Part shown: positions 1 to 64,000 of the stretch, piece after piece
Layout of the letters: every line of letters starts with the position of its first letter
Position numbering within the stretch: position 1 is the stretch's first letter
NCBI GenBank assembly: GCA_905182565.1
Contig: CAJJCB010000027.1
Span: 62,001-126,000 of the forward strand
Source: Acidimicrobiaceae bacterium
GTDB taxonomy: Bacteria; Actinomycetota; Acidimicrobiia; Acidimicrobiales; Poriferisodalaceae
Reading direction: 5' to 3'
Length of the DNA stretch: 64,000 nucleotides
Made by a program: the position numbers and the translations under genes
Notes under the pieces: model-generated
Told to the model about the DNA's origin: nothing
The model's database searches: none
The model's input: only the letters and a program-made list of their open reading frames with translations

Positions 1-267
1 CAAATTGTTTTCGATTACATGAACGTCCAACGAAGGCCATCGAATTAAGCGATCACCCTCTTCGTTGATCTGTACTTCTGGTCGTACTTCTTGGAAGTCG
101 TAAAACTCTTCCGGATCAATGTGAGCGATACGACGCGCTTTGTGATGGTTGATTATCCAATCAATTGCCCCGGTCGCACACTCACCAGCATCAAATAAAC
201 CTTGAAATGCGACCACTAGAAGCGGACGCTGGAGGCTGGGGGCTTCACTCCATACAACTTCACTCAT
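1..267 (-). CDS. PAC2 family protein (5' part; continues past window start)
   Basis: The reverse strand reads from an ATG at 267 to the window edge without a stop (89 residues visible). The translation begins MSEVVWSEAPSLQRP and continues with LLVVAFQGLFDAGECATGA, then an I-D-P-E-E-F-Y-D-F block and a late R-W-P motif. This is the N-terminal pattern of the PAC2 (proteasome-assembly-chaperone-like) family found in most actinobacteria. The family's molecular role in bacteria is not settled. No good Shine-Dalgarno sequence precedes the ATG, so the message may be leaderless. The 3' end lies outside the window. It is transcribed divergently from azlC. Confidence 0.8.
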   Translation of the reverse strand, partial: MSEVVWSEAPSLQRPLLVVAFQGLFDAGECATGAIDWIINHHKARRIAHIDPEEFYDFQEVRPEVQINEEGDRLIRWPSLDVHVIENNL

Positions 268-568
268 ATGTAATAATATGGCCAAATAACACTTCAATGT
301 CTTATTCGCGAAAGGATCTTTATTCTTTTTTAATTCCTCTTGAATTAGCCATCGGTAACTTTGCTTCAAAAGAGGAATAGCTCTTAGCGACAAAAGTAGC
401 AATATGTTAGCTCATCAACCCTCTACTAGAGAATGTATGAATAGCGCGCTCGTCTTGCTGCAACGCTACGGGCTACTTCCAAAGGGCAGACTGCAAAAAT
501 CAAGGCCAAACTATGTTAGAACCCAGTAAGACTTTGCCCACTACCTGTAATTTCTGACAGTATGTAAT
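268..568. other. Intergenic region between divergent PAC2 gene and azlC
   Basis: About 300 bp without a convincing gene. It must hold the promoters of both divergent genes, but no clear -35/-10 pair stands out. A 9-bp inverted repeat (ATTCCTCTT at 333-341 and AAGAGGAAT at 370-378) is the only obvious structure. Its 28-nt loop is long for a terminator and no T-tract follows, so it could be a regulator site or chance. The 71-codon frame at 165-380 overlaps the PAC2 gene and shows no family features. Confidence 0.4.
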
Positions 569-1258
569 GTGCAGCAAATACCAACTGGGACTCAATTAGT
601 TCGCGGGGAAGCGTGGGCGATCGGTCTCACCTACTTCACAGTAGCTATAACAGTCTCAATTGTTCACCGCACCGCTGGGACTGATCCGTGGTTGATTGTG
701 GCAGCTGCTCTCATAGTAAATTCAGCAACGGCCACATTAGCCTTTGCATCTGCAACCGCTTCAGGAGGAAGCGCTGCAACTGGAGTTCTTAGCTCTTGGG
801 TAGTTAGCACTAGGTTTGGTCTGCTCGCCGCTACTATCGCTCCTCGTCTTTGGTCATCACGCAAAAAAAGAATATTTGCCGCTTATAGTTGTTTTGACCC
901 AAATGTGTCTCTGGCTCTTCGTGAAAAAAAAGATAACGACCTACAACGCGTATACGTTTCGTTGTCACTCTGGCTCGTAATACCTTGGTGGCTAGGTTCC
1001 GCTATCGGAGTCTTCGTCGGCAATATTATTTCTGACCCTCTAGCGCTAGGACTAGACGTTATGTTCCCAGCTTTATTTGTTGCACTATTATGGCGTCAGT
1101 TAGACCACGGGCTTAGTAAAATCGTCGGATTAGCTGGGGCCGCAATCGCTCTGGGGACTGTGGAATTCGTTCCCGGTGGCCTACCGATTCTCTTAGCAGG
1201 TTTCACTGCGCTCTTCGGATTCCGCAAACAAAACACTCCTCCCAAAGATCTCCAATAA
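569..1258 (+). CDS. azlC: AzlC family branched-chain amino acid exporter, large subunit
   Basis: A 229-residue hydrophobic protein with about five to six membrane segments. It carries the AzlC hallmark near residues 165-180 (LGLDVMFPALFVALLW). AzlC works with the small AzlD protein to export branched-chain amino acids across the inner membrane, and the azlD-like gene follows after 5 bp, which strongly supports the call. The start is a GTG at 569; an ATG seven bases upstream is immediately followed by a stop codon. Substrate is inferred from the family. The nearby valine-catabolism-type genes fit branched-chain metabolism but do not prove it. Confidence 0.88.
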   Translation: MQQIPTGTQLVRGEAWAIGLTYFTVAITVSIVHRTAGTDPWLIVAAALIVNSATATLAFASATASGGSAATGVLSSWVVSTRFGLLAATIAPRLWSSRKKRIFAAYSCFDPNVSLALREKKDNDLQRVYVSLSLWLVIPWWLGSAIGVFVGNIISDPLALGLDVMFPALFVALLWRQLDHGLSKIVGLAGAAIALGTVEFVPGGLPILLAGFTALFGFRKQNTPPKDLQ

Positions 1259-1263
1259 ACGTT

Positions 1264-1569
1264 ATGTTGACCTGGGGAGCACTTTTCTTTATCGCTGCTG
1301 GTGTTTACGGTCAGCGACTTTTAGGTATGACCTCAACCAGTTCTAAGCGACTCTCCGGTCCTTGGATCATCGTACTTAGCTATATACCAGTCGCTATTTT
1401 ATGTGCAGTAATAGCTTTGCAAACATTCACCCACCAAGGGGAATTACAAATAGATGCTCGAGTGGTTGGCATTATCGCTGCAGCGTTTTGTTGTTGGCGC
1501 CACTGGCCAATGGCAGCAGTTGTAACCATTGCTGCTCTGACTACGGCATTAACACGACTGATTTTATGA
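1264..1569 (+). CDS. azlD: AzlD family small membrane subunit
   Basis: A 101-residue protein with three to four hydrophobic segments and the usual AzlD length. It begins with ATG at 1264, 5 bp after azlC, so the two are almost certainly co-transcribed and form the two-part exporter. The C-terminus (FCCWRHWPMAAVVTIAALTT) matches the typical AzlD ending, in which a short basic loop is followed by a last membrane helix. No catalytic residues are expected. Identity rests on length, hydropathy and position after azlC. Confidence 0.85.
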   Translation: MLTWGALFFIAAGVYGQRLLGMTSTSSKRLSGPWIIVLSYIPVAILCAVIALQTFTHQGELQIDARVVGIIAAAFCCWRHWPMAAVVTIAALTTALTRLIL

Positions 1570-1591
1570 CTATCTTCTAGTTGGAGGCATC

Positions 1592-1987
1592 ATGACTATA
1601 TTGCGTTCTCGCTACCCAGATCTTCTCAAACTCGTTGATCCACCTCTGATTGTCGGAGGGATTTGCAGACTCTGCGATTATCTTACTTTTCCAAGAGACC
1701 CATATGGGTGTGAAAACTGCGGATCGACAAGCGAGGAATTAGATTCGTATGAGTTTTCACCAACAGGCTCCATCCAGGCAGTGGTTACCGTTCATCGGCA
1801 CCACAACCCGCAACCCGAAGTTCCCTTTAACGTCGCCGTGATTAATTTGTCTGAAGGCCCATTGATTAAGGGAATTATCGAAGGCAACAACCCAAAAGTT
1901 GGGTCACTCGTGAAAGGCATCATCGTTACTAGTAAGCCTGACTCAGAGGGCATTTCATGGGCTGATTTACGTTTCAGGTTGGTTTAG
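1592..1987 (+). CDS. DUF35 / OB-fold acyl-CoA-associated protein with Zn-ribbon
   Basis: A 131-residue protein with a rubredoxin-like zinc ribbon (C25-x2-C28 and C40-x2-C43), then an OB-fold region (TGSIQAVVTVHRH). This is the ChsH2/DUF35 arrangement. DUF35 proteins bind acyl-CoA chains and form complexes with thiolase-superfamily partners. The partner gene follows after 2 bp, so a two-subunit enzyme is likely. A good ribosome site (TTGGAGG) precedes the ATG at 1592. Its partner lacks the thiolase cysteine, which points towards the aldolase-type complexes (Ltp2-ChsH2) or a related non-thiolase activity rather than simple thiolysis. Confidence 0.87.
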   Translation: MTILRSRYPDLLKLVDPPLIVGGICRLCDYLTFPRDPYGCENCGSTSEELDSYEFSPTGSIQAVVTVHRHHNPQPEVPFNVAVINLSEGPLIKGIIEGNNPKVGSLVKGIIVTSKPDSEGISWADLRFRLV

Positions 1988-1989
1988 CA

Positions 1990-3138
1990 ATGGCCAAAAA
2001 TATCTTGACTGACAATCCTGTCTACGTCGTCGGCATTGGGTTTCACCAATATCAACGAACAAGTTCGCAAAGCTACGTTTCACTTGGATTGGCTGCTACT
2101 CGTGAGGCTCTGAAGGATGCCGCAATAGGTTGGCCCAGCATCGAGGTTGCCTATACAGGCACAGCAATGTTAGGAATGGGCGCTAGCAGAATCATGTTAA
2201 GCCGGCTCGGAGCTACAGGGATTCCGATGACTCAAGTTGAAAATGCCTCTGCCAGCGGATCATCGGCGGTTGCTGTAGCTTCTTTAGAAATTGCTTCTGG
2301 AAGATCAGATATCGCTTTGGCTTTGGGAGTAGACAAACAGTCCGGTGGTTTAGGAGCTGCACCGGCACGAGCCGGAATCAATAATCTCGAAGCTGGAGCT
2401 ATAGTTCCATTCACTCATTTCGCTCTTTTGGCTTCTGAGTACATGCATCTGCATGGGACCAAGCCCGAGCAGGTGGCAGCTGTTGCGTTTAAGAACCACA
2501 GAAATGGAGCTAACAACCCATATGCGCAGCGTCAAAAGCATCGATCTCTTGAAGAGATAATGAGTGAGCCTATTTCAGGTTCGCTTACTCGGCTTCAATG
2601 TTGTCCTGTTGGGGAAGGAGCCGCTGCGGTAATTTTGGCTTCTGACGCAGGAATTAAAAAGCTTGGAATTGATAAAAGGCGGTCAGTCAAAATACTTTCG
2701 TCGGTCACTCAAACCGAAGGTTTGTATTCACCCGGTGAAGGGATTGATGCCGCTCTAACTGCTGAAACAGCTCGGCTTGCTTTTGAGCAATCATCTGTCG
2801 AGCCTTCGGACATCGATGTTTTAGAAGTCCATGATGCTTTTTCTATTGAAGAACTTTTATATGCCGAAGCACTTGGCATAACCAAGCCTGGCGAAACAGC
2901 TTCTCTCATCCAATCAGGAAGCCTAGACATTGGCGGTAAATGCGCGATTAGCCCTTCCGGAGGGCTTTTGGCTATGGGTCACCCTATTGGTCCAACCGGG
3001 GTCGGACAGGTTGCTGAAATCACCCGTCAGCTACGCGGGGAAGCAGGGGTCCGCCAGCAACCAAACGCTCAAACCGCGTTAGCCCACATGGTTGGTATTG
3101 GAGCAGTATGCGTGGTTCATGTTCTCCAAAAAAACTGA
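1990..3138 (+). CDS. Thiolase-superfamily protein (SCP-x/Ltp type) with Cys-to-Ser change
   Basis: A 382-residue protein with the full thiolase fold signature of the SCP-x/lipid-transfer type. It has the nucleophile-loop region ENASASGSSA (residues 84-93), the GHPIGPTG His motif (H331) and the late G-I-G strand. Active thiolases have Cys at position 87 (E-N-A-C-A-S-G); here the codon is TCT, Ser. Known DUF35-partnered aldolases such as Ltp2 also abandon thiolase chemistry, so acyl-CoA retro-aldol cleavage or another C-C reaction is possible. It is translationally coupled to the DUF35 gene (2-bp gap). The substrate cannot be read from sequence. It converges with mmsA. Confidence 0.85.
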   Translation: MAKNILTDNPVYVVGIGFHQYQRTSSQSYVSLGLAATREALKDAAIGWPSIEVAYTGTAMLGMGASRIMLSRLGATGIPMTQVENASASGSSAVAVASLEIASGRSDIALALGVDKQSGGLGAAPARAGINNLEAGAIVPFTHFALLASEYMHLHGTKPEQVAAVAFKNHRNGANNPYAQRQKHRSLEEIMSEPISGSLTRLQCCPVGEGAAAVILASDAGIKKLGIDKRRSVKILSSVTQTEGLYSPGEGIDAALTAETARLAFEQSSVEPSDIDVLEVHDAFSIEELLYAEALGITKPGETASLIQSGSLDIGGKCAISPSGGLLAMGHPIGPTGVGQVAEITRQLRGEAGVRQQPNAQTALAHMVGIGAVCVVHVLQKN

Positions 3139-3154
3139 CCATGAGAACTGGTTA

Positions 3155-4639
3155 TTAATTACGCGGGAATCCCAAGTCAACGCTACTCGTCCCCGGGTCC
3201 GGCCATCGCGCTGTTACAACCTTCGCTCGCGTGAAAAATCTAACCCCTTCAGGGCCATACATATGTGCGTCACCAAAAAGTGATGCTTTCCAGCCGCCAA
3301 AAGAATGATATGCAACGGGTACTGGAATCGGTACATTAATTCCTACCATGCCTACCTCTACTTCGTGTTGGAATTTACGTGCTGCTCCTCCGTCACGGGT
3401 GAATATCGCCGTTCCATTGCCGTAGGGATTTGAATTGATAAGTGCAATCGCCTCTTGGAATGTCGCTACTCTCACCACACTGAGAACAGGACCAAATATC
3501 TCATCTCGGTAACACTCCATATCTCGCGTTACCTGATCTAGCAAGGTCGGTCCATAAAAAAATCCGGCTTCAGGAAGATCTCGATCTGCTCCATCTGCCA
3601 CTACTACAGCTCCTGCATCACGAGCTCGAGTCACATACGCGGCAACCTTATCTCTATGTTCTGCTGTAATTAAAGGTCCCATTTCTGAGTCGGGTGCATC
3701 GCCTGGTCCGATTTTCACATTGGGGATCCGACTTGCAATTGCTTCGACTATCTCATCAGCAGCACTCCCTACTGCCACTACCGCGCTTATCGCCATACAT
3801 CTTTCACCAGCTGATCCATATGCAGCGCTTACTGCTGCGTCAGCAGCCATTTCAATATCGGCGTCGGGTAAAACAAGCATGTGGTTCTTCGCTCCTCCCA
3901 AAGCTTGGACCCGCTTCCCCGCCTGAGTCCCACGTTCATAGACGTACCGCGCTATTGGTGTAGAACCCACAAAACTTATTGCCGATATCCCTGGATGGTC
4001 TATCAACCCATCTACAGCAACTTTGTCACCATTAAGTACGTTAAACACTCCATCAGGCAGTCCTGCCTCTTTGAACCATTCAGCGATAAGCATTGAGGCT
4101 GAAGGGTCACGCTCTGAAGGTTTACAAATAAACGTGTTCCCGCTAGCTATTGCTGTAGCAAACATCCAACACGGGACCATGGCTGGAAAGTTAAATGGGG
4201 TAATTCCGGCCACAACCCCCAAAGGTTGCCGCAAGCTATACACCTCTATCCCTGCTGAAACTTGCTCGTTTATTTCCCCTTTTAAATGCTGGCCAATACC
4301 GCAGGCAAATTCAACATTTTCGATGCCGCGTGATACCTCACCAAAAGCATCTGAAATCACTTTGCCATGTTCTTTACTAACGATTTTAGCTAGCTCATTT
4401 GCACGTGCTGAAAGAATTTCTCGAAACGTAAACATTATTTGAGTGCGTTGCGTCAATGAGCTTTCTTTCCACAATAATGCTGCTTCTTGAGCTACCGTCA
4501 CTACCTCGTTGACCTCATCGAGCGATGCTAAATCGACCTCAGCTTGTACCAGACCGCTTGATGGATCAAAGACGTTGTGGACACGGCCACTAGTTCCTAT
4601 TTGGTTCTGACCGCCAACAAAATGATGAATTTTTCTCAC
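3155..4639 (-). CDS. mmsA: Methylmalonate-semialdehyde dehydrogenase (CoA-acylating)
   Basis: A 494-residue aldehyde dehydrogenase of MmsA/IolA type and normal family length. It shows the N-terminal FVGG...V-F-D-P-S-S-G start, the ITPFNFPAMVPCWM segment, a nucleotide-binding FVGSTPIA motif and catalytic Cys281 in GSAGERCMA. The Arg beside the Cys and the absence of the usual general-base Glu region fit the CoA-dependent group. It oxidises methylmalonate semialdehyde to propionyl-CoA (valine or inositol breakdown). An acyl-CoA dehydrogenase-like gene lies just upstream on the same strand, giving a partial valine-type module. Confidence 0.93.
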   Translation of the reverse strand: MRKIHHFVGGQNQIGTSGRVHNVFDPSSGLVQAEVDLASLDEVNEVVTVAQEAALLWKESSLTQRTQIMFTFREILSARANELAKIVSKEHGKVISDAFGEVSRGIENVEFACGIGQHLKGEINEQVSAGIEVYSLRQPLGVVAGITPFNFPAMVPCWMFATAIASGNTFICKPSERDPSASMLIAEWFKEAGLPDGVFNVLNGDKVAVDGLIDHPGISAISFVGSTPIARYVYERGTQAGKRVQALGGAKNHMLVLPDADIEMAADAAVSAAYGSAGERCMAISAVVAVGSAADEIVEAIASRIPNVKIGPGDAPDSEMGPLITAEHRDKVAAYVTRARDAGAVVVADGADRDLPEAGFFYGPTLLDQVTRDMECYRDEIFGPVLSVVRVATFQEAIALINSNPYGNGTAIFTRDGGAARKFQHEVEVGMVGINVPIPVPVAYHSFGGWKASLFGDAHMYGPEGVRFFTRAKVVTARWPDPGTSSVDLGFPRN

Positions 4640-4699
4640 TTGAACACATTAATCCCAAACGCGACAAATTCTTAGTTGAAAACCCACCTAACCAAAATT

Positions 4700-5866
4700 T
4701 CAATACAAACCAGCTCGTCCAAGACGATCCAAACAAACCTCTACACTCCACGGAAGCATTGTGGCACCGCACCGGGCATCGCGATAATGCTGTTCTAATT
4801 TACTTGGACGAAGCATCGATCTGCCTCCGCATATACGGATTGCCTCGGAAGCAATCGCTGGAGCGCCTTCCATAGTAGTAACCATCGCTGACCAAGCTCT
4901 TCTCAACGCTGCTGGTGAAGGGTCTACAGATGCCTCTTCTAACACTCGGTACATAAGAGCTTGCGTTTGGTCATACTTGAGTTGCATGCCTGCCCAACCG
5001 GCTTGTTTTACATGGTTATCTTTTCGAGATTCCACCCCATGCTCCCCTCTTAGATACTCACCGGTGGTGTCTATAACAGCTTTCATAAGACCCAAGTAAC
5101 TGAAACTCAACGTCATGTAGAAGTACGGGAATCGTTGACTCATTGCATCAAAGGCACCAGGTGGGACAACTTCATTGTCACCTGGGACAAAGACGTCATT
5201 CATTATCAAATTTCGTGAATCTGTTCCCCTCATCCCTAATGGGTCCCACACACCTTCAATAGATAGGCCATCACTACCAGCTGGCACTCCAAGAAGCCTC
5301 AGTCTCTTATCACCTTCAACGATCGCAACCACATTATGGATGTCAGCTGCACCACTTAAAGACGCAAATATTTTTTTTCCTGTAACCCTGTACCCGCCAG
5401 CTGTTGGCACTGCAATCGTATTCACAGGTGACGCATTTCCGGGAGTTCTGCCCTCTGAGAAAGGTTGCGAGTGAATAAGATGTTGAGAGCACATTCCTTC
5501 CCATAACGCCGGGCGAGTGCGCTCAAGGTGTTGCTTCATTTCATTATTAAAATCTAGTTCCTCAGAAATCCAACCAGCAAGTAATGCTGTTGCGGTGTGC
5601 ATATTGAACGTCAAGGCAGTAGTGGGACAGGCACGCGCAAGTTCTTCAGACACGAGAGCGTACCCAACGAAATCCGCTTCATACCCACCGTATTCTTTTG
5701 GTGCACAGAGGCCAAGGAAACCTTCTGCTGCGAGCTCTGTCCAATTTTCATAAGGAAAAGTAGCGTCTCGATCATATTGTGCTGATCGCGAAGAAAAGCT
5801 TGGTGCGAGCTGAGATATCTGCTCAACTAAATTCATTCGTTTTTTTGTCTGAATAGGGTGGGGCAT
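4700..5866 (-). CDS. Acyl-CoA dehydrogenase family protein
   Basis: A 388-residue flavoprotein with the acyl-CoA dehydrogenase N-terminal helical domain (LCAPKEYGGYEADFVGYALV), the middle beta domain (GYRVTGKKIFASLSG; GMRGTDSRN) and a C-terminal helical domain ending ...YRDARCGATMLPWS. A ribosome site (AGGGAG) precedes the ATG at 5866. The E-G-T stretch usual near the C-terminus, which helps place FAD or the catalytic base, is replaced by LPWS. The substrate, and even whether it is a dehydrogenase or a type-2 flavin monooxygenase-like enzyme, is therefore open. It lies 60 bp upstream of mmsA on the same strand. Confidence 0.82.
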   Translation of the reverse strand: MPHPIQTKKRMNLVEQISQLAPSFSSRSAQYDRDATFPYENWTELAAEGFLGLCAPKEYGGYEADFVGYALVSEELARACPTTALTFNMHTATALLAGWISEELDFNNEMKQHLERTRPALWEGMCSQHLIHSQPFSEGRTPGNASPVNTIAVPTAGGYRVTGKKIFASLSGAADIHNVVAIVEGDKRLRLLGVPAGSDGLSIEGVWDPLGMRGTDSRNLIMNDVFVPGDNEVVPPGAFDAMSQRFPYFYMTLSFSYLGLMKAVIDTTGEYLRGEHGVESRKDNHVKQAGWAGMQLKYDQTQALMYRVLEEASVDPSPAALRRAWSAMVTTMEGAPAIASEAIRICGGRSMLRPSKLEQHYRDARCGATMLPWSVEVCLDRLGRAGLY

Positions 5867-6044
5867 TCGCTTCTCCCTGAACCACGTAGATCAATCAGCG
5901 TAGATTGGCGGTTGTAAGTCTGCATAATTTAGGGGCTACGAAAAACAAATTCCATAGTTATCCCACTGTTTAGATGCGATAGCCAAATCATCAAACTTTT
6001 CCATAGCGTTTACTAGTTAGTTCTGCAATCATAAATGGAAAGGT

Positions 6045-9000
6045 TTAATTCTTATTTCCTATAGCTTTTAAGCCGTGCCCACCACCACCCGGTGTGTCTA
6101 TCTGAACAGAATCACCTGCTTGGACCTCGAATCGAGCAAATCCTCCTAAGAGCAATTGCTCTTCCTCCAAAGGTATAAGAATATTAGTTCCTGTCTGGCC
6201 TGGTTCTCCACCGGCTGCACCATAGGGCGCGATTTTTCGTCTGGAAGACAGAATATTTACCGTCATCGGTTCTAGAAACTTAACTCGCCGGCTAACTCCG
6301 TCACCACCTGGGTTTTTACCGTCACCACCAGAGTTTCGTCTGATCCGAAAATGTTCAAGACGAACTGGATGTCGTATCTCCATTATCTCAGGATCAGTCA
6401 GGCGAGTATTGGTCATATGAGTGTGCACTGCCGAGGCGCCAGCGTGGTTGGCGGTAGCTCCGGCCCCACCGCATATAGTTTCGTAGTATTGGTGGTCATC
6501 ATTACCCCAAATGAAGTTATTCATTGTCCCTTGGGAACCAGCCATCACTCCCATCGCCCCCAGCAATGTGTCAACTATTAATTGGCTTGTCTCTACGTTG
6601 CCAGCAATAACAGCTGCAGGGAAATGAGGACTTATTAGCGATGGATCCGGAATAACTATTTCTAGCGGCTTTAAACAGCCAGCATTCAGCGGGATTGAGT
6701 CATCAACCATGAGACGAAAAGCATACAAAACTGCTGATCTGCATACAGCTTGTGGAGCATTCATGTTGCCCGCATGTTGGGCGCTCGTACCGGTGAAATC
6801 TATTTTTGCACTTCTTGCTAAGGGATCTACACTAATATTGACAACTATTCTATTTCCGTCGTCCATTTCACAAGTAAAACTGCTGTCAACGAGTTTGGCG
6901 ATAACGCGACGAACTGATTCTTCCGCATTATTTTTTACATGTTCCATATAGGCATGAACCACTTCTAGACCGTAGTAACTAATTATTCGCTGGAGTTCAG
7001 AAGCCCCTCGCTCGCATGCAGCCACTTGAGCTTTCAGATCCGCAATATTGTAGTCAATGTTTCGTGCAGGCCAGGGTCCATCTCCTAGCAGCGCTCGTAT
7101 CTCATTTTCCAAAAACCGATCTTTCTCAATTAGTTTGAAGTTGTCTATGACTATGCCCTCCTCGTTAATTGTTGTTGAATCAGCGGGAGCAGAACCAGGG
7201 ACTACACCCCCTATGTCAGCATGGTGGCCTCGGGCTGCCACATAAAAAAGCTTCTCATTGCTGTGTTTATCAAATATTGGTTTAACAACGGTGATATCTG
7301 GGAGATGAGTTCCACCGTTGTAGGGAGCATTAAGAACAAACCCATCACCTTCAACCATATTAGGATTATTAGCAATCACGGTTTTAATCGCTTCGCTCAT
7401 CGAACCTAAATGAATTGGTAGATGAGGAGCATTGGCAATTAGCTCTCCGTCAGCATCAAAAATCGCACAACTAAAATCTAGCCGTTCTTTAATGTTGACC
7501 GATACCGACGTGTTCTCTAAGACAACACCCATCTGCTCAGCAATATTCATAAATAAGTTGTTAAATATTTCTAGTTGTATTGGGTCAACATCTACCGCCA
7601 GATCAATATTTGCCGTCTGTTTTTTTATTCGATGCAAAATTAGAGATCCTGTATCTGATAACTCGGCTTGCCAACCAGGTTCCACTACAGTCGTTGCATT
7701 TTTTTCAATGATTACAGCTGGGCCAGACGTTCGTGTACCTGATGCCATAGCAGATCGAAACAAAAATGGTGCCTCTTCCACTCGACCACCAATTGTCATG
7801 GGGTGATTTATTGTGGCTTCATTGGTTCGCTGAATTGTGTCGCTCATATTTAGATTAGATTTTTTTTTGCTTAACGCTTCATTCTGTATTGATTCAACTA
7901 TCAATTCTTTTTCTGGCGATATAAACCCGAACCGGGCTCGATGAAGTCGTTCAAAACTTTCTATAATTTCAGCTTTCTTACCAAATGCAACGTGTATCGC
8001 TGTATCAGAACCTGCATATCGAATAGCTAAACGCTTTACGGTCGCAATGTTAGGCATCTCTATTCCCTGGTTCGCTAAGGTTTCTTGTCCCTTCATCTCT
8101 AGCTCTAACCATGTCTCTTGTAAGTCAGAGATCAATTTTTGAGATAATGGTGACTCAACTGATTTTTCTTTGACGTCACGAACATCTGCAAGGCCCATTC
8201 CTAACGCAGAAAGCACTCCTCCATACCGATGAAGAAAAATTGTTTGTATTCCTAGTTTGTCAGCGATTAGACAAGCGTGTTGACCGCCAGCGCCTCCAAA
8301 ACAGCAAAGGGTGTAGGTACTAACGTCATGGCCTCTTTCGACACTAATTTTTTTTATTGCGTTGGCCATATTTTCTACAGCTATTTCAATAAAGCCTTCT
8401 GCAATGGCACCTATTGCTTGTTTTTTTCCTGTGGCTTTTGATATTTCTTGTTCTAATAATCCAAACTTTTTTATGGTTCCCTCAATGTCCAATGGAGCAT
8501 CTCCATTAGGACCAAAAACTTTCGGAAAGTATTCAGGTCGAAGTTTGCCTAAAATTACGTTGCAATCAGTGATAGTTAATGGCCCATTATTTCCGTAACA
8601 CATCGGTCCTGGCTGAGCGCCTGCGGAAGCAGGCCCTACTCTCTGACGGGTCCCATCAAAAAAAACTATTGAACCCCCACCCGCAGCAACGGTATTAATA
8701 TCCATCATCGGGGCACGCACGCGAACCCCTGCTACTTCTGTCTCGTTGCTTCTTTCAAGTTCTCCCGCAAAGTGGCTTACATCAGTTGATGTTCCTCCCA
8801 TGTCAAAACCGATGAGATGGTCGAAGCCTTCAAGCTGAGCTGTCTCAACCATTCCAACTACTCCACCTGCAGGTCCAGACAACAGGGCATCTTTACCTTT
8901 AAACTGGTCTGCTTGTGTTAAACCGCCATTTGATTGCATGAACATCAATGCCGGACTGTTTTCACTATCTTTCAACTGATTTTCTACTTGGCTAATGTAG

Positions 9001-9671
9001 CGCCGCAAAACCGGCGATAGGTACGCATCGACAACGGTCGTATCACCTCTTGGGACCATCTTTGTTAATGGATTAACTTGATGGCTCACCGAGACTTGTT
9101 CAAAACCAATTTGACGGGCTATTTGCTCTATTTGTTTTTCGTGAGCAACATAAAGATAACCATGAAGAAGAACAATCGCTACAGCGTTGATCCCACGGTC
9201 ATAAGACGCTCTGAGACTAGTTTCAATTTCGGACTGATTAAGTGGTTGGAGAACATCACCATTTGCGCTTACGCGCTCATCAACTTCCAAAACACTCGAA
9301 TAAAGCATCTCAGGAAGTCTTATATCTTTCGCAAACAAATCGGGCCGAGTTTGATATCCGATTTGTAACAGATCTCCTAGACCTTTAGTTATAACAAGGA
9401 GTGTTGGTTCCCCTCGGCGTTCCAACAGTGCATTCGTGGCAACCGTCGTACCCATTTTGACAGAAGCAATCTGCTCAAGCGGGATGTGTTCACTTGGATC
9501 TAGTTCTAAAACGCATCTAATCCCCTCGATCACCGCATCGGGATAGTGCAACGGGTTTTCTGAGAGCAACTTATAAGCATTAGTCACCCCATCTGGACTG
9601 CGACCAATTACATCAGTAAAGGTGCCACCACGATCAATCCAAAAATCCCATTTTTTTTCTTCACGAGCCAT
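6045..9671 (-). CDS. Hydantoinase/5-oxoprolinase family protein (HyuA-HyuB fusion)
   Basis: A 1208-residue fusion. The N-terminal ATP-binding hydantoinase A half starts FWIDRGGTFTDVIG and has a second phosphate motif, GFDMGGTSTDVSHFAGE. The hydantoinase B half starts near residue 685 (DPIQLEIFNNLF) and ends in the glycine-rich DTPGGGGHG motif. Single-chain 5-oxoprolinases are about this size. They hydrolyse 5-oxoproline to glutamate with ATP; relatives act on hydantoins or ketones. The start is set at ATG 9671, whose protein begins MAREEKKWDFW; a longer frame to TTG 9725 adds 18 residues with no family support. It is divergent from the FkbM gene. Confidence 0.88.
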   Translation of the reverse strand: MAREEKKWDFWIDRGGTFTDVIGRSPDGVTNAYKLLSENPLHYPDAVIEGIRCVLELDPSEHIPLEQIASVKMGTTVATNALLERRGEPTLLVITKGLGDLLQIGYQTRPDLFAKDIRLPEMLYSSVLEVDERVSANGDVLQPLNQSEIETSLRASYDRGINAVAIVLLHGYLYVAHEKQIEQIARQIGFEQVSVSHQVNPLTKMVPRGDTTVVDAYLSPVLRRYISQVENQLKDSENSPALMFMQSNGGLTQADQFKGKDALLSGPAGGVVGMVETAQLEGFDHLIGFDMGGTSTDVSHFAGELERSNETEVAGVRVRAPMMDINTVAAGGGSIVFFDGTRQRVGPASAGAQPGPMCYGNNGPLTITDCNVILGKLRPEYFPKVFGPNGDAPLDIEGTIKKFGLLEQEISKATGKKQAIGAIAEGFIEIAVENMANAIKKISVERGHDVSTYTLCCFGGAGGQHACLIADKLGIQTIFLHRYGGVLSALGMGLADVRDVKEKSVESPLSQKLISDLQETWLELEMKGQETLANQGIEMPNIATVKRLAIRYAGSDTAIHVAFGKKAEIIESFERLHRARFGFISPEKELIVESIQNEALSKKKSNLNMSDTIQRTNEATINHPMTIGGRVEEAPFLFRSAMASGTRTSGPAVIIEKNATTVVEPGWQAELSDTGSLILHRIKKQTANIDLAVDVDPIQLEIFNNLFMNIAEQMGVVLENTSVSVNIKERLDFSCAIFDADGELIANAPHLPIHLGSMSEAIKTVIANNPNMVEGDGFVLNAPYNGGTHLPDITVVKPIFDKHSNEKLFYVAARGHHADIGGVVPGSAPADSTTINEEGIVIDNFKLIEKDRFLENEIRALLGDGPWPARNIDYNIADLKAQVAACERGASELQRIISYYGLEVVHAYMEHVKNNAEESVRRVIAKLVDSSFTCEMDDGNRIVVNISVDPLARSAKIDFTGTSAQHAGNMNAPQAVCRSAVLYAFRLMVDDSIPLNAGCLKPLEIVIPDPSLISPHFPAAVIAGNVETSQLIVDTLLGAMGVMAGSQGTMNNFIWGNDDHQYYETICGGAGATANHAGASAVHTHMTNTRLTDPEIMEIRHPVRLEHFRIRRNSGGDGKNPGGDGVSRRVKFLEPMTVNILSSRRKIAPYGAAGGEPGQTGTNILIPLEEEQLLLGGFARFEVQAGDSVQIDTPGGGGHGLKAIGNKN

Positions 9672-9776
9672 TGGTTCTAGATTAGCCACAGCTGTTGCAC
9701 ACCACGATTTCAAATTGAATAACAAACAGTTTTAGAGCACCTATGTATTGTCCTTATAAAAGGTACGATAAGACTA

Positions 9777-10580
9777 ATGGCTCGTGATTTAGAAACTGGG
9801 TTGGTAAAAGTTTCAGGTATTGAGGTTCTTATCGCCGGCGAGCAAAATGATCTTTACTTTCAGCAGTGTTTAGAACAGCGCAGCCTCTTTGAACCATCAG
9901 TCGAGATTGCTACTCGTCTATTAAAAACAAATCCGATTATTCTCGACATTGGGGCCTCTATAGGAGGAGTTACCTCGGCGTTGGCTAAATATTTTGTCCA
10001 AGGCCGGGTTATAGCTTTTGAAGCCGCACCATCAGTCCACCGCTCACTTCGGGAGACAGTTCGTCTCTCTAACGGTGGACAAATTACGGTAATAGAAAAA
10101 GCTGTTGGATCTTCTGCCGGCTCACTTAGGTTCCATGAGGATGGGAATGGAAGCGGTTGGGGGTTTTTGGCTGATGATTTAGGAGCCGTTGAAGTTGATG
10201 TCATAACTATTGATGACACCGTTGAAAACCTAGCGTTGCCGACTGTTGATTTCATAAAAATTGATGTTGAAGGCAGTGAAATGGCAGTTCTTTTAGGTGC
10301 CGAAAATACTCTTTCTAAATTTAAGCCAATACTTATTTTCGAAGTTAATACGTTTTGTTTATGGCGATATGGGAGGACTTTCCCGCAGGATTTAATTCAG
10401 TGGGTTCGTGACCGCTATCCGTTCACAGCGGCGATATTCTCAGATGGCTCGGTTACAGAAATAGTTGATGACGCAACTGTCAACCACCTTCTGCACTTAG
10501 TGGGCTCTCAAGGGGGATTGCTAGATATTGTTGCAAGCCCTATACCTTTTATCCAAAAACTTAAAAATATCCATACTTAG
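9777..10580 (+). CDS. FkbM family SAM-dependent methyltransferase
   Basis: A 267-residue protein with the FkbM domain: SAM motif I (ILDIGASIGGVTSAL), acidic post-I motif (VIAFEAAPSVH), the characteristic DFIKIDVEGSE signature, and ILIFEVN. FkbM enzymes O-methylate sugars, polyketides or lipids. Nothing nearby identifies the substrate. The ATG at 9777 lies about 105 bp from the divergent oxoprolinase start. No signal peptide or membrane helix is visible, so it is probably cytosolic. It is a single-gene unit, with no same-strand partner until the GYD gene. Confidence 0.86.
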   Translation: MARDLETGLVKVSGIEVLIAGEQNDLYFQQCLEQRSLFEPSVEIATRLLKTNPIILDIGASIGGVTSALAKYFVQGRVIAFEAAPSVHRSLRETVRLSNGGQITVIEKAVGSSAGSLRFHEDGNGSGWGFLADDLGAVEVDVITIDDTVENLALPTVDFIKIDVEGSEMAVLLGAENTLSKFKPILIFEVNTFCLWRYGRTFPQDLIQWVRDRYPFTAAIFSDGSVTEIVDDATVNHLLHLVGSQGGLLDIVASPIPFIQKLKNIHT

Positions 10581-10935
10581 GTTTTTGCTTTAAACAAGTG
10601 TGTTAGTGCCACTAGGTACCAACTGACTGGGCTCGCTTACACTAGACAACTATCAGTTCAACCCCCATCAGAATTGTTCCAGACACGCGAGAAGTAAAAG
10701 CTTTAAATCGCAAACAAGGATGCACCGCTTGCTGCCAAAACTGCACAATTAGCGCCTTCACCCATGCAAACGTCTTGTCCCGTTTCGCATCCATCTAAAC
10801 CGGAACAACAAAATTTGAGTGGTTGCCCCTGTCCTACCAAAGCCACGCAGGGCACCTCTCAAAAAGTTTCTCATCTCATTTATGGTAAAACGGCGCCACC
10901 GGAATCACCGGTTTGATAACTAATAGGGGGATCAA
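10581..10935. other. Intergenic region upstream of the GYD gene
   Basis: A 355-bp stretch between the FkbM gene and the broken GYD gene. It should contain the GYD promoter and the end of the FkbM message, but no strong terminator hairpin was seen. A possible 50-codon Cys-rich frame runs on the minus strand (10703-10855) and a competing 50-codon frame runs on the plus strand from 10765. Neither has a recognised family. Confidence 0.4.
10703..10855 (-). CDS. Possible small cysteine-rich protein (unrecognised)
   Basis: A 50-codon minus-strand frame from GTG 10855 to TAA 10703. The product would have six cysteines (C3, C16, C17, C23, C30, C37) with a core FCCSGLDGC...QDVCMGEGANC, then a hydrophobic tail. 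The spacing resembles disulfide- or metal-binding mini-proteins, but no family is recognised and no signal peptide is visible. An in-frame TGA lies just upstream, so it cannot be longer. No clear ribosome site. It may be chance. Confidence 0.22.
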   Translation of the reverse strand: MPCVALVGQGQPLKFCCSGLDGCETGQDVCMGEGANCAVLAASGASLFAI

Positions 10936-11256
10936 ATGCCAAAACTGGTTTTACATGGTAAGTACAGCGCTGAGGCGTGGCAAGGACTCGCAGCTGAATG
11001 AGCAACAGGGCGAGAGAAAGTAGTCAGCGCATTGTTCGCTTCGACAGGCGCTGAGCTTGAAGCGTATTACTTCATGCCTGGTAGCAATTGGGATTTCATG
11101 ATGATTATCAACAATGCAAACGCTGAAACGATGGCAGCGGTCAGGAAAGCAGTTGGGCCGACCGGGTCCGTAGTAGAACAGGATGCTTCGGTCATCATTA
11201 CCCCAGCGGAATTCGACGCAGCAGGTGCAGGTTCCTACAGAGCGCCGGGTAACTAA
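10936..11256 (+). pseudogene. GYD domain protein interrupted by in-frame TGA at codon 22
   Basis: Reading from ATG 10936, which has a strong ribosome site (AGGGGG) 5 bases upstream, gives MPKLVLHGKYSAEAWQGLAA, then E, TGA, and ATGREKVVSALFASTGAEL onward in the same frame to TAA 11256. The whole is a 106-residue GYD-domain protein. The stop at 10999-11001 falls where relatives have Gly (A-E-G-A-T-G-R), so one G-to-T change (GGA to TGA) explains it. The ribosome site, frame and downstream terminator are otherwise intact, suggesting a very recent nonsense mutation, a sequence error or readthrough. A restart at TTG 11032 would give only the C-terminal 74 residues. Confidence 0.78.
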
Positions 11257-11283
11257 CGCACAACTGAATGGTCTGACAATGTG

Positions 11284-11320
11284 CCTCCTTTCGGGGAGGT
11301 CCTTTTGTTATTTTTCATAC
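11284..11320 (+). terminator. Intrinsic terminator after the GYD gene
   Basis: A G+C-rich hairpin: CCTCC at 11284-11288 pairs with GGAGG at 11295-11299 across a 6-nt loop. It is followed by a T-rich run (TCCTTTTGTTATTTTT). It lies 27 bp after the GYD stop codon. Confidence 0.8.
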
Positions 11321-11386
11321 AAAACCTGGCCCTAATTTAAGGTTATTGATCTCACCGCTCTATGTGTAAAATATGAGAAGCGAAGT

Positions 11387-11442
11387 GTCCTAAGATAATA
11401 AAATACGGCCTATTTTTTTAGGACTAATGTTTTTATTTTTTC
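11387..11442 (+). terminator. AT-rich hairpin with T-tract in the leader of the Zn-ribbon gene
   Basis: GTCCTAA (11387-11393) pairs with TTAGGAC (11418-11424). An inner AAAATA/TATTTT pairing shortens the loop, and a T-rich run (11430-11441) follows. It resembles a second terminator or an attenuator, 37 bp before the ATG of the Zn-ribbon gene. If transcription of that gene starts upstream of it, it could act as a control point. Confidence 0.45.
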
Positions 11443-11478
11443 ATATCGGAATAGTACAAACAAACATTTGGAGGAGAG

Positions 11479-11694
11479 ATGTCAGATAAACAACAGTGGT
11501 CATGTGGAAAGTGTGATTGCCAAGAAGCCGAAACCGGAACCATTCGGACTACGGGAGATGGAGCGTCTCGGTACTTAAATATGCAGAACCAAAAGTTTGA
11601 TTACGTCAGTTGCGCACAATGCGGCTACACCGACTTCTTCCGCTCTGCAGGCAAGGGTGGATGGCGAAACGTCCTCGACGTCTTGACTAACTAG
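11479..11694 (+). CDS. DUF2082 Zn-ribbon nucleic-acid-binding-type protein
   Basis: A 71-residue protein with two Cys pairs (WSCGKCDC near residues 8-14 and SCAQCGYTDFF near 44-54) around a central T-G-x-G-x-S-R...NMQNQKF segment. This is the pattern of the DUF2082 (YpzJ-like) Zn-ribbon family. The ATG at 11479 has an excellent ribosome site (GGAGGA). The function of the family is unknown; nucleic-acid binding is only assumed from the fold. It seems to be a stand-alone gene with its own leader. Confidence 0.85.
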   Translation: MSDKQQWSCGKCDCQEAETGTIRTTGDGASRYLNMQNQKFDYVSCAQCGYTDFFRSAGKGGWRNVLDVLTN

Positions 11695-11741
11695 TTAACA
11701 TAAACAGTTCCACTTCAGCCCACAATCTGGACAAAATATTT

Positions 11742-12113
11742 TTAGGGATCTTCGGTATAGAACTTTGAGCCAATATCAAATTTGTTGGGTGCCAGAAACA
11801 TTCCAAGAATCACAGCGCCATCGCGACTTCGGGCTGTATGTCGGTTACCAGCAGGGCGCCAGATGTATTGGCCTGCTAATGCAACGCCTTCTTCATCTTC
11901 AAAATCTCCCGAGATAACCCAGGTTTGTTCGACATCCATATGTTCATGCGCTGGTACTACAGCCCCCGGGGCCAATTTAAATAATATTGTGGACCGGCCT
12001 GTTTCAGAATCAGACCACAGTATTTTATGCTCAATCCCATCGAACGTCGATGGCTCCCAGCTCAGATGCTCTGGGTCGATATACATCGAACGTTTTGAAG
12101 CATCAGTGTTCAT
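11742..12113 (-). CDS. Cupin domain protein
   Basis: A 123-residue single-domain cupin. Motif 1 is PAHEHMDVEQTWVISGDFED (His-x-His and Glu metal ligands); motif 2 includes AGQYIWRPAGNRHTA with the last His. It resembles ChrR/RmlC-like cupins of the anti-sigma or dioxygenase type, but the substrate is unknown. Two in-frame ATGs exist. The first (12122) overlaps the AGGAG ribosome site, while the second (12113) sits 9 bases after it, so 12113 is chosen. It is convergent with the Zn-ribbon gene. Confidence 0.83.
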   Translation of the reverse strand: MNTDASKRSMYIDPEHLSWEPSTFDGIEHKILWSDSETGRSTILFKLAPGAVVPAHEHMDVEQTWVISGDFEDEEGVALAGQYIWRPAGNRHTARSRDGAVILGMFLAPNKFDIGSKFYTEDP

Positions 12114-12554
12114 AACCAACATCTCCTGAGTCTCGTGTGATCAACAGTACTTCAAAATTGATTCCCCAATATCGCCCTGAGTTCCTTAACTTTGTGGCTC
12201 ATACCAGAACCACATCGTCCTATAAGTGACATATTAGAGACGAAGCGCCCTAAACCTGCGCACCCGATTAATGATGCAGCGAAAGACTATTGAGACGTTG
12301 TGAAACTAAATATTGATGAGCTAGCTTCGTAACATGAACAAAAAAGGGCTAATCGAAGAGCCAATTATGTTAGAGAATAAAGAAAATTAGAATAAAAAGT
12401 TAAAAGTTCACTTTTTCATTGTGCATATGGTCATCACGTTGGACTAGGTTCAAAACACGCCCTAAACAAATCGTCAGAATCTCAGTTTTTCTCAAAGGTT
12501 AATCTGGGAAGTTTGGCTTCCTCACGAATGTGTGGGAAGGCTGTTTGGGTCGGC

Positions 12555-12585
12555 GAAGAAGGTCCTTATCTATAGGGCCTTCTTC
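12555..12585. repeat. 11-bp inverted repeat (strong hairpin) in non-coding gap
   Basis: GAAGAAGGTCC (12555-12565) pairs with GGGCCTTCTTC (12575-12585) with one G-T wobble and a 9-nt loop. No T-run follows on either strand, so it is not a classic terminator. Confidence 0.7.
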
Positions 12586-12659
12586 TCGCGAGGCTAAGCA
12601 TTATTGTGCTTTCTGAGAGATAGTCATGTCAGTCCAAACACAAGTTCCAAATATTTACT

Positions 12660-12683
12660 ACTAACGCAAAATATTTCGTTAGT
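12660..12683 (-). terminator. Hairpin downstream of the YbjN gene
   Basis: ACTAACG (12660-12666) pairs with CGTTAGT (12677-12683) across a 10-nt AT-rich loop, 23 bp after the YbjN stop codon on the minus strand. It is short and AT-rich with no clear T-tract, so it is only a weak terminator candidate. Confidence 0.3.
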
Positions 12684-12705
12684 ACCAAAATATTTATGAT
12701 GCTAT

Positions 12706-13176
12706 CTAGGAATCTTTTGCGAATCGTGAACTAAACCCTAGCCGTAAAGATGTATCCCAATACCGCTCAACAAACTCCCAGATCGAGCCGATAACTCTGT
12801 CTAATTCAAATTCATCGATCGCGTGGACTGGTAACTCCCCAGTCAGGAACAGGGCATTTTCAGGACCTATCCCGAACTGAGCCCCAACTAACTCGTAATT
12901 TCGCCGTAACAGAAATTCATAAAGTTGAAGCTGGTTTTCTTCTGGTTCGGGCAAAAAATAAGTTTCGTACTTGAGAGTACGTTGTCTTAAGGTCAACCAA
13001 ATAGTTGTAACATCCCTACTGTCAGCATCAAGTCGGACATACCATCGCCTTGGTATTTCATCATCACGAGATACATCTAGAATAACTGGCGACTCTTCTA
13101 GCTCATTTGCCAACCAAGTATCAATTCGCTTCTCAAGCTCCACAAGTTGTTCATCAGATGCTGGCGCTTTCGTCAT
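12706..13176 (-). CDS. YbjN domain-containing protein
   Basis: A 156-residue soluble protein that fits the YbjN/T3SS-chaperone-like fold: long N-terminal helix, RRWYVRLDAD strands, TIWLTLRQRTLKYETYFLP, then LLRRNYELVGAQFGIG. In mycobacteria the gene next to mshA is also a YbjN protein, and here the ATG at 13176 overlaps the mshA stop (ATGA), so the link is conserved. Another ATG lies 6 bases upstream. The role is unknown; a chaperone or partner for MshA or mycothiol synthesis is a reasonable guess. Confidence 0.82.
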   Translation of the reverse strand: MTKAPASDEQLVELEKRIDTWLANELEESPVILDVSRDDEIPRRWYVRLDADSRDVTTIWLTLRQRTLKYETYFLPEPEENQLQLYEFLLRRNYELVGAQFGIGPENALFLTGELPVHAIDEFELDRVIGSIWEFVERYWDTSLRLGFSSRFAKDS

Positions 13177-14423
13177 ATACATGTCACTAGCTCACGACGC
13201 GATAACATCTCAAATACTTGAATAGCCTCAGAGGCACTCGCTTGCCAAGTATGAGCACCAGCTCTCAACGCTCCTTGCTCCCCAACACGAATCGCAAGCA
13301 ACGGATCATCAATTAACTGATCTATTCGTTTAGCAAACGTCTCCGGATTTCGACCACTCACTAGAAAGCCCGTGACACCATCAACAACACTGTTACGAAG
13401 CCCACCAACATCTGAGGCGACGACAGGCGTCCCGCATGCAGCGGCTTCTAATGCAACTAATCCAAAAGATTCAGAATGGCTCGGCACTAAGCAAACATCT
13501 GCGGCCCGGTAATAAGTTGATAGCAAATGATGAGCCTGCGGCGCAACAAAGTGAACCCTCTCACTCAATCCCAAGCCATCGACCATTGAAAGTAAATCGC
13601 TCATCGTCTTTTCGCCCTCAGCACCGCTCGGGCCACCCACAACTACAAGAAAAGCATCTTTACTTCGTAACTGAGACAAACTTGCAATAGCTAGGTCAAT
13701 TCCTTTTAAGGGCTGAATCCGCCCAACAAACAAGAGCATTGGGGCCTTCCCCAAACTAATTGCCTGCCGAGCAGCCCACTGTTGCCCGGGCGAAAAGAGC
13801 GCCCGATCCACACCAGGCGTAAGAATTTTAATTCGTTCAAAGGGGACATCATAAAGTCGAGCCAACTGAGTAGCTTCGACCTCGCCTGAAGCGAACACTG
13901 CATCAGCGCAGCCGATTACCTGCTCCTCAGCAGTTATTCGCTCAATGGGTTCAGATTCACCAGCGTCAACTTTAACTCTTCCTAAAGTATGGAAGGTTAC
14001 GGCCAAAGGAATCTCTAATTCATGTTTTAACTGATGCCCAGCTACCGCTGAGAGCCAATAATGAGCATGGATAGCGTCCACAGGGCTCTCTTCTAGATAT
14101 TTTCGCACCTTGTCTGTATAACTATTGATTACCAACGGCAAGTCTTCTTTGAGCAAATCTGACGGGCCGGCCTCAATTTGTATAACTCTTAACCCTGGTT
14201 CTATCTCAACTATCTCGTCAGTAAAGTCATCAGATCGTCGAACGTAAACGTCACAGCTGATTCCTAAATGCGCCATCGAAGTTGCTAGCTCGCGTACATA
14301 AATATTTAGTCCACCGCCATCTCCGCTGCCAGCTTGAGCTAACGGAGATGTGTGCATAGACAGTATTGCTACAGATTTGACCACACCGGTTGTCGTAAAG
14401 TCAAAGCTAAGAGATCTCTTCAC
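13173..14423 (-). CDS. mshA: D-inositol-3-phosphate glycosyltransferase (mycothiol synthesis)
   Basis: A 416-residue GT4 glycosyltransferase with the MshA N-terminal signature SMHTSPLAQAGSGDGGGLNI, donor-binding LLFVGRIQPLKGIDLA and the C-terminal E-x7-E region (SHSESFGLVALEAAACGTPVV). MshA joins N-acetylglucosamine to inositol-3-phosphate, the first step of mycothiol, the main thiol of actinobacteria. The start is a GTG at 14423 with AGGAG just upstream. It is followed by the YbjN gene with an ATGA overlap. A strong marker that the host is actinobacterial. Confidence 0.92.
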   Translation of the reverse strand: MKRSLSFDFTTTGVVKSVAILSMHTSPLAQAGSGDGGGLNIYVRELATSMAHLGISCDVYVRRSDDFTDEIVEIEPGLRVIQIEAGPSDLLKEDLPLVINSYTDKVRKYLEESPVDAIHAHYWLSAVAGHQLKHELEIPLAVTFHTLGRVKVDAGESEPIERITAEEQVIGCADAVFASGEVEATQLARLYDVPFERIKILTPGVDRALFSPGQQWAARQAISLGKAPMLLFVGRIQPLKGIDLAIASLSQLRSKDAFLVVVGGPSGAEGEKTMSDLLSMVDGLGLSERVHFVAPQAHHLLSTYYRAADVCLVPSHSESFGLVALEAAACGTPVVASDVGGLRNSVVDGVTGFLVSGRNPETFAKRIDQLIDDPLLAIRVGEQGALRAGAHTWQASASEAIQVFEMLSRRELVTCI

Positions 14424-14494
14424 AGACTCCTAAGATACGCGATATCAGCGCATATCTCCATATGAGGGCTCTCTTATATTCTCAAAACCTCTGA

Positions 14495-15226
14495 CTAATA
14501 ACCAACGGTTGCCACAATAAACAAATAACAAGACATCCCACTCACAAGGTAACAACCGATTCTTCTAATAGCCCACATCGGTTTCTGACCTAAATATCGA
14601 CTAACTAGCCAGCTAATATTGACTGAAATGACCATTACTAAAGCAAATTGCTCCAAATAGTTTGGAGTAACTGACAGAAGATTAAGCTCGTTAGTCGTAA
14701 AGATAATCCCTAGCGATCCGGCAGAACCTAGCAGGGGTCCCAGCCAACGTCCTTTACTTGATCCCATTAAATAAATAGTCGAATCAAACACAGCAGCTAT
14801 AACAAATAGAAGCCCAAGGGTTTGTTGATCTTTCATCGAAAGCAATGACACTGAGGCACCGGCTAAGCCTGCTGGAAACCACGCGACCACTAAATGAGTC
14901 GCGGTTGTAGCTGATTTTTTTGCTCCCCCCCAGCCCACTATTGATATCAAACCACTCGCTAATAGAGCTCCCCCAACAGCCAATATGACTATCTGTAGTT
15001 TGGAAGAGAATCCGGAGAGGCTAACAGTGGCTGCAAGGAGTACCGAACACAAGCGATCACTTGCGAATTTACGAGCTAACTGGTTGGCAGCTCCACAAGC
15101 AATAAATGTAAAAAATGCAGCGAATACTATGCTCTCTACTACTAGTAATAATGAGAACATCCCAAAGATAAACAAGCTCAGAAGAACTTGAATAATCGGT
15201 AAGCTCAGTGCCTTACGTACCTTCAT
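14495..15226 (-). CDS. Polytopic membrane protein, weakly CdsA-like
   Basis: A 243-residue protein with about eight hydrophobic segments and no clear family. A C-terminal stretch (AAVFDSTIYLMGSSKGRW...GPLLGSAGSLG) recalls the metal-binding D-S-x-x-Y-x-x-G signature of phosphatidate cytidylyltransferase, but most of the CdsA signature is missing. CTP-transferase activity is therefore not claimed. The ATG at 15226 overlaps the stop of the MoaD-like gene (ATGA), so the two are translationally coupled. mshA lies 71 bp downstream on the same strand. Confidence 0.6.
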   Translation of the reverse strand: MKVRKALSLPIIQVLLSLFIFGMFSLLLVVESIVFAAFFTFIACGAANQLARKFASDRLCSVLLAATVSLSGFSSKLQIVILAVGGALLASGLISIVGWGGAKKSATTATHLVVAWFPAGLAGASVSLLSMKDQQTLGLLFVIAAVFDSTIYLMGSSKGRWLGPLLGSAGSLGIIFTTNELNLLSVTPNYLEQFALVMVISVNISWLVSRYLGQKPMWAIRRIGCYLVSGMSCYLFIVATVGY

Positions 15227-15468
15227 AAACCGCCAGAAACGGGCGGCAACACCGCTACTTCGTCTCCGTCAGCAAGAACAGTATTCATATCAACTGATTC
15301 ACCATTTACCCATACCCGGCTAGCGTTCAGAATTGTTGAAAATCCCTCTCCATACGTATTAACCGCCTCCTCCATAAGATCACCCAGAGTCTCAACTTCA
15401 AAAGAAGCTGTTCCTATACCGGCAGCTTCTCTAGCGCCAGCAAAAAGCCGAAGATTAACAGTTGGCAT
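15223..15468 (-). CDS. MoaD/ThiS-like sulfur carrier protein
   Basis: An 81-residue beta-grasp protein beginning MPTVNLRLFAGAREAAG and ending DGDEVAVLPPVSGGL, the MoaD pattern. MoaD proteins carry sulfur as a C-terminal thiocarboxylate for molybdopterin or other sulfur products. Here the normal terminal Gly-Gly is followed by one extra Leu, created by the TTATGA junction with the next gene. Processing by a peptidase would be needed for classical chemistry. The start at 15468 gives the family length; a longer frame would overlap the divergent phosphatase gene. Confidence 0.8.
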   Translation of the reverse strand: MPTVNLRLFAGAREAAGIGTASFEVETLGDLMEEAVNTYGEGFSTILNASRVWVNGESVDMNTVLADGDEVAVLPPVSGGL

Positions 15469-15521
15469 ACCTATAAGGTTAGCCGTCGCAATCACAGCAC
15501 CCAGCAAGTACCTTTCTGTAG

Positions 15522-16109
15522 GTGACATATTCATCTAATGTGCTGATTCTTCGTCATGGTGAATCTGAATGGAATGCACTTGGCAAATGGCAAGGCCAAG
15601 CAAACCCGCCGCTTACGACAAAAGGCCAAAAGCAAGCCGAAATAGCAGCAAATAATCTAAACGACACGTTTAATTTAATCGCAGCTAGCGACTTACAACG
15701 AGCTACAGAAACTGCACGAATAATCGCAACTCATCAGCCAAACACAGATGTTTCGCTACACAGCGAACTCAGAGAACGAGATGCAGGACCATGGCAAGGT
15801 CTTACCCGAGATGAAATAGAACTCAAACACCCAGGTGCTATATCAAAACGCCTCTGGCCTGATGGTTACGAACATGACGAAACTGTGCTCCAAAGAGTCG
15901 TACCAATTTTGCATCATCTTGCTTCACTCAACAAAAAGGTATTAGTGATTGCACACGGCGGACTAATCCGAGCCCTAGATAGGTCTATTGGAGCCCCCGA
16001 TCTACCCATTCCAAACCTTGGCGGCCGTTGGTACCAAATTGGAGCTTCCATAACTTATGGAGCACAAATTAATCTAGTGAGCGTTGATGCCGAGATCGAC
16101 ATCGAGTAA
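15522..16109 (+). CDS. Histidine phosphatase (phosphoglycerate mutase-like)
   Basis: A 195-residue member of the branch-1 histidine phosphatase family. It has the phospho-accepting RHG motif (LRHGESEWN), the ASDLQRATETA region, an acidic ELRERDAGPWQG and the second catalytic His in VIAHGG. Such proteins include GpmB-type mutases, cobalamin phosphatases (CobC) and general phosphatases, so the substrate is open. The start is GTG 15522, with another GTG at 15540. It is divergent from the MoaD-like gene. In mycobacteria a mutase-family gene also lies close to mshA. Confidence 0.86.
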   Translation: MTYSSNVLILRHGESEWNALGKWQGQANPPLTTKGQKQAEIAANNLNDTFNLIAASDLQRATETARIIATHQPNTDVSLHSELRERDAGPWQGLTRDEIELKHPGAISKRLWPDGYEHDETVLQRVVPILHHLASLNKKVLVIAHGGLIRALDRSIGAPDLPIPNLGGRWYQIGASITYGAQINLVSVDAEIDIE

Positions 16110-16113
16110 CGGC

Positions 16114-16278
16114 CTATTCAATGACGAAATCGCTCTTCAGATTAATTGCCCAAGATACAACTTCACCAGGATCACTTTGATCCTCTGCTAATTGGTGCAA
16201 CGAAGATTCAACCCGGGCGAGTAATAGCTCAATTTCATCTAAATCAGATTCAGTAAGATGGCTCTGATCATTCGACAT
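16114..16278 (-). CDS. Small conserved-looking acidic protein (54 residues)
   Basis: A minus-strand frame from ATG 16278 to TAG 16114. It encodes a 54-residue acidic, helical product starting MSNDQSHLTESDLDEIELLL, with a likely amphipathic helix (E-I-E-L-L-L-A-R-V-E-S-S-L). It ends 4 bp from the stop of the convergent phosphatase gene. No family is recognised, but composition, neat packing and absence of an alternative gene support it. A weak TAGGT stands directly before the ATG, as also seen before the MoaD-like gene, so it may be leaderless. Confidence 0.55.
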   Translation of the reverse strand: MSNDQSHLTESDLDEIELLLARVESSLHQLAEDQSDPGEVVSWAINLKSDFVIE

Positions 16279-16430
16279 ACCTAAAGTTTAGAGCGTTTTT
16301 TCTCTACCTGCAGTCATATGAGGATATCGACTGTCATTTACCAAAAGCTTTGCGACTAGCCTTCTCTCCACTTTGATCTACTCAAAATTAAAAGGCAGCC
16401 CACGCCCATCTATTTAGATCCAATGAAAAT

Positions 16431-17798
16431 ATGACCATGAACGCACAAACGCCAAAACCAACTATCTCACTCATGGTTTTCACACGAGACCTAAGAATAA
16501 TAGATAATCCAGCCTTATCTGCTTCACTAGAAAGCGCTAATACATATTGTCTTTTTGTATTTGAAGACAGTCTTATATCAGGTTCACGGCCTCCCTTAAA
16601 CAGGCTGAAATTTCTCAAGGATTCGCTACAAGATCTCTCTCTCAGCCTTAGATCTATTGGGGGAGAGTTAATTATTGCTAGTGGTAAGTGGGCGGATACG
16701 GTGCTTGATGTTGCTAAAAAAATCGAGGCTTCAGAAATTAATATTGCAGATGACTACAGCACCTATGCCACTAATCGGATTGCTACTCTTCAGAATTATT
16801 GCGCTACAAATGAAATTACCTTAAACAAACATCCTGGAACATCTATCGTCGATCCAGGAGTGCTAACCCCAGCGACAGGTTCTGAATATAAAATTTTCAC
16901 ACCATATTTTCGTAAATGGATAAATGCATCATGGCGGCCCCAAGCGGTATTCCCTAAAACAATTAAATTTGGGAAAACCGACCACCAATTTCCTCTTTCT
17001 CAAAAGACTAAAGATCTCCTTTCAATCAGTTCTTCGGGTTACGGCGGAGAAACGAGCGGTAGCGAAAAGATGGATCAATGGTTGAGTAAGTCTTCAAATA
17101 CCTATAACAGCACTAAGGATGTTCCTTGCCTCGATAGCACTTCTCACCTCTCCGCATTTTTGCATTTTGGTTGTATCTCACCGCTGAGATTGGCGATCAA
17201 AGCACAATCTTTCCAAGAAACTGAAAATTTTGTACGTCAACTATGTTGGAGAGATTTTTTTCTTCAAATTCTCGCTGTCAGACCTGATGCATCAAATAAT
17301 GATTACAGAAATCGTGGTGATATTTGGACAAAAGACCCCAAGTCATTTATGGCTTGGAAAGAGGGAAAGACTGGATTTCCGTTAGTCGATGCTGGGATGC
17401 GTCAACTCATAGCTGAAGGATTTATGCACAACCGCACTCGAATGGTGACTGCTTCTTTTTTAGTGAAAGATCTCTACTTAGATTGGCGAGTAGGAGCAAA
17501 CCATTTCATGGAACATCTCGTAGATGGCGACATAGCTAACAATCAACTGGGCTGGCAATGGGTCGCAGGCACTGGAACAGATTCCAATCCACATAGAATT
17601 CTCAACCCAATTCGCCAAAGCGAACGCTTTGATCCTTCGGGCTCATACATTCAAAAATGGGTTCCTGAACTTTCAGGGCTAACACCCAAAACTATTCATG
17701 ACCCTCCCTTGGCCATAAGACGACAATGCGGATACCCAGAACAAATCGTCAATCATCACGATGCAGTAAAATTATTCCGAGATAGAAGAGTAAAATAG
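16431..17798 (+). CDS. phr: Deoxyribodipyrimidine photolyase (cryptochrome/photolyase family)
   Basis: A 455-residue class I photolyase. It has the N-terminal antenna domain starting MVFTRDLRIIDNPAL and the C-terminal FAD domain with FVRQLCWRDFF, TGFPLVDAGMRQL, MHNRTRMVTASFL and GWQWVAGTGTDSNPHRI. These are the FAD- and lesion-binding motifs of CPD photolyases, including the conserved Trp residues. It repairs UV-induced pyrimidine dimers using blue light. It is followed by a PlsC-like gene and lies opposite a cluster with a B12-binding CarH-like regulator, matching LitR/CarH light regulons of other bacteria. Confidence 0.93.
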   Translation: MTMNAQTPKPTISLMVFTRDLRIIDNPALSASLESANTYCLFVFEDSLISGSRPPLNRLKFLKDSLQDLSLSLRSIGGELIIASGKWADTVLDVAKKIEASEINIADDYSTYATNRIATLQNYCATNEITLNKHPGTSIVDPGVLTPATGSEYKIFTPYFRKWINASWRPQAVFPKTIKFGKTDHQFPLSQKTKDLLSISSSGYGGETSGSEKMDQWLSKSSNTYNSTKDVPCLDSTSHLSAFLHFGCISPLRLAIKAQSFQETENFVRQLCWRDFFLQILAVRPDASNNDYRNRGDIWTKDPKSFMAWKEGKTGFPLVDAGMRQLIAEGFMHNRTRMVTASFLVKDLYLDWRVGANHFMEHLVDGDIANNQLGWQWVAGTGTDSNPHRILNPIRQSERFDPSGSYIQKWVPELSGLTPKTIHDPPLAIRRQCGYPEQIVNHHDAVKLFRDRRVK

Positions 17799-17854
17799 TT
17801 GTAAGGATTAGGCCACAAAAGTCTAAACGCCGCAGAGATAGGTATCTTCTTTGT

Positions 17855-18886
17855 ATGTCATCTCCAGTGCACAATTCGACCAGACAAGCGCGACTTCGAC
17901 GTCGAATAGTTACTATCCCCGGGATGTTTTTAGTAACGGCACTTCTTTTACTTTTACTGATACCAGTTTTATTAATTGGCGGAATTATTGATATCCGCTA
18001 TCGCAGACCACTTTCTACAGTTCGCCTAATTCTTTTTACTCTTTGGTGGCTAGTTGTTGAGACTTTTGGGCTCATAGGTGCCTTCGTTCTTTGGGCTTAT
18101 TTTCGTCCTTTCAAAAGACTCACCAATCAGCGTTCCATCCGGGCACATACCGGTATCCAGCGAACTTGGATTCAAGCGTTAGTGACGGCCGCACGCTTAT
18201 TTCTTGGCCTAAAGGTCAAAGTAGAAGGAGACTCCTTAGAAAATAAAATAGGCCCTTTCATAATTTTGGCGCGCCATGGAAGCCAAGGAGATGCATTGCT
18301 TATTGCCGCCATGCTCGGACGTTTAAGGATTCGCCCTAGGGTAATTATGAAAAAAGAGCTTCTCCAAGACCCATGTTTTGACATATTCGGCAATCGCCTG
18401 CGTAACTACTTTGTTGATCGTGACACAGTCGATAATTTCGAAGAAGTTGCATCTATAGGACAGTTAGCGGCCGAAATGAAGCCCGATGAAGCGACTCTTA
18501 TATTCCCTGAAGGCACGCGCTTCTCAATACCAAAATTAAAAAAATCTATAATTTCATTAGAAGAAACAGCTCCGTCACGAGTTAAGTCTGCAAAAAATTT
18601 ACGCTCGGTTCTTCCAATCAGAAGCCCTGGAATCCTTGCCGTACTAGAAAACGCCCCCGAAGCAGACCTCGTTTTCGTAAATCACGTTGGCGTAAACCAA
18701 TTCCGTTCGATAAAAGATATATGGCGTAACACACCGTTACCAACTGATCTTCACTTCAAAATCACATTTCTTCCTAGAAGCGAAGCACCAAATAGCGCTT
18801 CCCAGGACGAACTGATTAGCTTCATCGATTCAAGATGGGAAGAGATTGACGATTGGGTAGTTACAAATCAGCAGTCCTTGAGTTAA
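17855..18886 (+). CDS. PlsC-like 1-acylglycerol-3-phosphate acyltransferase
   Basis: A 343-residue protein with two or three N-terminal membrane helices (residues ~20-90) followed by an acyltransferase domain. The H-x4-D catalytic motif is seen in LARHGSQGD, FVDRDTV is the glycerol-phosphate-binding block, and IFPEGTRF is the third motif. It probably acylates lysophosphatidate or a related lipid at the inner membrane. It follows phr by 56 bp on the same strand. Its 3' end overlaps that of the convergent DUF1295 gene by 26 bp. Confidence 0.85.
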   Translation: MSSPVHNSTRQARLRRRIVTIPGMFLVTALLLLLLIPVLLIGGIIDIRYRRPLSTVRLILFTLWWLVVETFGLIGAFVLWAYFRPFKRLTNQRSIRAHTGIQRTWIQALVTAARLFLGLKVKVEGDSLENKIGPFIILARHGSQGDALLIAAMLGRLRIRPRVIMKKELLQDPCFDIFGNRLRNYFVDRDTVDNFEEVASIGQLAAEMKPDEATLIFPEGTRFSIPKLKKSIISLEETAPSRVKSAKNLRSVLPIRSPGILAVLENAPEADLVFVNHVGVNQFRSIKDIWRNTPLPTDLHFKITFLPRSEAPNSASQDELISFIDSRWEEIDDWVVTNQQSLS

Positions 18887-19751
18887 GTTTTTTTCTGAAA
18901 GGGAAAAGCACAGGAGTGGAAGCTTTATATCGTTCGTATTCTAAATCGTTTTTCCATCTCCGATCAGCTTTTTTTTCTAACATTGGTATTCCACTTATCT
19001 TGGTCAAAAGTAACCACACGAATAGTGGGGAAACTAGAGTTGCAAAACTCCATCCAGAAAGAGCCGGAATGGCGATTATCGCCACACCCGTCCACAAGAG
19101 AATTTCACCTAAATAATTAGGGTGACGAGAGATCGCCCACAAACCAGACGATATAAAATGATCTTTGTTTTCTTCTTTGCTCCTAAATTTACGTTTAGCT
19201 TCATCAGAAATTACCTCTACTGAGAAGCCAAGAACCCAGACTGAAAGACCTAAAAACCCAATTAAACCAAAGTTTTTATCATCTTTGGAAGTAATCGCTG
19301 CCAAGGCCGCTGATGCTGTAACTAGAACCCATAAGCCCTGAACAGTCCACGTAAACAAGAACCAGGCAAACTTATGTTTCATAGCGTTGAATCGTGAATC
19401 TGAACCCTCACGCTTCACTCTCAAGACAAGAAACGAACCTAGGCGTAATGCCCAGGTAATAACAATGATTGCTAAGATAACTGAACGGGTGCCTAAGTTG
19501 TTTGATAATAGTAGGGCTATAGATATGACAGTTACATAAGTAATTGAGCCTAATAAGTCAAAAAAATGCTCAGTGTGTTTTAACCATGCAGCAATGAAAC
19601 CAACCCATTGAATTCCGTAGGCAACTATCCCACATAATAAGAAAACTGAGATAGCTCTCTCAGAGTCACTGCTTGCACTCGCTGCTGTGGAAAGTGCAAT
19701 CCCTAAAATAATAGATATTAAAATTCCACTTATAGCTTGGTTTGTTTTCAT
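18861..19751 (-). CDS. DUF1295 (steroid 5-alpha-reductase-like) membrane protein
   Basis: A 296-residue membrane protein with about seven helices and the DUF1295/ICMT-type signature SRHPNYLGEILLWTG near residue 210, which binds a nucleotide or lipid cofactor in relatives. Family members include steroid reductases, isoprenylcysteine methyltransferases and proteins of light-induced lipid clusters. The ATG at 19751 overlaps the SDR stop (ATGA), so it is the last gene of the B12-regulator operon. A role in reducing or methylating a membrane lipid or isoprenoid is inferred only. Confidence 0.85.
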   Translation of the reverse strand: MKTNQAISGILISIILGIALSTAASASSDSERAISVFLLCGIVAYGIQWVGFIAAWLKHTEHFFDLLGSITYVTVISIALLLSNNLGTRSVILAIIVITWALRLGSFLVLRVKREGSDSRFNAMKHKFAWFLFTWTVQGLWVLVTASAALAAITSKDDKNFGLIGFLGLSVWVLGFSVEVISDEAKRKFRSKEENKDHFISSGLWAISRHPNYLGEILLWTGVAIIAIPALSGWSFATLVSPLFVWLLLTKISGIPMLEKKADRRWKNDLEYERYKASTPVLFPFRKKLNSRTADL

Positions 19752-21277
19752 TCGATATTTCTTCGCTGTTCATCTGCTGAAAGATCTTCGGCTAATGCCA
19801 CTATACGATCTAGCATCTTTTTGAAAATTAAAGTATGTGGTGGAACCAACGCATACCAGTAGAGACGTCCTAATAAACCACGAGGTACAAACAAGGCTCG
19901 TTGAATAATTTCAGTACCGTTTTCAGTTTCTACTACCTGCCACTCCAGCCATGCATGGCCGGGGTTTCTCATTTCGCCAATTAGCCGCAACGAATTAGAG
20001 TTAATGGTCACCACCTTAAAAAAGTCAACGGTGTCGCCTACTCGTAAATCCGTAGGGTGTCGACGTCCACGTCTTATCCCAACTCCACCAAGAATCTTGT
20101 CGATAAAACCACGCAAATTCCAAAGCCAGTTAAAGGCGAACCAACCATTGTCTCCTCCAACAGTTCGAAGTACAGCCATTAAATTTTCGCCTCTAGCATT
20201 TGTGATCTGGGATCTCTGATCGCTAAGAACACGTCCGCCAGACCATGAAGGGTCACCCAAAGCCGGCATTGCGGGGCCGGTTAGACTAGAGATCTGTTTA
20301 GCGCCAGATGCGTTTGTCCATCGAGTAGGCATCTCAAGATCTCGGACTCTCGCTAATGCCCGATTTATTGATTGATTTAGATCAAATGAGGTAAATCGCC
20401 CTTTATTTCGAATATCTCTATTCCCAACGACAACATCACTAGTTAACGAATCTATAAGTGACCGCGCTAAACGAATTGGGAGAGGACTCACAAGGTTTAC
20501 CCAGTGAGAAGATAAGCGCGGGGTCAAAACTGGAACAGCGATAATCAAGCGGCGGCGTAAACCAGCAACTTCGGCGTACACGTCCATCATCTGTCGATAT
20601 GTGAGAACTTCAGGGCCGCCAATCTCAAATACCTCACCAATTACTTCTTCATCTCCGAGCACCCCTACAAGATGGCTAAGTACGTCTTCAATCGCTATTG
20701 GCTGGCAGCGTGTCCGAGATACCCATCTCGGGACAACCATTACTGGGAGCACCTCGACCAAAGAGCGGAGCATTTCAAATGATGCACTTCCCGAGCCAAT
20801 AATGACTGCGGCACGTAATTCCGTAACTGGTGTAATCCCAGAAGCAAGTATTTCACCCACAGCATGACGGCTTGCTAAATGAGCTGAGTGAGTTTCATTA
20901 TCATGGCCTAGGCCACCCAAGTAGATAATTTGCTTGAGCCCAGCATTGTCAGCGCATTTAACAAATATTTCTGCCATCTCACTTTCGAGAGTTTCAAAGG
21001 AGCCGGAAGATGACATCGAATGAACTAGGTAATACGCAGCCTGCGCACCTTCAAGGACTTGGTTCACTTCAGAGGCGACAGAAAGATCTGCCTCTACTAC
21101 TTCGACTCTATCGCGCCACGGACGATCATCTAAAGCCGCCGAGCTCCGCGTTGTGCATCTAACCCTGTATCCAGCTTCTAGTAGTTCCGGGACTAATCGA
21201 CCACCAACGTAACCAGTAACGCCCGTAACAACCACTGTGCCCATATCTGACGGTTTAGTAACATTGCTATCACTCAT
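19748..21277 (-). CDS. NAD(P)-binding SDR with C-terminal DUF2867 domain
   Basis: A 509-residue two-domain protein. The N-terminal Rossmann part (residues ~12-300) has VVVTGVTGYVGGRLVPEL and a late Y-Y-L-V-H-S-M region of atypical/extended SDRs. The C-terminal part (from about residue 335) matches DUF2867, a START-like fold (GHAWLEWQVVETENGTEI). Such fusions often sit in light- or stress-induced lipid clusters. Substrate unknown. It overlaps the TIGR01777 gene by 8 bp upstream and the DUF1295 gene downstream, so it is tightly co-translated. Confidence 0.87.
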   Translation of the reverse strand: MSDSNVTKPSDMGTVVVTGVTGYVGGRLVPELLEAGYRVRCTTRSSAALDDRPWRDRVEVVEADLSVASEVNQVLEGAQAAYYLVHSMSSSGSFETLESEMAEIFVKCADNAGLKQIIYLGGLGHDNETHSAHLASRHAVGEILASGITPVTELRAAVIIGSGSASFEMLRSLVEVLPVMVVPRWVSRTRCQPIAIEDVLSHLVGVLGDEEVIGEVFEIGGPEVLTYRQMMDVYAEVAGLRRRLIIAVPVLTPRLSSHWVNLVSPLPIRLARSLIDSLTSDVVVGNRDIRNKGRFTSFDLNQSINRALARVRDLEMPTRWTNASGAKQISSLTGPAMPALGDPSWSGGRVLSDQRSQITNARGENLMAVLRTVGGDNGWFAFNWLWNLRGFIDKILGGVGIRRGRRHPTDLRVGDTVDFFKVVTINSNSLRLIGEMRNPGHAWLEWQVVETENGTEIIQRALFVPRGLLGRLYWYALVPPHTLIFKKMLDRIVALAEDLSADEQRRNIE

Positions 21278-22166
21278 ATGAGTCTGCTAGTTCTACAGCA
21301 GCAGAATCAAGATTTGAATGCTTAAATATGAAGCCGGATTCGGTTAGTGCATCAGGCTTAACTCGCGCACTGGCTAGAAGCAGACCATCAGCCATTTCTC
21401 CTAACAATAACCTCAGCGCTAATGAAGGGGCTACAAGAAAGTATGGGCGTCTCATTTGTTTTCCAAAAATTTTAACAAATGATTTATTCGTTACAGGCTC
21501 CGGGGCAACAAGATTTACCGCACCCTCAACTTGTGAATCAAGCAAATGTAACAGAGCACGAATTTCATCTTCCAAGGTTATCCATGACCACCATTGCTTG
21601 CCTGAACCCAATGGTCCTCCGACAAAAAATTTAAGCGTTTGTAATATTTTCGGCAGAGCCCCACCCATCGGCGTGCATACTATTCCTGTTCTTGCTATCA
21701 CTAACCGGGTCTTAGGACTTGCAATCGCAGACGCTTCAAGTTCCCATTTTTTGCATACCTCTGACAAAAATCCTGAGCCACTAGCAGATTTTTCTGAAAG
21801 AATCTCATCCCCTCGATTCCCATAGAAACCGATCGCAGAAGACGACACAACTACTTTCGGAGGGTTATCTAATTCTGAGATCTTGGCTGCTAGTAATGAA
21901 GTTCCCAAAATTCGGCTGTTAAGAATGCGTTCTTTTTTTCTTTTGCTCCACCGGCCTTCGATGCTTTCACCTGCAAGGTGTACTAAACCATCTAAACCCT
22001 CTAACTGAGATGCATCCAGGATGGCTCTAGATGGATCCCATTCAATATCAGTATCCTTGTTAGAACCGCGGCCTATACGAAGAACAGAATCTCCTCGTTC
22101 CTCAAGGGCTTTCGCCAATTCCGAACCAATTAATCCTGATGCTCCAGTAATCGCATATTTAGCCAT
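21270..22166 (-). CDS. TIGR01777 family epimerase-like oxidoreductase
   Basis: A 298-residue SDR-like protein. The NAD(P) motif YAITGASGLIGSELAKAL is followed by VHLAGESIEGRWSKRKKE and the VSSSAIGFYGN stretch that marks TIGR01777 (YfcH-like) proteins. A DUF1731-type C-terminus (GEMADGLLLASARVKPDAL) is present. Homologues are recurrent in LitR/CarH light clusters, but their reaction is unknown. The ATG at 22166 overlaps the regulator gene's stop by 8 bp, supporting one operon. Confidence 0.9.
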   Translation of the reverse strand: MAKYAITGASGLIGSELAKALEERGDSVLRIGRGSNKDTDIEWDPSRAILDASQLEGLDGLVHLAGESIEGRWSKRKKERILNSRILGTSLLAAKISELDNPPKVVVSSSAIGFYGNRGDEILSEKSASGSGFLSEVCKKWELEASAIASPKTRLVIARTGIVCTPMGGALPKILQTLKFFVGGPLGSGKQWWSWITLEDEIRALLHLLDSQVEGAVNLVAPEPVTNKSFVKIFGKQMRRPYFLVAPSLALRLLLGEMADGLLLASARVKPDALTESGFIFKHSNLDSAAVELADSYE

Positions 22167-22983
22167 CAGCTAACCTTTCTATAAGTTCTAGACCCAATCT
22201 AAAGTCTGACATTATGTGGTCTGCCCCAACGGACTCGGGCGTCAAACCGAACAGTCCTGTCCCACCGACTACCAATGGGACATTTATTTTTTCACGCCTC
22301 AGGGATTCAGTTACATCCCGCAGCCCCTCTAATGAGCCGGGGGTCGAGACCGATAATGCCACCGCAAGCAGACGGTCCGCATCTAAACAAACTTCAACAA
22401 ATGATTCAGGAGGGGTATTCGAACCAAGGTCCTGCACATCGAATTTGCGACCTTTAAGCAATAAGGCCAACACACTTGTAACTAGTCCGTGTTCTTCTGC
22501 CGGCGGACAACCCACGATTATCAACCCACGTTTACGACCACGGACTGCTGAGGTGGCCTGCAAGCGTCCAAGTAGTGACGGCACAATAGCGGAAGCACGA
22601 TGTTCAGCAGCTATAGAAAAAGTTCCCTCCGCCCATCCCCTACCAATTGAACCCATCGCCGGGAACAGTAGATCAATACAAAAATCTTCAACATCGCAAC
22701 CTGCAGCTCTGACGGACTCCGCTATTTTCCATACTCCTTCTTGGTCACCACTAATTAAACAATTCATCAATGGCTCGATGCGTCTCGACAAATCTCGGTT
22801 GCCTCGCCCGACTGCAGCGGGCGCTTTATTTTTAAGTTTCTCTAGCTCTTTTATTTCAATTACCCAGGTTCCATTTTTTTTACTCGCGAGCAACATTCCT
22901 GTTCGTACATAACGATAAATAGTCATGTAGTGAAGATCCAGGGTTTCAGCAGCCTCATGAAGCGTGCACGTCTGACTGTCCAC
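22159..22983 (-). CDS. CarH/LitR-like B12-binding transcriptional regulator
   Basis: A 274-residue regulator. Residues 1-50 form an excisionase/MerR-like winged helix (TLHEAAETLDLHYMTIYRYV). Residues ~65-140 form the four-helix B12-cap domain with the W-x9-EH motif (W117, E127, H128). Residues ~150-270 are the Rossmann B12-binding domain with a likely cobalt-ligand His165 in PPAEEHGL. In CarH these features bind adenosylcobalamin; light breaks the tetramer and frees DNA. Photolyase and lipid/redox genes around it fit a light-controlled regulon. GTG start at 22983, directly after the P450-UbiB stop. Confidence 0.88.
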   Translation of the reverse strand: MDSQTCTLHEAAETLDLHYMTIYRYVRTGMLLASKKNGTWVIEIKELEKLKNKAPAAVGRGNRDLSRRIEPLMNCLISGDQEGVWKIAESVRAAGCDVEDFCIDLLFPAMGSIGRGWAEGTFSIAAEHRASAIVPSLLGRLQATSAVRGRKRGLIIVGCPPAEEHGLVTSVLALLLKGRKFDVQDLGSNTPPESFVEVCLDADRLLAVALSVSTPGSLEGLRDVTESLRREKINVPLVVGGTGLFGLTPESVGADHIMSDFRLGLELIERLADG

Positions 22984-25941
22984 TTATTGGCCTGAATTAT
23001 TCTGTTCATCGTCAGATGCCGCTGAAACATTTTGAGGTGTCAAACGTTCCATCATCGAAACTCGACGATCTTGCATCTCGCGCCATGTCAGAGTCTTGAC
23101 TTCATCACGCATACCAACCGCCCGTCGTAAAGAGACATCTGAAATATCTTTTGTGTCAACGGAAAACCCTATTTCGGTTGCTACACGAACACCATTGCGA
23201 CCAAAAAAACCCATTGCAATTTGAGAAAATTCAGCTAAAAGGTCCATGTCTGGGTCAAGTTCTTGAACCACTGATGAAAGATACGCAAAATTCTTTACGA
23301 AAAGCATCAGTTCTTTAGGGATTCGAGCTCCATGAGACAATAAGCCTCGGACCAGATTCCTAAACTCTGCAACAAATTCTTCCTCAGTCAGTTCTAGCGG
23401 ATCAAAGTCATCACGATCTAATTGGAACTCGCTTATCAACAACCCTATGTCAGTATCAGAAGAGAAAGCTCCCAAATCACGAATCCCAGATACTTGAGCC
23501 TCTAGATCGCCAGTCATTAAACCAACAACATATCGCAGAAATGCGATTCGCCTTTCTCCGTCAAGACGACCGGTAATACCAAAATCAACCAGCCCAACTT
23601 CTCCTTTAGACCCCAGGAAAACGTTGCCAGCATGAAAATCACCATGGAATATTCCATGAATCACAGCACCCTCAAGCAAACCGTCAACCATTTGTCGAAA
23701 AATACGCCTCACATCCACTGGTTCTATTGATAATGAGCTGAGATCTCCAAGCGGAACTCCGCTGACGCGACTCATTACAATTACCCGATCAGACACTAAC
23801 TCTAGATATGGATCTGGTAATTCCCAGCTATTTCGCGCGTTCGATTTTAACGCTCGCCCAGTCTCAAAAAGATTTGCCACTTCAAGTCGAAAATCTAGCT
23901 CTTCGCATATGGTCTCGGCGAACAACTCGACTAATGCTGGAGGGTTAGCTAAGGCGGCGACTGGTAATTTACCAACTAATCGGGGGGCAATCCATGCCAT
24001 CACACGTAAGTCGCTTGTAACTCGACGACGAATCTTCGACCGTTGAATTTTGATAACGACAGGTGTTCCATCTAACAATTCTGCCAAATGTACTTGTGCT
24101 ATTGAAGCCGCTGCAATTGGGACACTTTTAACATCAAGAAAATTATTCTTTAACGGACCGAGATCTTTAACAAGTATTTTTTTTGCCTTTAACCAGGGCT
24201 CGGGACTGACTTGGTCCCGACATTTCCGACATTCTTCTACTAGCGCTTCCGGAAAAACTCCCTCTGCTGCCGAAATCAACTGTGCGAGTTTCACATAAGC
24301 AGGACCTTGCTTCTCACCAGCTCGGATAAGCCGTCTATAAAGAGATCTTCGGCTATCTAGATCATTTAGTTTTCGGTCACGAACCTTCCATAGAAGAACT
24401 GCTTTCCCAAAGCGAAAAGCGGTCGTTACTAATCTCCCTAAAGGAGGGAACTTCGGGCTCCTAATTAGTTGCGGTATCGACGAACGCACTGAATCTCGAA
24501 TAGCTGAAGCAGCACGTATCCATTCATCTTCGGGGTTAGTCGAAACATCTCCAAAAACTTCATCAGTAGAAATGTCAACAGCTTTAAAAGAAGAATTATT
24601 ACCAGGCTCATCACTTTTTTCTACATTTTTTTCAATAGCAATATTTAGTTCCGCAGGGCCCCAGATCCCCATTGACAATGGTTTCCAGATAACGGGAGAA
24701 GTTAAACGGAAAGTGGGAACGAGCTCAACGAAGGCAGTTAACGCTTCCTGTAACTCAGCTCGAGCCAAGGATGCCCCAAGACAATGATGCGCACCCGCAC
24801 CAAAAGCTAAATGCGGGCAACCCTTTGTTCTAGCAATATTGAACTCATAACCATCATCTTCTATCGATTCCGATAATCCGGCAGCATGAAGACCAAGTAA
24901 CACTGTTGTGCCCGCTGGGAAACGAATACCGTCAACTACTATGTCACGGGCAGCTAATCTAGCCGTAGTCCGAACTGCACTTATGTAACGCAGCGATTCT
25001 TCAACTGCTGCTGGAATAAGTGACGGATCCTCTCTTAGAGCCTCGTATTGATCAGGATGGTCAGCTAAAACCGCAATCATTGCGCCTAATTGGTTTCTAG
25101 TAGTATCTGTACCAGCAAGCAATATGGCTTGAACCATGGCAATGAGCTCATCGCTAGTTAGCCGATCTTCCTCCTCTTGCCCTCGGATGAGTTCACTCAG
25201 AAGATCGCCCGTAGGTTCCTTGGATCGCTTTTCAATTAGCTCAAAGACATAAGCATCAAGTTCAGATTGAGCTTTTACAACATCATCTAGCCGATCAATA
25301 ACTGCCTCGGTATCAGCATCTAACGCAGAAAAAATTATGTCGGCCCAGTTATCGAACAGTCTCCAATCAGCATCATCAACTCCAAGCAACCGGCAAATTA
25401 TTGGCACTGGATATGGTCGGCAGAACTCACTCACTAATTCACCACTACCGCGGTCACACATCACTGAAATTAATGACTGCGCATGCGATTTCATGAAAGG
25501 ACGTAGATCTCTGGCCCCACCCATGCTGAAAGAACCATTAACTAATTTTCGCAAACGGCGATGATCTTCACCCTCGACAGAAAGAACATTTGGTCTTATT
25601 TTAAACGAGCTTGGCGCCTCAGGAACAGACAGCTGCGATCGGGAGATGAACTCATTAAAGTCCGTTGACAAAGAGTCCATTTCCTCCAACATTGAGACAC
25701 CAGATAAAACTGATATCCAATCAGGGTCTCTAAGAATGGACTTGACCTGTTTGAATCCCAGAACTAACGGCCCCGCAGGGGTAGCTACTACCCAACCAGT
25801 CTCAGCCGCGAGCTTTTTACTTGCCGCAACAATTTCACCAAAATTTTGCGGCGAAATATTAACAAATGAAAGAGCCCCAGGATCGTTTACATCAACTATA
25901 TCTATCTGATCAAAACCCGAACCTAACTCATCCGCCATCAT
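22984..25941 (-). CDS. Cytochrome P450 - ABC1/UbiB kinase fusion protein
   Basis: One uninterrupted 985-residue frame. Residues ~1-440 are a complete P450: I-helix AGTDTT (276-281), E-x-x-R (E315/R318) and heme loop FGAGAHHCLG with Cys387. After a linker (~440-530), residues ~535-900 form an ABC1/UbiB kinase: K-L-A-Q in place of KLGQ (551-554), Ala-rich loop AAASIAQVH (~610), K631, HGDFHAGN (D768, N773) and DFG (786). UbiB ATPases help extract or process membrane lipids, so the P450 probably oxidises a lipid or isoprenoid. ATG 25941 has GAGGAG upstream. First gene of the regulator operon. Confidence 0.92.
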   Translation of the reverse strand: MMADELGSGFDQIDIVDVNDPGALSFVNISPQNFGEIVAASKKLAAETGWVVATPAGPLVLGFKQVKSILRDPDWISVLSGVSMLEEMDSLSTDFNEFISRSQLSVPEAPSSFKIRPNVLSVEGEDHRRLRKLVNGSFSMGGARDLRPFMKSHAQSLISVMCDRGSGELVSEFCRPYPVPIICRLLGVDDADWRLFDNWADIIFSALDADTEAVIDRLDDVVKAQSELDAYVFELIEKRSKEPTGDLLSELIRGQEEEDRLTSDELIAMVQAILLAGTDTTRNQLGAMIAVLADHPDQYEALREDPSLIPAAVEESLRYISAVRTTARLAARDIVVDGIRFPAGTTVLLGLHAAGLSESIEDDGYEFNIARTKGCPHLAFGAGAHHCLGASLARAELQEALTAFVELVPTFRLTSPVIWKPLSMGIWGPAELNIAIEKNVEKSDEPGNNSSFKAVDISTDEVFGDVSTNPEDEWIRAASAIRDSVRSSIPQLIRSPKFPPLGRLVTTAFRFGKAVLLWKVRDRKLNDLDSRRSLYRRLIRAGEKQGPAYVKLAQLISAAEGVFPEALVEECRKCRDQVSPEPWLKAKKILVKDLGPLKNNFLDVKSVPIAAASIAQVHLAELLDGTPVVIKIQRSKIRRRVTSDLRVMAWIAPRLVGKLPVAALANPPALVELFAETICEELDFRLEVANLFETGRALKSNARNSWELPDPYLELVSDRVIVMSRVSGVPLGDLSSLSIEPVDVRRIFRQMVDGLLEGAVIHGIFHGDFHAGNVFLGSKGEVGLVDFGITGRLDGERRIAFLRYVVGLMTGDLEAQVSGIRDLGAFSSDTDIGLLISEFQLDRDDFDPLELTEEEFVAEFRNLVRGLLSHGARIPKELMLFVKNFAYLSSVVQELDPDMDLLAEFSQIAMGFFGRNGVRVATEIGFSVDTKDISDVSLRRAVGMRDEVKTLTWREMQDRRVSMMERLTPQNVSAASDDEQNNSGQ

Positions 25942-26029
25942 TCCCAGACTCCTCAAAACATTGATCTATATTTATGCCCAATTTTATTGTTAAACACTAA
26001 AAACCAAGCTGCAACACACTTAATTAGAC

Positions 26030-26048
26030 CGTGTGTACCAACCACACG
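26030..26048. promoter_or_regulatory. Perfect inverted repeat, candidate operator for the B12 regulator
   Basis: CGTGTG (26030-26035) and CACACG (26043-26048) form a perfect 6-bp inverted repeat with a 7-nt spacer, 89-107 bp before the P450-UbiB start. A second, imperfect pair (CACTAAA at 25995-26001 and TTTAGTG at 26056-26062) brackets it. Symmetric sites of this kind are typical of MerR-family operators. The binding protein is inferred from position only. Confidence 0.45.
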
Positions 26049-26104
26049 ATAATCATTTAGTGCTAAATATACAGGTATTTCGCTACTCTGAGAGATTGAA
26101 GCGG

Positions 26105-27391
26105 CTAAACCTTACTTAATATTGTTTCGGCGGCGCGGCGGCCAGAGACCAACGCCCCTTGGATAGAAGGAGTATCTCGATGATCACCACACACAAAACA
26201 ATTATCTGAAATTTCAATTGGGCGTCGAAATGGTCTACCTGGTTCAAATAATGGCTGGCTATGAGCAATACCGAAAGTCTTTAAATGATTCCATTCATCT
26301 ACGCATTCCCCAAACCACCGATGCATTTGAGTAAGGACCTCATCGGTGGTCACATCATTGTCTCCTGGCATCGCAGCAACAATCAGCGCTTGTCCTCCCG
26401 TCGCGTAACTTGGCGCTACATTTGACAAAATAGCCATATTCCTTACTGGTCCCTGACCTTCCCCTGCAAGAAAAATAGCGCTGTCTTTCGAGGGCGCCAC
26501 TGGAGCCGAGAAATACATACATGTTTGAGAACGTGAATAAACAGTTTCGATTCCTAGAAGCTGCGATGCGCTCGGGCCATCGGTTGCCACAATCAACTGA
26601 GCTGGTTGAAACTTCAATCCGTTCTTTAAAAAAACGTCTCGTCCCGCTATCGACTCAACAGGTGAATTTAGCATAAGGCTATCTTCAGATATACGCCGAG
26701 ACATCTGCTTCGGTATTTCACCCATTCCTTGGCTTGGCACCGCAGCACTGCCACGAAACAAACAACCAAGAATGTAAAAACCAAGCCGCGCTGAGCCCTC
26801 GAGCCTTGGTGTTAACTGAATTCCAGAAAGAAGCGGAAAGAAAAAACTCCCAATTGCGTCACTCGAAAAACCGAGCTCCTGAAGCGCTGACTCCATGGAT
26901 ATATCAGACTTAGGTTCCCAAGACTTGCTTAACAAGATTCGCAGCTTCAACAGTCTTAGCTTGTCCTTAGTCTTCAAGGACCGAGAAAGCGCAGCTGTAA
27001 AAACAGCCAACGGTCTTTTCGCTGGATCTATTAAACGACTTAATTGATCTTTTTTCACCAAGACGGCACCAGGCTCGAAATAAGAAAGATCCAATGCATC
27101 TAAATCAACATGTCGCTCAAGTTCTGGGTAAGCAGTCAAAAGAACTTGAAATCCTCGGTCAAGAAGAAATTCCCCATGAACATCGGTACGAACCCGACCG
27201 CCCACTTCATCAGCTGCTTCGACAACAAGGACTTCTCTATTATTTGCTTTAAGAAGAGCAGCTGCCGCTAAACCAGCTAAGCCCGCCCCAATTATTAGCG
27301 TTTCAGGGCTAGAGCTATTTTTTGGCTCTCTTTGAATGCTCACAGTCAAAGGCTTACCTGCAAAAAACCTGGCTGTCGAAAACAAACTCAA
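26105..27391 (-). CDS. FAD-dependent amine oxidase / phytoene-desaturase-like oxidoreductase
   Basis: A 428-residue flavoprotein with the dinucleotide motif LIIGAGLAGLAAAALL, then VVEAADEVGGRVRTD and the LDRGFQVLL segment typical of prokaryotic desaturase/amine oxidase relatives. A C-terminal FAD contact follows (FVCGDHRDTPSIQGALVSG). It probably oxidises or desaturates a lipid or isoprenoid; true carotenoid desaturation is not shown. The 27391 start is TTG; a GTG at 27343 would remove 16 poorly conserved residues and may be correct. It precedes the P450-UbiB gene by 163 bp on the same strand. Confidence 0.84.
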   Translation of the reverse strand: MSLFSTARFFAGKPLTVSIQREPKNSSSPETLIIGAGLAGLAAAALLKANNREVLVVEAADEVGGRVRTDVHGEFLLDRGFQVLLTAYPELERHVDLDALDLSYFEPGAVLVKKDQLSRLIDPAKRPLAVFTAALSRSLKTKDKLRLLKLRILLSKSWEPKSDISMESALQELGFSSDAIGSFFFPLLSGIQLTPRLEGSARLGFYILGCLFRGSAAVPSQGMGEIPKQMSRRISEDSLMLNSPVESIAGRDVFLKNGLKFQPAQLIVATDGPSASQLLGIETVYSRSQTCMYFSAPVAPSKDSAIFLAGEGQGPVRNMAILSNVAPSYATGGQALIVAAMPGDNDVTTDEVLTQMHRWFGECVDEWNHLKTFGIAHSQPLFEPGRPFRRPIEISDNCFVCGDHRDTPSIQGALVSGRRAAETILSKV

Positions 27392-27528
27392 TTTTGATTA
27401 ACAAATCGTTACTAAGAAAGAATTTCACAAGCTTCATATAGGAAAGTTCTCACTGTTATAAGTGGCCTGTACGCTACGAGGAAGTCGATTGTTAGGTCTC
27501 TAATCTAGATCTTTATCAAACTTCTGTA

Positions 27529-27601
27529 GGGCCGCTAGCTCATCTGGTAGAGCAGGGGACTTTTAATCCCAAGGTGCCGGGTTCAAGCCCCGGGCGGCCT
27601 A
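27529..27601 (+). tRNA. tRNA-Lys (TTT)
   Basis: A 73-nt cloverleaf. The acceptor GGGCCGC (27529-27535) pairs with GCGGCCT (27594-27600) with a G-T end pair. The D arm is GCTC...GAGC. The anticodon arm GGGA-CTTTTAA-TCCC carries anticodon TTT, and the T arm is CCGGG-TTCAAGC-CCCGG. The 3' CCA is not encoded. Confidence 0.96.
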
Positions 27602-27669
27602 CACCTATAAATCGCTAAAAGTAAGACAAAAGTTAATACTTAGATCCTGGTTGAGCCCAAGACTAATAA

Positions 27670-28155
27670 CTAATTATTTGTCAACCCCGGGACTTCTTGA
27701 GCCTTCGTCGCTCTCAGTAAGTCTTCTGGACTTATCGAAATTTCTAAACCTCTTCTACCGCCACTGCAATACAGAATTTCATAATTATTAGCAGATTCAT
27801 CGATCAGAGTTCGTAGCGGTGTACGGGTCCCTAACGGACTAATTCCTCCCACCACGTAACCAGTCACCCGCTCCGCATCGATCCCACTCGCCAAAAAAGC
27901 CCTTTTTGCCTTCATTACCAAAGACACAACTTTTAAATCTGCAGTTGTAATGACTGGCACTAATACAATAACTAGCTCTTTTTTTAAATCAACCCGCATC
28001 AAGTTCACCACAAGCGTTTTAAATACTTGTTCTGGAGCCACTTTTAAAGCTTCTACTACTTCAAGTCCGTAACTCTTGTGTGAAGGGTCATGTTTATAAG
28101 TATGAACTCCTACTTCAATACCTAACGAGGCAACAAGATCAAGAGCTGGAGTCAC
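27670..28155 (-). CDS. ybaK: Cys-tRNA(Pro)/Cys deacylase YbaK/EbsC family
   Basis: A 161-residue YbaK/ProX-type deacylase with conserved VFKTLVVNL, a KAKRAFLASGI segment, the GGISPLGTRTPLRTLID loop and ISPEDLLRAT. These proteins clear tRNA-Pro mischarged with Cys. GTG start at 28155, 2 bp after the upstream gene's stop. It is on the same strand as, and downstream of, dut and the small hypothetical gene. Confidence 0.92.
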   Translation of the reverse strand: MTPALDLVASLGIEVGVHTYKHDPSHKSYGLEVVEALKVAPEQVFKTLVVNLMRVDLKKELVIVLVPVITTADLKVVSLVMKAKRAFLASGIDAERVTGYVVGGISPLGTRTPLRTLIDESANNYEILYCSGGRRGLEISISPEDLLRATKAQEVPGLTNN

Positions 28156-28157
28156 TA

Positions 28158-28439
28158 TTAGAAGCCATATTCAACTAGGTGCATTGTGTTTTCTCGTTGT
28201 GTCCAATATCTAAGATCTATCTCATCGGCTTCAAAACGTCGTCGATGCAATCTCGATACAGCAGATCTACGAAGTTGAACTACTCGGGCATCTTCACTCT
28301 TTTGCATCCGCGAAAAATTCATCTCTCGAACTGCTGACTGTGTAATTAGATAATTTCTTGAACCCACGTGATCTGAACTTTCCCGAACTCTTAGAGAAGG
28401 ATGTTGCGACATAGACTTGGGAAAACGCGGGTTTTGCAT
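28158..28439 (-). CDS. Hypothetical small basic protein (93 residues)
   Basis: A 93-residue frame from ATG 28439, preceded by AGGGG, ending 2 bp before ybaK. The product is basic and hydrophilic, with a likely helix (SAVSRLHRRRFEADEIDLRYW). No family is recognised. It fills the space between dut and ybaK exactly and is on the same strand, so a real gene is likely. A second frame in the same area is an overlap artefact. Confidence 0.55.
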   Translation of the reverse strand: MQNPRFPKSMSQHPSLRVRESSDHVGSRNYLITQSAVREMNFSRMQKSEDARVVQLRRSAVSRLHRRRFEADEIDLRYWTQRENTMHLVEYGF

Positions 28440-28478
28440 AACCCCTATTTATAGCTATGGGCTGGGACAATAAATCCA

Positions 28479-28934
28479 TTAACGCCCCGAGTGCCCAAAC
28501 CCACCCGTACCACGGGCTGAAGAACCTAAGTCATCGACTAAATCCCATTCAGCCTGTTCCACAGCTTGAATTACCAACTGCGCAATCCGGTCTCCTCGTT
28601 TTACTTCGTAATCATTTTCAGGGTCAGTATTAATTAGTAAAACTTTCAATTCATCTCGATACCCACTGTCAATCAACCCAGGAGAATTAAGACATGTAAC
28701 ACCATGTTTTAAGGCCAATCCGCTCCTTGGTTGGATAAAACCTGCGAATCCCTCTGGAATAGCAATAGCAATACCAGTAGCAACCAAAGCACGACCACCT
28801 CCAGCGGTCAAGACCAATCCTTCAGCCGCTACTAAATCAGCTCCAGCATCACCCTGTTTAGCGTAAGTAGGCAAAGCTATTTCAGAATCTAAACGTCGAA
28901 TCAGTAATGAGATCACAATTAAGACTTTAGGCAT
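28479..28934 (-). CDS. dut: dUTP diphosphatase
   Basis: A trimeric-type dUTPase with all five motifs: DAGADL (I), PRSGLALKHG (II), GLIDSGYRDELKVLLIN (III), RGDRIAQLV (IV) and the C-terminal GSSARGTGGFGHSG (V). It converts dUTP to dUMP, keeping uracil out of DNA and feeding dTMP synthesis. The exact start is uncertain: ATG 28934 is used, GTG 28943 adds three residues, and GTG 28916 gives the shorter N-terminus most like other actinobacterial Dut. It is divergent from orn. Confidence 0.93.
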   Translation of the reverse strand: MPKVLIVISLLIRRLDSEIALPTYAKQGDAGADLVAAEGLVLTAGGGRALVATGIAIAIPEGFAGFIQPRSGLALKHGVTCLNSPGLIDSGYRDELKVLLINTDPENDYEVKRGDRIAQLVIQAVEQAEWDLVDDLGSSARGTGGFGHSGR

Positions 28935-28992
28935 AAGAAACACTTAGCTGGAGTATCCTCCGCTCTGTGCCTAGACAGCGTACGATGCCATT

Positions 28993-29544
28993 GTGCTTGT
29001 ATGGATGGATCTAGAAATGACTGGCCTCGAACCTAAACGCCATGTCATCGTGGAAATCGCAACAATCGTTACTGATGACAACCTTCAAATTATAGCTGAG
29101 GGTCCAGAACTAGTTGTTCACGCTACAGAGAAACAACTCTCAGAGATGGATGACTACGTCACTAAAATGCACACTCAGTCGGGGCTACTTGACCAGATAA
29201 GAAATTCGCAAACAACACTCCAAGAAGCTGGACAGTTGACTTTAGAATTTATAAAAGAACATGTCCCCAACCCTCGGAGCGTTCCACTTTGCGGAAACTC
29301 AATAGGTACAGATAGAAGATTTTTAGATGCGTACCTACCAGAAATAGAAAATCATCTGCACTACCGATCAATAGATGTTTCTACGCTTAAGGAACTAGCG
29401 CGCAGATGGCAACCAGCAATCTTAAAATCGCTTCCTCATAAAAAAACTTCACATCGAGCATTAGATGACATTCGAGAAAGCATTAACGAACTCCGTCATT
29501 ACCATGATCATTTTTTTCTCATCCCAAATACTTCTGAGGCATAA
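28993..29544 (+). CDS. orn: Oligoribonuclease
   Basis: A 183-residue DEDDh exonuclease with WMDLEMTGLEP (Exo I), the Exo II region GNSIGTDRRFLDAYLP and the Exo III region HRALDDIRESI. It degrades 2-5-nt RNAs and, in many actinobacteria, linear cyclic-di-nucleotide products to mononucleotides. The start is GTG 28993. It is divergent from dut and followed after 39 bp by an MBL-fold gene on the same strand. Confidence 0.95.
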   Translation: MLVWMDLEMTGLEPKRHVIVEIATIVTDDNLQIIAEGPELVVHATEKQLSEMDDYVTKMHTQSGLLDQIRNSQTTLQEAGQLTLEFIKEHVPNPRSVPLCGNSIGTDRRFLDAYLPEIENHLHYRSIDVSTLKELARRWQPAILKSLPHKKTSHRALDDIRESINELRHYHDHFFLIPNTSEA

Positions 29545-29583
29545 AATCAAATATTAGTTAGAGAATAAGCTAGAATCTCTGCC

Positions 29584-30672
29584 GTGAATCTTTCAATGCG
29601 TGAAGAACAACAACCACCTGACCAAGAAGTTGTTGAAATAGCGAAAAATATCCGCCGGCTTCAGTTACCTATGTCAATGCCCGGCCTAGGCCACGTTAAC
29701 TGTTACATACTCGATGACGAGAATGGAGCTGCACTTGTAGACCCAGGGCTTCCCGGGCCTCAGAATTGGAAAGCCCTTATGGCCGGGCTTAAACAGGCAG
29801 AACTCCCGCCTGAACGCGTACATTCCATAATCATCACTCATAGTCACCCTGACCACTTCGGAGCATCTGGGCATTTTCGAGAACTATACGGTGCCGACAT
29901 AATTACCCACAAGAATTTTAAACTTTGGTGGGACACTGCGGACGAAGATGATGACTTGGTCGAACCAGTTGACAAAGACGGAGACAACTCTGAGATTCTA
30001 GACAACACGTTATTTCTCAATCGTGAAACGGGCCCACGTGCTCCAACGCCATGGGGAGGCAAACGTTATAAATTACCTCTGCATCGTCGGCTCGGTTATA
30101 GCTTTATGAAACATGGCTGGGGTGGCAGGTGGTTTGCTACACCTCAACCAACTTCACATCTTGAAGACGCTGACCATATTTCATTAGCCGGCAGAGAGTT
30201 TGTCGCTATACACACACCAGGCCACACTCCAGATCACCTCTGTCTCTATGATCCCGAAGAAGAAGTAATGATTTGTGGTGACCACGTTCTTCCAACAATT
30301 ACGCCACACATATCCGGCATGGGGACAGCTCTTGACCCACTAAAAGACTTCTTTACAAGTCTTGACCGGGTTAAAGAATTTAGCTCAGTAAAACTTGGGT
30401 TACCTGCTCACGGCCAACCCTTTACAGATCTCCCAGGACGAGTCACAGATATTAAACGCCATCATGAAGAAAGACTTCAACTACTTCGAGACTCATCGGA
30501 CCGACTCGGACGTGCACCAGTCGATCGCTATATGAAGGAACTTTTTAAAGAAAGATCCTGGGGACCCATGGCCGAATCTGAAACGTTCGCTCACCTAGAG
30601 CACCTCAGATACGTCGGTGAAACCGATGCGACGAGGAATAATGCAGGGGCCATAGAGTACTCGTTCCGATAG
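29584..30672 (+). CDS. MBL-fold metallo-hydrolase
   Basis: A 362-residue metallo-beta-lactamase-fold enzyme. It has the di-zinc T-H-S-H-P-D-H-F-G motif, HTPGHTPDHLCLY, CGDHVLPTITPH and a C-terminal LPAHGQPF. The length, acidic insert (residues ~115-145) and C-terminal helical tail resemble glyoxalase-II-like or lactonase-like members with an extra DUF-type tail. The substrate cannot be assigned. GTG 29584 is the most upstream start. It is followed by the TlpA-like gene after 158 bp. Confidence 0.85.
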   Translation: MNLSMREEQQPPDQEVVEIAKNIRRLQLPMSMPGLGHVNCYILDDENGAALVDPGLPGPQNWKALMAGLKQAELPPERVHSIIITHSHPDHFGASGHFRELYGADIITHKNFKLWWDTADEDDDLVEPVDKDGDNSEILDNTLFLNRETGPRAPTPWGGKRYKLPLHRRLGYSFMKHGWGGRWFATPQPTSHLEDADHISLAGREFVAIHTPGHTPDHLCLYDPEEEVMICGDHVLPTITPHISGMGTALDPLKDFFTSLDRVKEFSSVKLGLPAHGQPFTDLPGRVTDIKRHHEERLQLLRDSSDRLGRAPVDRYMKELFKERSWGPMAESETFAHLEHLRYVGETDATRNNAGAIEYSFR

Positions 30673-30833
30673 CTCTCTATAAGATTTTTACGACTAGAAA
30701 TAGTTACCAGACCCGAAACATCCAGTCCGCTGCAGCCCTCGGCATAAGCTTAGAGCCTGCAACAGTTAGCTCTTTTAACACCATTCAAACATTCGCGGTT
30801 ACGGTGTCGAGGTAAGGACAACGGATCAACTTG

Positions 30834-31388
30834 ATGACTTTCTTAAGTATTGAATCACCCAGACGTAAGCCTCTTATTTTCCTACTAACAACGTACATAA
30901 TAATCGCAACTTTTTTTCTTTTGTCAGGTCGAGGTGGACCAAATACTTCAGAACCTAATAACGAAGTTTTGGATTCACAAAATACCGAAACTATTTATTC
31001 ATCAATTTTTACCGATTTCGAAGGCGTTAATAAATCCCTAAGAATATTTTCAGGCCAACCACTAATTATCAATTTTTTCGCGTCTTGGTGCACTCCGTGT
31101 GTACAAGAAATGCCAGATTTTGAAAAAATCCATCAGAAATTTGGAGATGAAGTAACTATTCTTGGACTCGCAATAGAAGGCATCACCCAAGCACAACAAA
31201 TCGTAAAAACGACCGGAGTAACATACCGAACAGGTATCGACGACAATGGCTTACTCGCCGAATTCGGCGGAATAGCGATGCCAACGACTATCTTCGTTTC
31301 GATTGAAGGTCTCATTGTTGATCGCTACAGTGGGGTCTTGACCTATGAAAATCTGCGAAACAAACTGACCACAGAGTTTGGTATATGA
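30834..31388 (+). CDS. TlpA/ResA-like membrane-anchored thioredoxin
   Basis: A 184-residue protein with one N-terminal anchor (IFLLTTYIIIATFFLLSG), then a TlpA/DsbE-like thioredoxin domain with catalytic FFASWCTPCVQEMP and cis-Pro MPTTIFV. It reduces disulfides on the outer face of the membrane, such as apocytochrome c haem sites or CuA. ATG 30834 is chosen over the neighbouring TTG. It overlaps the CcdA-like gene (ATGA), forming a transporter/thioredoxin pair. Confidence 0.88.
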   Translation: MTFLSIESPRRKPLIFLLTTYIIIATFFLLSGRGGPNTSEPNNEVLDSQNTETIYSSIFTDFEGVNKSLRIFSGQPLIINFFASWCTPCVQEMPDFEKIHQKFGDEVTILGLAIEGITQAQQIVKTTGVTYRTGIDDNGLLAEFGGIAMPTTIFVSIEGLIVDRYSGVLTYENLRNKLTTEFGI

Positions 31389-32230
31389 CGTCAGCAACCC
31401 TTACTTTCGCATTTACTGCTGGTTTAGTTGCAACCATAAACCCTTGTGGGTTTGCAATGCTTCCGGCTTACCTCTCCTATTTTCTTGGGACAGAAGAAGC
31501 TGAAGCTCTTAATGAAAAAACTGGTATCGGACGAGCCCTGATAACCGGGTTAACAGTCTCATCCGGATTTGTAGCGGTTTTTAGCATTATCGGATTGCTT
31601 GTATCTGCTGGTCTTAGTGCTGTGCGCCAGATCGTTCCATGGCTCACCATCTTTATTGGTTGCACTCTAATACTTCTCGGAATAGCTTTTATGTTTGGAT
31701 ACCGTTTAAGAATTTTCCTTCCTAATTTTAAAGAAGGCCCCAATAACAGAAATCTTAAATCACTTTTTTTGTTTGGGGTCAGCTACGCAATCGCATCTAT
31801 TTCCTGCGGGTTACCAACTTTTATCGTAGTTGTATCAACCTCCGCAAGTAGCTTCACAACCGGCCTGATTTCTTTTTTTGCTTATTCAATAGGAATGGCT
31901 TTAGTGCTAACTGCGCTGACGATAAGTCTGGCGATAGCGCGACAATCACTGCTTGTTAAACTTCGATTATTTCTTCCAAAGGTTGACCGCCTCGCGGGTT
32001 CTCTAATGATTATGGCTGGAATGTATTTAGTCGTGTTCTGGATTACTGAACGAATAGGCGCAAGCCCTAACCGAGTTATTCTTGAAGTTGAGAACTGGAG
32101 CGCCAGTCTTAGTAACCAGATATCGACGATAGGCGGAGCGCGCGTAGGCGTCTCCCTTAGCATTATTGTGTCAGCCGCTACAATTTTCTTACTAACAAGT
32201 CAGAAAGATAATCAACTTACTGATGATTAA
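31385..32230 (+). CDS. CcdA/DsbD-like cytochrome c biogenesis transmembrane protein
   Basis: A 281-residue membrane protein with about seven to eight helices. Two membrane cysteines lie in VATINPCGFAMLP and ASISCGLPTF, as in CcdA. It passes electrons from cytosolic thioredoxin to the TlpA-like partner upstream for cytochrome c or oxidase maturation. The ATG at 31385 overlaps the thioredoxin stop (ATGA). A functional link with the caa3 oxidase genes at 35-43 kb is plausible. Confidence 0.9.
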   Translation: MTSATLTFAFTAGLVATINPCGFAMLPAYLSYFLGTEEAEALNEKTGIGRALITGLTVSSGFVAVFSIIGLLVSAGLSAVRQIVPWLTIFIGCTLILLGIAFMFGYRLRIFLPNFKEGPNNRNLKSLFLFGVSYAIASISCGLPTFIVVVSTSASSFTTGLISFFAYSIGMALVLTALTISLAIARQSLLVKLRLFLPKVDRLAGSLMIMAGMYLVVFWITERIGASPNRVILEVENWSASLSNQISTIGGARVGVSLSIIVSAATIFLLTSQKDNQLTDD

Positions 32231-32265
32231 TCACCTTAAAATTATTTTCTCAAGGAGTTGTTAAA

Positions 32266-32922
32266 ATGGCTCTGCACCTAGGTCAACATGCACTGCTAGA
32301 GACAGACAAGCCATTTGCATCGCTTCTGGCTAAACCAGGAGTCAATGAAGTACTTGAGCTACGTTCTAAATTTGGGTTCATGGCATTCCACGGAGGTTGG
32401 CTCGAAGAAGTGACCGATGACATCGCTCAAGTCGCTGCTGAGCGATCTGATTCATCATATTATGCCGTGCTGCAGGGGCCCGATGAGCAGTGGCACATCC
32501 CATCACACCTAGTAGACCCTGCAGACTCTCCGGTATTGACACAGTTTATTGAACACGTAGAGGTTGTAGTAGCGATTCATGGCTTCGGTAGGCCAGATCT
32601 TTTAAAATCCGTGTTGCTCGGTGGTAAGAACCGGCAACTGGCAGAGTTCGTGGCTTGCCGCTTAATGACTCGCCTCCCTCATTATGAAATTCTTTATGAC
32701 TTAGAAAAAATACCTAAGAGCTTGCGTGGCCAACATTCCCAAAATCCTGTCAACTTACCTCGCGAGGGGGGCATACAGTTAGAACTTCCGCCAAGGATTC
32801 GGGGGAAGAGCCCTTTATGGACAGGTTTCAAAGGACCTGGACGGGTGCCACATCATGAAGCTCTAATCGAAGGGCTAGCAGCAGCAGCTAGGGACTGGAC
32901 AACGATCAATAGCTCCTCATAA
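32266..32922 (+). CDS. Poly-gamma-glutamate hydrolase-like protein (DUF867)
   Basis: A 218-residue protein with FHGGWLEEVTDDIA near residues 37-50, SYYAVLQGPDEQWHIPSHL and a VVVAIHGFGR motif. These zinc-ligand-type His/Glu motifs are typical of the DUF867 (poly-gamma-glutamate hydrolase, M14-related) family. Such enzymes cleave gamma-glutamyl polymers of capsules or phage substrates. A ribosome site (AAGGAG) precedes ATG 32266. Substrate and location are inferred. It is convergent with pdxH. Confidence 0.75.
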   Translation: MALHLGQHALLETDKPFASLLAKPGVNEVLELRSKFGFMAFHGGWLEEVTDDIAQVAAERSDSSYYAVLQGPDEQWHIPSHLVDPADSPVLTQFIEHVEVVVAIHGFGRPDLLKSVLLGGKNRQLAEFVACRLMTRLPHYEILYDLEKIPKSLRGQHSQNPVNLPREGGIQLELPPRIRGKSPLWTGFKGPGRVPHHEALIEGLAAAARDWTTINSSS

Positions 32923-32930
32923 ATCCAAAG

Positions 32931-33578
32931 CTAAGGAGCCAATCTGCTAACTGCCCACCCTTCGGGTGATTTTTCATATACCAATCGATCGTGCAACCTG
33001 TTAGCGCGGCCTTGCCAAAATTCGATGCGGTTAGGAATTAACTGATAGCCACCCCAATACACAGGCCGGGATACATCAGCGCCGTCTAATTCATTAAATA
33101 GATTTGTCCAGAGAAGCTCTAGCTCTCCTCTTCCCGTGACGACCTCACTTTGCTTCGAAATGATTGCCGAAATTCGTGATTCCCTTGCCCGTCTTTGAAA
33201 ATAATTATCAGAGATATCAACTGATGTTTTTGCTACCGAACCCGAGAATCTAACTTGCCGTTCCAGAGGGAGCCAACTGAAAATACTTGCAGCAAAAGGA
33301 TTAGCATCCAATTCTCTACCCTTTTGACTCAAATAGTTTGTGTAGAAAATTAATCCGTTAGTAGACAATCCTCGCATTAAAACGTTCCTCATTGATGGAA
33401 CGGCGTTATCCGAAACAGTTGACACAACCATTGCCTCTGCATTGTAAAAACCTAAGTCTTGAGCGACTGTTAACCATTCTTTGAAAAGATCAATCGGATT
33501 ATCAACAATGTCAGCCTCCAATAACCCGCGTCCCATAAGCTGATCTCGTATAGCTTTTACTTCTTCAGGATCATTCAT
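32931..33578 (-). CDS. pdxH: Pyridoxamine 5'-phosphate oxidase
   Basis: A 215-residue FMN-dependent oxidase with SMRNVLMRGL, IFYTNYLSQKGRELDANP, ERQVRFSG and the C-terminal PNRIEFWQGRANRLHDR, the classical PdxH signature. It makes pyridoxal phosphate from pyridoxine/pyridoxamine phosphate. The start is ATG 33578, because AAGGAG lies 9 bases before it; the longer GTG frame (33605) places that ribosome site inside the protein. It is divergent from the fluC genes. Confidence 0.95.
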   Translation of the reverse strand: MNDPEEVKAIRDQLMGRGLLEADIVDNPIDLFKEWLTVAQDLGFYNAEAMVVSTVSDNAVPSMRNVLMRGLSTNGLIFYTNYLSQKGRELDANPFAASIFSWLPLERQVRFSGSVAKTSVDISDNYFQRRARESRISAIISKQSEVVTGRGELELLWTNLFNELDGADVSRPVYWGGYQLIPNRIEFWQGRANRLHDRLVYEKSPEGWAVSRLAP

Positions 33579-33619
33579 CTGACTAGACTCCTTGGGTCTC
33601 GACACAATTGGCCAATCAC

Positions 33620-33964
33620 ATGACCTCTAGTTTGGTGTTAAAAATCTCGTTAGGTGCAATCATTGCCTCGTTATTACGGTGGGGATTTCAATCTGCTAGC
33701 AATCCGGCTGTCGGCCTGCTAATCGCAAACACCATCGGCTGTTTTATCATCGGTTTTGCTACTAAAAGCCAATGGTCATCGCAATCTTGGTTGACTGTGG
33801 GTTTTTGTGGTGCTCTAACCAGCTTTTCAGCTCTTTGTTTTCATGTCGCTACTGCTATCAACGAAGCTAATTATCTAACTGGTCTATACGAGACATTTAT
33901 AACAATCATTTTCTGCTCAATTGCGTTTCTATTAAGCCGACGGGTCCGATGGCGTACATCATAA
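33620..33964 (+). CDS. FluC/CrcB fluoride channel subunit 1
   Basis: About 114 residues with four membrane segments. It carries the FluC signature ANTIGCFIIGFATKSQ and GFCGALTSFSALCFH, with the conserved Phe/Ser channel stretch. FluC proteins export toxic fluoride as a dimer. The ATG at 33620 is used (TTG 33608 is possible). The second fluC gene overlaps by 16 bp, implying a heterodimeric pair. Confidence 0.88.
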   Translation: MTSSLVLKISLGAIIASLLRWGFQSASNPAVGLLIANTIGCFIIGFATKSQWSSQSWLTVGFCGALTSFSALCFHVATAINEANYLTGLYETFITIIFCSIAFLLSRRVRWRTS

Positions 33965-34278
33965 TTACAAGTTTTGTCGCTCTAGTCAGCGCCGCAGCGA
34001 TACTTCGGTGGTACGCAACTAGATACTTTGGTCTAGCAGGAACTTTACTGATCAACCTGGTTGGGTCATTTGCGCTAGGCCTACTTACAAACACAGGCGG
34101 GTCATCCGCAGTGGTGCTTGGAACCGGCGCACTAGGTTCTCTAACAACTATTTCAGGTCTTGCACTTCATTTTGATGAGCTGTTGGAGGAAAACAAAAAG
34201 CGGGCTGTTGGCTACCTAACACTTTCTTTACTCGGAGGCATCACGGCAGCATTATTAGGAATAAAACTGGTCACATAA
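33949..34278 (+). CDS. FluC/CrcB fluoride channel subunit 2
   Basis: A 109-residue FluC paralogue with four membrane segments (LINLVGSFALGLLTN; GALGSLTTISGLALHF). The F-S box of the first subunit is changed to I-S here, a common asymmetry in two-gene fluoride channels, where one chain lacks part of the pore set. Its start overlaps the first gene by 16 bp. It is convergent with serS. Confidence 0.85.
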   Translation: MAYIIITSFVALVSAAAILRWYATRYFGLAGTLLINLVGSFALGLLTNTGGSSAVVLGTGALGSLTTISGLALHFDELLEENKKRAVGYLTLSLLGGITAALLGIKLVT

Positions 34279-34279
34279 A

Positions 34280-35533
34280 CTATTTAGGTCCGTCGATCCG
34301 CTCGTACCCCAAATATTTTTGGAGAACCTTAGGCACCGCTATCGAACCATCCTCCATCTGACAGTTTTCCATCAAGAACACCAACGTACGCGATATTGCA
34401 CACGCAGTTCCATTCAATGTGTGAACTAAACCACTGCTCGAATCATCTTTGTATCGACTCGACATTCTACGCGCTGAATAGTCCGTGTAGTTAGAGCAGG
34501 AAGTGACTTCCCGGTAGGCGCTTTCAGATGGTAACCAAACCTCAAGATCATATTTTTTTGCGGCTGCAGCTCCTAGGTCACCAGCTGCAACAGCAATAAC
34601 TCTGTATGGCAAATTTAACGAACTGACAATTTGCTCTTGCAAATCTCGAAGCTTTTCAAGTTCTTCCCAACTCGAGTCAGGATCGCAAAATGAAAACATT
34701 TCAACTTTGTCAAACTGATGAACCCTAAAGATTCCTCGTGTGTCTTTACCGTAAGTTCCAGCTTCTCTACGAAAGCACGATGAGAATCCGGCGTATCGAA
34801 TAGGCAGTTTAGCCCTATCCAGCCTTTCACCCCGATGGAGCCCGGCAAGTGCTACCTCAGCCGTTCCAGTAAGAAATAGGTCATCACCTGCTATCTCATA
34901 GACTTGGTTGCGATCAGTGGGGAAAAACCCAGCGTCAATCATCATCTCTTCACGCACAAGCACAGGAGGGACAACGGGAATAAAGTTATTCATTTCTAGT
35001 AGATCAAAGACATACTGAATCAGGGCGAATTCTAGTCGAACTGCTGGGCCCATTAAATAAGCAAATCGACTTCCACTGTTTTTTACGGCGCGTTCGCTGT
35101 CAACCATTCCGAGTAGCTCACCAAGATCTGCATGGTCATACTTTCTAGGCTCGGTGCGTTCTCCTACTTCCTTAATAACGATAAATTTTTCTTCGCCACC
35201 TTCAGGGACGCTTTCGTGCGCCGGGTTTGGTACTTGAAGAATCAATTCTTCAACTAGTTGTTTAGCTAAAGTCTCAGCATTCTCTAATTTCTCAAGCGAA
35301 ATCTTTAAAGTTCCAGCGTGATTTATTTTTTCTGGACGCTCATCAAGCGTCGCACGCCCAATTTCTTTGCTGGCGGCGTTGTGTGCAGCTCTAGCTTCAT
35401 CAGCTTCGTGAGTAACAGAACGTGAAGCTATATCAGCTTCTAACAAACGTTCTATAACATCGCTATCGGTACCCTTTTTGATCGCACCTGCGCGATAGCT
35501 AGGTTCATTGCGAAGGCGTCTAAGATCTATCAC
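34280..35533 (-). CDS. serS: Seryl-tRNA synthetase
   Basis: A 417-residue class II synthetase. The N-terminal coiled-coil arm (residues ~25-110) contacts tRNA-Ser. It is followed by motif 2 (FSSCFRREAGTYGKDTRGIFRVHQF) and motif 3 (GTACAISRTLVFLMENCQ). It charges tRNA-Ser and tRNA-Sec precursors. Normal length and all signature residues are present. It is convergent with the fluC genes and preceded by a 74-bp gap to the coxIV-like gene. Confidence 0.96.
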   Translation of the reverse strand: MIDLRRLRNEPSYRAGAIKKGTDSDVIERLLEADIASRSVTHEADEARAAHNAASKEIGRATLDERPEKINHAGTLKISLEKLENAETLAKQLVEELILQVPNPAHESVPEGGEEKFIVIKEVGERTEPRKYDHADLGELLGMVDSERAVKNSGSRFAYLMGPAVRLEFALIQYVFDLLEMNNFIPVVPPVLVREEMMIDAGFFPTDRNQVYEIAGDDLFLTGTAEVALAGLHRGERLDRAKLPIRYAGFSSCFRREAGTYGKDTRGIFRVHQFDKVEMFSFCDPDSSWEELEKLRDLQEQIVSSLNLPYRVIAVAAGDLGAAAAKKYDLEVWLPSESAYREVTSCSNYTDYSARRMSSRYKDDSSSGLVHTLNGTACAISRTLVFLMENCQMEDGSIAVPKVLQKYLGYERIDGPK

Positions 35534-35607
35534 GAACTTTGACCGTACCGGTTAAACACACTCAAAAGAAAGCCGTTATGCCAAACACCAAAGAAAAGAA
35601 ACCATTT

Positions 35608-35961
35608 TTAACAGAATCGTCCAGCATCACAACCTGCTGGATCGGTCCAAAAAACTAGTGAAGTAGCCATAGCAGCAAAAACAACTACTGCTAAGACAAG
35701 CCCAGTTATGAATAAATAACTGAAAATTTTACTATCGAATTTAAGATGCATGAAGTATGAGATTACGATCTGAAACTTTACGACCATCAAGATAAGTAAC
35801 GATGGGACTTCCAGAACTCCAAAGTCAACAAAATAAGTTAATACTTCGATAGCAGTTAACACGGCTAGAAGCAGAGCTATTTTGATGTACCCGAGATCGC
35901 TTAAACCATGGTCTTCGTGTTCGACGGTTCCCTCTACATGGGAGTCGGTGATAACATTCAT
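35608..35961 (-). CDS. Cytochrome c oxidase subunit IV-like (CtaF/CoxD) protein
   Basis: A 117-residue protein with three hydrophobic segments and an acidic N-terminus, typical of the small fourth subunit of bacterial caa3/aa3 oxidases. It follows ctaE after 13 bp on the same strand, which defines the call. It probably stabilises the oxidase; no catalytic residues are expected. Confidence 0.82.
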   Translation of the reverse strand: MNVITDSHVEGTVEHEDHGLSDLGYIKIALLLAVLTAIEVLTYFVDFGVLEVPSLLILMVVKFQIVISYFMHLKFDSKIFSYLFITGLVLAVVVFAAMATSLVFWTDPAGCDAGRFC

Positions 35962-35974
35962 CTGACCAATTCTC

Positions 35975-36643
35975 CTATGGGATTAGATATACAACGGCAA
36001 AAATTACGATCCATACAATATCCACAAAATGCCAGTAAAGACCAATTATCTCTACTGTCTCAGCCCGCTCAGCACCAATGTTGCCTCGGCTAATAAGTGA
36101 CCAAAGAGTTACTAGCATTATTATGCCGAGGGACACATGCACACCATGAAAGCCCGTCAGCGTGAAAAAGGCAGACGAGGAGATATTAGTCGTGAAGCCC
36201 AGTCCCTCACGATAAAAGCCCGTGAACTCGTACACCTGGCCCGCTATAAACACTGCCCCTAATGTGGCAGTGGTAAGCAGCCACATTTTGCAACGCTCTA
36301 TCTCGCCTCTGCCTATTGAGGTAACTGCCAACACCATCGTCAGTGAACTCATCAAAAGAACAAATGAGCTAACCGAAGTAAACGGAATGTCGAACAGTTC
36401 TGCAGCGGTGGAGCCGTCTGTATCTGGACCCACACGATTACGAAGTAAAAGATATGTTGATATCAGTGCTGCAAACAATAAACAATCAGAGCCTAGAAAA
36501 GCCCACATCGTCATTTTTTCATTACTGAGCCCCGTGGTAAGAGGGGGCACATCGTAGTCATCCCATTCAGTCGGACCATATGCCAACTGTGAGGTATTGA
36601 CCTCAGTTGCATTATCCAACGGGAGCCTCCTCCGTGCTTTCAT
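35975..36643 (-). CDS. ctaE: Cytochrome c oxidase subunit III
   Basis: A 222-residue, seven-helix-type subunit III with the usual FLGSDCLLFAALISTYLL, GQVYEFTGFYREG and GFHGVHVSLGIIM segments and C-terminal YWHFVDIVWIVIFAVVYL. It overlaps the ctaD 3' end by 32 bp. Together with CtaC, CtaD and the subunit-IV-like protein it forms the caa3-type oxidase. The ATG at 36643 gives the family N-terminus. Confidence 0.93.
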   Translation of the reverse strand: MKARRRLPLDNATEVNTSQLAYGPTEWDDYDVPPLTTGLSNEKMTMWAFLGSDCLLFAALISTYLLLRNRVGPDTDGSTAAELFDIPFTSVSSFVLLMSSLTMVLAVTSIGRGEIERCKMWLLTTATLGAVFIAGQVYEFTGFYREGLGFTTNISSSAFFTLTGFHGVHVSLGIIMLVTLWSLISRGNIGAERAETVEIIGLYWHFVDIVWIVIFAVVYLIP

Positions 36644-38636
36644 CTTTTGGTGAATCTATTAAATTTTCTGAATGGTCACCATCAGGCTCATCATGATCAT
36701 CATGATCATCACCATGCCCGTGACCTACATCTGGATCCGTATGTGGTTCCAAACTCCAGCCATATATGGCTGCGACCAATACCAATAGCCCGATACCAGT
36801 TAACCAAAGCGTGTAAATAAGCCCTAAAGCTATTAGGGGCAGCCCAGAGGCTAATACAATCGGCCAATAAGACGGAGATGGCAGGTGAGGATGTTGATCA
36901 CCTAGTTGCGCAATGGCATTACCATCTGCCACTTTACGGAGTTTACCATTCTCATCTTTCTGGTATTTTTTGTGCCAAAAATCATCTAGGTCAGTTACCA
37001 CTGGCACGTAGTCAAAGTTATGTTCTGGAGTTGGTGAAGGAATTGACCATTCTAGAGTTCTTCCGTCCCAAGGGTCAGCTGGAGATTGCTCTATTGTTCC
37101 AGCTTTGTAACCAAGCCATGTTTTTACGATGTTTATAGCGAAGATAATCATTCCGATTAAGATGACGAAGGCTCCAATTGAAACCATCAAGTTCCAGAAG
37201 TCAAAACCATCTTCTGGACCGTATCTACTGTGTCGTCTGGCCATTCCTTGTAACCCTAAAATATGCATTGGGCCAAAGGTCAAATTAAAGCCGACTAGGA
37301 CAATCCAGAAATGCCATTTGCCTAAAGTTTCATTCAGCTTGTAGCCAAATGCCTTCGGCCACCAATAATACATTCCAGCAAACAGCCCCATTAGAGCGCC
37401 ACCAAATAGTACGTAGTGAAAGTGAGCGACAATGAAATAGGTATCAGTTTGCTGCGTGTCGGCTGGCGCCACCGAATGCATTACTCCGGACAGGCCTCCA
37501 ATAGTGAACATAGATACTAGTGAGATTGAGAACATCATCGGAACGGTAAAAGTGATTTTGCCACCCCACATTGTGGCTATCCAGTTTAAAATCTTAACAC
37601 CTGTCGGAACTGCAATGAACATGGTCGTTGCAGAGAATGCGGCAACGCTCACCGGTCCAAGCCCTGATACGAACATGTGGTGAGCCCATACGCCCCAGCC
37701 CATAAATCCAATAGCAGCACCAGATATAACAATAACTGAGTAGCCAAATAGCGGTTTACGACTAAATACTGGGAGCGTCTCAGAAACAATACCAAAAGAT
37801 GGCAGTATCAGAATATACACTTCTGGATGTCCAAATATCCAAAATAGATGCTGCCAGAGAAGCGGATCGGCTCCCATACCGACATTAAAGAAGTTGGCGT
37901 CAAATGTTCTGTCCAAAGACAAAAGCACCAATGCAACAGTTATGACGGGTAATGCAAACAGTAGCAAAAACTGAACTACCAGAATCATCCAAGTAAAGAC
38001 CGGCATGCGAAGAAGAGTCATTCCAGGGGCCCGCATATTAATAATTGTCACAATCAGGTTTATCGCCCCGACTAATGACGCAATACCAGCTATTTGTAGT
38101 CCCATCGCATAGAAATCCATCCCTGCGCCAGGGCTAAACGTCACGCTGGTATTTGGAGCGTACGCAAACCAACCACCGTCAGGTCCGCCACCCAGAAACC
38201 AGCTTAGGTTGAGGAAAATGCCACCGAAAACAAAAATCCAAAGTCCTAGGGCATTCATTCGTGGGAACGCTACGTCACGAGCACCAATTTGGAGGGGCAC
38301 AATGTAGTTAGCAAATGCAGCTGCAAGTGGCATAATCACTAAAAACACCATTGTCGTGCCGTGCATCGTGAAGATTTGGTTGTATTGCTCAGCAGTTAGA
38401 ACTGTTCCATTTGGAGTTAGGAGCTGGGTCCGGATTAAGAGCGCTTCAATACCGCCCCACAAAAACCAAAACATTGCAACTGCGCCGTACATTATGCCGA
38501 TTTTTTTATGATCAACGGTAAATACCCAAGCCCTCCAACCTTTTGCATACGTTGGTCGAGCAAACGCGCCAGTAGAAGGCTTTGTCTCACCACTCTCAAG
38601 TTCGAGGATTAGAGGAGGTTCCTCTGTAATCGCCAT
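36612..38636 (-). CDS. ctaD: Cytochrome c oxidase subunit I (catalytic) with His-rich tail
   Basis: A 674-residue heme-copper oxidase subunit I. All ligands are present: H92 and H407 (low-spin heme), H405 (heme a3), H270 cross-linked to Y274, and H319/H320 (CuB). K348 fits the K-channel. After the twelve core helices come two extra C-terminal helices (HLPSPSYWPIVLASG...), a subunit-IV-like fusion seen in actinobacteria, and a strongly His/Asp-rich tail (~residues 635-655). It reduces O2 to water at the cell membrane. It lies 40 bp after ctaC on the same strand. Confidence 0.96.
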   Translation of the reverse strand: MAITEEPPLILELESGETKPSTGAFARPTYAKGWRAWVFTVDHKKIGIMYGAVAMFWFLWGGIEALLIRTQLLTPNGTVLTAEQYNQIFTMHGTTMVFLVIMPLAAAFANYIVPLQIGARDVAFPRMNALGLWIFVFGGIFLNLSWFLGGGPDGGWFAYAPNTSVTFSPGAGMDFYAMGLQIAGIASLVGAINLIVTIINMRAPGMTLLRMPVFTWMILVVQFLLLFALPVITVALVLLSLDRTFDANFFNVGMGADPLLWQHLFWIFGHPEVYILILPSFGIVSETLPVFSRKPLFGYSVIVISGAAIGFMGWGVWAHHMFVSGLGPVSVAAFSATTMFIAVPTGVKILNWIATMWGGKITFTVPMMFSISLVSMFTIGGLSGVMHSVAPADTQQTDTYFIVAHFHYVLFGGALMGLFAGMYYWWPKAFGYKLNETLGKWHFWIVLVGFNLTFGPMHILGLQGMARRHSRYGPEDGFDFWNLMVSIGAFVILIGMIIFAINIVKTWLGYKAGTIEQSPADPWDGRTLEWSIPSPTPEHNFDYVPVVTDLDDFWHKKYQKDENGKLRKVADGNAIAQLGDQHPHLPSPSYWPIVLASGLPLIALGLIYTLWLTGIGLLVLVAAIYGWSLEPHTDPDVGHGHGDDHDDHDEPDGDHSENLIDSPKDESTEEAPVG

Positions 38637-38676
38637 AGGTTGGTTCTCCTAGAAGCCGCTACGGGCGGATATCAGA

Positions 38677-39882
38677 TCAGCTGGGCATCAGCGGCGGTTT
38701 GCCGCCGAGGGTTTGTAAATAACTAACGATGTCGTCGAGTTCAGGTCCATTTAGGATCTCAGCAAATGACATCATTCCCTGCCGATTTTCCGGTCGGGAA
38801 GGTTTTTGGCCAGGGGCATTTCGAACCCATTCACGAAGGTCAGCAATGTTAACTGACTGATCTTCGTTGTAAAGCTCGAAAAGACTACCTGCAAAAGAGG
38901 TGCGACTCATTAAATGAGTCAAGTTGGGAGCGACACCGGAGGCTAAATTAGCATTACCGTCTGCTGCACCTTCATAAACGCCGTTTATGACATGGCAACT
39001 AATGCAATGAACACCAAACAGATCATACCCTCGTTTAGCAGCTTCACCAGTTGGTATCGATGACTTGGCTAACTGGCTTTCCTGCCAAATTTTATAGTCA
39101 GCAGCTTCTAATGCCACTGCCCGTACTTGCATATTTGCGTGGCTTAAGCCACAGAACTCTGTGCATTCCCCATAAAAAATTCCGGGTACTGGCGAACTAA
39201 TACGCCAGTGGTGAACTCGCCCAGGTACGGCATCTTTTTTGCCATTCAATTGAGGAATCCAGAATGAATGAATTACATCATTAGATGTAATCTCAAGATT
39301 AACTTCTTGGCCAACGGGTATCACAATTTCATTAGAGGTAATAATGTCTGATTGGCCATCTTCGTCTAGGTCATAGCTAAATTGCCACCACCACTGTTGA
39401 CCGGTCACCTGGATCGTTGGCCCGTCGCCCTTGTCGTGTAAATCAAATACTGAAGGGATAGTCGCAACTGCTAGAAATAAGAGCATTACTACGGGGATAA
39501 GAGTCCACGTTAATTCAGCTTTTTTATTTCCATGTATCTGCTCTGGGAGTTCGTCAGGATCATCGCCTGGCCGAACTCGAAATTTAATAATAACGGCAAT
39601 GACAGCTGCGCCAACAAAAAGCCCGACTGCTATTGCCATCCAGGCTGAAAGACGCATTATTCCATCTATGTCCTTAGCATTCTGCCCTACAGGTTTTAGA
39701 GGATCTAAACGCCCTGAAGCACAAGATGAGATGAACAAAAGCAGTGTACCGAGAAATGTAAATCGTAGATTTCTATTGTAGAAGAATCGATTTTGGACCA
39801 TATCAGTGTCGTGAACCTCGTTAGCAAATTTGCGCTTCTTTAGAAGCTTGGCCGACTCTACGCGTTTATGCCAGCCAGACAT
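38677..39882 (-). CDS. ctaC: Cytochrome c oxidase subunit II with fused cytochrome c (caa3)
   Basis: A 401-residue subunit II. Two helices anchor it (residues ~75-150). The CuA domain has IHSFWIPQLNG and GECTEFCGLSHANMQ (both Cys, His, Glu and Met ligands). A C-terminal cytochrome c domain has CISCH and an axial Met in QGMMSFAE. An internal lipobox (LLLFISSCASG near residue 54) fits lipoprotein processing; the true start could be ATG 39801. ATG 39882 forms a TAATG overlap with the upstream membrane gene. Confidence 0.93.
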   Translation of the reverse strand: MSGWHKRVESAKLLKKRKFANEVHDTDMVQNRFFYNRNLRFTFLGTLLLFISSCASGRLDPLKPVGQNAKDIDGIMRLSAWMAIAVGLFVGAAVIAVIIKFRVRPGDDPDELPEQIHGNKKAELTWTLIPVVMLLFLAVATIPSVFDLHDKGDGPTIQVTGQQWWWQFSYDLDEDGQSDIITSNEIVIPVGQEVNLEITSNDVIHSFWIPQLNGKKDAVPGRVHHWRISSPVPGIFYGECTEFCGLSHANMQVRAVALEAADYKIWQESQLAKSSIPTGEAAKRGYDLFGVHCISCHVINGVYEGAADGNANLASGVAPNLTHLMSRTSFAGSLFELYNEDQSVNIADLREWVRNAPGQKPSRPENRQGMMSFAEILNGPELDDIVSYLQTLGGKPPLMPS

Positions 39883-40679
39883 TACCGAACCACAATCCTA
39901 GCGGGATTAAGGGCTTGAGAATGCTCTTCATAATCAGTAGCTTCAGAGTCGTTTTCATGCTCTATATCTTCATCCTGATGCACTTCGTGAGGATGAAAGT
40001 CTCGTTCACCAATCGCAGCCGACGTTATACCGGCAACAATTAAGCCTGCTCCGGCTGCAACTAACGCCGTAGCGACAATGGCTCGCCGTATCTCTGGCTT
40101 AGCATAAAGCACAAATGCGAATGCCAGAACTAGTGATGAAAGCCCTAAAGCAATCCAACTTGCATTGTTTCTACTGGCTGCCAGAAATACTCTAGAGATC
40201 AGCAAAACCGGTATTGCAATACTTAATGCCCCATAAAGAGGGATTTCGAATGGAGCAATTAATCTGTCTCTCTCAGTGGCGTTTGCAACCTGATCTTTGG
40301 AAAGCCGGTCGGCCCAGGCGCTTACAGTCCATTCGACCGAAGCGGTAATAATAGTTGCGAGGCCAAGAATTGCTATAAATCCATCTGTTGTCAGGCCAAC
40401 CATTAAAAGTCCGAGACCAAAAGCTGACATAACCGGCCAGTAGGCAGGAGTCGCCGGGTAGGAGTGAGATCGTTCACGATCTATAGAGTCATTGTCCCCT
40501 AAGGACAACGCCAATGCAGTTAAAAGTGCAAAGGCAGCAGCAGCTGTGCCTAGCACGATGGTTCCGAACATCACTACATGACCTGTCTCATCGAGACCAG
40601 TCACAATCCCGAGTATTATTGCTGCCGCTGCGGCCACTGCTATGCGGCCGGCGAAATATCTACTTGCTATGCCGAGCAT
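39882..40679 (-). CDS. Oxidase-linked membrane protein, subunit-IV-like with His/acid tail
   Basis: A 265-residue protein with about seven hydrophobic segments. Residues ~75-110 (TPAYWPVMSAFGLGLLMVGL) resemble the subunit-IV-like (CtaF) segment fused to the C-terminus of CtaD here. The tail (~225-255) is rich in His, Asp and Glu. Its stop codon shares bases with the ctaC start (TAATG), and it sits between the ligand-less oxidase genes and the normal ones. It is probably a stabilising or copper-handling part of the same membrane complex; no known family is certain. Confidence 0.65.
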   Translation of the reverse strand: MLGIASRYFAGRIAVAAAAAIILGIVTGLDETGHVVMFGTIVLGTAAAAFALLTALALSLGDNDSIDRERSHSYPATPAYWPVMSAFGLGLLMVGLTTDGFIAILGLATIITASVEWTVSAWADRLSKDQVANATERDRLIAPFEIPLYGALSIAIPVLLISRVFLAASRNNASWIALGLSSLVLAFAFVLYAKPEIRRAIVATALVAAGAGLIVAGITSAAIGERDFHPHEVHQDEDIEHENDSEATDYEEHSQALNPARIVVR

Positions 40680-40686
40680 CGTTCTC

Positions 40687-41280
40687 CTACTTGACCACGT
40701 ATACGGCGTACCAGGTAGCAGTCCAAGCGACCGCTACAAAGTCCCAAAAAAACACTGCCGAGCCAAGTGGCGTGCTTCCATGCTGACCAACACTTCCGCC
40801 TACTGATCTAAGTCCCATCAAACCTAGATATATCAGACCGACGACTACTAAGGCTAAAGATAACCCAGTGGTTGCGAATGCAAGGTTTGGGTACTCCCCC
40901 GAACCTATTTCTAATTCCATTCGATTAAGACTATAAATAACCATATTCACAAAACCGAGACCAAGCACAATTGTGGTTGCTATGGCTGTCCAAGCATGTG
41001 CTGTGTCTCGTCGTCTACTAGCCCATAGTGCCCAATGAGCGGTGACTATAGATGTATACAAAGTCAGGAGAGCATAATCGAACTGAGGGTTAGGAACTTT
41101 CAATCCATTTAACCATTCGCTTCCAGGGTGAATACCTGAAGCATGGCGCCTCGCCATATACATAGCTAACGCGCCAGCGATCATCATTGCCGCAGCAGCT
41201 ATGGCAAAACCCGTCGCTACAAATTGAGCTCTCGGACGCTGAGGTTCCCCCGAAACAAGAGTTGGTGTGTTATCAGCCAT
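40687..41280 (-). CDS. Degenerate cytochrome oxidase subunit III-like protein
   Basis: A 197-residue, five- to six-helix protein that aligns along its length with CtaE. ALLTLYTSIVTAHWALWAS, GLGFVNMVIYSLNRMELEIGSGEYPNLAF and a C-terminal FFWDFVAVAWTATWYAVYVV correspond to the CtaE blocks. The conserved His residues (F-H-G-V-H-V) and other subunit-III residues are lost. ATG 41280 overlaps the ligand-less subunit I by 8 bp. It likely forms an inactive partner complex with that protein. Longer in-frame starts lack support. Confidence 0.72.
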   Translation of the reverse strand: MADNTPTLVSGEPQRPRAQFVATGFAIAAAAMMIAGALAMYMARRHASGIHPGSEWLNGLKVPNPQFDYALLTLYTSIVTAHWALWASRRRDTAHAWTAIATTIVLGLGFVNMVIYSLNRMELEIGSGEYPNLAFATTGLSLALVVVGLIYLGLMGLRSVGGSVGQHGSTPLGSAVFFWDFVAVAWTATWYAVYVVK

Positions 41281-42967
41281 TAGACGCCGCCTCCTCAGCC
41301 TCGGCAATATCCAATAATGGTGTACCTGAGCTAAGGTCCTGCAATTCTGCAAGCTGGCCCATAGCAGGAGGGGAAGAAAGTAACCATTCCGGTGACTGTC
41401 CGGACCACGGATCGTCAGTGGCTTCCATACCTTTTTTCAGAGTTATTGAAACAAACATATTGAGCAGCAGGAGTGCTACCCCAGAAAGAACTATCAAAGT
41501 TCCTACAAGTCCAAGCGCACTGAGTCCTTCAGCACCTGAGTCATCAACCAAATTTGAATATATTGAAGTCATTGAGGGATCTTGGTACACGAAATCAGGT
41601 TGGTCCGTAAGTAGCCCAGACAAGAATGGTCCCACAGATGCTAAAAAGGCTCCACCTGCAATCACTAAAAAGTTTAGTTTGCCAAGAAGCTCATTTAACT
41701 GGCGACCCCATATCTTCGGCGCCCACCAATGAACTGCTGCAAGGACGCCAAGGAGACCGGCTCCATAAATCATTACAGATTGTTGACCAGTCACCCAGGT
41801 GGTCATTCTAAGTTGAGCATTGCCTAAGTTTCCGCGATCCCCAATTTCTAACCAGTCAACTGCAGCTCCTATAAAGCCACATAAAGCTCCGGTTAATAGG
41901 AATTTTCCTGCACCAAGCGATGCTAATAACGAGGTCGTTATCTCGGGGACCTTGCGATTTTGCATTAATGTTTGAACCAGTGCTAACCCAATAAGGGCAA
42001 GAAGCCCCGTAATCGCAAGTAGTGCTCCGCCATACATTGCAACAAGAACAATGCCTTCGGCGCCATCAATTATGTCAGAGCCTTCATTGGTTATGGCAAA
42101 ATTTGCCCACGCCCCAAATCCGAAAAGCCCTAGAAGACCAATAGTGAAATACATCGCTAACGGCTCAAATACTCTTCGTTTAGCTGAAGCAAGCACTACT
42201 TCACTGGCTATGCCGAGAACTGGTACCGAATACATAAACAATTGAGGGGCTCGATAAAGCCAGTCAATTCGTTCCCAAATACCAAAATTACCGCCGAGAA
42301 AAACTCTCCCATATCGGTGATCAACGTAAAGTATTACTAGTTGCCCCAACAGCACAGGCAGACTAACTACAAGCATCGACGCCGTAACCAGAGCCGACCA
42401 CGAATACGGCGGGGTCGTATCCATATACAAACCCGGAGAGCGCATTGTCATAGCTGTGGCGCCGATTACGACGGCACCAATTAAGAGGCCGACGACCAAA
42501 CCTCCAACGGCCAGCATGTGCAGGTCGACCAGATCAGAGTTACCGCCATAAGGTCCACCGTTACCGATATAAGCACCAAACAGAACCCCAGCAGATACAA
42601 GCCAAACCCAATATGAAGCTGCTGCGGCTCGAGGAAACGCTAGATTCCCAGCACCTATTTGCAATGGCACGATGTACATAGAGAAACCGAGAAAAATCGG
42701 AATTAAGAAAAGGAGAACTAACGTTTCACGTGACAGCGCAAATAGTTGACCAAATGAGTCTCCATCGAGAACAACAAAATCAGTTCCAGATGTGAGGTCA
42801 ATACGAACTATGACATCGAGAAGTACACCCACCAGCAACATAATGATTGCGCTGACGATATAAAGGCGCCCAACCCTCTTATGGTCCGCAGTTGTAAGCC
42901 AACCAAACGGAGTGGGATCTTCACTTGTTGTGATAGCTGTCGCCATATCTGTATTTGTTCCGGTCAT
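41273..42967 (-). CDS. Ligand-less heme-copper oxidase subunit I homologue (pseudoenzyme)
   Basis: A 564-residue, about twelve-helix protein clearly homologous to CtaD (MYIVPLQIGAGNLAFPR matches YIVPLQIGARDVAFPR; HWWAPKIWGRQLNELLGK matches YWWPKAFGYKLNETLGK). Every cofactor ligand is changed: heme His to Ser79, CuB His to Ala240, cross-linked Tyr to Phe244, CuB His pair to N289-F290 and the H-F-H heme pair to G394/Q396. It cannot bind hemes or CuB in the usual way. First of a seven-gene oxidase operon. Role unknown: assembly, supercomplex scaffold or ion channel are possible. Confidence 0.9.
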   Translation of the reverse strand: MTGTNTDMATAITTSEDPTPFGWLTTADHKRVGRLYIVSAIIMLLVGVLLDVIVRIDLTSGTDFVVLDGDSFGQLFALSRETLVLLFLIPIFLGFSMYIVPLQIGAGNLAFPRAAAASYWVWLVSAGVLFGAYIGNGGPYGGNSDLVDLHMLAVGGLVVGLLIGAVVIGATAMTMRSPGLYMDTTPPYSWSALVTASMLVVSLPVLLGQLVILYVDHRYGRVFLGGNFGIWERIDWLYRAPQLFMYSVPVLGIASEVVLASAKRRVFEPLAMYFTIGLLGLFGFGAWANFAITNEGSDIIDGAEGIVLVAMYGGALLAITGLLALIGLALVQTLMQNRKVPEITTSLLASLGAGKFLLTGALCGFIGAAVDWLEIGDRGNLGNAQLRMTTWVTGQQSVMIYGAGLLGVLAAVHWWAPKIWGRQLNELLGKLNFLVIAGGAFLASVGPFLSGLLTDQPDFVYQDPSMTSIYSNLVDDSGAEGLSALGLVGTLIVLSGVALLLLNMFVSITLKKGMEATDDPWSGQSPEWLLSSPPAMGQLAELQDLSSGTPLLDIAEAEEAASNG

Positions 42968-43128
42968 GCTTGCGAGTCATTCTTAAGATTGTTTTGTTCT
43001 GTCACACAGAGAAGACAGCCACACAGTTTTGCGCAGACCGACACGGACAGGTAATGGTTTTGCACTCTACTCATCAGTTTGCCAGGCATCTAACTCAAGA
43101 GCAGGCTTATCTGAATACGATTTGTTCA

Positions 43129-44043
43129 TTAAATGCCCTCGCTTACTAGGACGTCCACGGCCATTGCTATAAACAGCAGCCCAAGATAGCTAATTGAATA
43201 ATGAAAAACCTTCATGGCTTGAGCCATTGTCGGTCGTTTTAACAGCAAAACGGTGTGCCATAAAAAGATACCTCCGAATATGACAGAAGCAGCTAAATAG
43301 ATAAAACCAGTTTCTAAAACAAAGTAAATCCAAATCGAAAGAGCAAGGACAACAATTGTGTAACAAATCATTTGGATTGCAGTACTGCGGATACTTGAAA
43401 CTACTGGGAGCATGGGTACATCAGCTGCTTTATAGTCCTCAGCATATTTGATTGCTAAGGCCCAAAAATGTGGTGGAGTCCAAAAAAAGATCACTGCGAA
43501 AAGCAACCATGGGGCCAAAGAGAGGCTATTCGTGACAGCTGCCCAGCCAACTAAAGCTGGTACAGCTCCTGCTGCTCCTCCGATGACAATATTTTGTTTT
43601 GAAGTTCTTTTAAGCCATAGCGAATATACAAACACATAAAAAAGAGTGGCGCTTATCGCTAAAAGGGCCGACAATAAATTCACCGCTAACCATAAAAGAA
43701 CAAACGCAGCAACTTCTAGTAAAAGCCCAAATAGCAGTGCAGATCTGGGGGTTACGGCTCCAGTGACAAGAGGGCGCGCCTGGGTTCTCACCATTAATCC
43801 ATCGATATCTCGATCGATGTACATATTAAACGTGTTTGCACCACCAGCGGCTAAAGCGCCGCCCATTACCGTAACAATCATCAACCAAACACTCGGAAGA
43901 CCACGTTCGGCGACAATCATCGTCGGAACAGTAGTGATCAACAAAAGTTCTATGATCCGAGGTTTTGTCAACATGACAAACGCCCCGGCTCTGCTTGTGA
44001 ACCGACGACCAGAAATTCCGGCCACCGTCGTGGACTGGTGCAT
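43129..44043 (-). CDS. ctaB: Protoheme IX farnesyltransferase
   Basis: A 304-residue UbiA-type prenyltransferase with the first aspartate-rich motif NTFNMYIDRDID and the second region YSLWLKRTSKQNIVIGGAAGAVP. It adds a farnesyl chain to protoheme to make heme O for oxidase. Nine membrane helices are expected. The ATG at 44043 lies 98 bp from the divergent ctaA gene, and it lies upstream of the oxidase operon, so heme-A supply and the oxidase are clustered. Confidence 0.94.
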   Translation of the reverse strand: MHQSTTVAGISGRRFTSRAGAFVMLTKPRIIELLLITTVPTMIVAERGLPSVWLMIVTVMGGALAAGGANTFNMYIDRDIDGLMVRTQARPLVTGAVTPRSALLFGLLLEVAAFVLLWLAVNLLSALLAISATLFYVFVYSLWLKRTSKQNIVIGGAAGAVPALVGWAAVTNSLSLAPWLLFAVIFFWTPPHFWALAIKYAEDYKAADVPMLPVVSSIRSTAIQMICYTIVVLALSIWIYFVLETGFIYLAASVIFGGIFLWHTVLLLKRPTMAQAMKVFHYSISYLGLLFIAMAVDVLVSEGI

Positions 44044-44141
44044 CGGGTCACACGATACGGCGCTTAAGGCTCAGTCACCAAACATGAGCCTTGATTCTTC
44101 ATGATTAGTTAAATCAGCATCGGCGCTATAATTTCAAGTAA

Positions 44142-45011
44142 GTGAAATTCAAAGGGCTATCTCCGAACACATTCCACAAAATAACTCGGTTTGCGCTTTG
44201 GTCTTTGGTGGCAATAGTAGTAACCGGTGGGGCTGTTCGTTTGACTGGAAGCGGCCTCGGTTGCAGCGATTGGCCAAACTGTGAGCCTGGACAATTGGTA
44301 CCCAAAGCCGACATCCATGGCTGGGTTGAATTCGGTAATCGATTAATAACTGGTCTTGTGTCTATCGCTGTAATTTTTGCAGTCTCGGGATCATTGCTTC
44401 GATGCCCTCGCGAAAAATCTTTGACATCTTGGTCGCTAGGCCTCGTCGTCGGTGTAATTATCCAAATAGTTCTCGGGGCAATAACGGTTGCCACTCATCT
44501 TTCACCGCCGATAGTGATGGCTCACTTTCTTGTTTCTATGGTTCTGATTTGGAATGCAGTTGTTTTAGAGACAAAAGCTTCGAATACTCGAAACACAGAA
44601 AAAATAACTCTTCCATACACAAAAATGCACTGCTGGCTAATCGGCACCATGACCGCAATAGTGGTATTTACCGGAACAATTGTTACTGCTTCCGGTCCCC
44701 ATGGCGGTGATGAAAACGTCAATCGTCTTAATTTTGAATTACCAGATGTCGCTCGTATCCATGGCGTTTCTGTATTTTTACTAGTTTTCTTTCTTGTAGG
44801 ACTTAATATTCGGCTTAAAAGTACCCAACAAAAAAATCTCTATCAGAGCACAAAAACAATGCTTATTGTAGTTGTCGCTCAAGCAGCAATCGGTTACGTC
44901 CAGTACTTTAACCAGCTCCCACCATTCCTAGTGGCATGTCACATAGCAGGAGCTACAGCGGTTTGGATTAGTTCAGTTCGTCTAGTGCTAAAATCCATCA
45001 CAGCTAACTAA
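44142..45011 (+). CDS. ctaA: Heme A synthase (COX15/CtaA)
   Basis: A 289-residue membrane protein with eight helices. It has a Cys pair in the first outside loop ([16 protein letters not shown]) and conserved His ligands ([27 protein letters not shown]). CtaA oxidises heme O to heme A. GTG start at 44142. It is divergent from ctaB, completing heme-A synthesis next to the oxidase locus. Confidence 0.93.
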
Positions 45012-45070
45012 TAAACAAAAACCTTTACCAGAATTGGTATAACCCGCCGCTATTTCGCACAATAGAGAAC

Positions 45071-45370
45071 GTGGGTGACTTCGAAAGCATGCCGGTAATC
45101 GTCGATGAACCAACTTCTGAAATTGAGGTTGGTTCGGACGTCCCCTGGGTTGTTCTTGTCTGGAATGACCCAATTAATCTAATGAGCTATGTCAGTTATG
45201 TTTTACAAAAGTTGTTCGGCTACAGCCCAGAAAAAGCGAACGAGTTGATGCTCGATGTCCATCACAAAGGGAGAGCAGCAGTATCAAACGGGACAAGAGA
45301 AAAAGCTGAACTAGACGTTTTCAGACTCCATGGATACGGGCTTTGGGCAACTATGCAGAAAGACTCTTAA
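45071..45370 (+). CDS. clpS: ATP-dependent Clp protease adaptor ClpS
   Basis: A 99-residue adaptor with the N-end-rule pocket motif [41 protein letters not shown] and GYGLWATM. ClpS delivers substrates with N-terminal bulky residues to ClpA/ClpC. GTG 45071. It is followed after 3 bp by the DUF2017 gene, the common actinobacterial arrangement. Confidence 0.95.
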
Positions 45371-45373
45371 ATC

Positions 45374-45856
45374 TTGCTTTTTAAAAAACGGTTTAAAAAA
45401 AATCATCAAAACAATTTAGAAATTCGTATTAGCGAAGATGAACGACACCTTTTAGGAGATCTAATAAATCAACTTCGAGAAGTCCTTCTATCAACATCAG
45501 CCGAGGGTTCAGTCGAGGCCTCTATTCGACGCTTGTTCCCGACCGCATACAATGAAGATCCAAAAGAAGATGCAGAATACCAACGCCTCATGAGAGACCA
45601 ACTCCTTGAACAGCGATTACAGCAACTGGACATGGTCGAAGACACTTTAACGGCAGAAATTTTGGATGATGAACAGACAACTTCATGGCTTACAGTAATT
45701 AATGACCTTCGTTTAGTTCTCGGTACAAAGCTCGACGTTAGTGAGAATGACAACTTCTCTCCTGGCGATCAAGATAACCCTGATAACCAATCTTTTGCCG
45801 TGTATCACTACCTTGGTTATCTCCAAGGAGAATTTGTTGAAGCATTAAGTAAATAA
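45374..45856 (+). CDS. DUF2017 family protein
   Basis: A 160-residue mostly helical, acidic protein typical of DUF2017. It has an N-terminal basic stretch, then a helical LLGDLINQLREVLL region, FPTAYNEDPKEDAEYQRLMRD, and late TSWLTVINDLRLVLGTKL. The function is unknown, but the gene habitually follows clpS in actinobacteria, as here (3-bp gap), suggesting a role in ClpS-linked protein control. TTG start at 45374. Confidence 0.88.
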   Translation: MLFKKRFKKNHQNNLEIRISEDERHLLGDLINQLREVLLSTSAEGSVEASIRRLFPTAYNEDPKEDAEYQRLMRDQLLEQRLQQLDMVEDTLTAEILDDEQTTSWLTVINDLRLVLGTKLDVSENDNFSPGDQDNPDNQSFAVYHYLGYLQGEFVEALSK

Positions 45857-45921
45857 AAGTCTTAAGCACCATCAAAGAGAAGGTGGTTTCGGCCACATAC
45901 TCACGTAGTGTGGATACCTGA

Positions 45922-45994
45922 GCCCCCATCGTCTAGTGGCCTAGGACACCGCCCTTTCACGGCGGCAGCACGGGTTCGAATCCCGTTGGGGGTG
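45922..45994 (+). tRNA. tRNA-Glu (TTC)
   Basis: A 73-nt cloverleaf. GCCCCCA (45922-45928) pairs with TGGGGGT (45987-45993). The anticodon arm CCGCC-CTTTCAC-GGCGG carries anticodon TTC, and the T arm is ACGGG-TTCGAAT-CCCGT. An encoded CCA follows (45995-45997). Confidence 0.97.
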
Positions 45995-46009
45995 CCACTT
46001 TGTAAGTTG

Positions 46010-46041
46010 AGACCGGTTAACTGACCGGTCTTAACGTTTTT
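46010..46041. terminator. Bidirectional terminator between tRNA-Glu and the kinase gene
   Basis: AGACCGGT (46010-46017) pairs with ACCGGTCT (46024-46031) over a 6-nt loop, followed on the plus strand by TTAACGTTTTT. On the minus strand it lies just past the kinase stop codon, so it may serve both transcripts. Confidence 0.78.
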
Positions 46042-47458
46042 ACAGAGACTCTTGAGAAAGAGGAAAAGATAGTTCTATCGAAGCGCCTTCTCCTTGGTGC
46101 TCAATAACTTGAGTTGAACCACCGAAACTCTCTGCGATATGACGAACAATCGAAAGACCCAATCCAGAGCCTTCCGCTGAAGGCGAGGAAGCAGAACGAT
46201 AAAATCGTTCGAAAATCAGCTCCGTTTCCTCTTCATCGATACCGGGGCCATGATCACGGACAGTAAGGCTCCCTTCTCGAACAGTTACCTCCACGATGCC
46301 AGCACTAGGACTCCACTTAACTGCATTACTTATCAAATTAGAAACAGCGCGTTCGACTAATGAAGGCTCAACTTTGATCTTGCATAACTCAGTGTCAACA
46401 ACAAAGAAACAATCTGATCGTCTCATATGGCGTTCAACAACCCGCTTAACAATCTCACTAAAATCTACAACAATTGACGCTTCCATTTGATGACGATCAG
46501 TTGCTAAATCAACTAATTCGCTCACTAAATCAGTTAGCTCATCTAGTTCGAAAAGAACGTCATCTGTTATTTGAGTTTTTTCTTCATTAGAAAGGTTTTC
46601 TGCTCGACTCATAAATTCAATGTTCGTGCGCAAACTTGTTAATGGCGTTCGCAATTCATGGCTGGCATCAGTAACTAACCGCTGCTGCTGCCGGCGAGAT
46701 TCCACTAGTTCGCTGAGCATCAGATTAAAACTTTTCGCTAATTCGCCAAGTTCATCTTTACGATTTAAATCAAGATTCAAATCCAGACTTAAATCAAGAT
46801 CAATAGAATCATCTAGCTCCAGCGAATTTGCCACAGAACTGGTCGCAGCAGTCAGTCGCCGGATCGGCCTCACAACACGACCAGCGACGAAAAACCCAAG
46901 GAAAGCCGAAAGAGCCGCTCCGGAAAAACCAGTAACTAAAGCTACTTTTTCTAAACTATCCATCATGTTATTAATTTTATCCATCGGACTAGCAACCATT
47001 AATGCTCGGTTTCGGCCCAACGAAACTGACCGTACGCGCAACTGAGCAATATCGGTTCCTTCAATATTGACTGTTTCAAGAAAAACATAATCACCCTGGG
47101 ATAACGCTGTCTTTTTTACTCCTCTAGAGATAGGTATCGGTGCCACATTTGAAAGCAGTATCTTCCCTCGACTATTTACAACTTGGATCAGCACATCTTC
47201 AGCGACATAAGGTCCGAAAAGCTTCTCACCAGTTAAAAAACGAGGTTGTTTAGAGGAATATTGACTAGAACTCAGTAGCCGATCCATTGGCGGACTTTTA
47301 AGAAAATTCGCTACTTTCGATGATCTTTCTTCGAGCTCTATATCCAAAGAATTTCTTGCTTGGGAACCAGCCACATACAAAAAACCAATTGTGACAACCA
47401 AGGTAACTGACGTGACTACCGCAGCTATCAGACAAGCAACGCGTGTTCTAAAACTCAT
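46040..47458 (-). CDS. Two-component sensor histidine kinase
   Basis: A 472-residue kinase. It has an N-terminal membrane helix, an extracytoplasmic sensor (residues ~30-165), a second helix, HAMP, and HisKA with DASHELRTPLTSLR. The HATPase contains NLISNAVKW, DHGPGIDEEE and GSGLGLSIV. The stimulus is unknown. A 12-nt tandem repeat near 46763-46810 encodes a Leu-Asp-rich segment right after HAMP, probably a linker. The ATG shares bases with the regulator stop (TAATG); the regulator gene is upstream, as in MprAB-type pairs. Confidence 0.92.
   Translation of the reverse strand: MSFRTRVACLIAAVVTSVTLVVTIGFLYVAGSQARNSLDIELEERSSKVANFLKSPPMDRLLSSSQYSSKQPRFLTGEKLFGPYVAEDVLIQVVNSRGKILLSNVAPIPISRGVKKTALSQGDYVFLETVNIEGTDIAQLRVRSVSLGRNRALMVASPMDKINNMMDSLEKVALVTGFSGAALSAFLGFFVAGRVVRPIRRLTAATSSVANSLELDDSIDLDLSLDLNLDLNRKDELGELAKSFNLMLSELVESRRQQQRLVTDASHELRTPLTSLRTNIEFMSRAENLSNEEKTQITDDVLFELDELTDLVSELVDLATDRHQMEASIVVDFSEIVKRVVERHMRRSDCFFVVDTELCKIKVEPSLVERAVSNLISNAVKWSPSAGIVEVTVREGSLTVRDHGPGIDEEETELIFERFYRSASSPSAEGSGLGLSIVRHIAESFGGSTQVIEHQGEGASIELSFPLSQESL
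46763..46800. repeat. 12-nt tandem repeat inside the histidine kinase gene
   Basis: Three near-copies of a 12-nt unit, TTAAATCAAGAT, TCAAATCCAGAC, TTAAATCAAGAT, encode alternating Leu-Asp/Asn-Ser residues (LDLSLDLNLDLN) in the HAMP-to-HisKA linker. Confidence 0.75.
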
Positions 47459-48177
47459 TAGCTACGCAACACATATCCGACTCCTCTTATTGTTTCAAGT
47501 AAACGAGGCTTGTCGTCATTTGCAATTTTACGGCGAAGGTAACCGATATAAACATCCAAAGAGTTAGAGGCCATGGAAGACCCATAACCCCAAACCCGTT
47601 CATAAAGTTGATCTCGATTAAATACTCGTCCGGGTTCTTCCATAAAAATTTCTAATAAATCAAACTCTGTCTTAGTTAAATCAATATTTATTAAATCCCT
47701 AGTCACTTGACGAGTTCGCTGATCAAGTATCAACCCACCATAAGACAACTCTTCTTTTTTCTCCTCATTACTGAAACTGTTGCTTCTTCTAATCAAGGAA
47801 CGTACACGCGCCAGAAGCTCATCTAACTCAAAGGGTTTTACTAAGTAATCATCAGCCCCTGCATCGAGACCTTCAACTCGATCTCGCGTCGCATGCCTGG
47901 CAGTCAGGCACAAAATAGGAATCTTGTTACCTCCGGCTCGTAACTGTCGGCAAACGTCGAAGCCTCCGAGATTAGGCATGGTCACGTCTAAAATCATCAA
48001 ATCCGCCTGAGGCGCGAGATCAATTCCCATACGGCCATCGACACCTTCTAATACTTCATACCCTTCATGGAGCAAAACCCGCTTAAGAGATTTCCTAATG
48101 CTTTTGTCATCGTCGATGATGGCAATAGTCCCAATTCCCGATTTTGTGTCAGACTTATCATCCATACCCTTATACAT
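47458..48177 (-). CDS. OmpR-family response regulator
   Basis: A 239-residue regulator. Its receiver domain (residues ~15-130) has the phospho-acceptor in LMILDVTMPNLGGFDV and GADDYLVKPFEL. Its winged-helix DNA-binding domain is marked by LTKTEFDLLEIFMEEPGRVFN and YIGYLRRKI...IRGVGYVLR. The start is ATG 48177 with AAGGTG at good spacing; longer frames lack a ribosome site. It controls the downstream kinase operon and unknown targets. Confidence 0.94.
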   Translation of the reverse strand: MYKGMDDKSDTKSGIGTIAIIDDDKSIRKSLKRVLLHEGYEVLEGVDGRMGIDLAPQADLMILDVTMPNLGGFDVCRQLRAGGNKIPILCLTARHATRDRVEGLDAGADDYLVKPFELDELLARVRSLIRRSNSFSNEEKKEELSYGGLILDQRTRQVTRDLINIDLTKTEFDLLEIFMEEPGRVFNRDQLYERVWGYGSSMASNSLDVYIGYLRRKIANDDKPRLLETIRGVGYVLRS

Positions 48178-48513
48178 ACTGCACCTTATGTAAGAAAAGA
48201 TTAAGAAAATACACGAACTTTTATATGCGTAAAGGCGCTGCAACCGCTATCGCGCCTGCGTTACCGAACTCATAGATAGGGTTCCCCACCTCAACTGGAC
48301 ACTCTGATTTTCTCCAATTACAAGGAGAATTACCTTAACTATTGCAAATAATAAATTCAGAGACTTACCGAGACGAAAACTTATCTTCGAGCGATTATCA
48401 GCAATTTTTAACTTTTTGTTAACCCTCTAATTCATGCAGATCTACAACCAAATTCTAACATCAGTTAATCTTTGTGACCTATCGTCTTGATAGGAACACA
48501 AGGAGTCATAGTT
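48178..48513. other. 336-bp gap between the divergent response regulator and F420 oxidoreductase genes
   Basis: Non-coding. It should contain both divergent promoters. Visible details are TTAAC-TTTTT-GTTAA near 48410, a small 5-bp inverted repeat, and a Shine-Dalgarno AAGGAG before 48514. No clear -35/-10 pair or riboswitch was recognised. Confidence 0.4.
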
Positions 48514-49584
48514 ATGGACATCGGAGTCTGTGTAGCTTCCCATATTGGTGATATCGGCTATGTCGTTAGAGCTGAAGAACTCGGCTATACCCACGCCTGG
48601 CTTGCTGACAGCCAAATGATCTGGTCAGATTGCTACGCCGCATTAGCGTTAGCTGCAGATCGCACTAGCAAAATACAACTTGGAACTGGGGTTTCCGTCT
48701 CAGGAACCCGACCTGCTCCTGTCACTGCGTCTTCAATAGGAACTATAAATGCTATAGCCCCAGGTCGTACTTTTCTTGGTATTGGCACCGGGAACACAGC
48801 AATGCGAATCATGGGTCACAAACCACAACGTATCCGAGAATTTGACCAGTATTTATCTGCTCTTGGGCCTCTCCTTCGCGGAGAAGAAGCAGAACATCAT
48901 TTTGAAGGAACAACCCAACCAATACGACACATTATGCCTGACCACGGCTTCGTTAACTTTAAAGACCCTATCCCCATGTACGTATCAGGATTTGGGCCAA
49001 AATCGCTTGCACTGGCCGGGAAACATGGTGATGGTGCTGTGCTTTCTATCCCACCTAATGGGAAAATGATGGAACGAATGTGGGAAATGATTGAACGAGG
49101 CGCAGTCGCAAATAACCAACCGATTAACCGCGATAACTACTTAACTTGCTCGCTCACGACAATTGTTGTTCTTGACGAAGATGAAACTCTCTCAAGCCCT
49201 CGGGTTAAAGCCGAAGCCGGCGCCTTTGCTATGGCATCAGTTCACTACTCTTACGATCAGTTTCGTCAATATGGTAGAACACCTGGAGGAAGACTTGAAG
49301 AGATTTGGGATGAATACACAGCATTACTCGCCGACTACGACGAATCCCGTATTCATCAACGAATCCACGCTGGCCACAACTGTTGGGTTCTACCCGAAGA
49401 AGAACAATTTTTAACCACAGAATTGATAGATGCCACGTGCATCGTTGGTACCGCTAGCCAGGTCATTGAACGTATAAAAGAACTCGAAGCAACTGGCCTG
49501 AGCCAGTTAATGATTCTTCCTAATTGGGACCCACGATACGAAGTACTTGAACGAGTTGGGACCAAAGTTATTCCTCACCTTTAG
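48514..49584 (+). CDS. F420-dependent LLM-class oxidoreductase
   Basis: A 356-residue TIM-barrel luciferase-like protein starting MDIGVCVASHIGDIGYV, with LADSQMIWSDCYAALALAA, IQLGTGVSVSGTRPAPV and FLGIGTGNTAMRIMG. These are typical of F420- or FMN-dependent oxidoreductases. ATG 48514 is preceded by AAGGAG; a TTG 27 bases upstream in the longer frame is not preferred. The substrate is unknown. It lies in its own transcription unit, divergent from the response regulator. Confidence 0.88.
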   Translation: MDIGVCVASHIGDIGYVVRAEELGYTHAWLADSQMIWSDCYAALALAADRTSKIQLGTGVSVSGTRPAPVTASSIGTINAIAPGRTFLGIGTGNTAMRIMGHKPQRIREFDQYLSALGPLLRGEEAEHHFEGTTQPIRHIMPDHGFVNFKDPIPMYVSGFGPKSLALAGKHGDGAVLSIPPNGKMMERMWEMIERGAVANNQPINRDNYLTCSLTTIVVLDEDETLSSPRVKAEAGAFAMASVHYSYDQFRQYGRTPGGRLEEIWDEYTALLADYDESRIHQRIHAGHNCWVLPEEEQFLTTELIDATCIVGTASQVIERIKELEATGLSQLMILPNWDPRYEVLERVGTKVIPHL

Positions 49585-49703
49585 ACCAAATTTTGTATCA
49601 GTTAGCTCTCAAATGGTGATTTGTGATCACTGGTGTTAACCTGAGAAGTCGTTCTTCCCACCGCACTGTATTACTGTGCCCCCAAAAAAAGTCGCGAGTT
49701 ATC

Positions 49704-49940
49704 ATGAGTAAAGTTTGCCAAGTAACAGGACGTAGGCCCACAGCAGGGTTCACCGTCTCCCACTCCCATGCACGTAATAAAAGATGGTTTCGGCCCAACA
49801 TCCAAACAAAAAAGTTTTTTGTGCCTAACGAAAAGCGTCACGTGACTCTTACAGTTAGTGCAAAAGGCATCAAAATCATTAATAAAAAAGGCATTGAATC
49901 AGTAATCGCTGATCTACGCCGTCGTGGAGAGAAGATCTGA
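49704..49940 (+). CDS. rpmB: Ribosomal protein L28
   Basis: A 78-residue L28 starting [20 protein letters not shown], with [11 protein letters not shown] and [20 protein letters not shown]. The first Cys pair of zinc-binding L28 is not present (C5 only), so it is of the non-zinc, E. coli-like type. ATG 49704 gives the exact family N-terminus. Its stop overlaps rpmG (TGATG). Confidence 0.96.
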
Positions 49941-50104
49941 TGTCAAAAAGTGACAAACGCCCAGTGATCAAGCTTAAGTCAACGGCAGGAACTGGTTTCA
50001 CCTATTCCACTCGTAAGAACAAGACCAACACGCGTGAAAGAATAGAGCTTCGTAAATACGACCCAGTTCTTCGACAACACGTAATGTTTAAAGAAGAACG
50101 ATAA
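49940..50104 (+). CDS. rpmG: Ribosomal protein L33
   Basis: A 54-residue frame starting [20 protein letters not shown], continuing [21 protein letters not shown] and ending [10 protein letters not shown]. It is a clear L33. No Cys residues, so it is the non-zinc form. The ATG at 49940 overlaps the rpmB stop codon. L28 and L33 are both large-subunit proteins, and their genes are a common pair. Confidence 0.95.
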
Positions 50105-50152
50105 CCGTAAATTTTCGGTCCTCAACGGAACCTAAAGCTTAGATTTGTTGCC

Positions 50153-51349
50153 GTGGATCTGTCCGCTGAACAAGCACGGAACATAGCCCTGGTCTCTCAG
50201 GGAATGGCAAGTTCAATTTCAGATAAGCCTGATTCACATGCATTTAAGAGAACTTTAGATTCTCTTGGAGTAGTTCAAATAGACGCGGTTAATGCTGTAG
50301 CTCGATCTCACTTACTCGTGTTGAGAAGCCGCTTAGGTGGCAGTCACCAACATCTGGAAAAACTACTGCAACAGCAGACCTACAAAAACCATGTACTCGC
50401 CGAATATTGGGGACATGAAGCCAGCTTCCTTCCCACATCCGAGTGGCCTCTCTATAAATGGCGAATGAAAAGAGCTGCAGATGGTGAAATTTGGAAAGGC
50501 ATTCGTAATTTTGCGAAAGAAAAGCCAGATTACATCAAACAGATCCTCAACGAATTAACTAAGCGAGGCCCATCGAAGGCTAGTGACTTTGAAAAAGGCG
50601 GCCGTAAGGGCTCCTGGTGGGGCTGGAGCGATTCCAAGCTTGCCTTAGAATGGTTATTTTGGATCGGTGAAGTTACAGTCGCCAACCGAATCAATTTCAC
50701 TCGTTACTACGATTTACCCGAAAACATATTTCCTAAAGAAATTTGCACCAGTGCACCTGAAGAAAGCACGGCGCACAAGACTCTAATTCTCAATGCTGCT
50801 CGTTGCCTCGGAGTAGCAACTGCGGAAGACATAGTTGACTATCATCGACTTCCTAAAAAACTAGCAAAACTTCGATTAAAAGAGTTAGAGGAAGATCACG
50901 AGCTGAGCAAAGTTTCTGTAGAAGGATGGACTGAGAATGCATATATTCTTACAAAATTGGATGATACGGAACATACAACTAGGACAAGCTTGCTAAGCCC
51001 ATTCGACCCAATCGTGTGGTTCCGACCTAGAGCGAAGCGATTATTTAATTTCGAATATAAACTAGAAATTTATCGACCTAAAAATAAGCGTTTATTTGGT
51101 TATTACGTCATGCCATTTTTATACGACAATATGCTCAGAGCACGCCTCGACATAAAGGCTAATCGTTCTCTTAATACGTTAGAACTTTTAGGATCATTTT
51201 CAGAACCAAAACTCATGAACAAATTGGCTGTGCAAGCATTATGGAGAGAACTCGAAATTCTGGCTAATGCCTGCGAACTAACCTCTATAAGCGTAAGCGA
51301 TAACGGAGATCTAGCCCCTGCCCTACGCAAATTAGCCAAATCAAAATGA
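50153..51349 (+). CDS. YcaQ/AlkZ-family DNA glycosylase-like winged-helix protein
   Basis: A 398-residue HTH_42 protein. It shows DSLGVVQIDAVNAVARSHLLVL with a Q-x-D motif (Q42, D44), the catalytic pattern of YcaQ, which unhooks interstrand DNA crosslinks. It continues with EYWGHEASFLP and tandem winged-helix repeats (LSPFDPIVWFRPRAKRLF; GYYVMPFLYD). A DNA-repair glycosylase role is likely. GTG 50153. It overlaps the DUF983-like gene (ATGA). Confidence 0.88.
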   Translation: MDLSAEQARNIALVSQGMASSISDKPDSHAFKRTLDSLGVVQIDAVNAVARSHLLVLRSRLGGSHQHLEKLLQQQTYKNHVLAEYWGHEASFLPTSEWPLYKWRMKRAADGEIWKGIRNFAKEKPDYIKQILNELTKRGPSKASDFEKGGRKGSWWGWSDSKLALEWLFWIGEVTVANRINFTRYYDLPENIFPKEICTSAPEESTAHKTLILNAARCLGVATAEDIVDYHRLPKKLAKLRLKELEEDHELSKVSVEGWTENAYILTKLDDTEHTTRTSLLSPFDPIVWFRPRAKRLFNFEYKLEIYRPKNKRLFGYYVMPFLYDNMLRARLDIKANRSLNTLELLGSFSEPKLMNKLAVQALWRELEILANACELTSISVSDNGDLAPALRKLAKSK

Positions 51350-51744
51350 ACGAACTTCGACGCGGCTTGTCTCTCGCATGCGCCGTATGTGGTTCGAGAG
51401 ACTTGTTCGAACGATTTGGACTCTTTGAGATGCGTCAAAGATGTCCACTCTGTGGAATTCAATTTGAACGGATGGAAGGACACTTCTTAGGAGCAGTCGC
51501 ATTAAACACTGTTGTCTCCGCGGGAGCGGTACTCAGCACAATCTGTTTAACAATCGTTATCGCGGGAACAGATGTGTCAAGCAAACTGCTCCTACTTACT
51601 GCGCTACCTATGGCGACTATTTTACCAGTTCTATTTGATCCGTTCTCAAGAACTCTGTGGACCGCTATTGATATTCTCATTCGGCCAGTAGAACCGAAAG
51701 AACTAAATGATGATTTTCAATATAATTCCTCTAATGAAACATAG
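51346..51744 (+). CDS. DUF983 family membrane protein
   Basis: A 132-residue protein with an N-terminal zinc-type motif (ACAVCG, C12-x2-C15; CPLCGIQFERMEG, C33-x2-C36) followed by two membrane helices. This is the pattern of DUF983. In proteobacteria DUF983 genes often sit near cytochrome oxidase genes, but here it follows the glycosylase gene with an ATGA overlap. Function unknown. Confidence 0.85.
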   Translation: MNELRRGLSLACAVCGSRDLFERFGLFEMRQRCPLCGIQFERMEGHFLGAVALNTVVSAGAVLSTICLTIVIAGTDVSSKLLLLTALPMATILPVLFDPFSRTLWTAIDILIRPVEPKELNDDFQYNSSNET

Positions 51745-51819
51745 CTTGAGGTTGTGTAACAGTCTTTAGGCAGGCAAACTTCATCTCCTCCCATAACTTA
51801 CGTTGTGGGTATCACGGAT

Positions 51820-51894
51820 GGTCCCGTGGTGAAGTCTGGAGTTCACGCCGGCCTGTCAAGCCGGAGGTCGCGGGTTCAAATCCCGTCGGGACCG
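51820..51894 (+). tRNA. tRNA-Asp (GTC)
   Basis: A 75-nt cloverleaf. GGTCCCG (51820-51826) pairs with CGGGACC (51887-51893). The anticodon arm CCGGC-CTGTCAA-GCCGG has anticodon GTC, and the T arm is CGGG-TTCAAAT-CCCG. Confidence 0.96.
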
Positions 51895-51895
51895 C

Positions 51896-51968
51896 GGTCG
51901 GGTAGCTCAGTTGGTAGAGCACACGCCTGAAAAGCGTGGGGTCACCGGATCGACGCCGGTCCCGACCA
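51896..51968 (+). tRNA. tRNA-Phe (GAA)
   Basis: A 73-nt cloverleaf starting one base after tRNA-Asp. GGTCGGG (51896-51902) pairs with CCCGACC (51961-51967). The anticodon arm CACGC-CTGAAAA-GCGTG has anticodon GAA. The T arm ACCGG-ATCGACG-CCGGT has A instead of T at the first loop position, an unusual T-loop. Confidence 0.94.
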
Positions 51969-51972
51969 CACT

Positions 51973-52012
51973 ATGAAGCCCGAAACTTCGTTTCGGGCTT
52001 CATACTATTTTA
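51973..52012 (+). terminator. Strong terminator after the tRNA pair
   Basis: ATGAAGCCCGAAAC (51973-51986) pairs with GTTTCGGGCTTCAT (51990-52003), a 14-bp stem with a 3-nt loop, followed by ACTATTTTA. It ends the tRNA-Asp/tRNA-Phe transcript and also lies beyond the malic-enzyme stop on the other strand. Confidence 0.85.
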
Positions 52013-52042
52013 CCTAAATAAACATTAATAAATTAACAACGT

Positions 52043-53443
52043 TTATTTACGAGTAACCCCATCGCTTATCGCAGCTGCAGAAACTGCTGCAGAAACCGCA
52101 GGAACAACAGACCGGTCAAAGGCAGTTGGAATAATTAAATTTGGAGCGAGATCATCGCTAGAAACAGCAGCTGCTATTGCCCCAGCAGCAGCAATTTTCA
52201 TATTCTCCGTAATATCTACCGCATGTGCATCAAAAGCACCGCGAAAGATACCCGGGAAAGCAAGCACATTATTTATTTGATTTGGATAATCGCTTCGCCC
52301 AGTTGCAACAACAGCGGCAATATCAGATATTGCCTCAGGTAAAATTTCTGGGTCAGGGTTAGCCATAGCAAATACTATTGGCTTATCAGCCATCGCTATT
52401 ACATCATCGCGAGTCACTAAACCTGGCCCACTGAGGCCCATGAAAACATCGCTACCGATCATTGCTTTAGAAACTGTTCCAGTAATAGCATCTAGATTCG
52501 TGTTTTCCGCAAGCCATTGTTTCGCGCTATTTAGATCACTTCGCCCTTTATGAATCGTGCCCATTCGATCACACACCACAACATCGCCAACACCTCGTCC
52601 TAACAAAATTTTCGCGCACGCAACACCAGCAGCGCCAGCACCCAAAATCACACATCGCAAGTTATTCATGTCTTTGCCAGTTATTCGCAGAGCGTTTTCG
52701 AGAGCAGCTAGTGCGACCACTGCAGTTCCGTGCTGATCATCATGAAACACTGGTATGTCTAGTGCTTCTCTCAAAGCCTCTTCAACTTCAAATGCTCCTG
52801 GGGCTGCGATGTCTTCGAGGTTTATGCCCCCAAAGGTCGGAGCCAACCGAATAACAGTTTCAATAATTTCTTGAGGTTCTTTAACATCTAGACAAATTGG
52901 GAACGCATCAACACCAGCAAATTCTTTAAACAAAAGCGCTTTGCCTTCCATTACAGGCATAGCCGCAGCTGGACCAATATTTCCTAGCCCCAGCACCGCT
53001 GTTCCATCACTCACTATTGCCACGGTATTTTTCCGAATCGTCAACTCGTGTGAGAGAGCTTCATTCTCATGAATAGCCATGCAGACTCTAGCAACGCCAG
53101 GTGTGTAGGCCATCGATAAGTCATCGTTGTTTCGAAGCTCAATCCGGCTGACTGTTTCCAACTTTCCACCTTCGTGAAGTTGAAAAGTTCGATCAACTGC
53201 ACTCATAACTTTTATACCATCAAGGCCATTCACGGCATCGCAAATTTCTTGGATGTGAGCTTCACTAGAAGCATCTACAACGACTTCCTCGTGCAGCGCA
53301 TTACCTGTGACCGAAAAACCTCTCAAACTTCTAATGTTACCTCCAACATCACCAATTGCAGTGCATAGACGCCCCATGGTTCCAGGCTCGTGGACAAGCT
53401 CTACTTCTAAAGTTGCGGAGAAGGCAGCGGTAGGCCGTGACAT
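52043..53443 (-). CDS. NAD(P)-dependent malic enzyme with N-terminal ACT domain
   Basis: A 466-residue protein. An N-terminal ACT domain (residues ~8-80; [20 protein letters not shown]) precedes malic-enzyme domains with the YTPGVARVC signature, a metal-binding [15 protein letters not shown] and a dinucleotide motif [14 protein letters not shown]. It decarboxylates malate to pyruvate; the ACT domain suggests amino-acid feedback. ATG 53443 has GAGGAG 6 bases upstream; the longer frame is not preferred. Confidence 0.93.
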
Positions 53444-53537
53444 TAATAACTCCTCATAGGACGAAAGATCCATTGTCTGACAACCACAGCCCTCAATGCC
53501 ATTCCAGAGCAAAAGTTTTTGATATCAATCAAATTAA

Positions 53538-54089
53538 TTATGGGCCTTCGTAGGTAAAACCGAGGTCTAATGCAGTTAACAAAGGTCTAAATTCAATACC
53601 TTGGGCTTCGCACAAGGCTCGGCAAGTTCCGCCTCGATCTACAACGGGCATAACCATTACCGGCACAGCTCCAATAGCTTTTACAACTTCGACAGCGTCC
53701 ATAGGAGAAGTTCCTCGGGTAACGACGTCCTCGGTAATCGCTACTCGATCGCCTGCCAGTAGTGCACCAGCCAATCGCCCTTCGATCCCATGATCCTTAG
53801 CTTCTTTTCTTATACTAAATGAACGAATATTTTGTCCACGACTTGCTGCCAACGCTGCGATACCAAACGCAACCGGATCTGCTCCCATAGTCAATCCGCC
53901 AATAGCGTCAATGTCCTCGAGTTGAGCGAGTGCTAGCTCAGCAATTAGTAAAAGTCCCTCAGGACGACAAACTGTTTGTTTACCATCGATAAACCAGGAG
54001 CTCTTTCGACCTGACTTCAAAACAAAGTCACCAGTTTGTATAGCATATTTTAACAAATGATTTTTCAGTGCAATCTCATTTGGGTTCAT
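53538..54089 (-). CDS. pyrE: Orotate phosphoribosyltransferase
   Basis: A 183-residue PRPP-dependent enzyme with FVLKSGRKSSWFIDGKQT, GGLTMGADPVAF, FSIRKEAKDHG and the PRPP loop VAITEDVVTRGTSP. It makes OMP for pyrimidine synthesis. ATG 54089 is used; the TTG 9 bases upstream is less likely. It overlaps nothing but lies just after purM, in the purine operon. Confidence 0.93.
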   Translation of the reverse strand: MNPNEIALKNHLLKYAIQTGDFVLKSGRKSSWFIDGKQTVCRPEGLLLIAELALAQLEDIDAIGGLTMGADPVAFGIAALAASRGQNIRSFSIRKEAKDHGIEGRLAGALLAGDRVAITEDVVTRGTSPMDAVEVVKAIGAVPVMVMPVVDRGGTCRALCEAQGIEFRPLLTALDLGFTYEGP

Positions 54090-54094
54090 GTTTG

Positions 54095-55129
54095 TCAATC
54101 GTCCACCATTCGAACTATTCCATCTCCAATAACGGTTTTACCGATAATAAATGCTTCGTGTCCATGCGCTTCAGATATCTCAATCGCTTCCAGCGCGTCC
54201 TCGGGTCGAACAATTAACGTCATCCCAATCCCAAGGTTAAAAACTTTTTCCATCTCATTTATGGATACAGGACCATCTATAGCAATTCGGTCAAAAATTT
54301 TCGGCCTTCTCCAAGTATTTCTTCTGATAATTACATCTAGCTCTCTTGGAATCACACGGCTTAAATTTCCTGGCAACCCTCCGCCGGTTATGTGCGCTGC
54401 TCCGCGCACCTCTACTTTCGAGAACAAAGCTAAAAGTGTAGGCGCGTAAATAACCGAAGGTTTTAGAAGCTCTTCCCCAAGGGACATTTCAGCTCCCTTG
54501 AAAGCAGGCTGTTCCAGGTTCTGCCCATTCATTAAAATTTTTCTGGCAAGGCTGTACCCATTACATCGAAGACCAGGCGACGCTATGCCGATAATGAAGT
54601 CACCATTCTTTACGTTGGCGACAGAAGGTAATCTTGACCGCTCAGCTATACCAACAGCAAAGCCTGAAAGGTCGAACTCATCTTTCCCCATAAGGCCAGG
54701 ATGCTCAGCAATCTCACCACCGGTTAATGCACATCCTGCTTGTCTACAACCTTCGGCAAAGCCTCTAACTAGCTCTTCGATTCGATCTGGATTAACTGAC
54801 CCTATTGTTATTTGGTCCAAGAAAAAAAGTGGTTCGGCGCCACTGGTAGCAATATCATCAACACACATAGCCACCACGTCTATCCCAATTGTTTCATAAC
54901 TATTCAATGCCATAGCTACAAGAGGTTTTGTCCCAGCGCCATCGTTCCCTGACACCAAAATTGGTTCTTTATAGCCCTCAGGAATAGCAACAACTGATCC
55001 AAATCCTCCTATATCACTTAAGACTTCTGGTCTAAATGTTGACCGTAAATGAGGTCCTATGCGTCTGATCGCTTCATCAGCTGCGTCAATATCAACTCCG
55101 GACGCTGAATAAGTAATTTCTTCAGTCAT
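54095..55129 (-). CDS. purM: Phosphoribosylformylglycinamidine cyclo-ligase
   Basis: A 344-residue AIR synthetase with LVSGNDGAGTKPLVAMALN, MCVDDIATSGAEPLFFLD and AHITGGGLPGNLSRV. It closes the imidazole ring of purines. Its ATG overlaps the purF stop (ATGA). Confidence 0.95.
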   Translation of the reverse strand: MTEEITYSASGVDIDAADEAIRRIGPHLRSTFRPEVLSDIGGFGSVVAIPEGYKEPILVSGNDGAGTKPLVAMALNSYETIGIDVVAMCVDDIATSGAEPLFFLDQITIGSVNPDRIEELVRGFAEGCRQAGCALTGGEIAEHPGLMGKDEFDLSGFAVGIAERSRLPSVANVKNGDFIIGIASPGLRCNGYSLARKILMNGQNLEQPAFKGAEMSLGEELLKPSVIYAPTLLALFSKVEVRGAAHITGGGLPGNLSRVIPRELDVIIRRNTWRRPKIFDRIAIDGPVSINEMEKVFNLGIGMTLIVRPEDALEAIEISEAHGHEAFIIGKTVIGDGIVRMVDD

Positions 55130-56640
55130 GATTCGCGATTCAACTGAGGGAACGAAATTGATATTGGTTCAAGCTCACTAGAATTTTTATCAATCTTTAC
55201 TTCCCTAATAGCGCTGGGAATTTCAACTGGATAGTTTCCGTCTAAACAAGCAGTACAAAAGCCAGCGCCTGATGCGCCCGTAGCACCAATTAATCGGTCA
55301 AGTTCTAGATACGCGATCGAATCCAAGCCCAAATAATCTCGGATTTCTTCAGTTGTTAAATTAGATGCAATTAGCTCAGCCCGGGTTCCAGTATCCATGC
55401 CATAGAAACATGGCCACCTGTAGGGAGGTGAGGAAATTCGCATGTGAACTTCAGCAGCACCGTTCGCTCTCAACATCTCTACGATAGCTCGTGTGGTAGT
55501 ACCCCGAACTATTGAGTCATCAACAACAATAAGTCTTTGGCCTTCAATATTGTGCCTTATTGGGTTCAGTTTCATTTTTACACCTAGAGATCGCATCTCT
55601 TGAGTTGGGGCAATGAAAGTGCGTCCGATATACCTATTTTTGACTAACCCATCTTTATAAGGAATACCACTAGCTTGAGAAAATCCTTGAGCTGCTGGGA
55701 TACCAGATTCCGGGACTGGCATAACCAGATCTGCATCTACAGGTGCTTGGTCAGCAAGCTCCTTACCCATGTTTTGTCTTGCTGAATGAATATTTTGTCC
55801 ATACAAAATCGTGTCAGGTCTAGAAAAATAAACAAATTCAAAGATACAAAGTCGCGGATCTGGTTTCTCAAATACGCGATGGGACGTCCAACCATCAGAG
55901 TCAATAACGATCATTTCGCCGGGCTCAACTTCGCGAACAAAGTGAGCGCCAACCGTATCTAATGCGGGACTTTCTGAAGCTAGAACCCACCCATTTTCAT
56001 GCCTACCCAAACAAAGCGGCCAAAACCCTTGCGGGCCACGCACTCCAATTAGATGATCTCGATCCATCACAACGAAAGAGAACCCGCCCTTAAGTTTTGG
56101 TAGAACCCGCTTCATGGCCCAAGATAACTCATCGCCCGATGGGGCTTCCCCGGTTGCCAGCTCAAGAGCTAACATTTCAGCTACTAGATCACTGTCACTA
56201 GCTATGACGCCGTCAAGCATTCCCGTTTGCTCAGCTAATTCATCGGTATTGACAAGATTCCCATTATGAGCAAGAGCAAATTCTAGTTCTGCTACATCAC
56301 GATAAAAGGGTTGAGAGGCTCTCCAGGAACTGGAACCCGTGGTCGAGTAACGAGTGTGCCCTATAGCAATTTCGCCTTCTAGTACTGTTAAAACTCGTTC
56401 GTCAAAAGCGCTTGAAACCAGTCCCATATCTTTTACAACTGTCACACTGGAACCATCTGAAACTGCAATCCCTGCCGATTCCTGTCCGCGATGTTGGAGC
56501 GCGTAAAGGCCAAGGTAAGTTAAATGAGCCACAGAAGCTCCAGGTGTAAAAACACCAAAAACTCCACAGGCTTCTCTGGGCTTTACTAAGTCGACACCGA
56601 CATCTTCGGTCTTCTCAGACCCCAAAGAATCAGGGTTCAT
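55126..56640 (-). CDS. purF: Amidophosphoribosyltransferase
   Basis: A 504-residue enzyme with a 24-residue propeptide before the catalytic N-terminal Cys25 (REACGVFGVF), the LQHRGQESAGIAV motif and a PRPP loop VDDSIVRGTTTRAIV. The [4Fe-4S] Cys set of the B. subtilis class is seen (LCIFEFVYF; YRWPCFYG; CTACLDGNYP). It commits PRPP to purine synthesis. Its start overlaps the purL stop (ATGA). Confidence 0.96.
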   Translation of the reverse strand: MNPDSLGSEKTEDVGVDLVKPREACGVFGVFTPGASVAHLTYLGLYALQHRGQESAGIAVSDGSSVTVVKDMGLVSSAFDERVLTVLEGEIAIGHTRYSTTGSSSWRASQPFYRDVAELEFALAHNGNLVNTDELAEQTGMLDGVIASDSDLVAEMLALELATGEAPSGDELSWAMKRVLPKLKGGFSFVVMDRDHLIGVRGPQGFWPLCLGRHENGWVLASESPALDTVGAHFVREVEPGEMIVIDSDGWTSHRVFEKPDPRLCIFEFVYFSRPDTILYGQNIHSARQNMGKELADQAPVDADLVMPVPESGIPAAQGFSQASGIPYKDGLVKNRYIGRTFIAPTQEMRSLGVKMKLNPIRHNIEGQRLIVVDDSIVRGTTTRAIVEMLRANGAAEVHMRISSPPYRWPCFYGMDTGTRAELIASNLTTEEIRDYLGLDSIAYLELDRLIGATGASGAGFCTACLDGNYPVEIPSAIREVKIDKNSSELEPISISFPQLNRES

Positions 56641-58871
56641 GCGCTCACTGTGCCTTGACCAAGCGCATCTGGCAGCTCAGTGCGCCATGCTTCTGTTAGC
56701 TCATCTATACCGATATCGATGACTTCTCCGATTCTAAATTTCATTCCCCCAGAGAACCCAAGGGTCTCCGCAGGGATACCAGCGTCATTAGCTTCTTTGA
56801 GCAGATCATTTACCTTTTCCGTTTCAACCCCAATAACCACACGTCCGCCAGTTTCATTAAATAGCAAACGATGATCACCAAGACCATCAATGATCATCCC
56901 AGTTACACCACGAATTGCCATTTCAGCCAGAGTTACTGCCAATCCTCCCTCGCCAACGTCATGAACAGCGCTAACTGAATTTTTTTGAACAAGCCCAGCG
57001 ACGAAAGATGCGGTCTTCACTGCCTGATCAAGATCAAACTCAGGCAAACGTCCATCTCGGCAATCTGCAACATCCCATGCCCATCGACTTCCGCCCATCT
57101 CAACATTTTTCTTGACAACTTGCCCCAAAACAATAACCGTAAGATCATTTGTAATGCCCATGCCAGGCGGTGGCTTATTAAGAGAAGGATGCATACCAAT
57201 AACGCCCACAACAGGAGTTGGCGCTATATCGACTCCGTTGGTCTCGTTATAAAGGCTTACATTACCTCCGACAACTGGAGCGGAGAATGCGATACAAGCC
57301 TCAGCCATACCGTCTACGGCTTCAGACATCTGCCACATGACAACAGGATGTTCTGGGTTCCCGAAGTTTAAACAATTCACTGTCGCCATCGGATTAGCCC
57401 CGACACAGGCAATATTCATGACAGCCTCAGCAACTAACATTTTAGTTCCCATGCGTGGGTCAACGTAACACCACCGGTGATTACCATCTGTAGACATACC
57501 CAGACCTCGACCTGTTTCTTTACCAGTACGTGGATCCCTAAGACGTAAAAGAGTGCCATCATCACCTGGCCCCACAACAGTATTTAAAAACAATTGGTGG
57601 TCATATTGCCGATATATCCACGATGGATCGCGAAGCAAAAAAAGAAGATCTGATTCGTAATCACTGTTCTCGGCTAATCCCGCATCCACACGTTGACGCT
57701 CGGACCAATCACTCGGCCTTTCAAGAGGTCGTTCATATTCAGGAGCATCATCATGCAACGTCGCAGCAGGAATATCAGCAATAACAGGACCATCAAAACC
57801 ATCACGGATTTTTAGTTGTCCATCACCTGTAACTTTGCCAACAACATCTGCAATAACTTCCCACCGAGCTGAAATCTCTAAAACTTGGGCAAGATTACAA
57901 GGCTCAACAATTGCAAGCATCCGTTCCTGAGACTCAGAAGTCATTATTTCAAAGGGTTCCATATTGACTTCTCGAAGCGACACAGCCGTAATATCTACGT
58001 CCATCCCAGCGCCACCTCGGGATGCTGTCTCACTTGTCGCACACGTCAATCCGGCGCCACCAAGATCCTGAATACCAACAGCTAGACCAGCTTCTAATAA
58101 CTCCAAGCATGCTTCAAGGAGTCTCTTTTCCTCAAAAGGGTCACCAACTTGCACACTTGGACGCTTATCGCTGCTATCGGTCGTCTCATCGAACCCTGCT
58201 GAGGCAAGTACACTCACTCCACCAATTCCATCGCGTCCTGTTGCTGAACCTAGGAGAACAGCCAAATTGCCTATACCACTAGCCTGCCCAAGCACCAATC
58301 TTTCTGTAGGTAAGACTCCCATAGCTAAAACATTTACGAGTGGGTTACCTCGATAGGTTTCATCAAAGACAATCTCACCACCGACAGTAGGGACACCAAC
58401 GCTATTTCCATATCCTGAGATACCACTAATAACACCCTCTGCAATCCACCTGCTACGAGGATCATCTAACGGGCCAAAACGGAGTGGGTCCATAACTGCG
58501 ATGGGACGAGCGCCCATAGTGAAAATATCTCGAAGTATTCCTCCCACGCCGGTTGCCGCTCCTTGGTAAGGCTCTATTGCCGATGGATGATTGTGACTTT
58601 CAATCCGGATAGCAACAGCAATGCCATCACCAACATCAATTACACCTGCATTTTCACCTGGTCCGACTATCACCCAGGGCGCTTCAGTTGGCAACCTTTT
58701 CAAATGTACTTTGGAAGATTTATAGGAACAGTGTTCTGACCACATAACTGAATACATTGCCAATTCAAGGTGATTGGGAATACGCCCTAATAAAATCTCG
58801 ATTCGGTTATATTCTTCATCGCTCAATCCCAGGGCTCGATATACCGACGGATTTTGGAGAGATTCACTCAC
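56637..58871 (-). CDS. purL: Phosphoribosylformylglycinamidine synthase, large subunit
   Basis: A 744-residue PurL of the small (three-subunit) type, with MWSEHCSYKSSKVHLKRLP, IRIESHNHPSAIEPYQGAAT and two repeated ATP-binding halves. It needs PurQ and PurS from the genes upstream. GTG start at 58871. A 107-bp gap separates it from purQ. Confidence 0.96.
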   Translation of the reverse strand: MSESLQNPSVYRALGLSDEEYNRIEILLGRIPNHLELAMYSVMWSEHCSYKSSKVHLKRLPTEAPWVIVGPGENAGVIDVGDGIAVAIRIESHNHPSAIEPYQGAATGVGGILRDIFTMGARPIAVMDPLRFGPLDDPRSRWIAEGVISGISGYGNSVGVPTVGGEIVFDETYRGNPLVNVLAMGVLPTERLVLGQASGIGNLAVLLGSATGRDGIGGVSVLASAGFDETTDSSDKRPSVQVGDPFEEKRLLEACLELLEAGLAVGIQDLGGAGLTCATSETASRGGAGMDVDITAVSLREVNMEPFEIMTSESQERMLAIVEPCNLAQVLEISARWEVIADVVGKVTGDGQLKIRDGFDGPVIADIPAATLHDDAPEYERPLERPSDWSERQRVDAGLAENSDYESDLLFLLRDPSWIYRQYDHQLFLNTVVGPGDDGTLLRLRDPRTGKETGRGLGMSTDGNHRWCYVDPRMGTKMLVAEAVMNIACVGANPMATVNCLNFGNPEHPVVMWQMSEAVDGMAEACIAFSAPVVGGNVSLYNETNGVDIAPTPVVGVIGMHPSLNKPPPGMGITNDLTVIVLGQVVKKNVEMGGSRWAWDVADCRDGRLPEFDLDQAVKTASFVAGLVQKNSVSAVHDVGEGGLAVTLAEMAIRGVTGMIIDGLGDHRLLFNETGGRVVIGVETEKVNDLLKEANDAGIPAETLGFSGGMKFRIGEVIDIGIDELTEAWRTELPDALGQGTVSA

Positions 58872-58978
58872 GGCCCAAACCTAGCCGCAGCCGCATGCAC
58901 TGATGTGAATCTGACACCCGATATCTACATAGTTTTTAAACATTAACTTTCATTCTTCAAAATAATTTTACAACACTG

Positions 58979-59656
58979 TTAAGAGTTATTTTTTACATTG
59001 CCTTCTAACAACCCTCTTAATATTCGGTTCCCGTCTATTGACCCTAAAAGATCGCTCGTAGCTCTCTCGGGGTGAGGCATCATCCCGATAATATTTCCTT
59101 CCTTATTGCTTATCCCAGCTATCGAACCAATTGACCCATTCGGGTTCGATTCATATCGTAAAAAAATTTGTCCATAGGCTTCGAGTTCACTCATCACCTC
59201 TGGGGAGCAAACATAATTACCCTCAAAATGATTAATCGGAATCTGGAGCTTTTCTCCACTTTTAAACCATCTACCGATTGCGCTTGACGTCGAATCCACA
59301 ATTAATGATTCCATTTGGCATAGAAACTTCAAACCAACATTTTTTTGCAACGCCCCTGGCAATAAACCGGTCTCAGTAAGAATTTGAAAACCGTTGCATA
59401 TGCCAAGCACGACACCACCAGATTTAGCAAATCTAGAAATGGCGGTCATTATTGGAGAAAATCTGGCTATCGCACCACACCGCAGGTAGTCACCATGAGC
59501 GAAACCTCCAGGAATAACTATTGCATCGACGGAACCAATTGTGTCTGAGCCATGCCATAGTATTTCCGCATCACCACCTAAATTTTTGATCGTGTCAATA
59601 TTGTCTTGCTCACAATTAGTCCCAGGAAATTGCACTACTCCAATACGCTGGCTCAC
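58979..59656 (-). CDS. purQ: Phosphoribosylformylglycinamidine synthase, glutaminase subunit
   Basis: A 225-residue class I glutamine amidotransferase with VVQFPGTNCEQDN, nucleophile Cys in VLGICNGFQIL and the His/Glu pair in MMPHPERA. It supplies ammonia to PurL. It overlaps the purS stop by 4 bp. Confidence 0.95.
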   Translation of the reverse strand: MSQRIGVVQFPGTNCEQDNIDTIKNLGGDAEILWHGSDTIGSVDAIVIPGGFAHGDYLRCGAIARFSPIMTAISRFAKSGGVVLGICNGFQILTETGLLPGALQKNVGLKFLCQMESLIVDSTSSAIGRWFKSGEKLQIPINHFEGNYVCSPEVMSELEAYGQIFLRYESNPNGSIGSIAGISNKEGNIIGMMPHPERATSDLLGSIDGNRILRGLLEGNVKNNS

Positions 59657-59907
59657 GATTCAGAAATTTCCACGCAAGAATCTTCAATAACCGGGTTAGT
59701 CAAAAATCTCTCGCACATGTCAGAGACAAGTTTTTCGACGTCTTCGCGGTTCTCGGCCTCAATATCCAGACGAATTAATTTACCTAGCCGGACGTTTTGT
59801 ACATTTTCAAATCCGAGAGCAGGAAGAGAACGTTCAATAGTTGCACCAGCTGGATCTGCAATACCGCTTCTAGGAGATACCTCTATTTTTACTCTCCAAA
59901 TGGTCAT
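59653..59907 (-). CDS. purS: Phosphoribosylformylglycinamidine synthase, PurS subunit
   Basis: An 84-residue PurS (MTIWRVKIEVSPRSGIADPAG...). It bridges PurQ and PurL. ATG 59907 overlaps the purC stop (ATGA); the upstream longer frame lies inside purC. Confidence 0.93.
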   Translation of the reverse strand: MTIWRVKIEVSPRSGIADPAGATIERSLPALGFENVQNVRLGKLIRLDIEAENREDVEKLVSDMCERFLTNPVIEDSCVEISES

Positions 59908-60782
59908 ACAAGTCCCACCCAATCAGAGAACATCTTGCCGGTAATTCTCTCGTAAGCGGTGATATAACGTTCACGTGTTTCATTGATGGTCTCGACGGAA
60001 AGAGATGGTGCAGGTGGATTTTTATTCCATCCTGTTGCTTCAGTTGCATCCCTAACTGGCTGCTTATCTAGAGACATCGGTGTGGCTCCAGGAGCCCAGT
60101 TCTCTGCAGGCCAAAAGCGCGATGAGTCAGGAGTCAATAGCTCATCTGCTATTACTATTTTACCATCAACGATTCCAAGCTCAAATTTTGTGTCAGCAAT
60201 AATTACTCCCCTTTCTGCAGCATGAGCAGCAGCTTTCTTATACGCCTCTATTGAAACTTTTTGTGCTTTTTCAGCCAAGTCTTTCCCAACTAGTTCAACA
60301 GCCTCTTCGTAACTAATATTTACATCATGACCTTCAGAAGCTTTAGTCGAGGGAGTAAACACGGGTTCATCGAGCTCCTCTGCTTCGAGTAATCCCATTC
60401 TTAAAGCAGTCCCATGCATCGTTCCTGCTTCTTTATATTCTTTCCATGCTGATCCAGTTATGTAGCCACGAACTATGCACTCAAGTGGCAACATTTCAGC
60501 TTTTCGAACAAGAATAGCTCGTCCAGCCCACTCATCTCGTCGCGCCTCAGAGGGAAAATCAGAAGGGTCCGCAGAAACTAAGTGGGTTTTTGCCACATCA
60601 GACAAATATTGGCCCCACCACATCGTCATCGCTGTGAGCACGCGTCCTTTGTCCGGAACTAACTCCTTAAAAACGACATCAAATGCTGAAATTTGATCTG
60701 TGGCAACCATCAATAGATGCTTTTCATCTACGTAATACATTTCTCTGACTTTGCCTCGATGTATGAGCTTCAGATCAGTCAT
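59904..60782 (-). CDS. purC: Phosphoribosylaminoimidazole-succinocarboxamide synthase
   Basis: A 292-residue SAICAR synthetase with IHRGKVREMYYVDEKHLLMV, LPLECIVRGYITGSAWKEY and TKFELGIVDGKIVIADELLTPDSSRFWP. It has the longer form found in actinobacteria and eukaryotes. It lies 11 bp from purB. Confidence 0.95.
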   Translation of the reverse strand: MTDLKLIHRGKVREMYYVDEKHLLMVATDQISAFDVVFKELVPDKGRVLTAMTMWWGQYLSDVAKTHLVSADPSDFPSEARRDEWAGRAILVRKAEMLPLECIVRGYITGSAWKEYKEAGTMHGTALRMGLLEAEELDEPVFTPSTKASEGHDVNISYEEAVELVGKDLAEKAQKVSIEAYKKAAAHAAERGVIIADTKFELGIVDGKIVIADELLTPDSSRFWPAENWAPGATPMSLDKQPVRDATEATGWNKNPPAPSLSVETINETRERYITAYERITGKMFSDWVGLV

Positions 60783-60793
60783 AAATTCACCTA

Positions 60794-62227
60794 CTAGAGA
60801 ATCGGAGCGGGGGTATAAGCAATAGCTTCTGGATATCTTTCAGCTAAATTCTGAATTTGTTCAGCGAACTCTTTGACTTGCCGAGAAGAGCGTCCCACAA
60901 ACGTATCCCGATTTGCTAGAGCAGCATGGACTGCATCTGAATCTAACGGTATTCGTGGGTCATCAATAAGCTTTTGCAATAGCTCATTTTCTCCTCCAAT
61001 ACCTTCACGAAGTGCAAGGGCCGCTTCAACAGCGTGTTCTTTGATTACCTCGTGCGCTTGCTCTCGTCCGGCACCAGCTTTTATAGCAGCCATGAGTAGC
61101 TTAGTTGTAGCTAAGAAAGGTAAATATCGGTTGAGTTCCCTCTCAATTACTTGCGGATAAGCACCAAACCCATTTAAAACCGTGAGGGTTGTTTCAATTG
61201 CTCCGTCTATTGCAAAAAACGCGTCCGGAAGCATTACTCGACGAACGACTGAACAACTAACATCGCCTTCGTTCCATTGATCACCGGCAAGAGCCGCTGC
61301 CATTGTTAAATGCCCTCTTAAAATAGTCACGAAACCGTTAACACGTTCCGCCGAGCGAGTATTCATTTTGTGGGGCATAGCTGAGGAGCCCACTTGGCCG
61401 GCTGCGAACCCTTCGGTCACAAGGTCGTTCCCCGCCATCAGACGAACCTGCATAGCAAGATTACCCATGGCAGCTCCTGCTTGGACTAGAGAGCTCACCA
61501 CGTCTAAGTCAAGTGAGCGAGGGTAAACCTGACCCACTGAGATCAATGTTCGATTGAAATCTAACTTCTCAGCAACTGCTTTTTCAAGAAGCTCAACTTT
61601 CTGTTCATCCCCATCAAAGAGATCCAGTAAATCTTGTTGAGTCCCAACTGGACCTTTTAAGCCGCGTAACGGATATCTTCCAATTAACTCATCTAAACGT
61701 TCAAAAGCTAACAGCAGCTCTTGTCCTACGTTTGCAAATCTTTTGCCCAATGTTGTGGCCTGCGCAGGAACATTATGAGATCTACCGGTGATCACCAATT
61801 CCGCGTTCTCAACGGCAAGGGCCCCTAATTTAATTAAAACTGTTACTACCCGACTTCGCACAAGTAATAACGAGCGACGAATTTGCAACTGCTCAACATT
61901 TTCAGTTAAATCTCTCGAGGTCATACCTTTATGGATATGTTCATGTCCTGCTAGCTCACAAAACTCGTCAATACGAGCTTTAACGTCATGGAGAGTGACT
62001 CGTTCTCTTCGGTCTATCGATTCTAAATCAACATTATGCGCTACCTCTTTATAAGACTCGATCGCATTTTTCGGAATTGGTACGCCTAGTTCAACCTGTG
62101 TTTCTAAAACAGCAATCCACAACTCCCGTTCAAATATGACTTTTGATTCAGAGGACCAAAGATCGGTCATTTCGGCAGATCCATACCGATCGGCAAGAAC
62201 ATTTACTATTTGTTTTTTTTGACCCAT
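60794..62227 (-). CDS. purB: Adenylosuccinate lyase
   Basis: A 477-residue fumarase-superfamily enzyme with [18 protein letters not shown], catalytic signature [10 protein letters not shown] and [15 protein letters not shown]. It acts twice in purine synthesis (SAICAR to AICAR; adenylosuccinate to AMP). The start shares bases with the purE stop (TAATG). Confidence 0.94.
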
Positions 62228-62673
62228 TACCGAGCTCCGTCTGACCGAAAGACTGAAAGTTTTTCTGCAAGGTCGACATCTGTAACTGCTAAAATTTCTA
62301 CCGCTAAAATTCCTGCGTTGGCTGACCCATCGACGGCCACAGTGGCCACTGGAATTCCACGTGGCATTTGCACGGTAGAGAGTAACGAATCAATACCCCC
62401 GCTTATTCCTCCAGATAACGGGACCCCGATTACGGGAAGAGTTGTATGAGCAGAAACAACACCAGCTAAATGAGCAGCCATTCCGGCTCCGCAGATTAGC
62501 ACTCCATAACCATTTTCCCTAGCACCGATCGCTAAGGCTGTCACTAGCTCTGGATTTCGATGAGCTGACAAAACATGTACTTCGTGCTCTACTCCAAATC
62601 TTTCAAGCATCTCAGCGGCGCCAGCCATTTTGTCAGCATCGCGTGGTGACCCCATCAAAATTGCAACCTTCAT
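62227..62673 (-). CDS. purE: N5-carboxyaminoimidazole ribonucleotide mutase
   Basis: A 148-residue class I PurE ([43 protein letters not shown]). It moves the carboxyl group on the purine ring. purK is not seen within the window. Confidence 0.94.
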
Positions 62674-62704
62674 TTTCGCTCCTTAAAAAGGTTTGATTAA
62701 AAAA

Positions 62705-63937
62705 TTAAACAACTTTAAAATCCGACGCTATATCCCATCGCATATGCATACCCGACCAAGAGATGCATTCTGCCGCTGTATATGCAATTTGTCGTGCTGT
62801 ACGCAAATCTGGACCGCGTCCTGAAACGTTCAAGATCCTTCCACCGCTAGTGATTAACCCTCCATCTGAATCTAGGTCAACACCAGCACAATGGACCGTT
62901 GCTCCTTTGACAGAGCGGGCGGCTTCTATTCCGTGAATAAGGTCTCCTTTTCGCGGATTAGTCGGATACCCATCGGCAGAGCAAACTATCGTCACAATTG
63001 AATCTGACGAAATATTAATTTCCTGTCTTAAGTCACCTCTGGCTGCCTGAAAAAGTGTCTCAGCTAAATCTCCCTCAATCCGAGGCAGTATCGCTTGCGC
63101 TTCTGGATCACCGAAGCGAACGTTGTACTCAAGTAACTTCGGGCCGTCAGCCGTCATCATAAAACCTGCATACAAAAATCCGCGATAGTCAATCCCGTTA
63201 TTTATTAGCTCGTCCATTGTCGGATGAATAGCAATTTCCATCATCTGATCTAGGTTCGCCGAGTCAATCCACGGGATAGGTGAATAGCATCCCATTCCGC
63301 CAGTATTCGGTCCATTATCTAGATCTAATAACCGTTTGTGGTCCTGAGCAGCAGTAGGTATCAAGGTCGCTTTTTTCCCATCGCACACAGCAAACAGTGA
63401 AACCTCACGACCAATTAGTCCCTCTTCGATAATGACTCGCTGGCCGGCTAACCCAAAGGATTTGCCCGACAATTTATTCTTGATATCAGTGACTGCGATC
63501 TCATAGTCCTCAGTTACTAGAACTCCTTTACCTGCAGCTAAACCATCGGTTTTAACCACATAGGGAGCTGGCATCGTGGAGAGAAATAGAATTGCTTCTT
63601 CTATCTCATTTTCATTGAATGATTGAAACTTTGCTGTTGGTACACCAGCTTTTTCAACAAGATTTTTCATCCACTTCTTTGATCCCTCAAGCTTCGCTCC
63701 ATCGGCACCAGGACCAAAAACTACTTTGCCATTATTACGTAATTCATCAGCCATACCATGGACTAACTGTGCCTCTGGGCCTATCACATATAGATCAGCT
63801 TCTACCTCTAACACGTCTTGAGAGGTACTCCCCTCAATTCCTGGTGAACCTGGTGTGATCACAACCTCTGCGGTTCGGGCAAGCGTTGTCGCAAATACGT
63901 GTTCGCGCCCGCCTGATCCCACAACACATACTTTCAC
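62705..63937 (-). CDS. purD: Phosphoribosylamine-glycine ligase
   Basis: A 410-residue ATP-grasp enzyme with the N-terminal VVGSGGREHVFA, VVKTDGLAAGKGVLVTED and DHKRLLDLDNGPNTGGMG signatures. It makes GAR from phosphoribosylamine. GTG 63937 overlaps the purA stop (GTGA). Confidence 0.95.
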   Translation of the reverse strand: MKVCVVGSGGREHVFATTLARTAEVVITPGSPGIEGSTSQDVLEVEADLYVIGPEAQLVHGMADELRNNGKVVFGPGADGAKLEGSKKWMKNLVEKAGVPTAKFQSFNENEIEEAILFLSTMPAPYVVKTDGLAAGKGVLVTEDYEIAVTDIKNKLSGKSFGLAGQRVIIEEGLIGREVSLFAVCDGKKATLIPTAAQDHKRLLDLDNGPNTGGMGCYSPIPWIDSANLDQMMEIAIHPTMDELINNGIDYRGFLYAGFMMTADGPKLLEYNVRFGDPEAQAILPRIEGDLAETLFQAARGDLRQEINISSDSIVTIVCSADGYPTNPRKGDLIHGIEAARSVKGATVHCAGVDLDSDGGLITSGGRILNVSGRGPDLRTARQIAYTAAECISWSGMHMRWDIASDFKVV

Positions 63938-64000
63938 GAAGTGAACCTTAGATACTGTTCACGGCCAGGGCCCACCGAAACAAAGCGTATTGGCACTCCC
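63934..64000 (-). CDS. purA: Adenylosuccinate synthetase, C-terminal end (partial)
   Basis: The last 21 codons of a minus-strand gene entering from the window end: ...GVPIRFVSVGPGREQYLRF, then TS and TGA. The VSVGPGRE ending is characteristic of PurA. It overlaps purD (GTGA), so it is the preceding gene of the operon. Confidence 0.72.
   Translation of the reverse strand, partial: GVPIRFVSVGPGREQYLRFTS

Follow-up and report, generated by a model that had tools for sequence, protein, structure and literature searches.

The role of ATP in the UbiB/COQ8 proteins is debated, and the leading idea is that it serves to extract hydrophobic quinone precursors for enzymes associated with the membrane. 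For COQ8, a coupling of the ATPase to the extraction of hydrophobic CoQ precursors for such enzymes has been put forward, and larger protein substrates were reported to be occluded by the atypical fold (PMC8346625). Among fused cytochromes P450, those of the P450 BM3 and CYP116B types have a redox partner domain. As regards the response to light, the Wx9EH motif was described for the B12-binding regulators CarH/LitR (PMC9304148), and a light signature composed of GxxW, EH, GxxH and GxxxP elements was published (PMC11796333). LitR-regulated clusters of Pseudomonas contain photolyase, SDR and FAD oxidoreductase genes, and the pmlR1 region of Pseudomonas mendocina (phrB, SDR, FAD oxidoreductase, ufaM) was used here as the light-response cluster for comparison (PMC9758184).

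We describe a gene in which a P450 is joined to an ABC1 kinase half of the UbiB family. It is located in the window, i.e. the whole stretch of 64,000 nucleotides of Acidimicrobiaceae DNA that was analysed. In our literature search of open-access papers, no published report of a P450-UbiB architecture was found. The fusion combines two well-known families in a new way and is not a new kind of machine. Unlike the P450 BM3 and CYP116B fusions, it is without a redox partner domain, and when the adjoining genes were looked through by eye, neither a ferredoxin nor a reductase was recognised.

A P450 and a UbiB-family kinase in one reading frame

The first-pass annotation had proposed a P450 and a UbiB kinase in the same frame, and this was confirmed: both domains were recognised by Pfam, all motifs were present, and a single continuous frame of 985 aa, with no internal stop between P450 and ABC1, runs on the minus strand from the ATG at 25941, with the ribosome-binding site GAGGAG, to the TAA at 22984-22986 (Table 1). 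The number that had been given to the heme cysteine, 387, was also correct; the strand had not been stated. In the alignment of relatives, the catalytic residues of both halves were invariant or nearly so; at the DFG (786-788), the relatives have LVDFG or LVDYG.

Table 1. Features of the fusion gene and of its surroundings in the window (aa, residues of the fusion protein)
Feature	Position	Strand	Basis or remark
P450-ABC1 (UbiB) fusion gene, 985 aa	22984..25941	-	ORF and Pfam; start with GAGGAG
Pfam p450 domain, aa 118-406	24724..25590	-	Pfam E 1.5e-26
Pfam ABC1 domain, aa 574-814	23500..24222	-	Pfam E 8.8e-46; COQ8A fold match
Variable interdomain linker, aa about 441-475	24517..24621	-	alignment of relatives; dN/dS 0.20-0.28
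AGTDTT (I-helix), aa 276-281	25099-25116	-	P450 half
ExxR, E315/R318	24988-24999	-	P450 half
Heme Cys387	24781-24783	-	P450 half
KLAQ, aa 551-554	24280-24291	-	in the UbiB N-terminal extension, before the ABC1 domain
AAAS 610-613, K631, ExD 681-683, HGDFHAGN 766-773, DFG 786-788		-	ABC1 half
HTH_17 + B12-binding regulator, CarH/LitR-like	22159..22983	-	Wx9EH intact; GTG directly after the fusion TAA
SDR39U1/TIGR01777 oxidoreductase	21270..22166	-	overlaps the regulator gene
NAD-binding SDR with DUF2867	19748..21277	-	overlaps the SDR39U1 gene
DUF1295, steroid-reductase-like membrane protein	18861..19751	-	overlaps the SDR-DUF2867 gene
Lysophospholipid-type acyltransferase	17855..18886	+	convergent; conserved neighbour
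Cryptochrome/photolyase-family protein	16431..17798	+	profile match; conserved neighbour
FAD amine-oxidase-like oxidoreductase, HpnE/CrtI-like below family cut-offs	26105..27391	-	conserved neighbour
Palindrome TTTAGTGCTAAA (pattern TTTAGYRCTAAA), candidate operator	26056..26067	.	115 nt upstream of the fusion

By its Pfam p450 match, the acid-alcohol pair of the I-helix, the ExxR motif and the heme cysteine, the P450 half belongs to the cytochromes P450; it is a bacterial P450 of class-I type. Its best match in the PDB was 3wvs (E 4.7e-53), and this match, together with the AGTDTT of the I-helix, ExxR and the heme cysteine, makes up its likeness to the CYP107/PikC-like soluble bacterial P450s, from which the fusion differs by the C-terminal UbiB domain. 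In the fusions of genus g2 (L078-L082), we noticed two insertions: one lies in the P450, ahead of its heme-binding loop, the other in the kinase, between its HGDFHAGN and DFG motifs.

The kinase half scored 156 bits with the Pfam ABC1 model (gathering threshold 22.9) and carries the complete UbiB motif set, namely KxGQ (with G replaced by A), the A-rich loop, ExD, HxDxxxxN and DFG. With NCBIfam TIGR01982, the equivalog model for UbiB of ubiquinone synthesis, it reached 242.5 bits, far under the cut-off of 487.6, and we thus regard it as a UbiB-family protein and not as UbiB itself; nothing that we found points to ubiquinone chemistry. The UbiB N-terminal extension starts at residue 476, after the linker. 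A model of residues 470-985 (pLDDT 75) gave human COQ8A (5i35) as the best structural match (Z 25.7, rmsd 3.9, 361 residues), with the KxGQ-bearing N-terminal extension included in the match, and the mycobacterial MSMEG_1954 and Rv3197 followed with Z of 18-21. According to this model, the kinase half has a COQ8-like fold with the N-terminal extension over the kinase core. The full motif set, the extension and the match to COQ8A link the fusion with the UbiB/COQ8 (ADCK3) family, from which it differs by its P450 partner, by KLAQ in place of KLGQ, and by the lack of a predicted TM helix. As no TM helix was predicted in the fusion protein (maximum KD-19 1.39), its contact with the membrane must be peripheral. 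The AlphaFold model of the whole protein (pLDDT 54) was too poor to judge the facing of the two active sites. The Gly-to-Ala change in KxGQ, which the first-pass annotation had singled out as a further variant, lost its significance, since the stand-alone homologues have KLAQ, KLGQ or KLCQ in this position; KLAQ as a variant that defines the fusion was therefore ruled out.

The tethering of the two halves in a conserved two-domain architecture and the conservation of the nucleotide-site residues would also fit a UbiB half that regulates the P450 in cis instead of delivering its substrate, with ATP/ADP binding or phosphoryl transfer altering the conformation or the redox coupling of the P450. 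We consider such regulation unlikely: the KxGQ/A-rich-loop apparatus that belongs to this family has been conserved, the Q554 of KLAQ is invariant, and the reported occlusion of larger protein substrates by the COQ8 fold (PMC8346625) makes protein kinase activity less likely.

Distribution and origin of the fusion

A search for other p450 plus ABC1 architectures and their neighbours had been suggested, together with the concern that homologues might always be separate genes and that a stop codon or frameshift in the linker had been missed. Besides the genome of the window, about 27 marine Acidimicrobiales genomes, one of them from a single cell, have the fusion as one intact frame. In the genome scan, both halves were found together at 22 further loci (61-95% identity); of the scanned loci, L024 and L028 are truncated by the ends of their contigs, and L026 has a frameshift close to the linker. 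Among 397 genomes of the order, we counted 29 with the fusion, and the genome of L026, a MAG, is the only one of the 29 in which it is frame-shifted. The single-cell genome AG-410-G14 is the source of L019, whose fusion thus cannot be explained by metagenome mis-joining. With these data, an artefact of assembly or frameshift was ruled out.

The fusion is confined to five genera of the family of the window (f1), to genus g32 of family f27 and to genus g143 of family f55. In a phylum-wide sample of 396 genomes, none was found outside these groups, and the halves occurred there only as separate genes; in the plasmids searched with the fusion as query, no match covered 80% of the query. For five close pairs, dN/dS was 0.02-0.09 in the P450 half and 0.05-0.07 in the ABC1 half (with one ABC1 pair saturated), and for the linker the close pairs gave 0.20-0.28. 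Strong purifying selection thus acts on the two halves, which are joined by a linker that serves as a spacer.

ABC1 genes that stand alone but share the N-terminal extension of the fusion are common in Acidimicrobiales (44-47% identity to the fusion half), and so are stand-alone P450s (40-48% identity); both are separate genes and each lies outside the fused clade. The genome of the window retains one stand-alone P450 of related type, and its sole full-length ABC1 match is the fusion. In the trees of each half, the fused and the stand-alone sequences were split by one branch, with SH-aLRT of 100 and 99. In a first ABC1 tree, which included three far outgroup rows, the stand-alone sequences fell inside the fused rows (2 changes); we gave greater weight to the ABC1 tree without these three long-branch rows, in which fused and stand-alone sequences are one branch apart. 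Because a single branch separates them in both trees, one fusion event is enough, and the sequence trees trace both halves to a single fusion of formerly separate Acidimicrobiales genes. In the fusion-less light clusters that we read, no separate adjacent P450 or ABC1 of the fusion type, and hence no pre-fusion cluster, was present; the only P450 matches were distant ones (27-29%) in L183 and L185.

Neighbouring genes and a candidate operator

The genes for the fusion, the B12-binding regulator, the SDR39U1 oxidoreductase, the SDR with DUF2867 and the DUF1295 protein abut or overlap in this order and, on this basis, apparently form one operon. The GTG of the regulator directly follows the TAA of the fusion and is in the same reading frame (22983-22986). 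Further away, a tRNA-Lys (TTT) gene was noticed at 27529-27602, a short distance upstream of the gene for the FAD oxidoreductase, as well as two cytochrome-oxidase subunit I-like genes (36612-38636 and 41273-42967), both of them minus-strand members of one respiratory cluster.

The several oxidoreductases already co-expressed by this operon, as well as the long and variable linker, could be taken to mean that the fusion is a device for co-expression or stoichiometry, in which both halves perform separate steps of one light-stress lipid pathway with no direct hand-over. However, the single ORF was kept across three family-level groups, with one frame-shifted MAG only, and the operon-bearing genomes would need no fusion for co-expression alone; we find this explanation improbable.

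The gene set around the fusion recurs in other genera of f1 and in genus g143 of f55, and in the MedAcidi-G1 lineage it is kept in part, in a different order. In the g32 lineage (L009, L012, L027), the fusion has a different but likewise conserved context, with a truncated cNMP-binding-domain-like gene on one side and FKBP-like and SDR genes on the other, and in genus g2 it has yet other surroundings. Since the contexts in g32 and g2 differ, light control may be lineage-specific.

Like the pmlR1 region, the window has photolyase, SDR and FAD-oxidoreductase genes beside a B12-type regulator. In contrast to that region, there is no DUF1365 (UfaO) in the genome of the window, and no real CFA-type methylase, as only weak partial CMAS matches were obtained for UfaM/CFA-type enzymes; present here in addition are the P450-UbiB fusion and the DUF1295, DUF2867 and fasciclin genes. 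The lack of DUF1365 and of a convincing CFA synthase leaves a furan fatty acid pathway, in which the P450 would take the place of UfaO, unsupported, and it argues against home-made furan fatty acids as substrates.

The Wx9EH motif was present in all 11 cluster regulators (11/11). The regulator of the window has three of the four elements of the light signature, with AEEH in place of GxxH. Its DNA-binding domain matches HTH_17 and not a MerR model, and with 45.9 bits the regulator did not reach the cut-off of NCBIfam TransRegCarH (400 bits).

We read eight light-cluster loci of the window's family, and each has the palindromic pattern TTTAGYRCTAAA upstream of the fusion, two of the loci deviating from it once; the chance expectation per locus is 0.003 or less, and several of the eight loci are close relatives, hence they are not eight independent cases. 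The whole genome has four such sites, located at the fusion operon, in a tandem pair before a fasciclin gene, and inside P450 coding sequence. The tandem pair (G000:C6:19783-19826; L192 7784-7827) is just upstream of the gene of a fasciclin-domain lipoprotein (L192 7245-7766, minus strand); in L020 and L025, homologues of this gene lie next to the fusion. In L083, a TTTAGCACTAAA site (16897) is present upstream of a sigma-70-type gene (15970-16866) beside photolyase; this gene resembles light-induced sigma factors. As read from the sequences, the distribution of the palindrome supports a small regulon, to which the fasciclin lipoprotein gene likely belongs together with the fusion operon. The B12 regulator probably acts through TTTAGYRCTAAA. 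Another promoter repeat, ACACAC...GTGTGT, was discarded as a conserved element, as it is not kept in L008. The CarH/LitR-like regulator, the photolyase and the candidate operator, which the first-pass annotation of the fusion had not taken into account, suggest that it is controlled by light, and control by the adjacent regulator appears fairly likely to us.

Candidate substrates and the proposed function

The SQS_PSY domain of phytoene/squalene synthases is absent from the genome of the window, which is 95.6% complete. This makes a home-made carotenoid, a squalene-derived hopanoid or a sterol unlikely as the substrate, and these endogenous compounds are disfavoured. Menaquinone, polyprenyl or ordinary acyl lipids remain as candidate substrates, and we would put the chances that the fusion acts on a membrane lipid at about even. 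Without an endogenous carotenoid pathway, the P450 could alternatively oxidise an exogenous compound (an algal carotenoid, a sterol or a xenobiotic), with the ABC1 half binding a ligand in the way in which Mycobacterium Rv3197/MABP-1 binds a macrolide. Indeed, Rv3197, the structure of which was solved with erythromycin, is the best PDB sequence match of the kinase half, and several P450s matching the query act on macrolides; nevertheless, the conserved operon with photolyase and the B12 regulator points to endogenous photo-protection, and we regard an exogenous substrate as highly improbable.

Our working proposal, which we hold tentatively and at slightly less than an even chance, is that the fusion is a light-induced, membrane-peripheral monooxygenase in which the UbiB half uses ATP to present a hydrophobic lipid to the tethered P450. 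Control of the fusion, within a photo-protection operon, would lie with the adjacent CarH/LitR-like B12 regulator, acting via TTTAGYRCTAAA. The UbiB half would spend ATP on drawing a very hydrophobic lipid, e.g. menaquinone, a polyprenyl lipid or an acyl lipid, out of the membrane or on presenting it, and the tethered P450 would then oxidise the lipid presented to it. The putative ATPase activity of the UbiB half is, in our opinion, likely. The ATP-driven delivery of a lipid to the P450, which is modelled on the COQ8 proposal, is possible but less than probable. That all of this is combined, i.e. that a single-chain, ATP-driven lipid-delivery monooxygenase operates under B12-photoreceptor control and passes the lipid to the P450 in cis, we consider conceivable but rather doubtful.

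If true, this would be, to our knowledge, the first known natural system in which lipid presentation by UbiB to an oxygenase is hard-wired in one polypeptide. In a natural UbiB-oxygenase fusion whose two active sites are conserved, the partner is fixed, and the leading idea on the role of ATP can be tested directly on a single purified protein. The fusion also points to a photo-protection pathway of marine actinobacteria that is apparently independent of home-made carotenoids.

Follow-up and report, generated by a model that had tools for sequence, protein, structure and literature searches.

Why should an oxidase operon encode, ahead of its catalytic subunits, a second subunit I in which no heme or copper ligand is left? 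The question is raised by the 64,000-nucleotide stretch of Acidimicrobiaceae DNA analysed here (the window), where an unbroken reading frame of 564 codons, starting with ATG on the minus strand, specifies such a protein (pCtaD, Table 1).

A second set of oxidase subunits upstream from ctaC

The similarity of pCtaD to the CtaD protein of the same locus, on which the initial annotation had relied, was confirmed by BLASTP (25% identity over 531 columns, E 4e-48). The COX1 family profile (PF00115) gives the protein 160.8 bits (cut-off 34.8), which places it within the superfamily; with the subunit I equivalog model TIGR02891 it scores 208.7 bits, below the cut-off of 670.75. Structure prediction, which had been proposed as a check, yielded an AlphaFold model with 12 helices (pLDDT 90.5, pTM 0.93), a predicted fold to be read with the presence of some true CtaDs in the AF2 input alignment in mind. 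A-type subunits I are the closest structures found by Foldseek with this model, at TM values of 0.7-0.8 (0.81 for M. smegmatis 6adq_F). By descent and fold, pCtaD is a member of the heme-copper superfamily; judged from its sequence, it is not an oxidase by any functional criterion tested.

Overlooked at first was that pCtaD opens a pseudo-module of three genes, pCtaD-pCtaE-pCtaF (I', III', IV'), lying immediately upstream from a complete ctaC-D-E-F operon for a caa3-type oxidase. Gene pCtaE begins inside pCtaD, with which it shares 8 bases. Its product matches PF00510 with 33.1 bits (cut-off 23.8; relatives reach 7e-15) and the local CtaE with an E value of 5e-4, an assignment that the family alignment supports; with the actinobacterial model NF050119 it scores 50.2 bits where 190 are required. 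Seven bases further on begins pCtaF, which overlaps ctaC by 1 base and whose product has additional C-terminal helices and a His-rich tail. The best match of pCtaF in the PDB is a weak one, to the fold of M. tuberculosis CtaF (8hcr_H, prob 0.99, E 0.048), and similarity to the CtaF-like tail of CtaD extends over its residues 71-124 (E 1e-5). Profile PF12270 gave no hit with the window protein and 16.4-24.6 bits with its relatives, against a cut-off of 26.9.

Table 1. Features of the oxidase locus (positions in the window) and of related loci (locus:positions)
Feature	Position	Strand	Basis or remark
ctaF, subunit IV	35608..35961	-	PF03626 / TIGR02229
ctaE, subunit III	35975..36643	-	PF00510 60.2 bits
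ctaD, catalytic subunit I, all ligands, CtaF-like C-terminal tail	36612..38636	-	TIGR02891 688 bits, above cut-off
ctaC, subunit II, CuA domain and fused cytochrome c (caa3 type)	38677..39882	-	PF00116, PF02790, PF00034; TIGR02866 above cut-off
pCtaF, CtaF (subunit IV)-like membrane protein	39882..40679	-	265 aa; fold match and CtaD-tail similarity
pCtaE, divergent subunit III paralogue	40687..41280	-	197 aa, PF00510
pCtaD, ligand-free subunit I paralogue, 12 TM helices (predicted)	41273..42967	-	564 aa, PF00115
ctaB-like heme O synthase	43129..44043	-	translation reading; 161 bp before pCtaD
ctaA-like heme A synthase	44142..45011	+ (divergent)	translation reading
pCtaF with cupredoxin end, full type-1 set, early branches	L074:4635-5636, L077:5555-6910, L158:9551-10525, L164:4258-5265 and others
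pCtaF with family f7 C-terminal domain	L078, L084, L086, L088, L090, L091, L093, L096-L099, L104, L120
TlpA/thioredoxin-like gene between pseudo-module and ctaC	L074:5591-6232, L077:5052-5600, L147:10226-10798

The operon thus codes for subunits I, III and IV in two sets and for subunit II once, from the single ctaC gene. Its genes are tightly packed and overlap; promoter-like sites do not exceed those of shuffled sequences, and terminator-like sites do so only moderately. Searches of the window organism's genome found neither a second heme-copper oxidase nor a bd oxidase, but did find a cytochrome b; alternative complex III was considered and rejected, the genome having no NrfD-type protein. 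In the ctaA-like protein, an Asn replaces the His expected in E57-x-x-H60 (E-x-x-H-R); the H60N change in heme A synthase has been reported for Acidimicrobiaceae (PMC8239418).

Ligands and channels of the window protein

With A-type subunit I (CtaD/CoxA), pCtaD has in common the 12-helix fold, the MYIVPLQIGA and LGK blocks, a DPWxGxxxEW C-terminal tail and accompanying subunit III and IV genes. The six His ligands of metals and hemes, the Tyr, the D and K channels and R481/R482 of A-type enzymes all find no counterpart in it. Three alignments agree that none of the six His of CuB, heme a3 and heme a is kept; they were made at 25-35% identity, and the sequence contexts are consistent with these calls. 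Most replacements listed in the initial annotation stand (H92 to S79, H270 to A240, Y274 to F244, H319/H320 to N289/F290), the exception being the HxH of helix X, where H405 and H407 correspond to Q395 and S397 rather than to G394 and Q396. Residue F244 occupies the place of the active-site Tyr that in oxidases is linked to a CuB His. Further losses had escaped listing: E286 has become Q242, the equivalents of D132 and N139 in the D channel and of T359 and K362 in the K channel are replaced, and R481/R482 are gone.

The window protein contains just four His (29, 150, 217 and 413). Helices II, VI and VII of the AlphaFold model are devoid of them, which rules out that neighbouring residues supply substitute ligands, the finding that would have overturned the original reading. 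Taking A-type oxidases as the guide, redox catalysis, oxygen binding and proton transfer through D and K channels can be excluded for the window pCtaD, because the ligand and channel residues are gone. The role as an ion pathway that had also been entertained is disfavoured, since both channels are missing; of the other roles proposed at first, scaffold, assembly factor or regulatory subunit may each apply. One His, in D216-H217 (window positions ~42317-42322), is new; it lies at the end of helix V within the motif YVDHRYG, where CtaD has an Arg, and occurs in about half of the pCtaD proteins.

Nitric oxide reductases retain all six His and have Glu ligands for FeB. Their subunit NorB is, like pCtaD, a superfamily member without CuB; pCtaD goes further in being without ligands. 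The six His are taken to define the heme-copper superfamily, and surveys that rely on them would overlook families of this kind: they are the entry criterion of a reference HCO database, from which sequences that do not have them were discarded (PMC3084760). Such filtering may be one reason why the pCtaD family went unnoticed. Literature searches confined to open PMC papers found no description of the pseudo-module.

Linkage, selection and graded ligand loss in relatives

A search for homologues and for co-occurrence with the caa3 genes, as the initial annotation had suggested, showed that pCtaD directly precedes a CtaD of the long type in 66 of 66 Acidimicrobiales loci with sufficient upstream sequence; three more such CtaD genes sit at contig ends. 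The identical seven-gene order is found across the order, and lineages having only the other A-type oxidase are without the pseudo-module. With pCtaE as marker, the module is present in roughly 190 of 298 sampled (MAG-derived) Acidimicrobiales genomes at E 1e-39 or better; weaker scorers in families f112, f113 and f114 were confirmed at the DNA level. Two profiles detected no pseudo-module in 296 sampled genomes of Actinomycetota outside Acidimicrobiales. The best hits of the pCtaD profile there were rejected as genuine CtaDs with full ligands, and no score of the pCtaE profile in that sample exceeded 123 bits, typical members inside the order scoring 171-286 bits.

Two deviations from the common layout were seen. 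In locus L065 (G060:C84), pCtaD-pCtaE and a cut pCtaF occur with ctaC and ctaD not within reach; the layout reflects rearrangement or else a chimeric assembly, contamination of the genome being 6%. In family f112 the pseudo-module and ctaC stand about 5 kb apart (intervening blocks L158:4527-9550 and L160:4950-9930); inspection of the L158 block by eye revealed genes for a metal-type ABC transporter and for a large secreted protein.

The proposal that pCtaD is kept by selection was borne out by pairwise dN/dS values of 0.05-0.10 (CtaD, 0.01-0.07), indicative of strong purifying selection, as well as by its conservation and co-occurrence with caa3. Nor are its frames broken in related genomes: they are intact across the clade. 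Values are 0.05-0.07 for pCtaE and 0.05-0.12 for pCtaF; those of the pseudo-module resemble ctaC and exceed ctaD. When the ligand columns were left out of tree building, pCtaD formed one clade (SH-aLRT 100), and the early-branching lineages matched those of the neighbouring CtaD; the trees are quick ones with long branches. As far as this branching tells, pCtaD has co-diverged with the CtaD next to it. Horizontal gain found no support, the branching mirroring that of the adjoining gene.

Measured against CtaD, it is the packing core that has stayed conserved: helices III and V and the cytoplasmic C-terminal tail are the best-kept parts, and VIII, VII and VI, the active-site and K-channel helices, the least; XI and IX are nearly as relaxed. 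The subunit contacts of A-type oxidases are established. If they hold in pCtaD, this pattern fits a protein that keeps the face for subunit III and has lost the active-site and subunit-II faces.

Ligand loss is graded among the relatives, a point absent from the initial annotation. The CuB site is complete in none of 64 pCtaD proteins; 61 have no CuB His and the others never more than one. The low-spin heme a pair H102 and H421 is retained jointly in 19 of the 64, mostly from early branches, and seven of these also retain the heme a3 His, while H421 never occurs without H102. As far as extant proteins record it, this distribution shows a stepwise loss, CuB having gone first, on the stem, heme a3 next and heme a last, with everything lost in the window lineage. 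Since intermediates with all heme His, with the heme a pair or with none are living, the loss of an active site becomes directly testable.

The lineages that retain H102 and H421 also tend to differ in pCtaF: 15 of these 19, and one of the 45 others, have a type-1 copper motif in it. There the protein terminates in a cupredoxin domain (best PF13473 match 1.6e-11) with the ligand set His...Cys-x2-His-x2-3-Met. With fewer lineages, heme ligands and cupredoxin had seemed perfectly linked (5/5 vs 0/43), which did not survive the addition of more. Independent contrasts number 2-3, and the association is not statistically significant; with so few of them, co-retention of heme and copper is suggestive only. 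In family f7, pCtaF has a conserved extracytoplasmic C-terminal domain without copper ligands, whose homology to the cupredoxin is hypothetical.

Membrane cupredoxins and TlpA have been linked to COX systems, TlpA/thioredoxin-like proteins belonging to a type with a part in CuA assembly (PMC8239418). Loci L074 and L077 are similar in that TlpA and a type-1 copper domain anchored in the membrane are encoded beside oxidase genes; they differ in that the cupredoxin of these relatives is the C-terminus of a CtaF-like protein inside a CuB-less I/III module. Both cupredoxin and TlpA are missing from the window operon.

Possible roles of the pseudo-module

Our preferred reading, which we hold to be probable, is that caa3 is accompanied by a conserved half-oxidase without catalytic activity, of which pCtaD is the part resembling subunit I. 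A duplication of the cytochrome oxidase core, predating the split of the sampled Acidimicrobiales families, would have given rise to the I', III', IV' module, whose products the cell would make alongside its sole caa3 oxidase. In the window organism the half-oxidase would carry out no redox chemistry. Attached to the catalytic complex, it would support structure or assembly, most likely by forming the inactive protomer in an asymmetric (pseudo-dimeric) caa3, or else by offering a platform on which assembly or supercomplex formation takes place. It has a separate partner resembling subunit III and lacks a CuA subunit of its own, and the simplest way to read this is as a silent half on the caa3 complex. 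In early-branching relatives the same unit probably is, or was, an electron-transfer device running from blue copper (pCtaF) to low-spin heme a (pCtaD) and serving the adjoining oxidase.

More tentatively, and with somewhat less than even confidence, we suggest that the Acidimicrobiales oxidase is itself asymmetric, pairing a catalytic half with a CuB-less twin that was once a blue-copper-to-heme-a half-oxidase and is now, in lineages like that of the window, a cofactor-free protomer. Were this true, the enzyme would be the respiratory counterpart of pseudoenzyme heterodimers. A ligand-free subunit I under selection, with subunits III and IV of its own, means that the fold can be retained for a non-redox role, and it leads one to expect that widespread actinobacteria have an unusually composed oxidase. 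The actinobacterial bcc:aa3 supercomplex (CtaC-D-E-F with QcrCAB; 6adq, 8hcr, 7qhm) is among the solved structures nearest to pCtaD by fold, and its CtaF is the nearest to pCtaF. Unlike in that supercomplex, the window CtaC bears its own cytochrome c, and we know of no bcc:aa3 supercomplex with an inactive second subunit I set.

The main rival, rather unlikely in our estimate, is a dedicated assembly factor that would bind newly made CtaC, CtaE or CtaD, or pass on copper or heme A, and depart after maturation. The position of the pseudo-module at the head of the operon speaks for it, as do the TlpA/thioredoxin-like gene found between module and ctaC in L074, L077 and L147 and the His-rich tail that pCtaF has in most lineages; co-occurrence and fixed order would be compatible with a factor released after assembly, too. 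Yet an entire I, III and IV set with a full 12-helix fold would exceed what known assembly factors need, and in the window family pCtaD has no conserved metal-handling motif.

That the module forms an independent complex (a transporter, a sensor, a lipid or ion pathway) having only the operon in common with caa3 seems improbable. The module does stand away from caa3 in L065, and the new helix V His is common to half of the pCtaD proteins; against this, the linkage is without exception in the 66 loci, the module is missing where the long-type caa3 is missing, both proton channels are lost, and neither pCtaD nor pCtaE has a transporter or sensor domain. Finally, the idea of a decaying duplicate on its way to becoming a pseudogene, to which the lost catalytic residues and an evolution faster than that of CtaD might point, is refuted by the low dN/dS of pCtaD, its intactness in all sampled carrier families and its conservation since a deep common ancestor.
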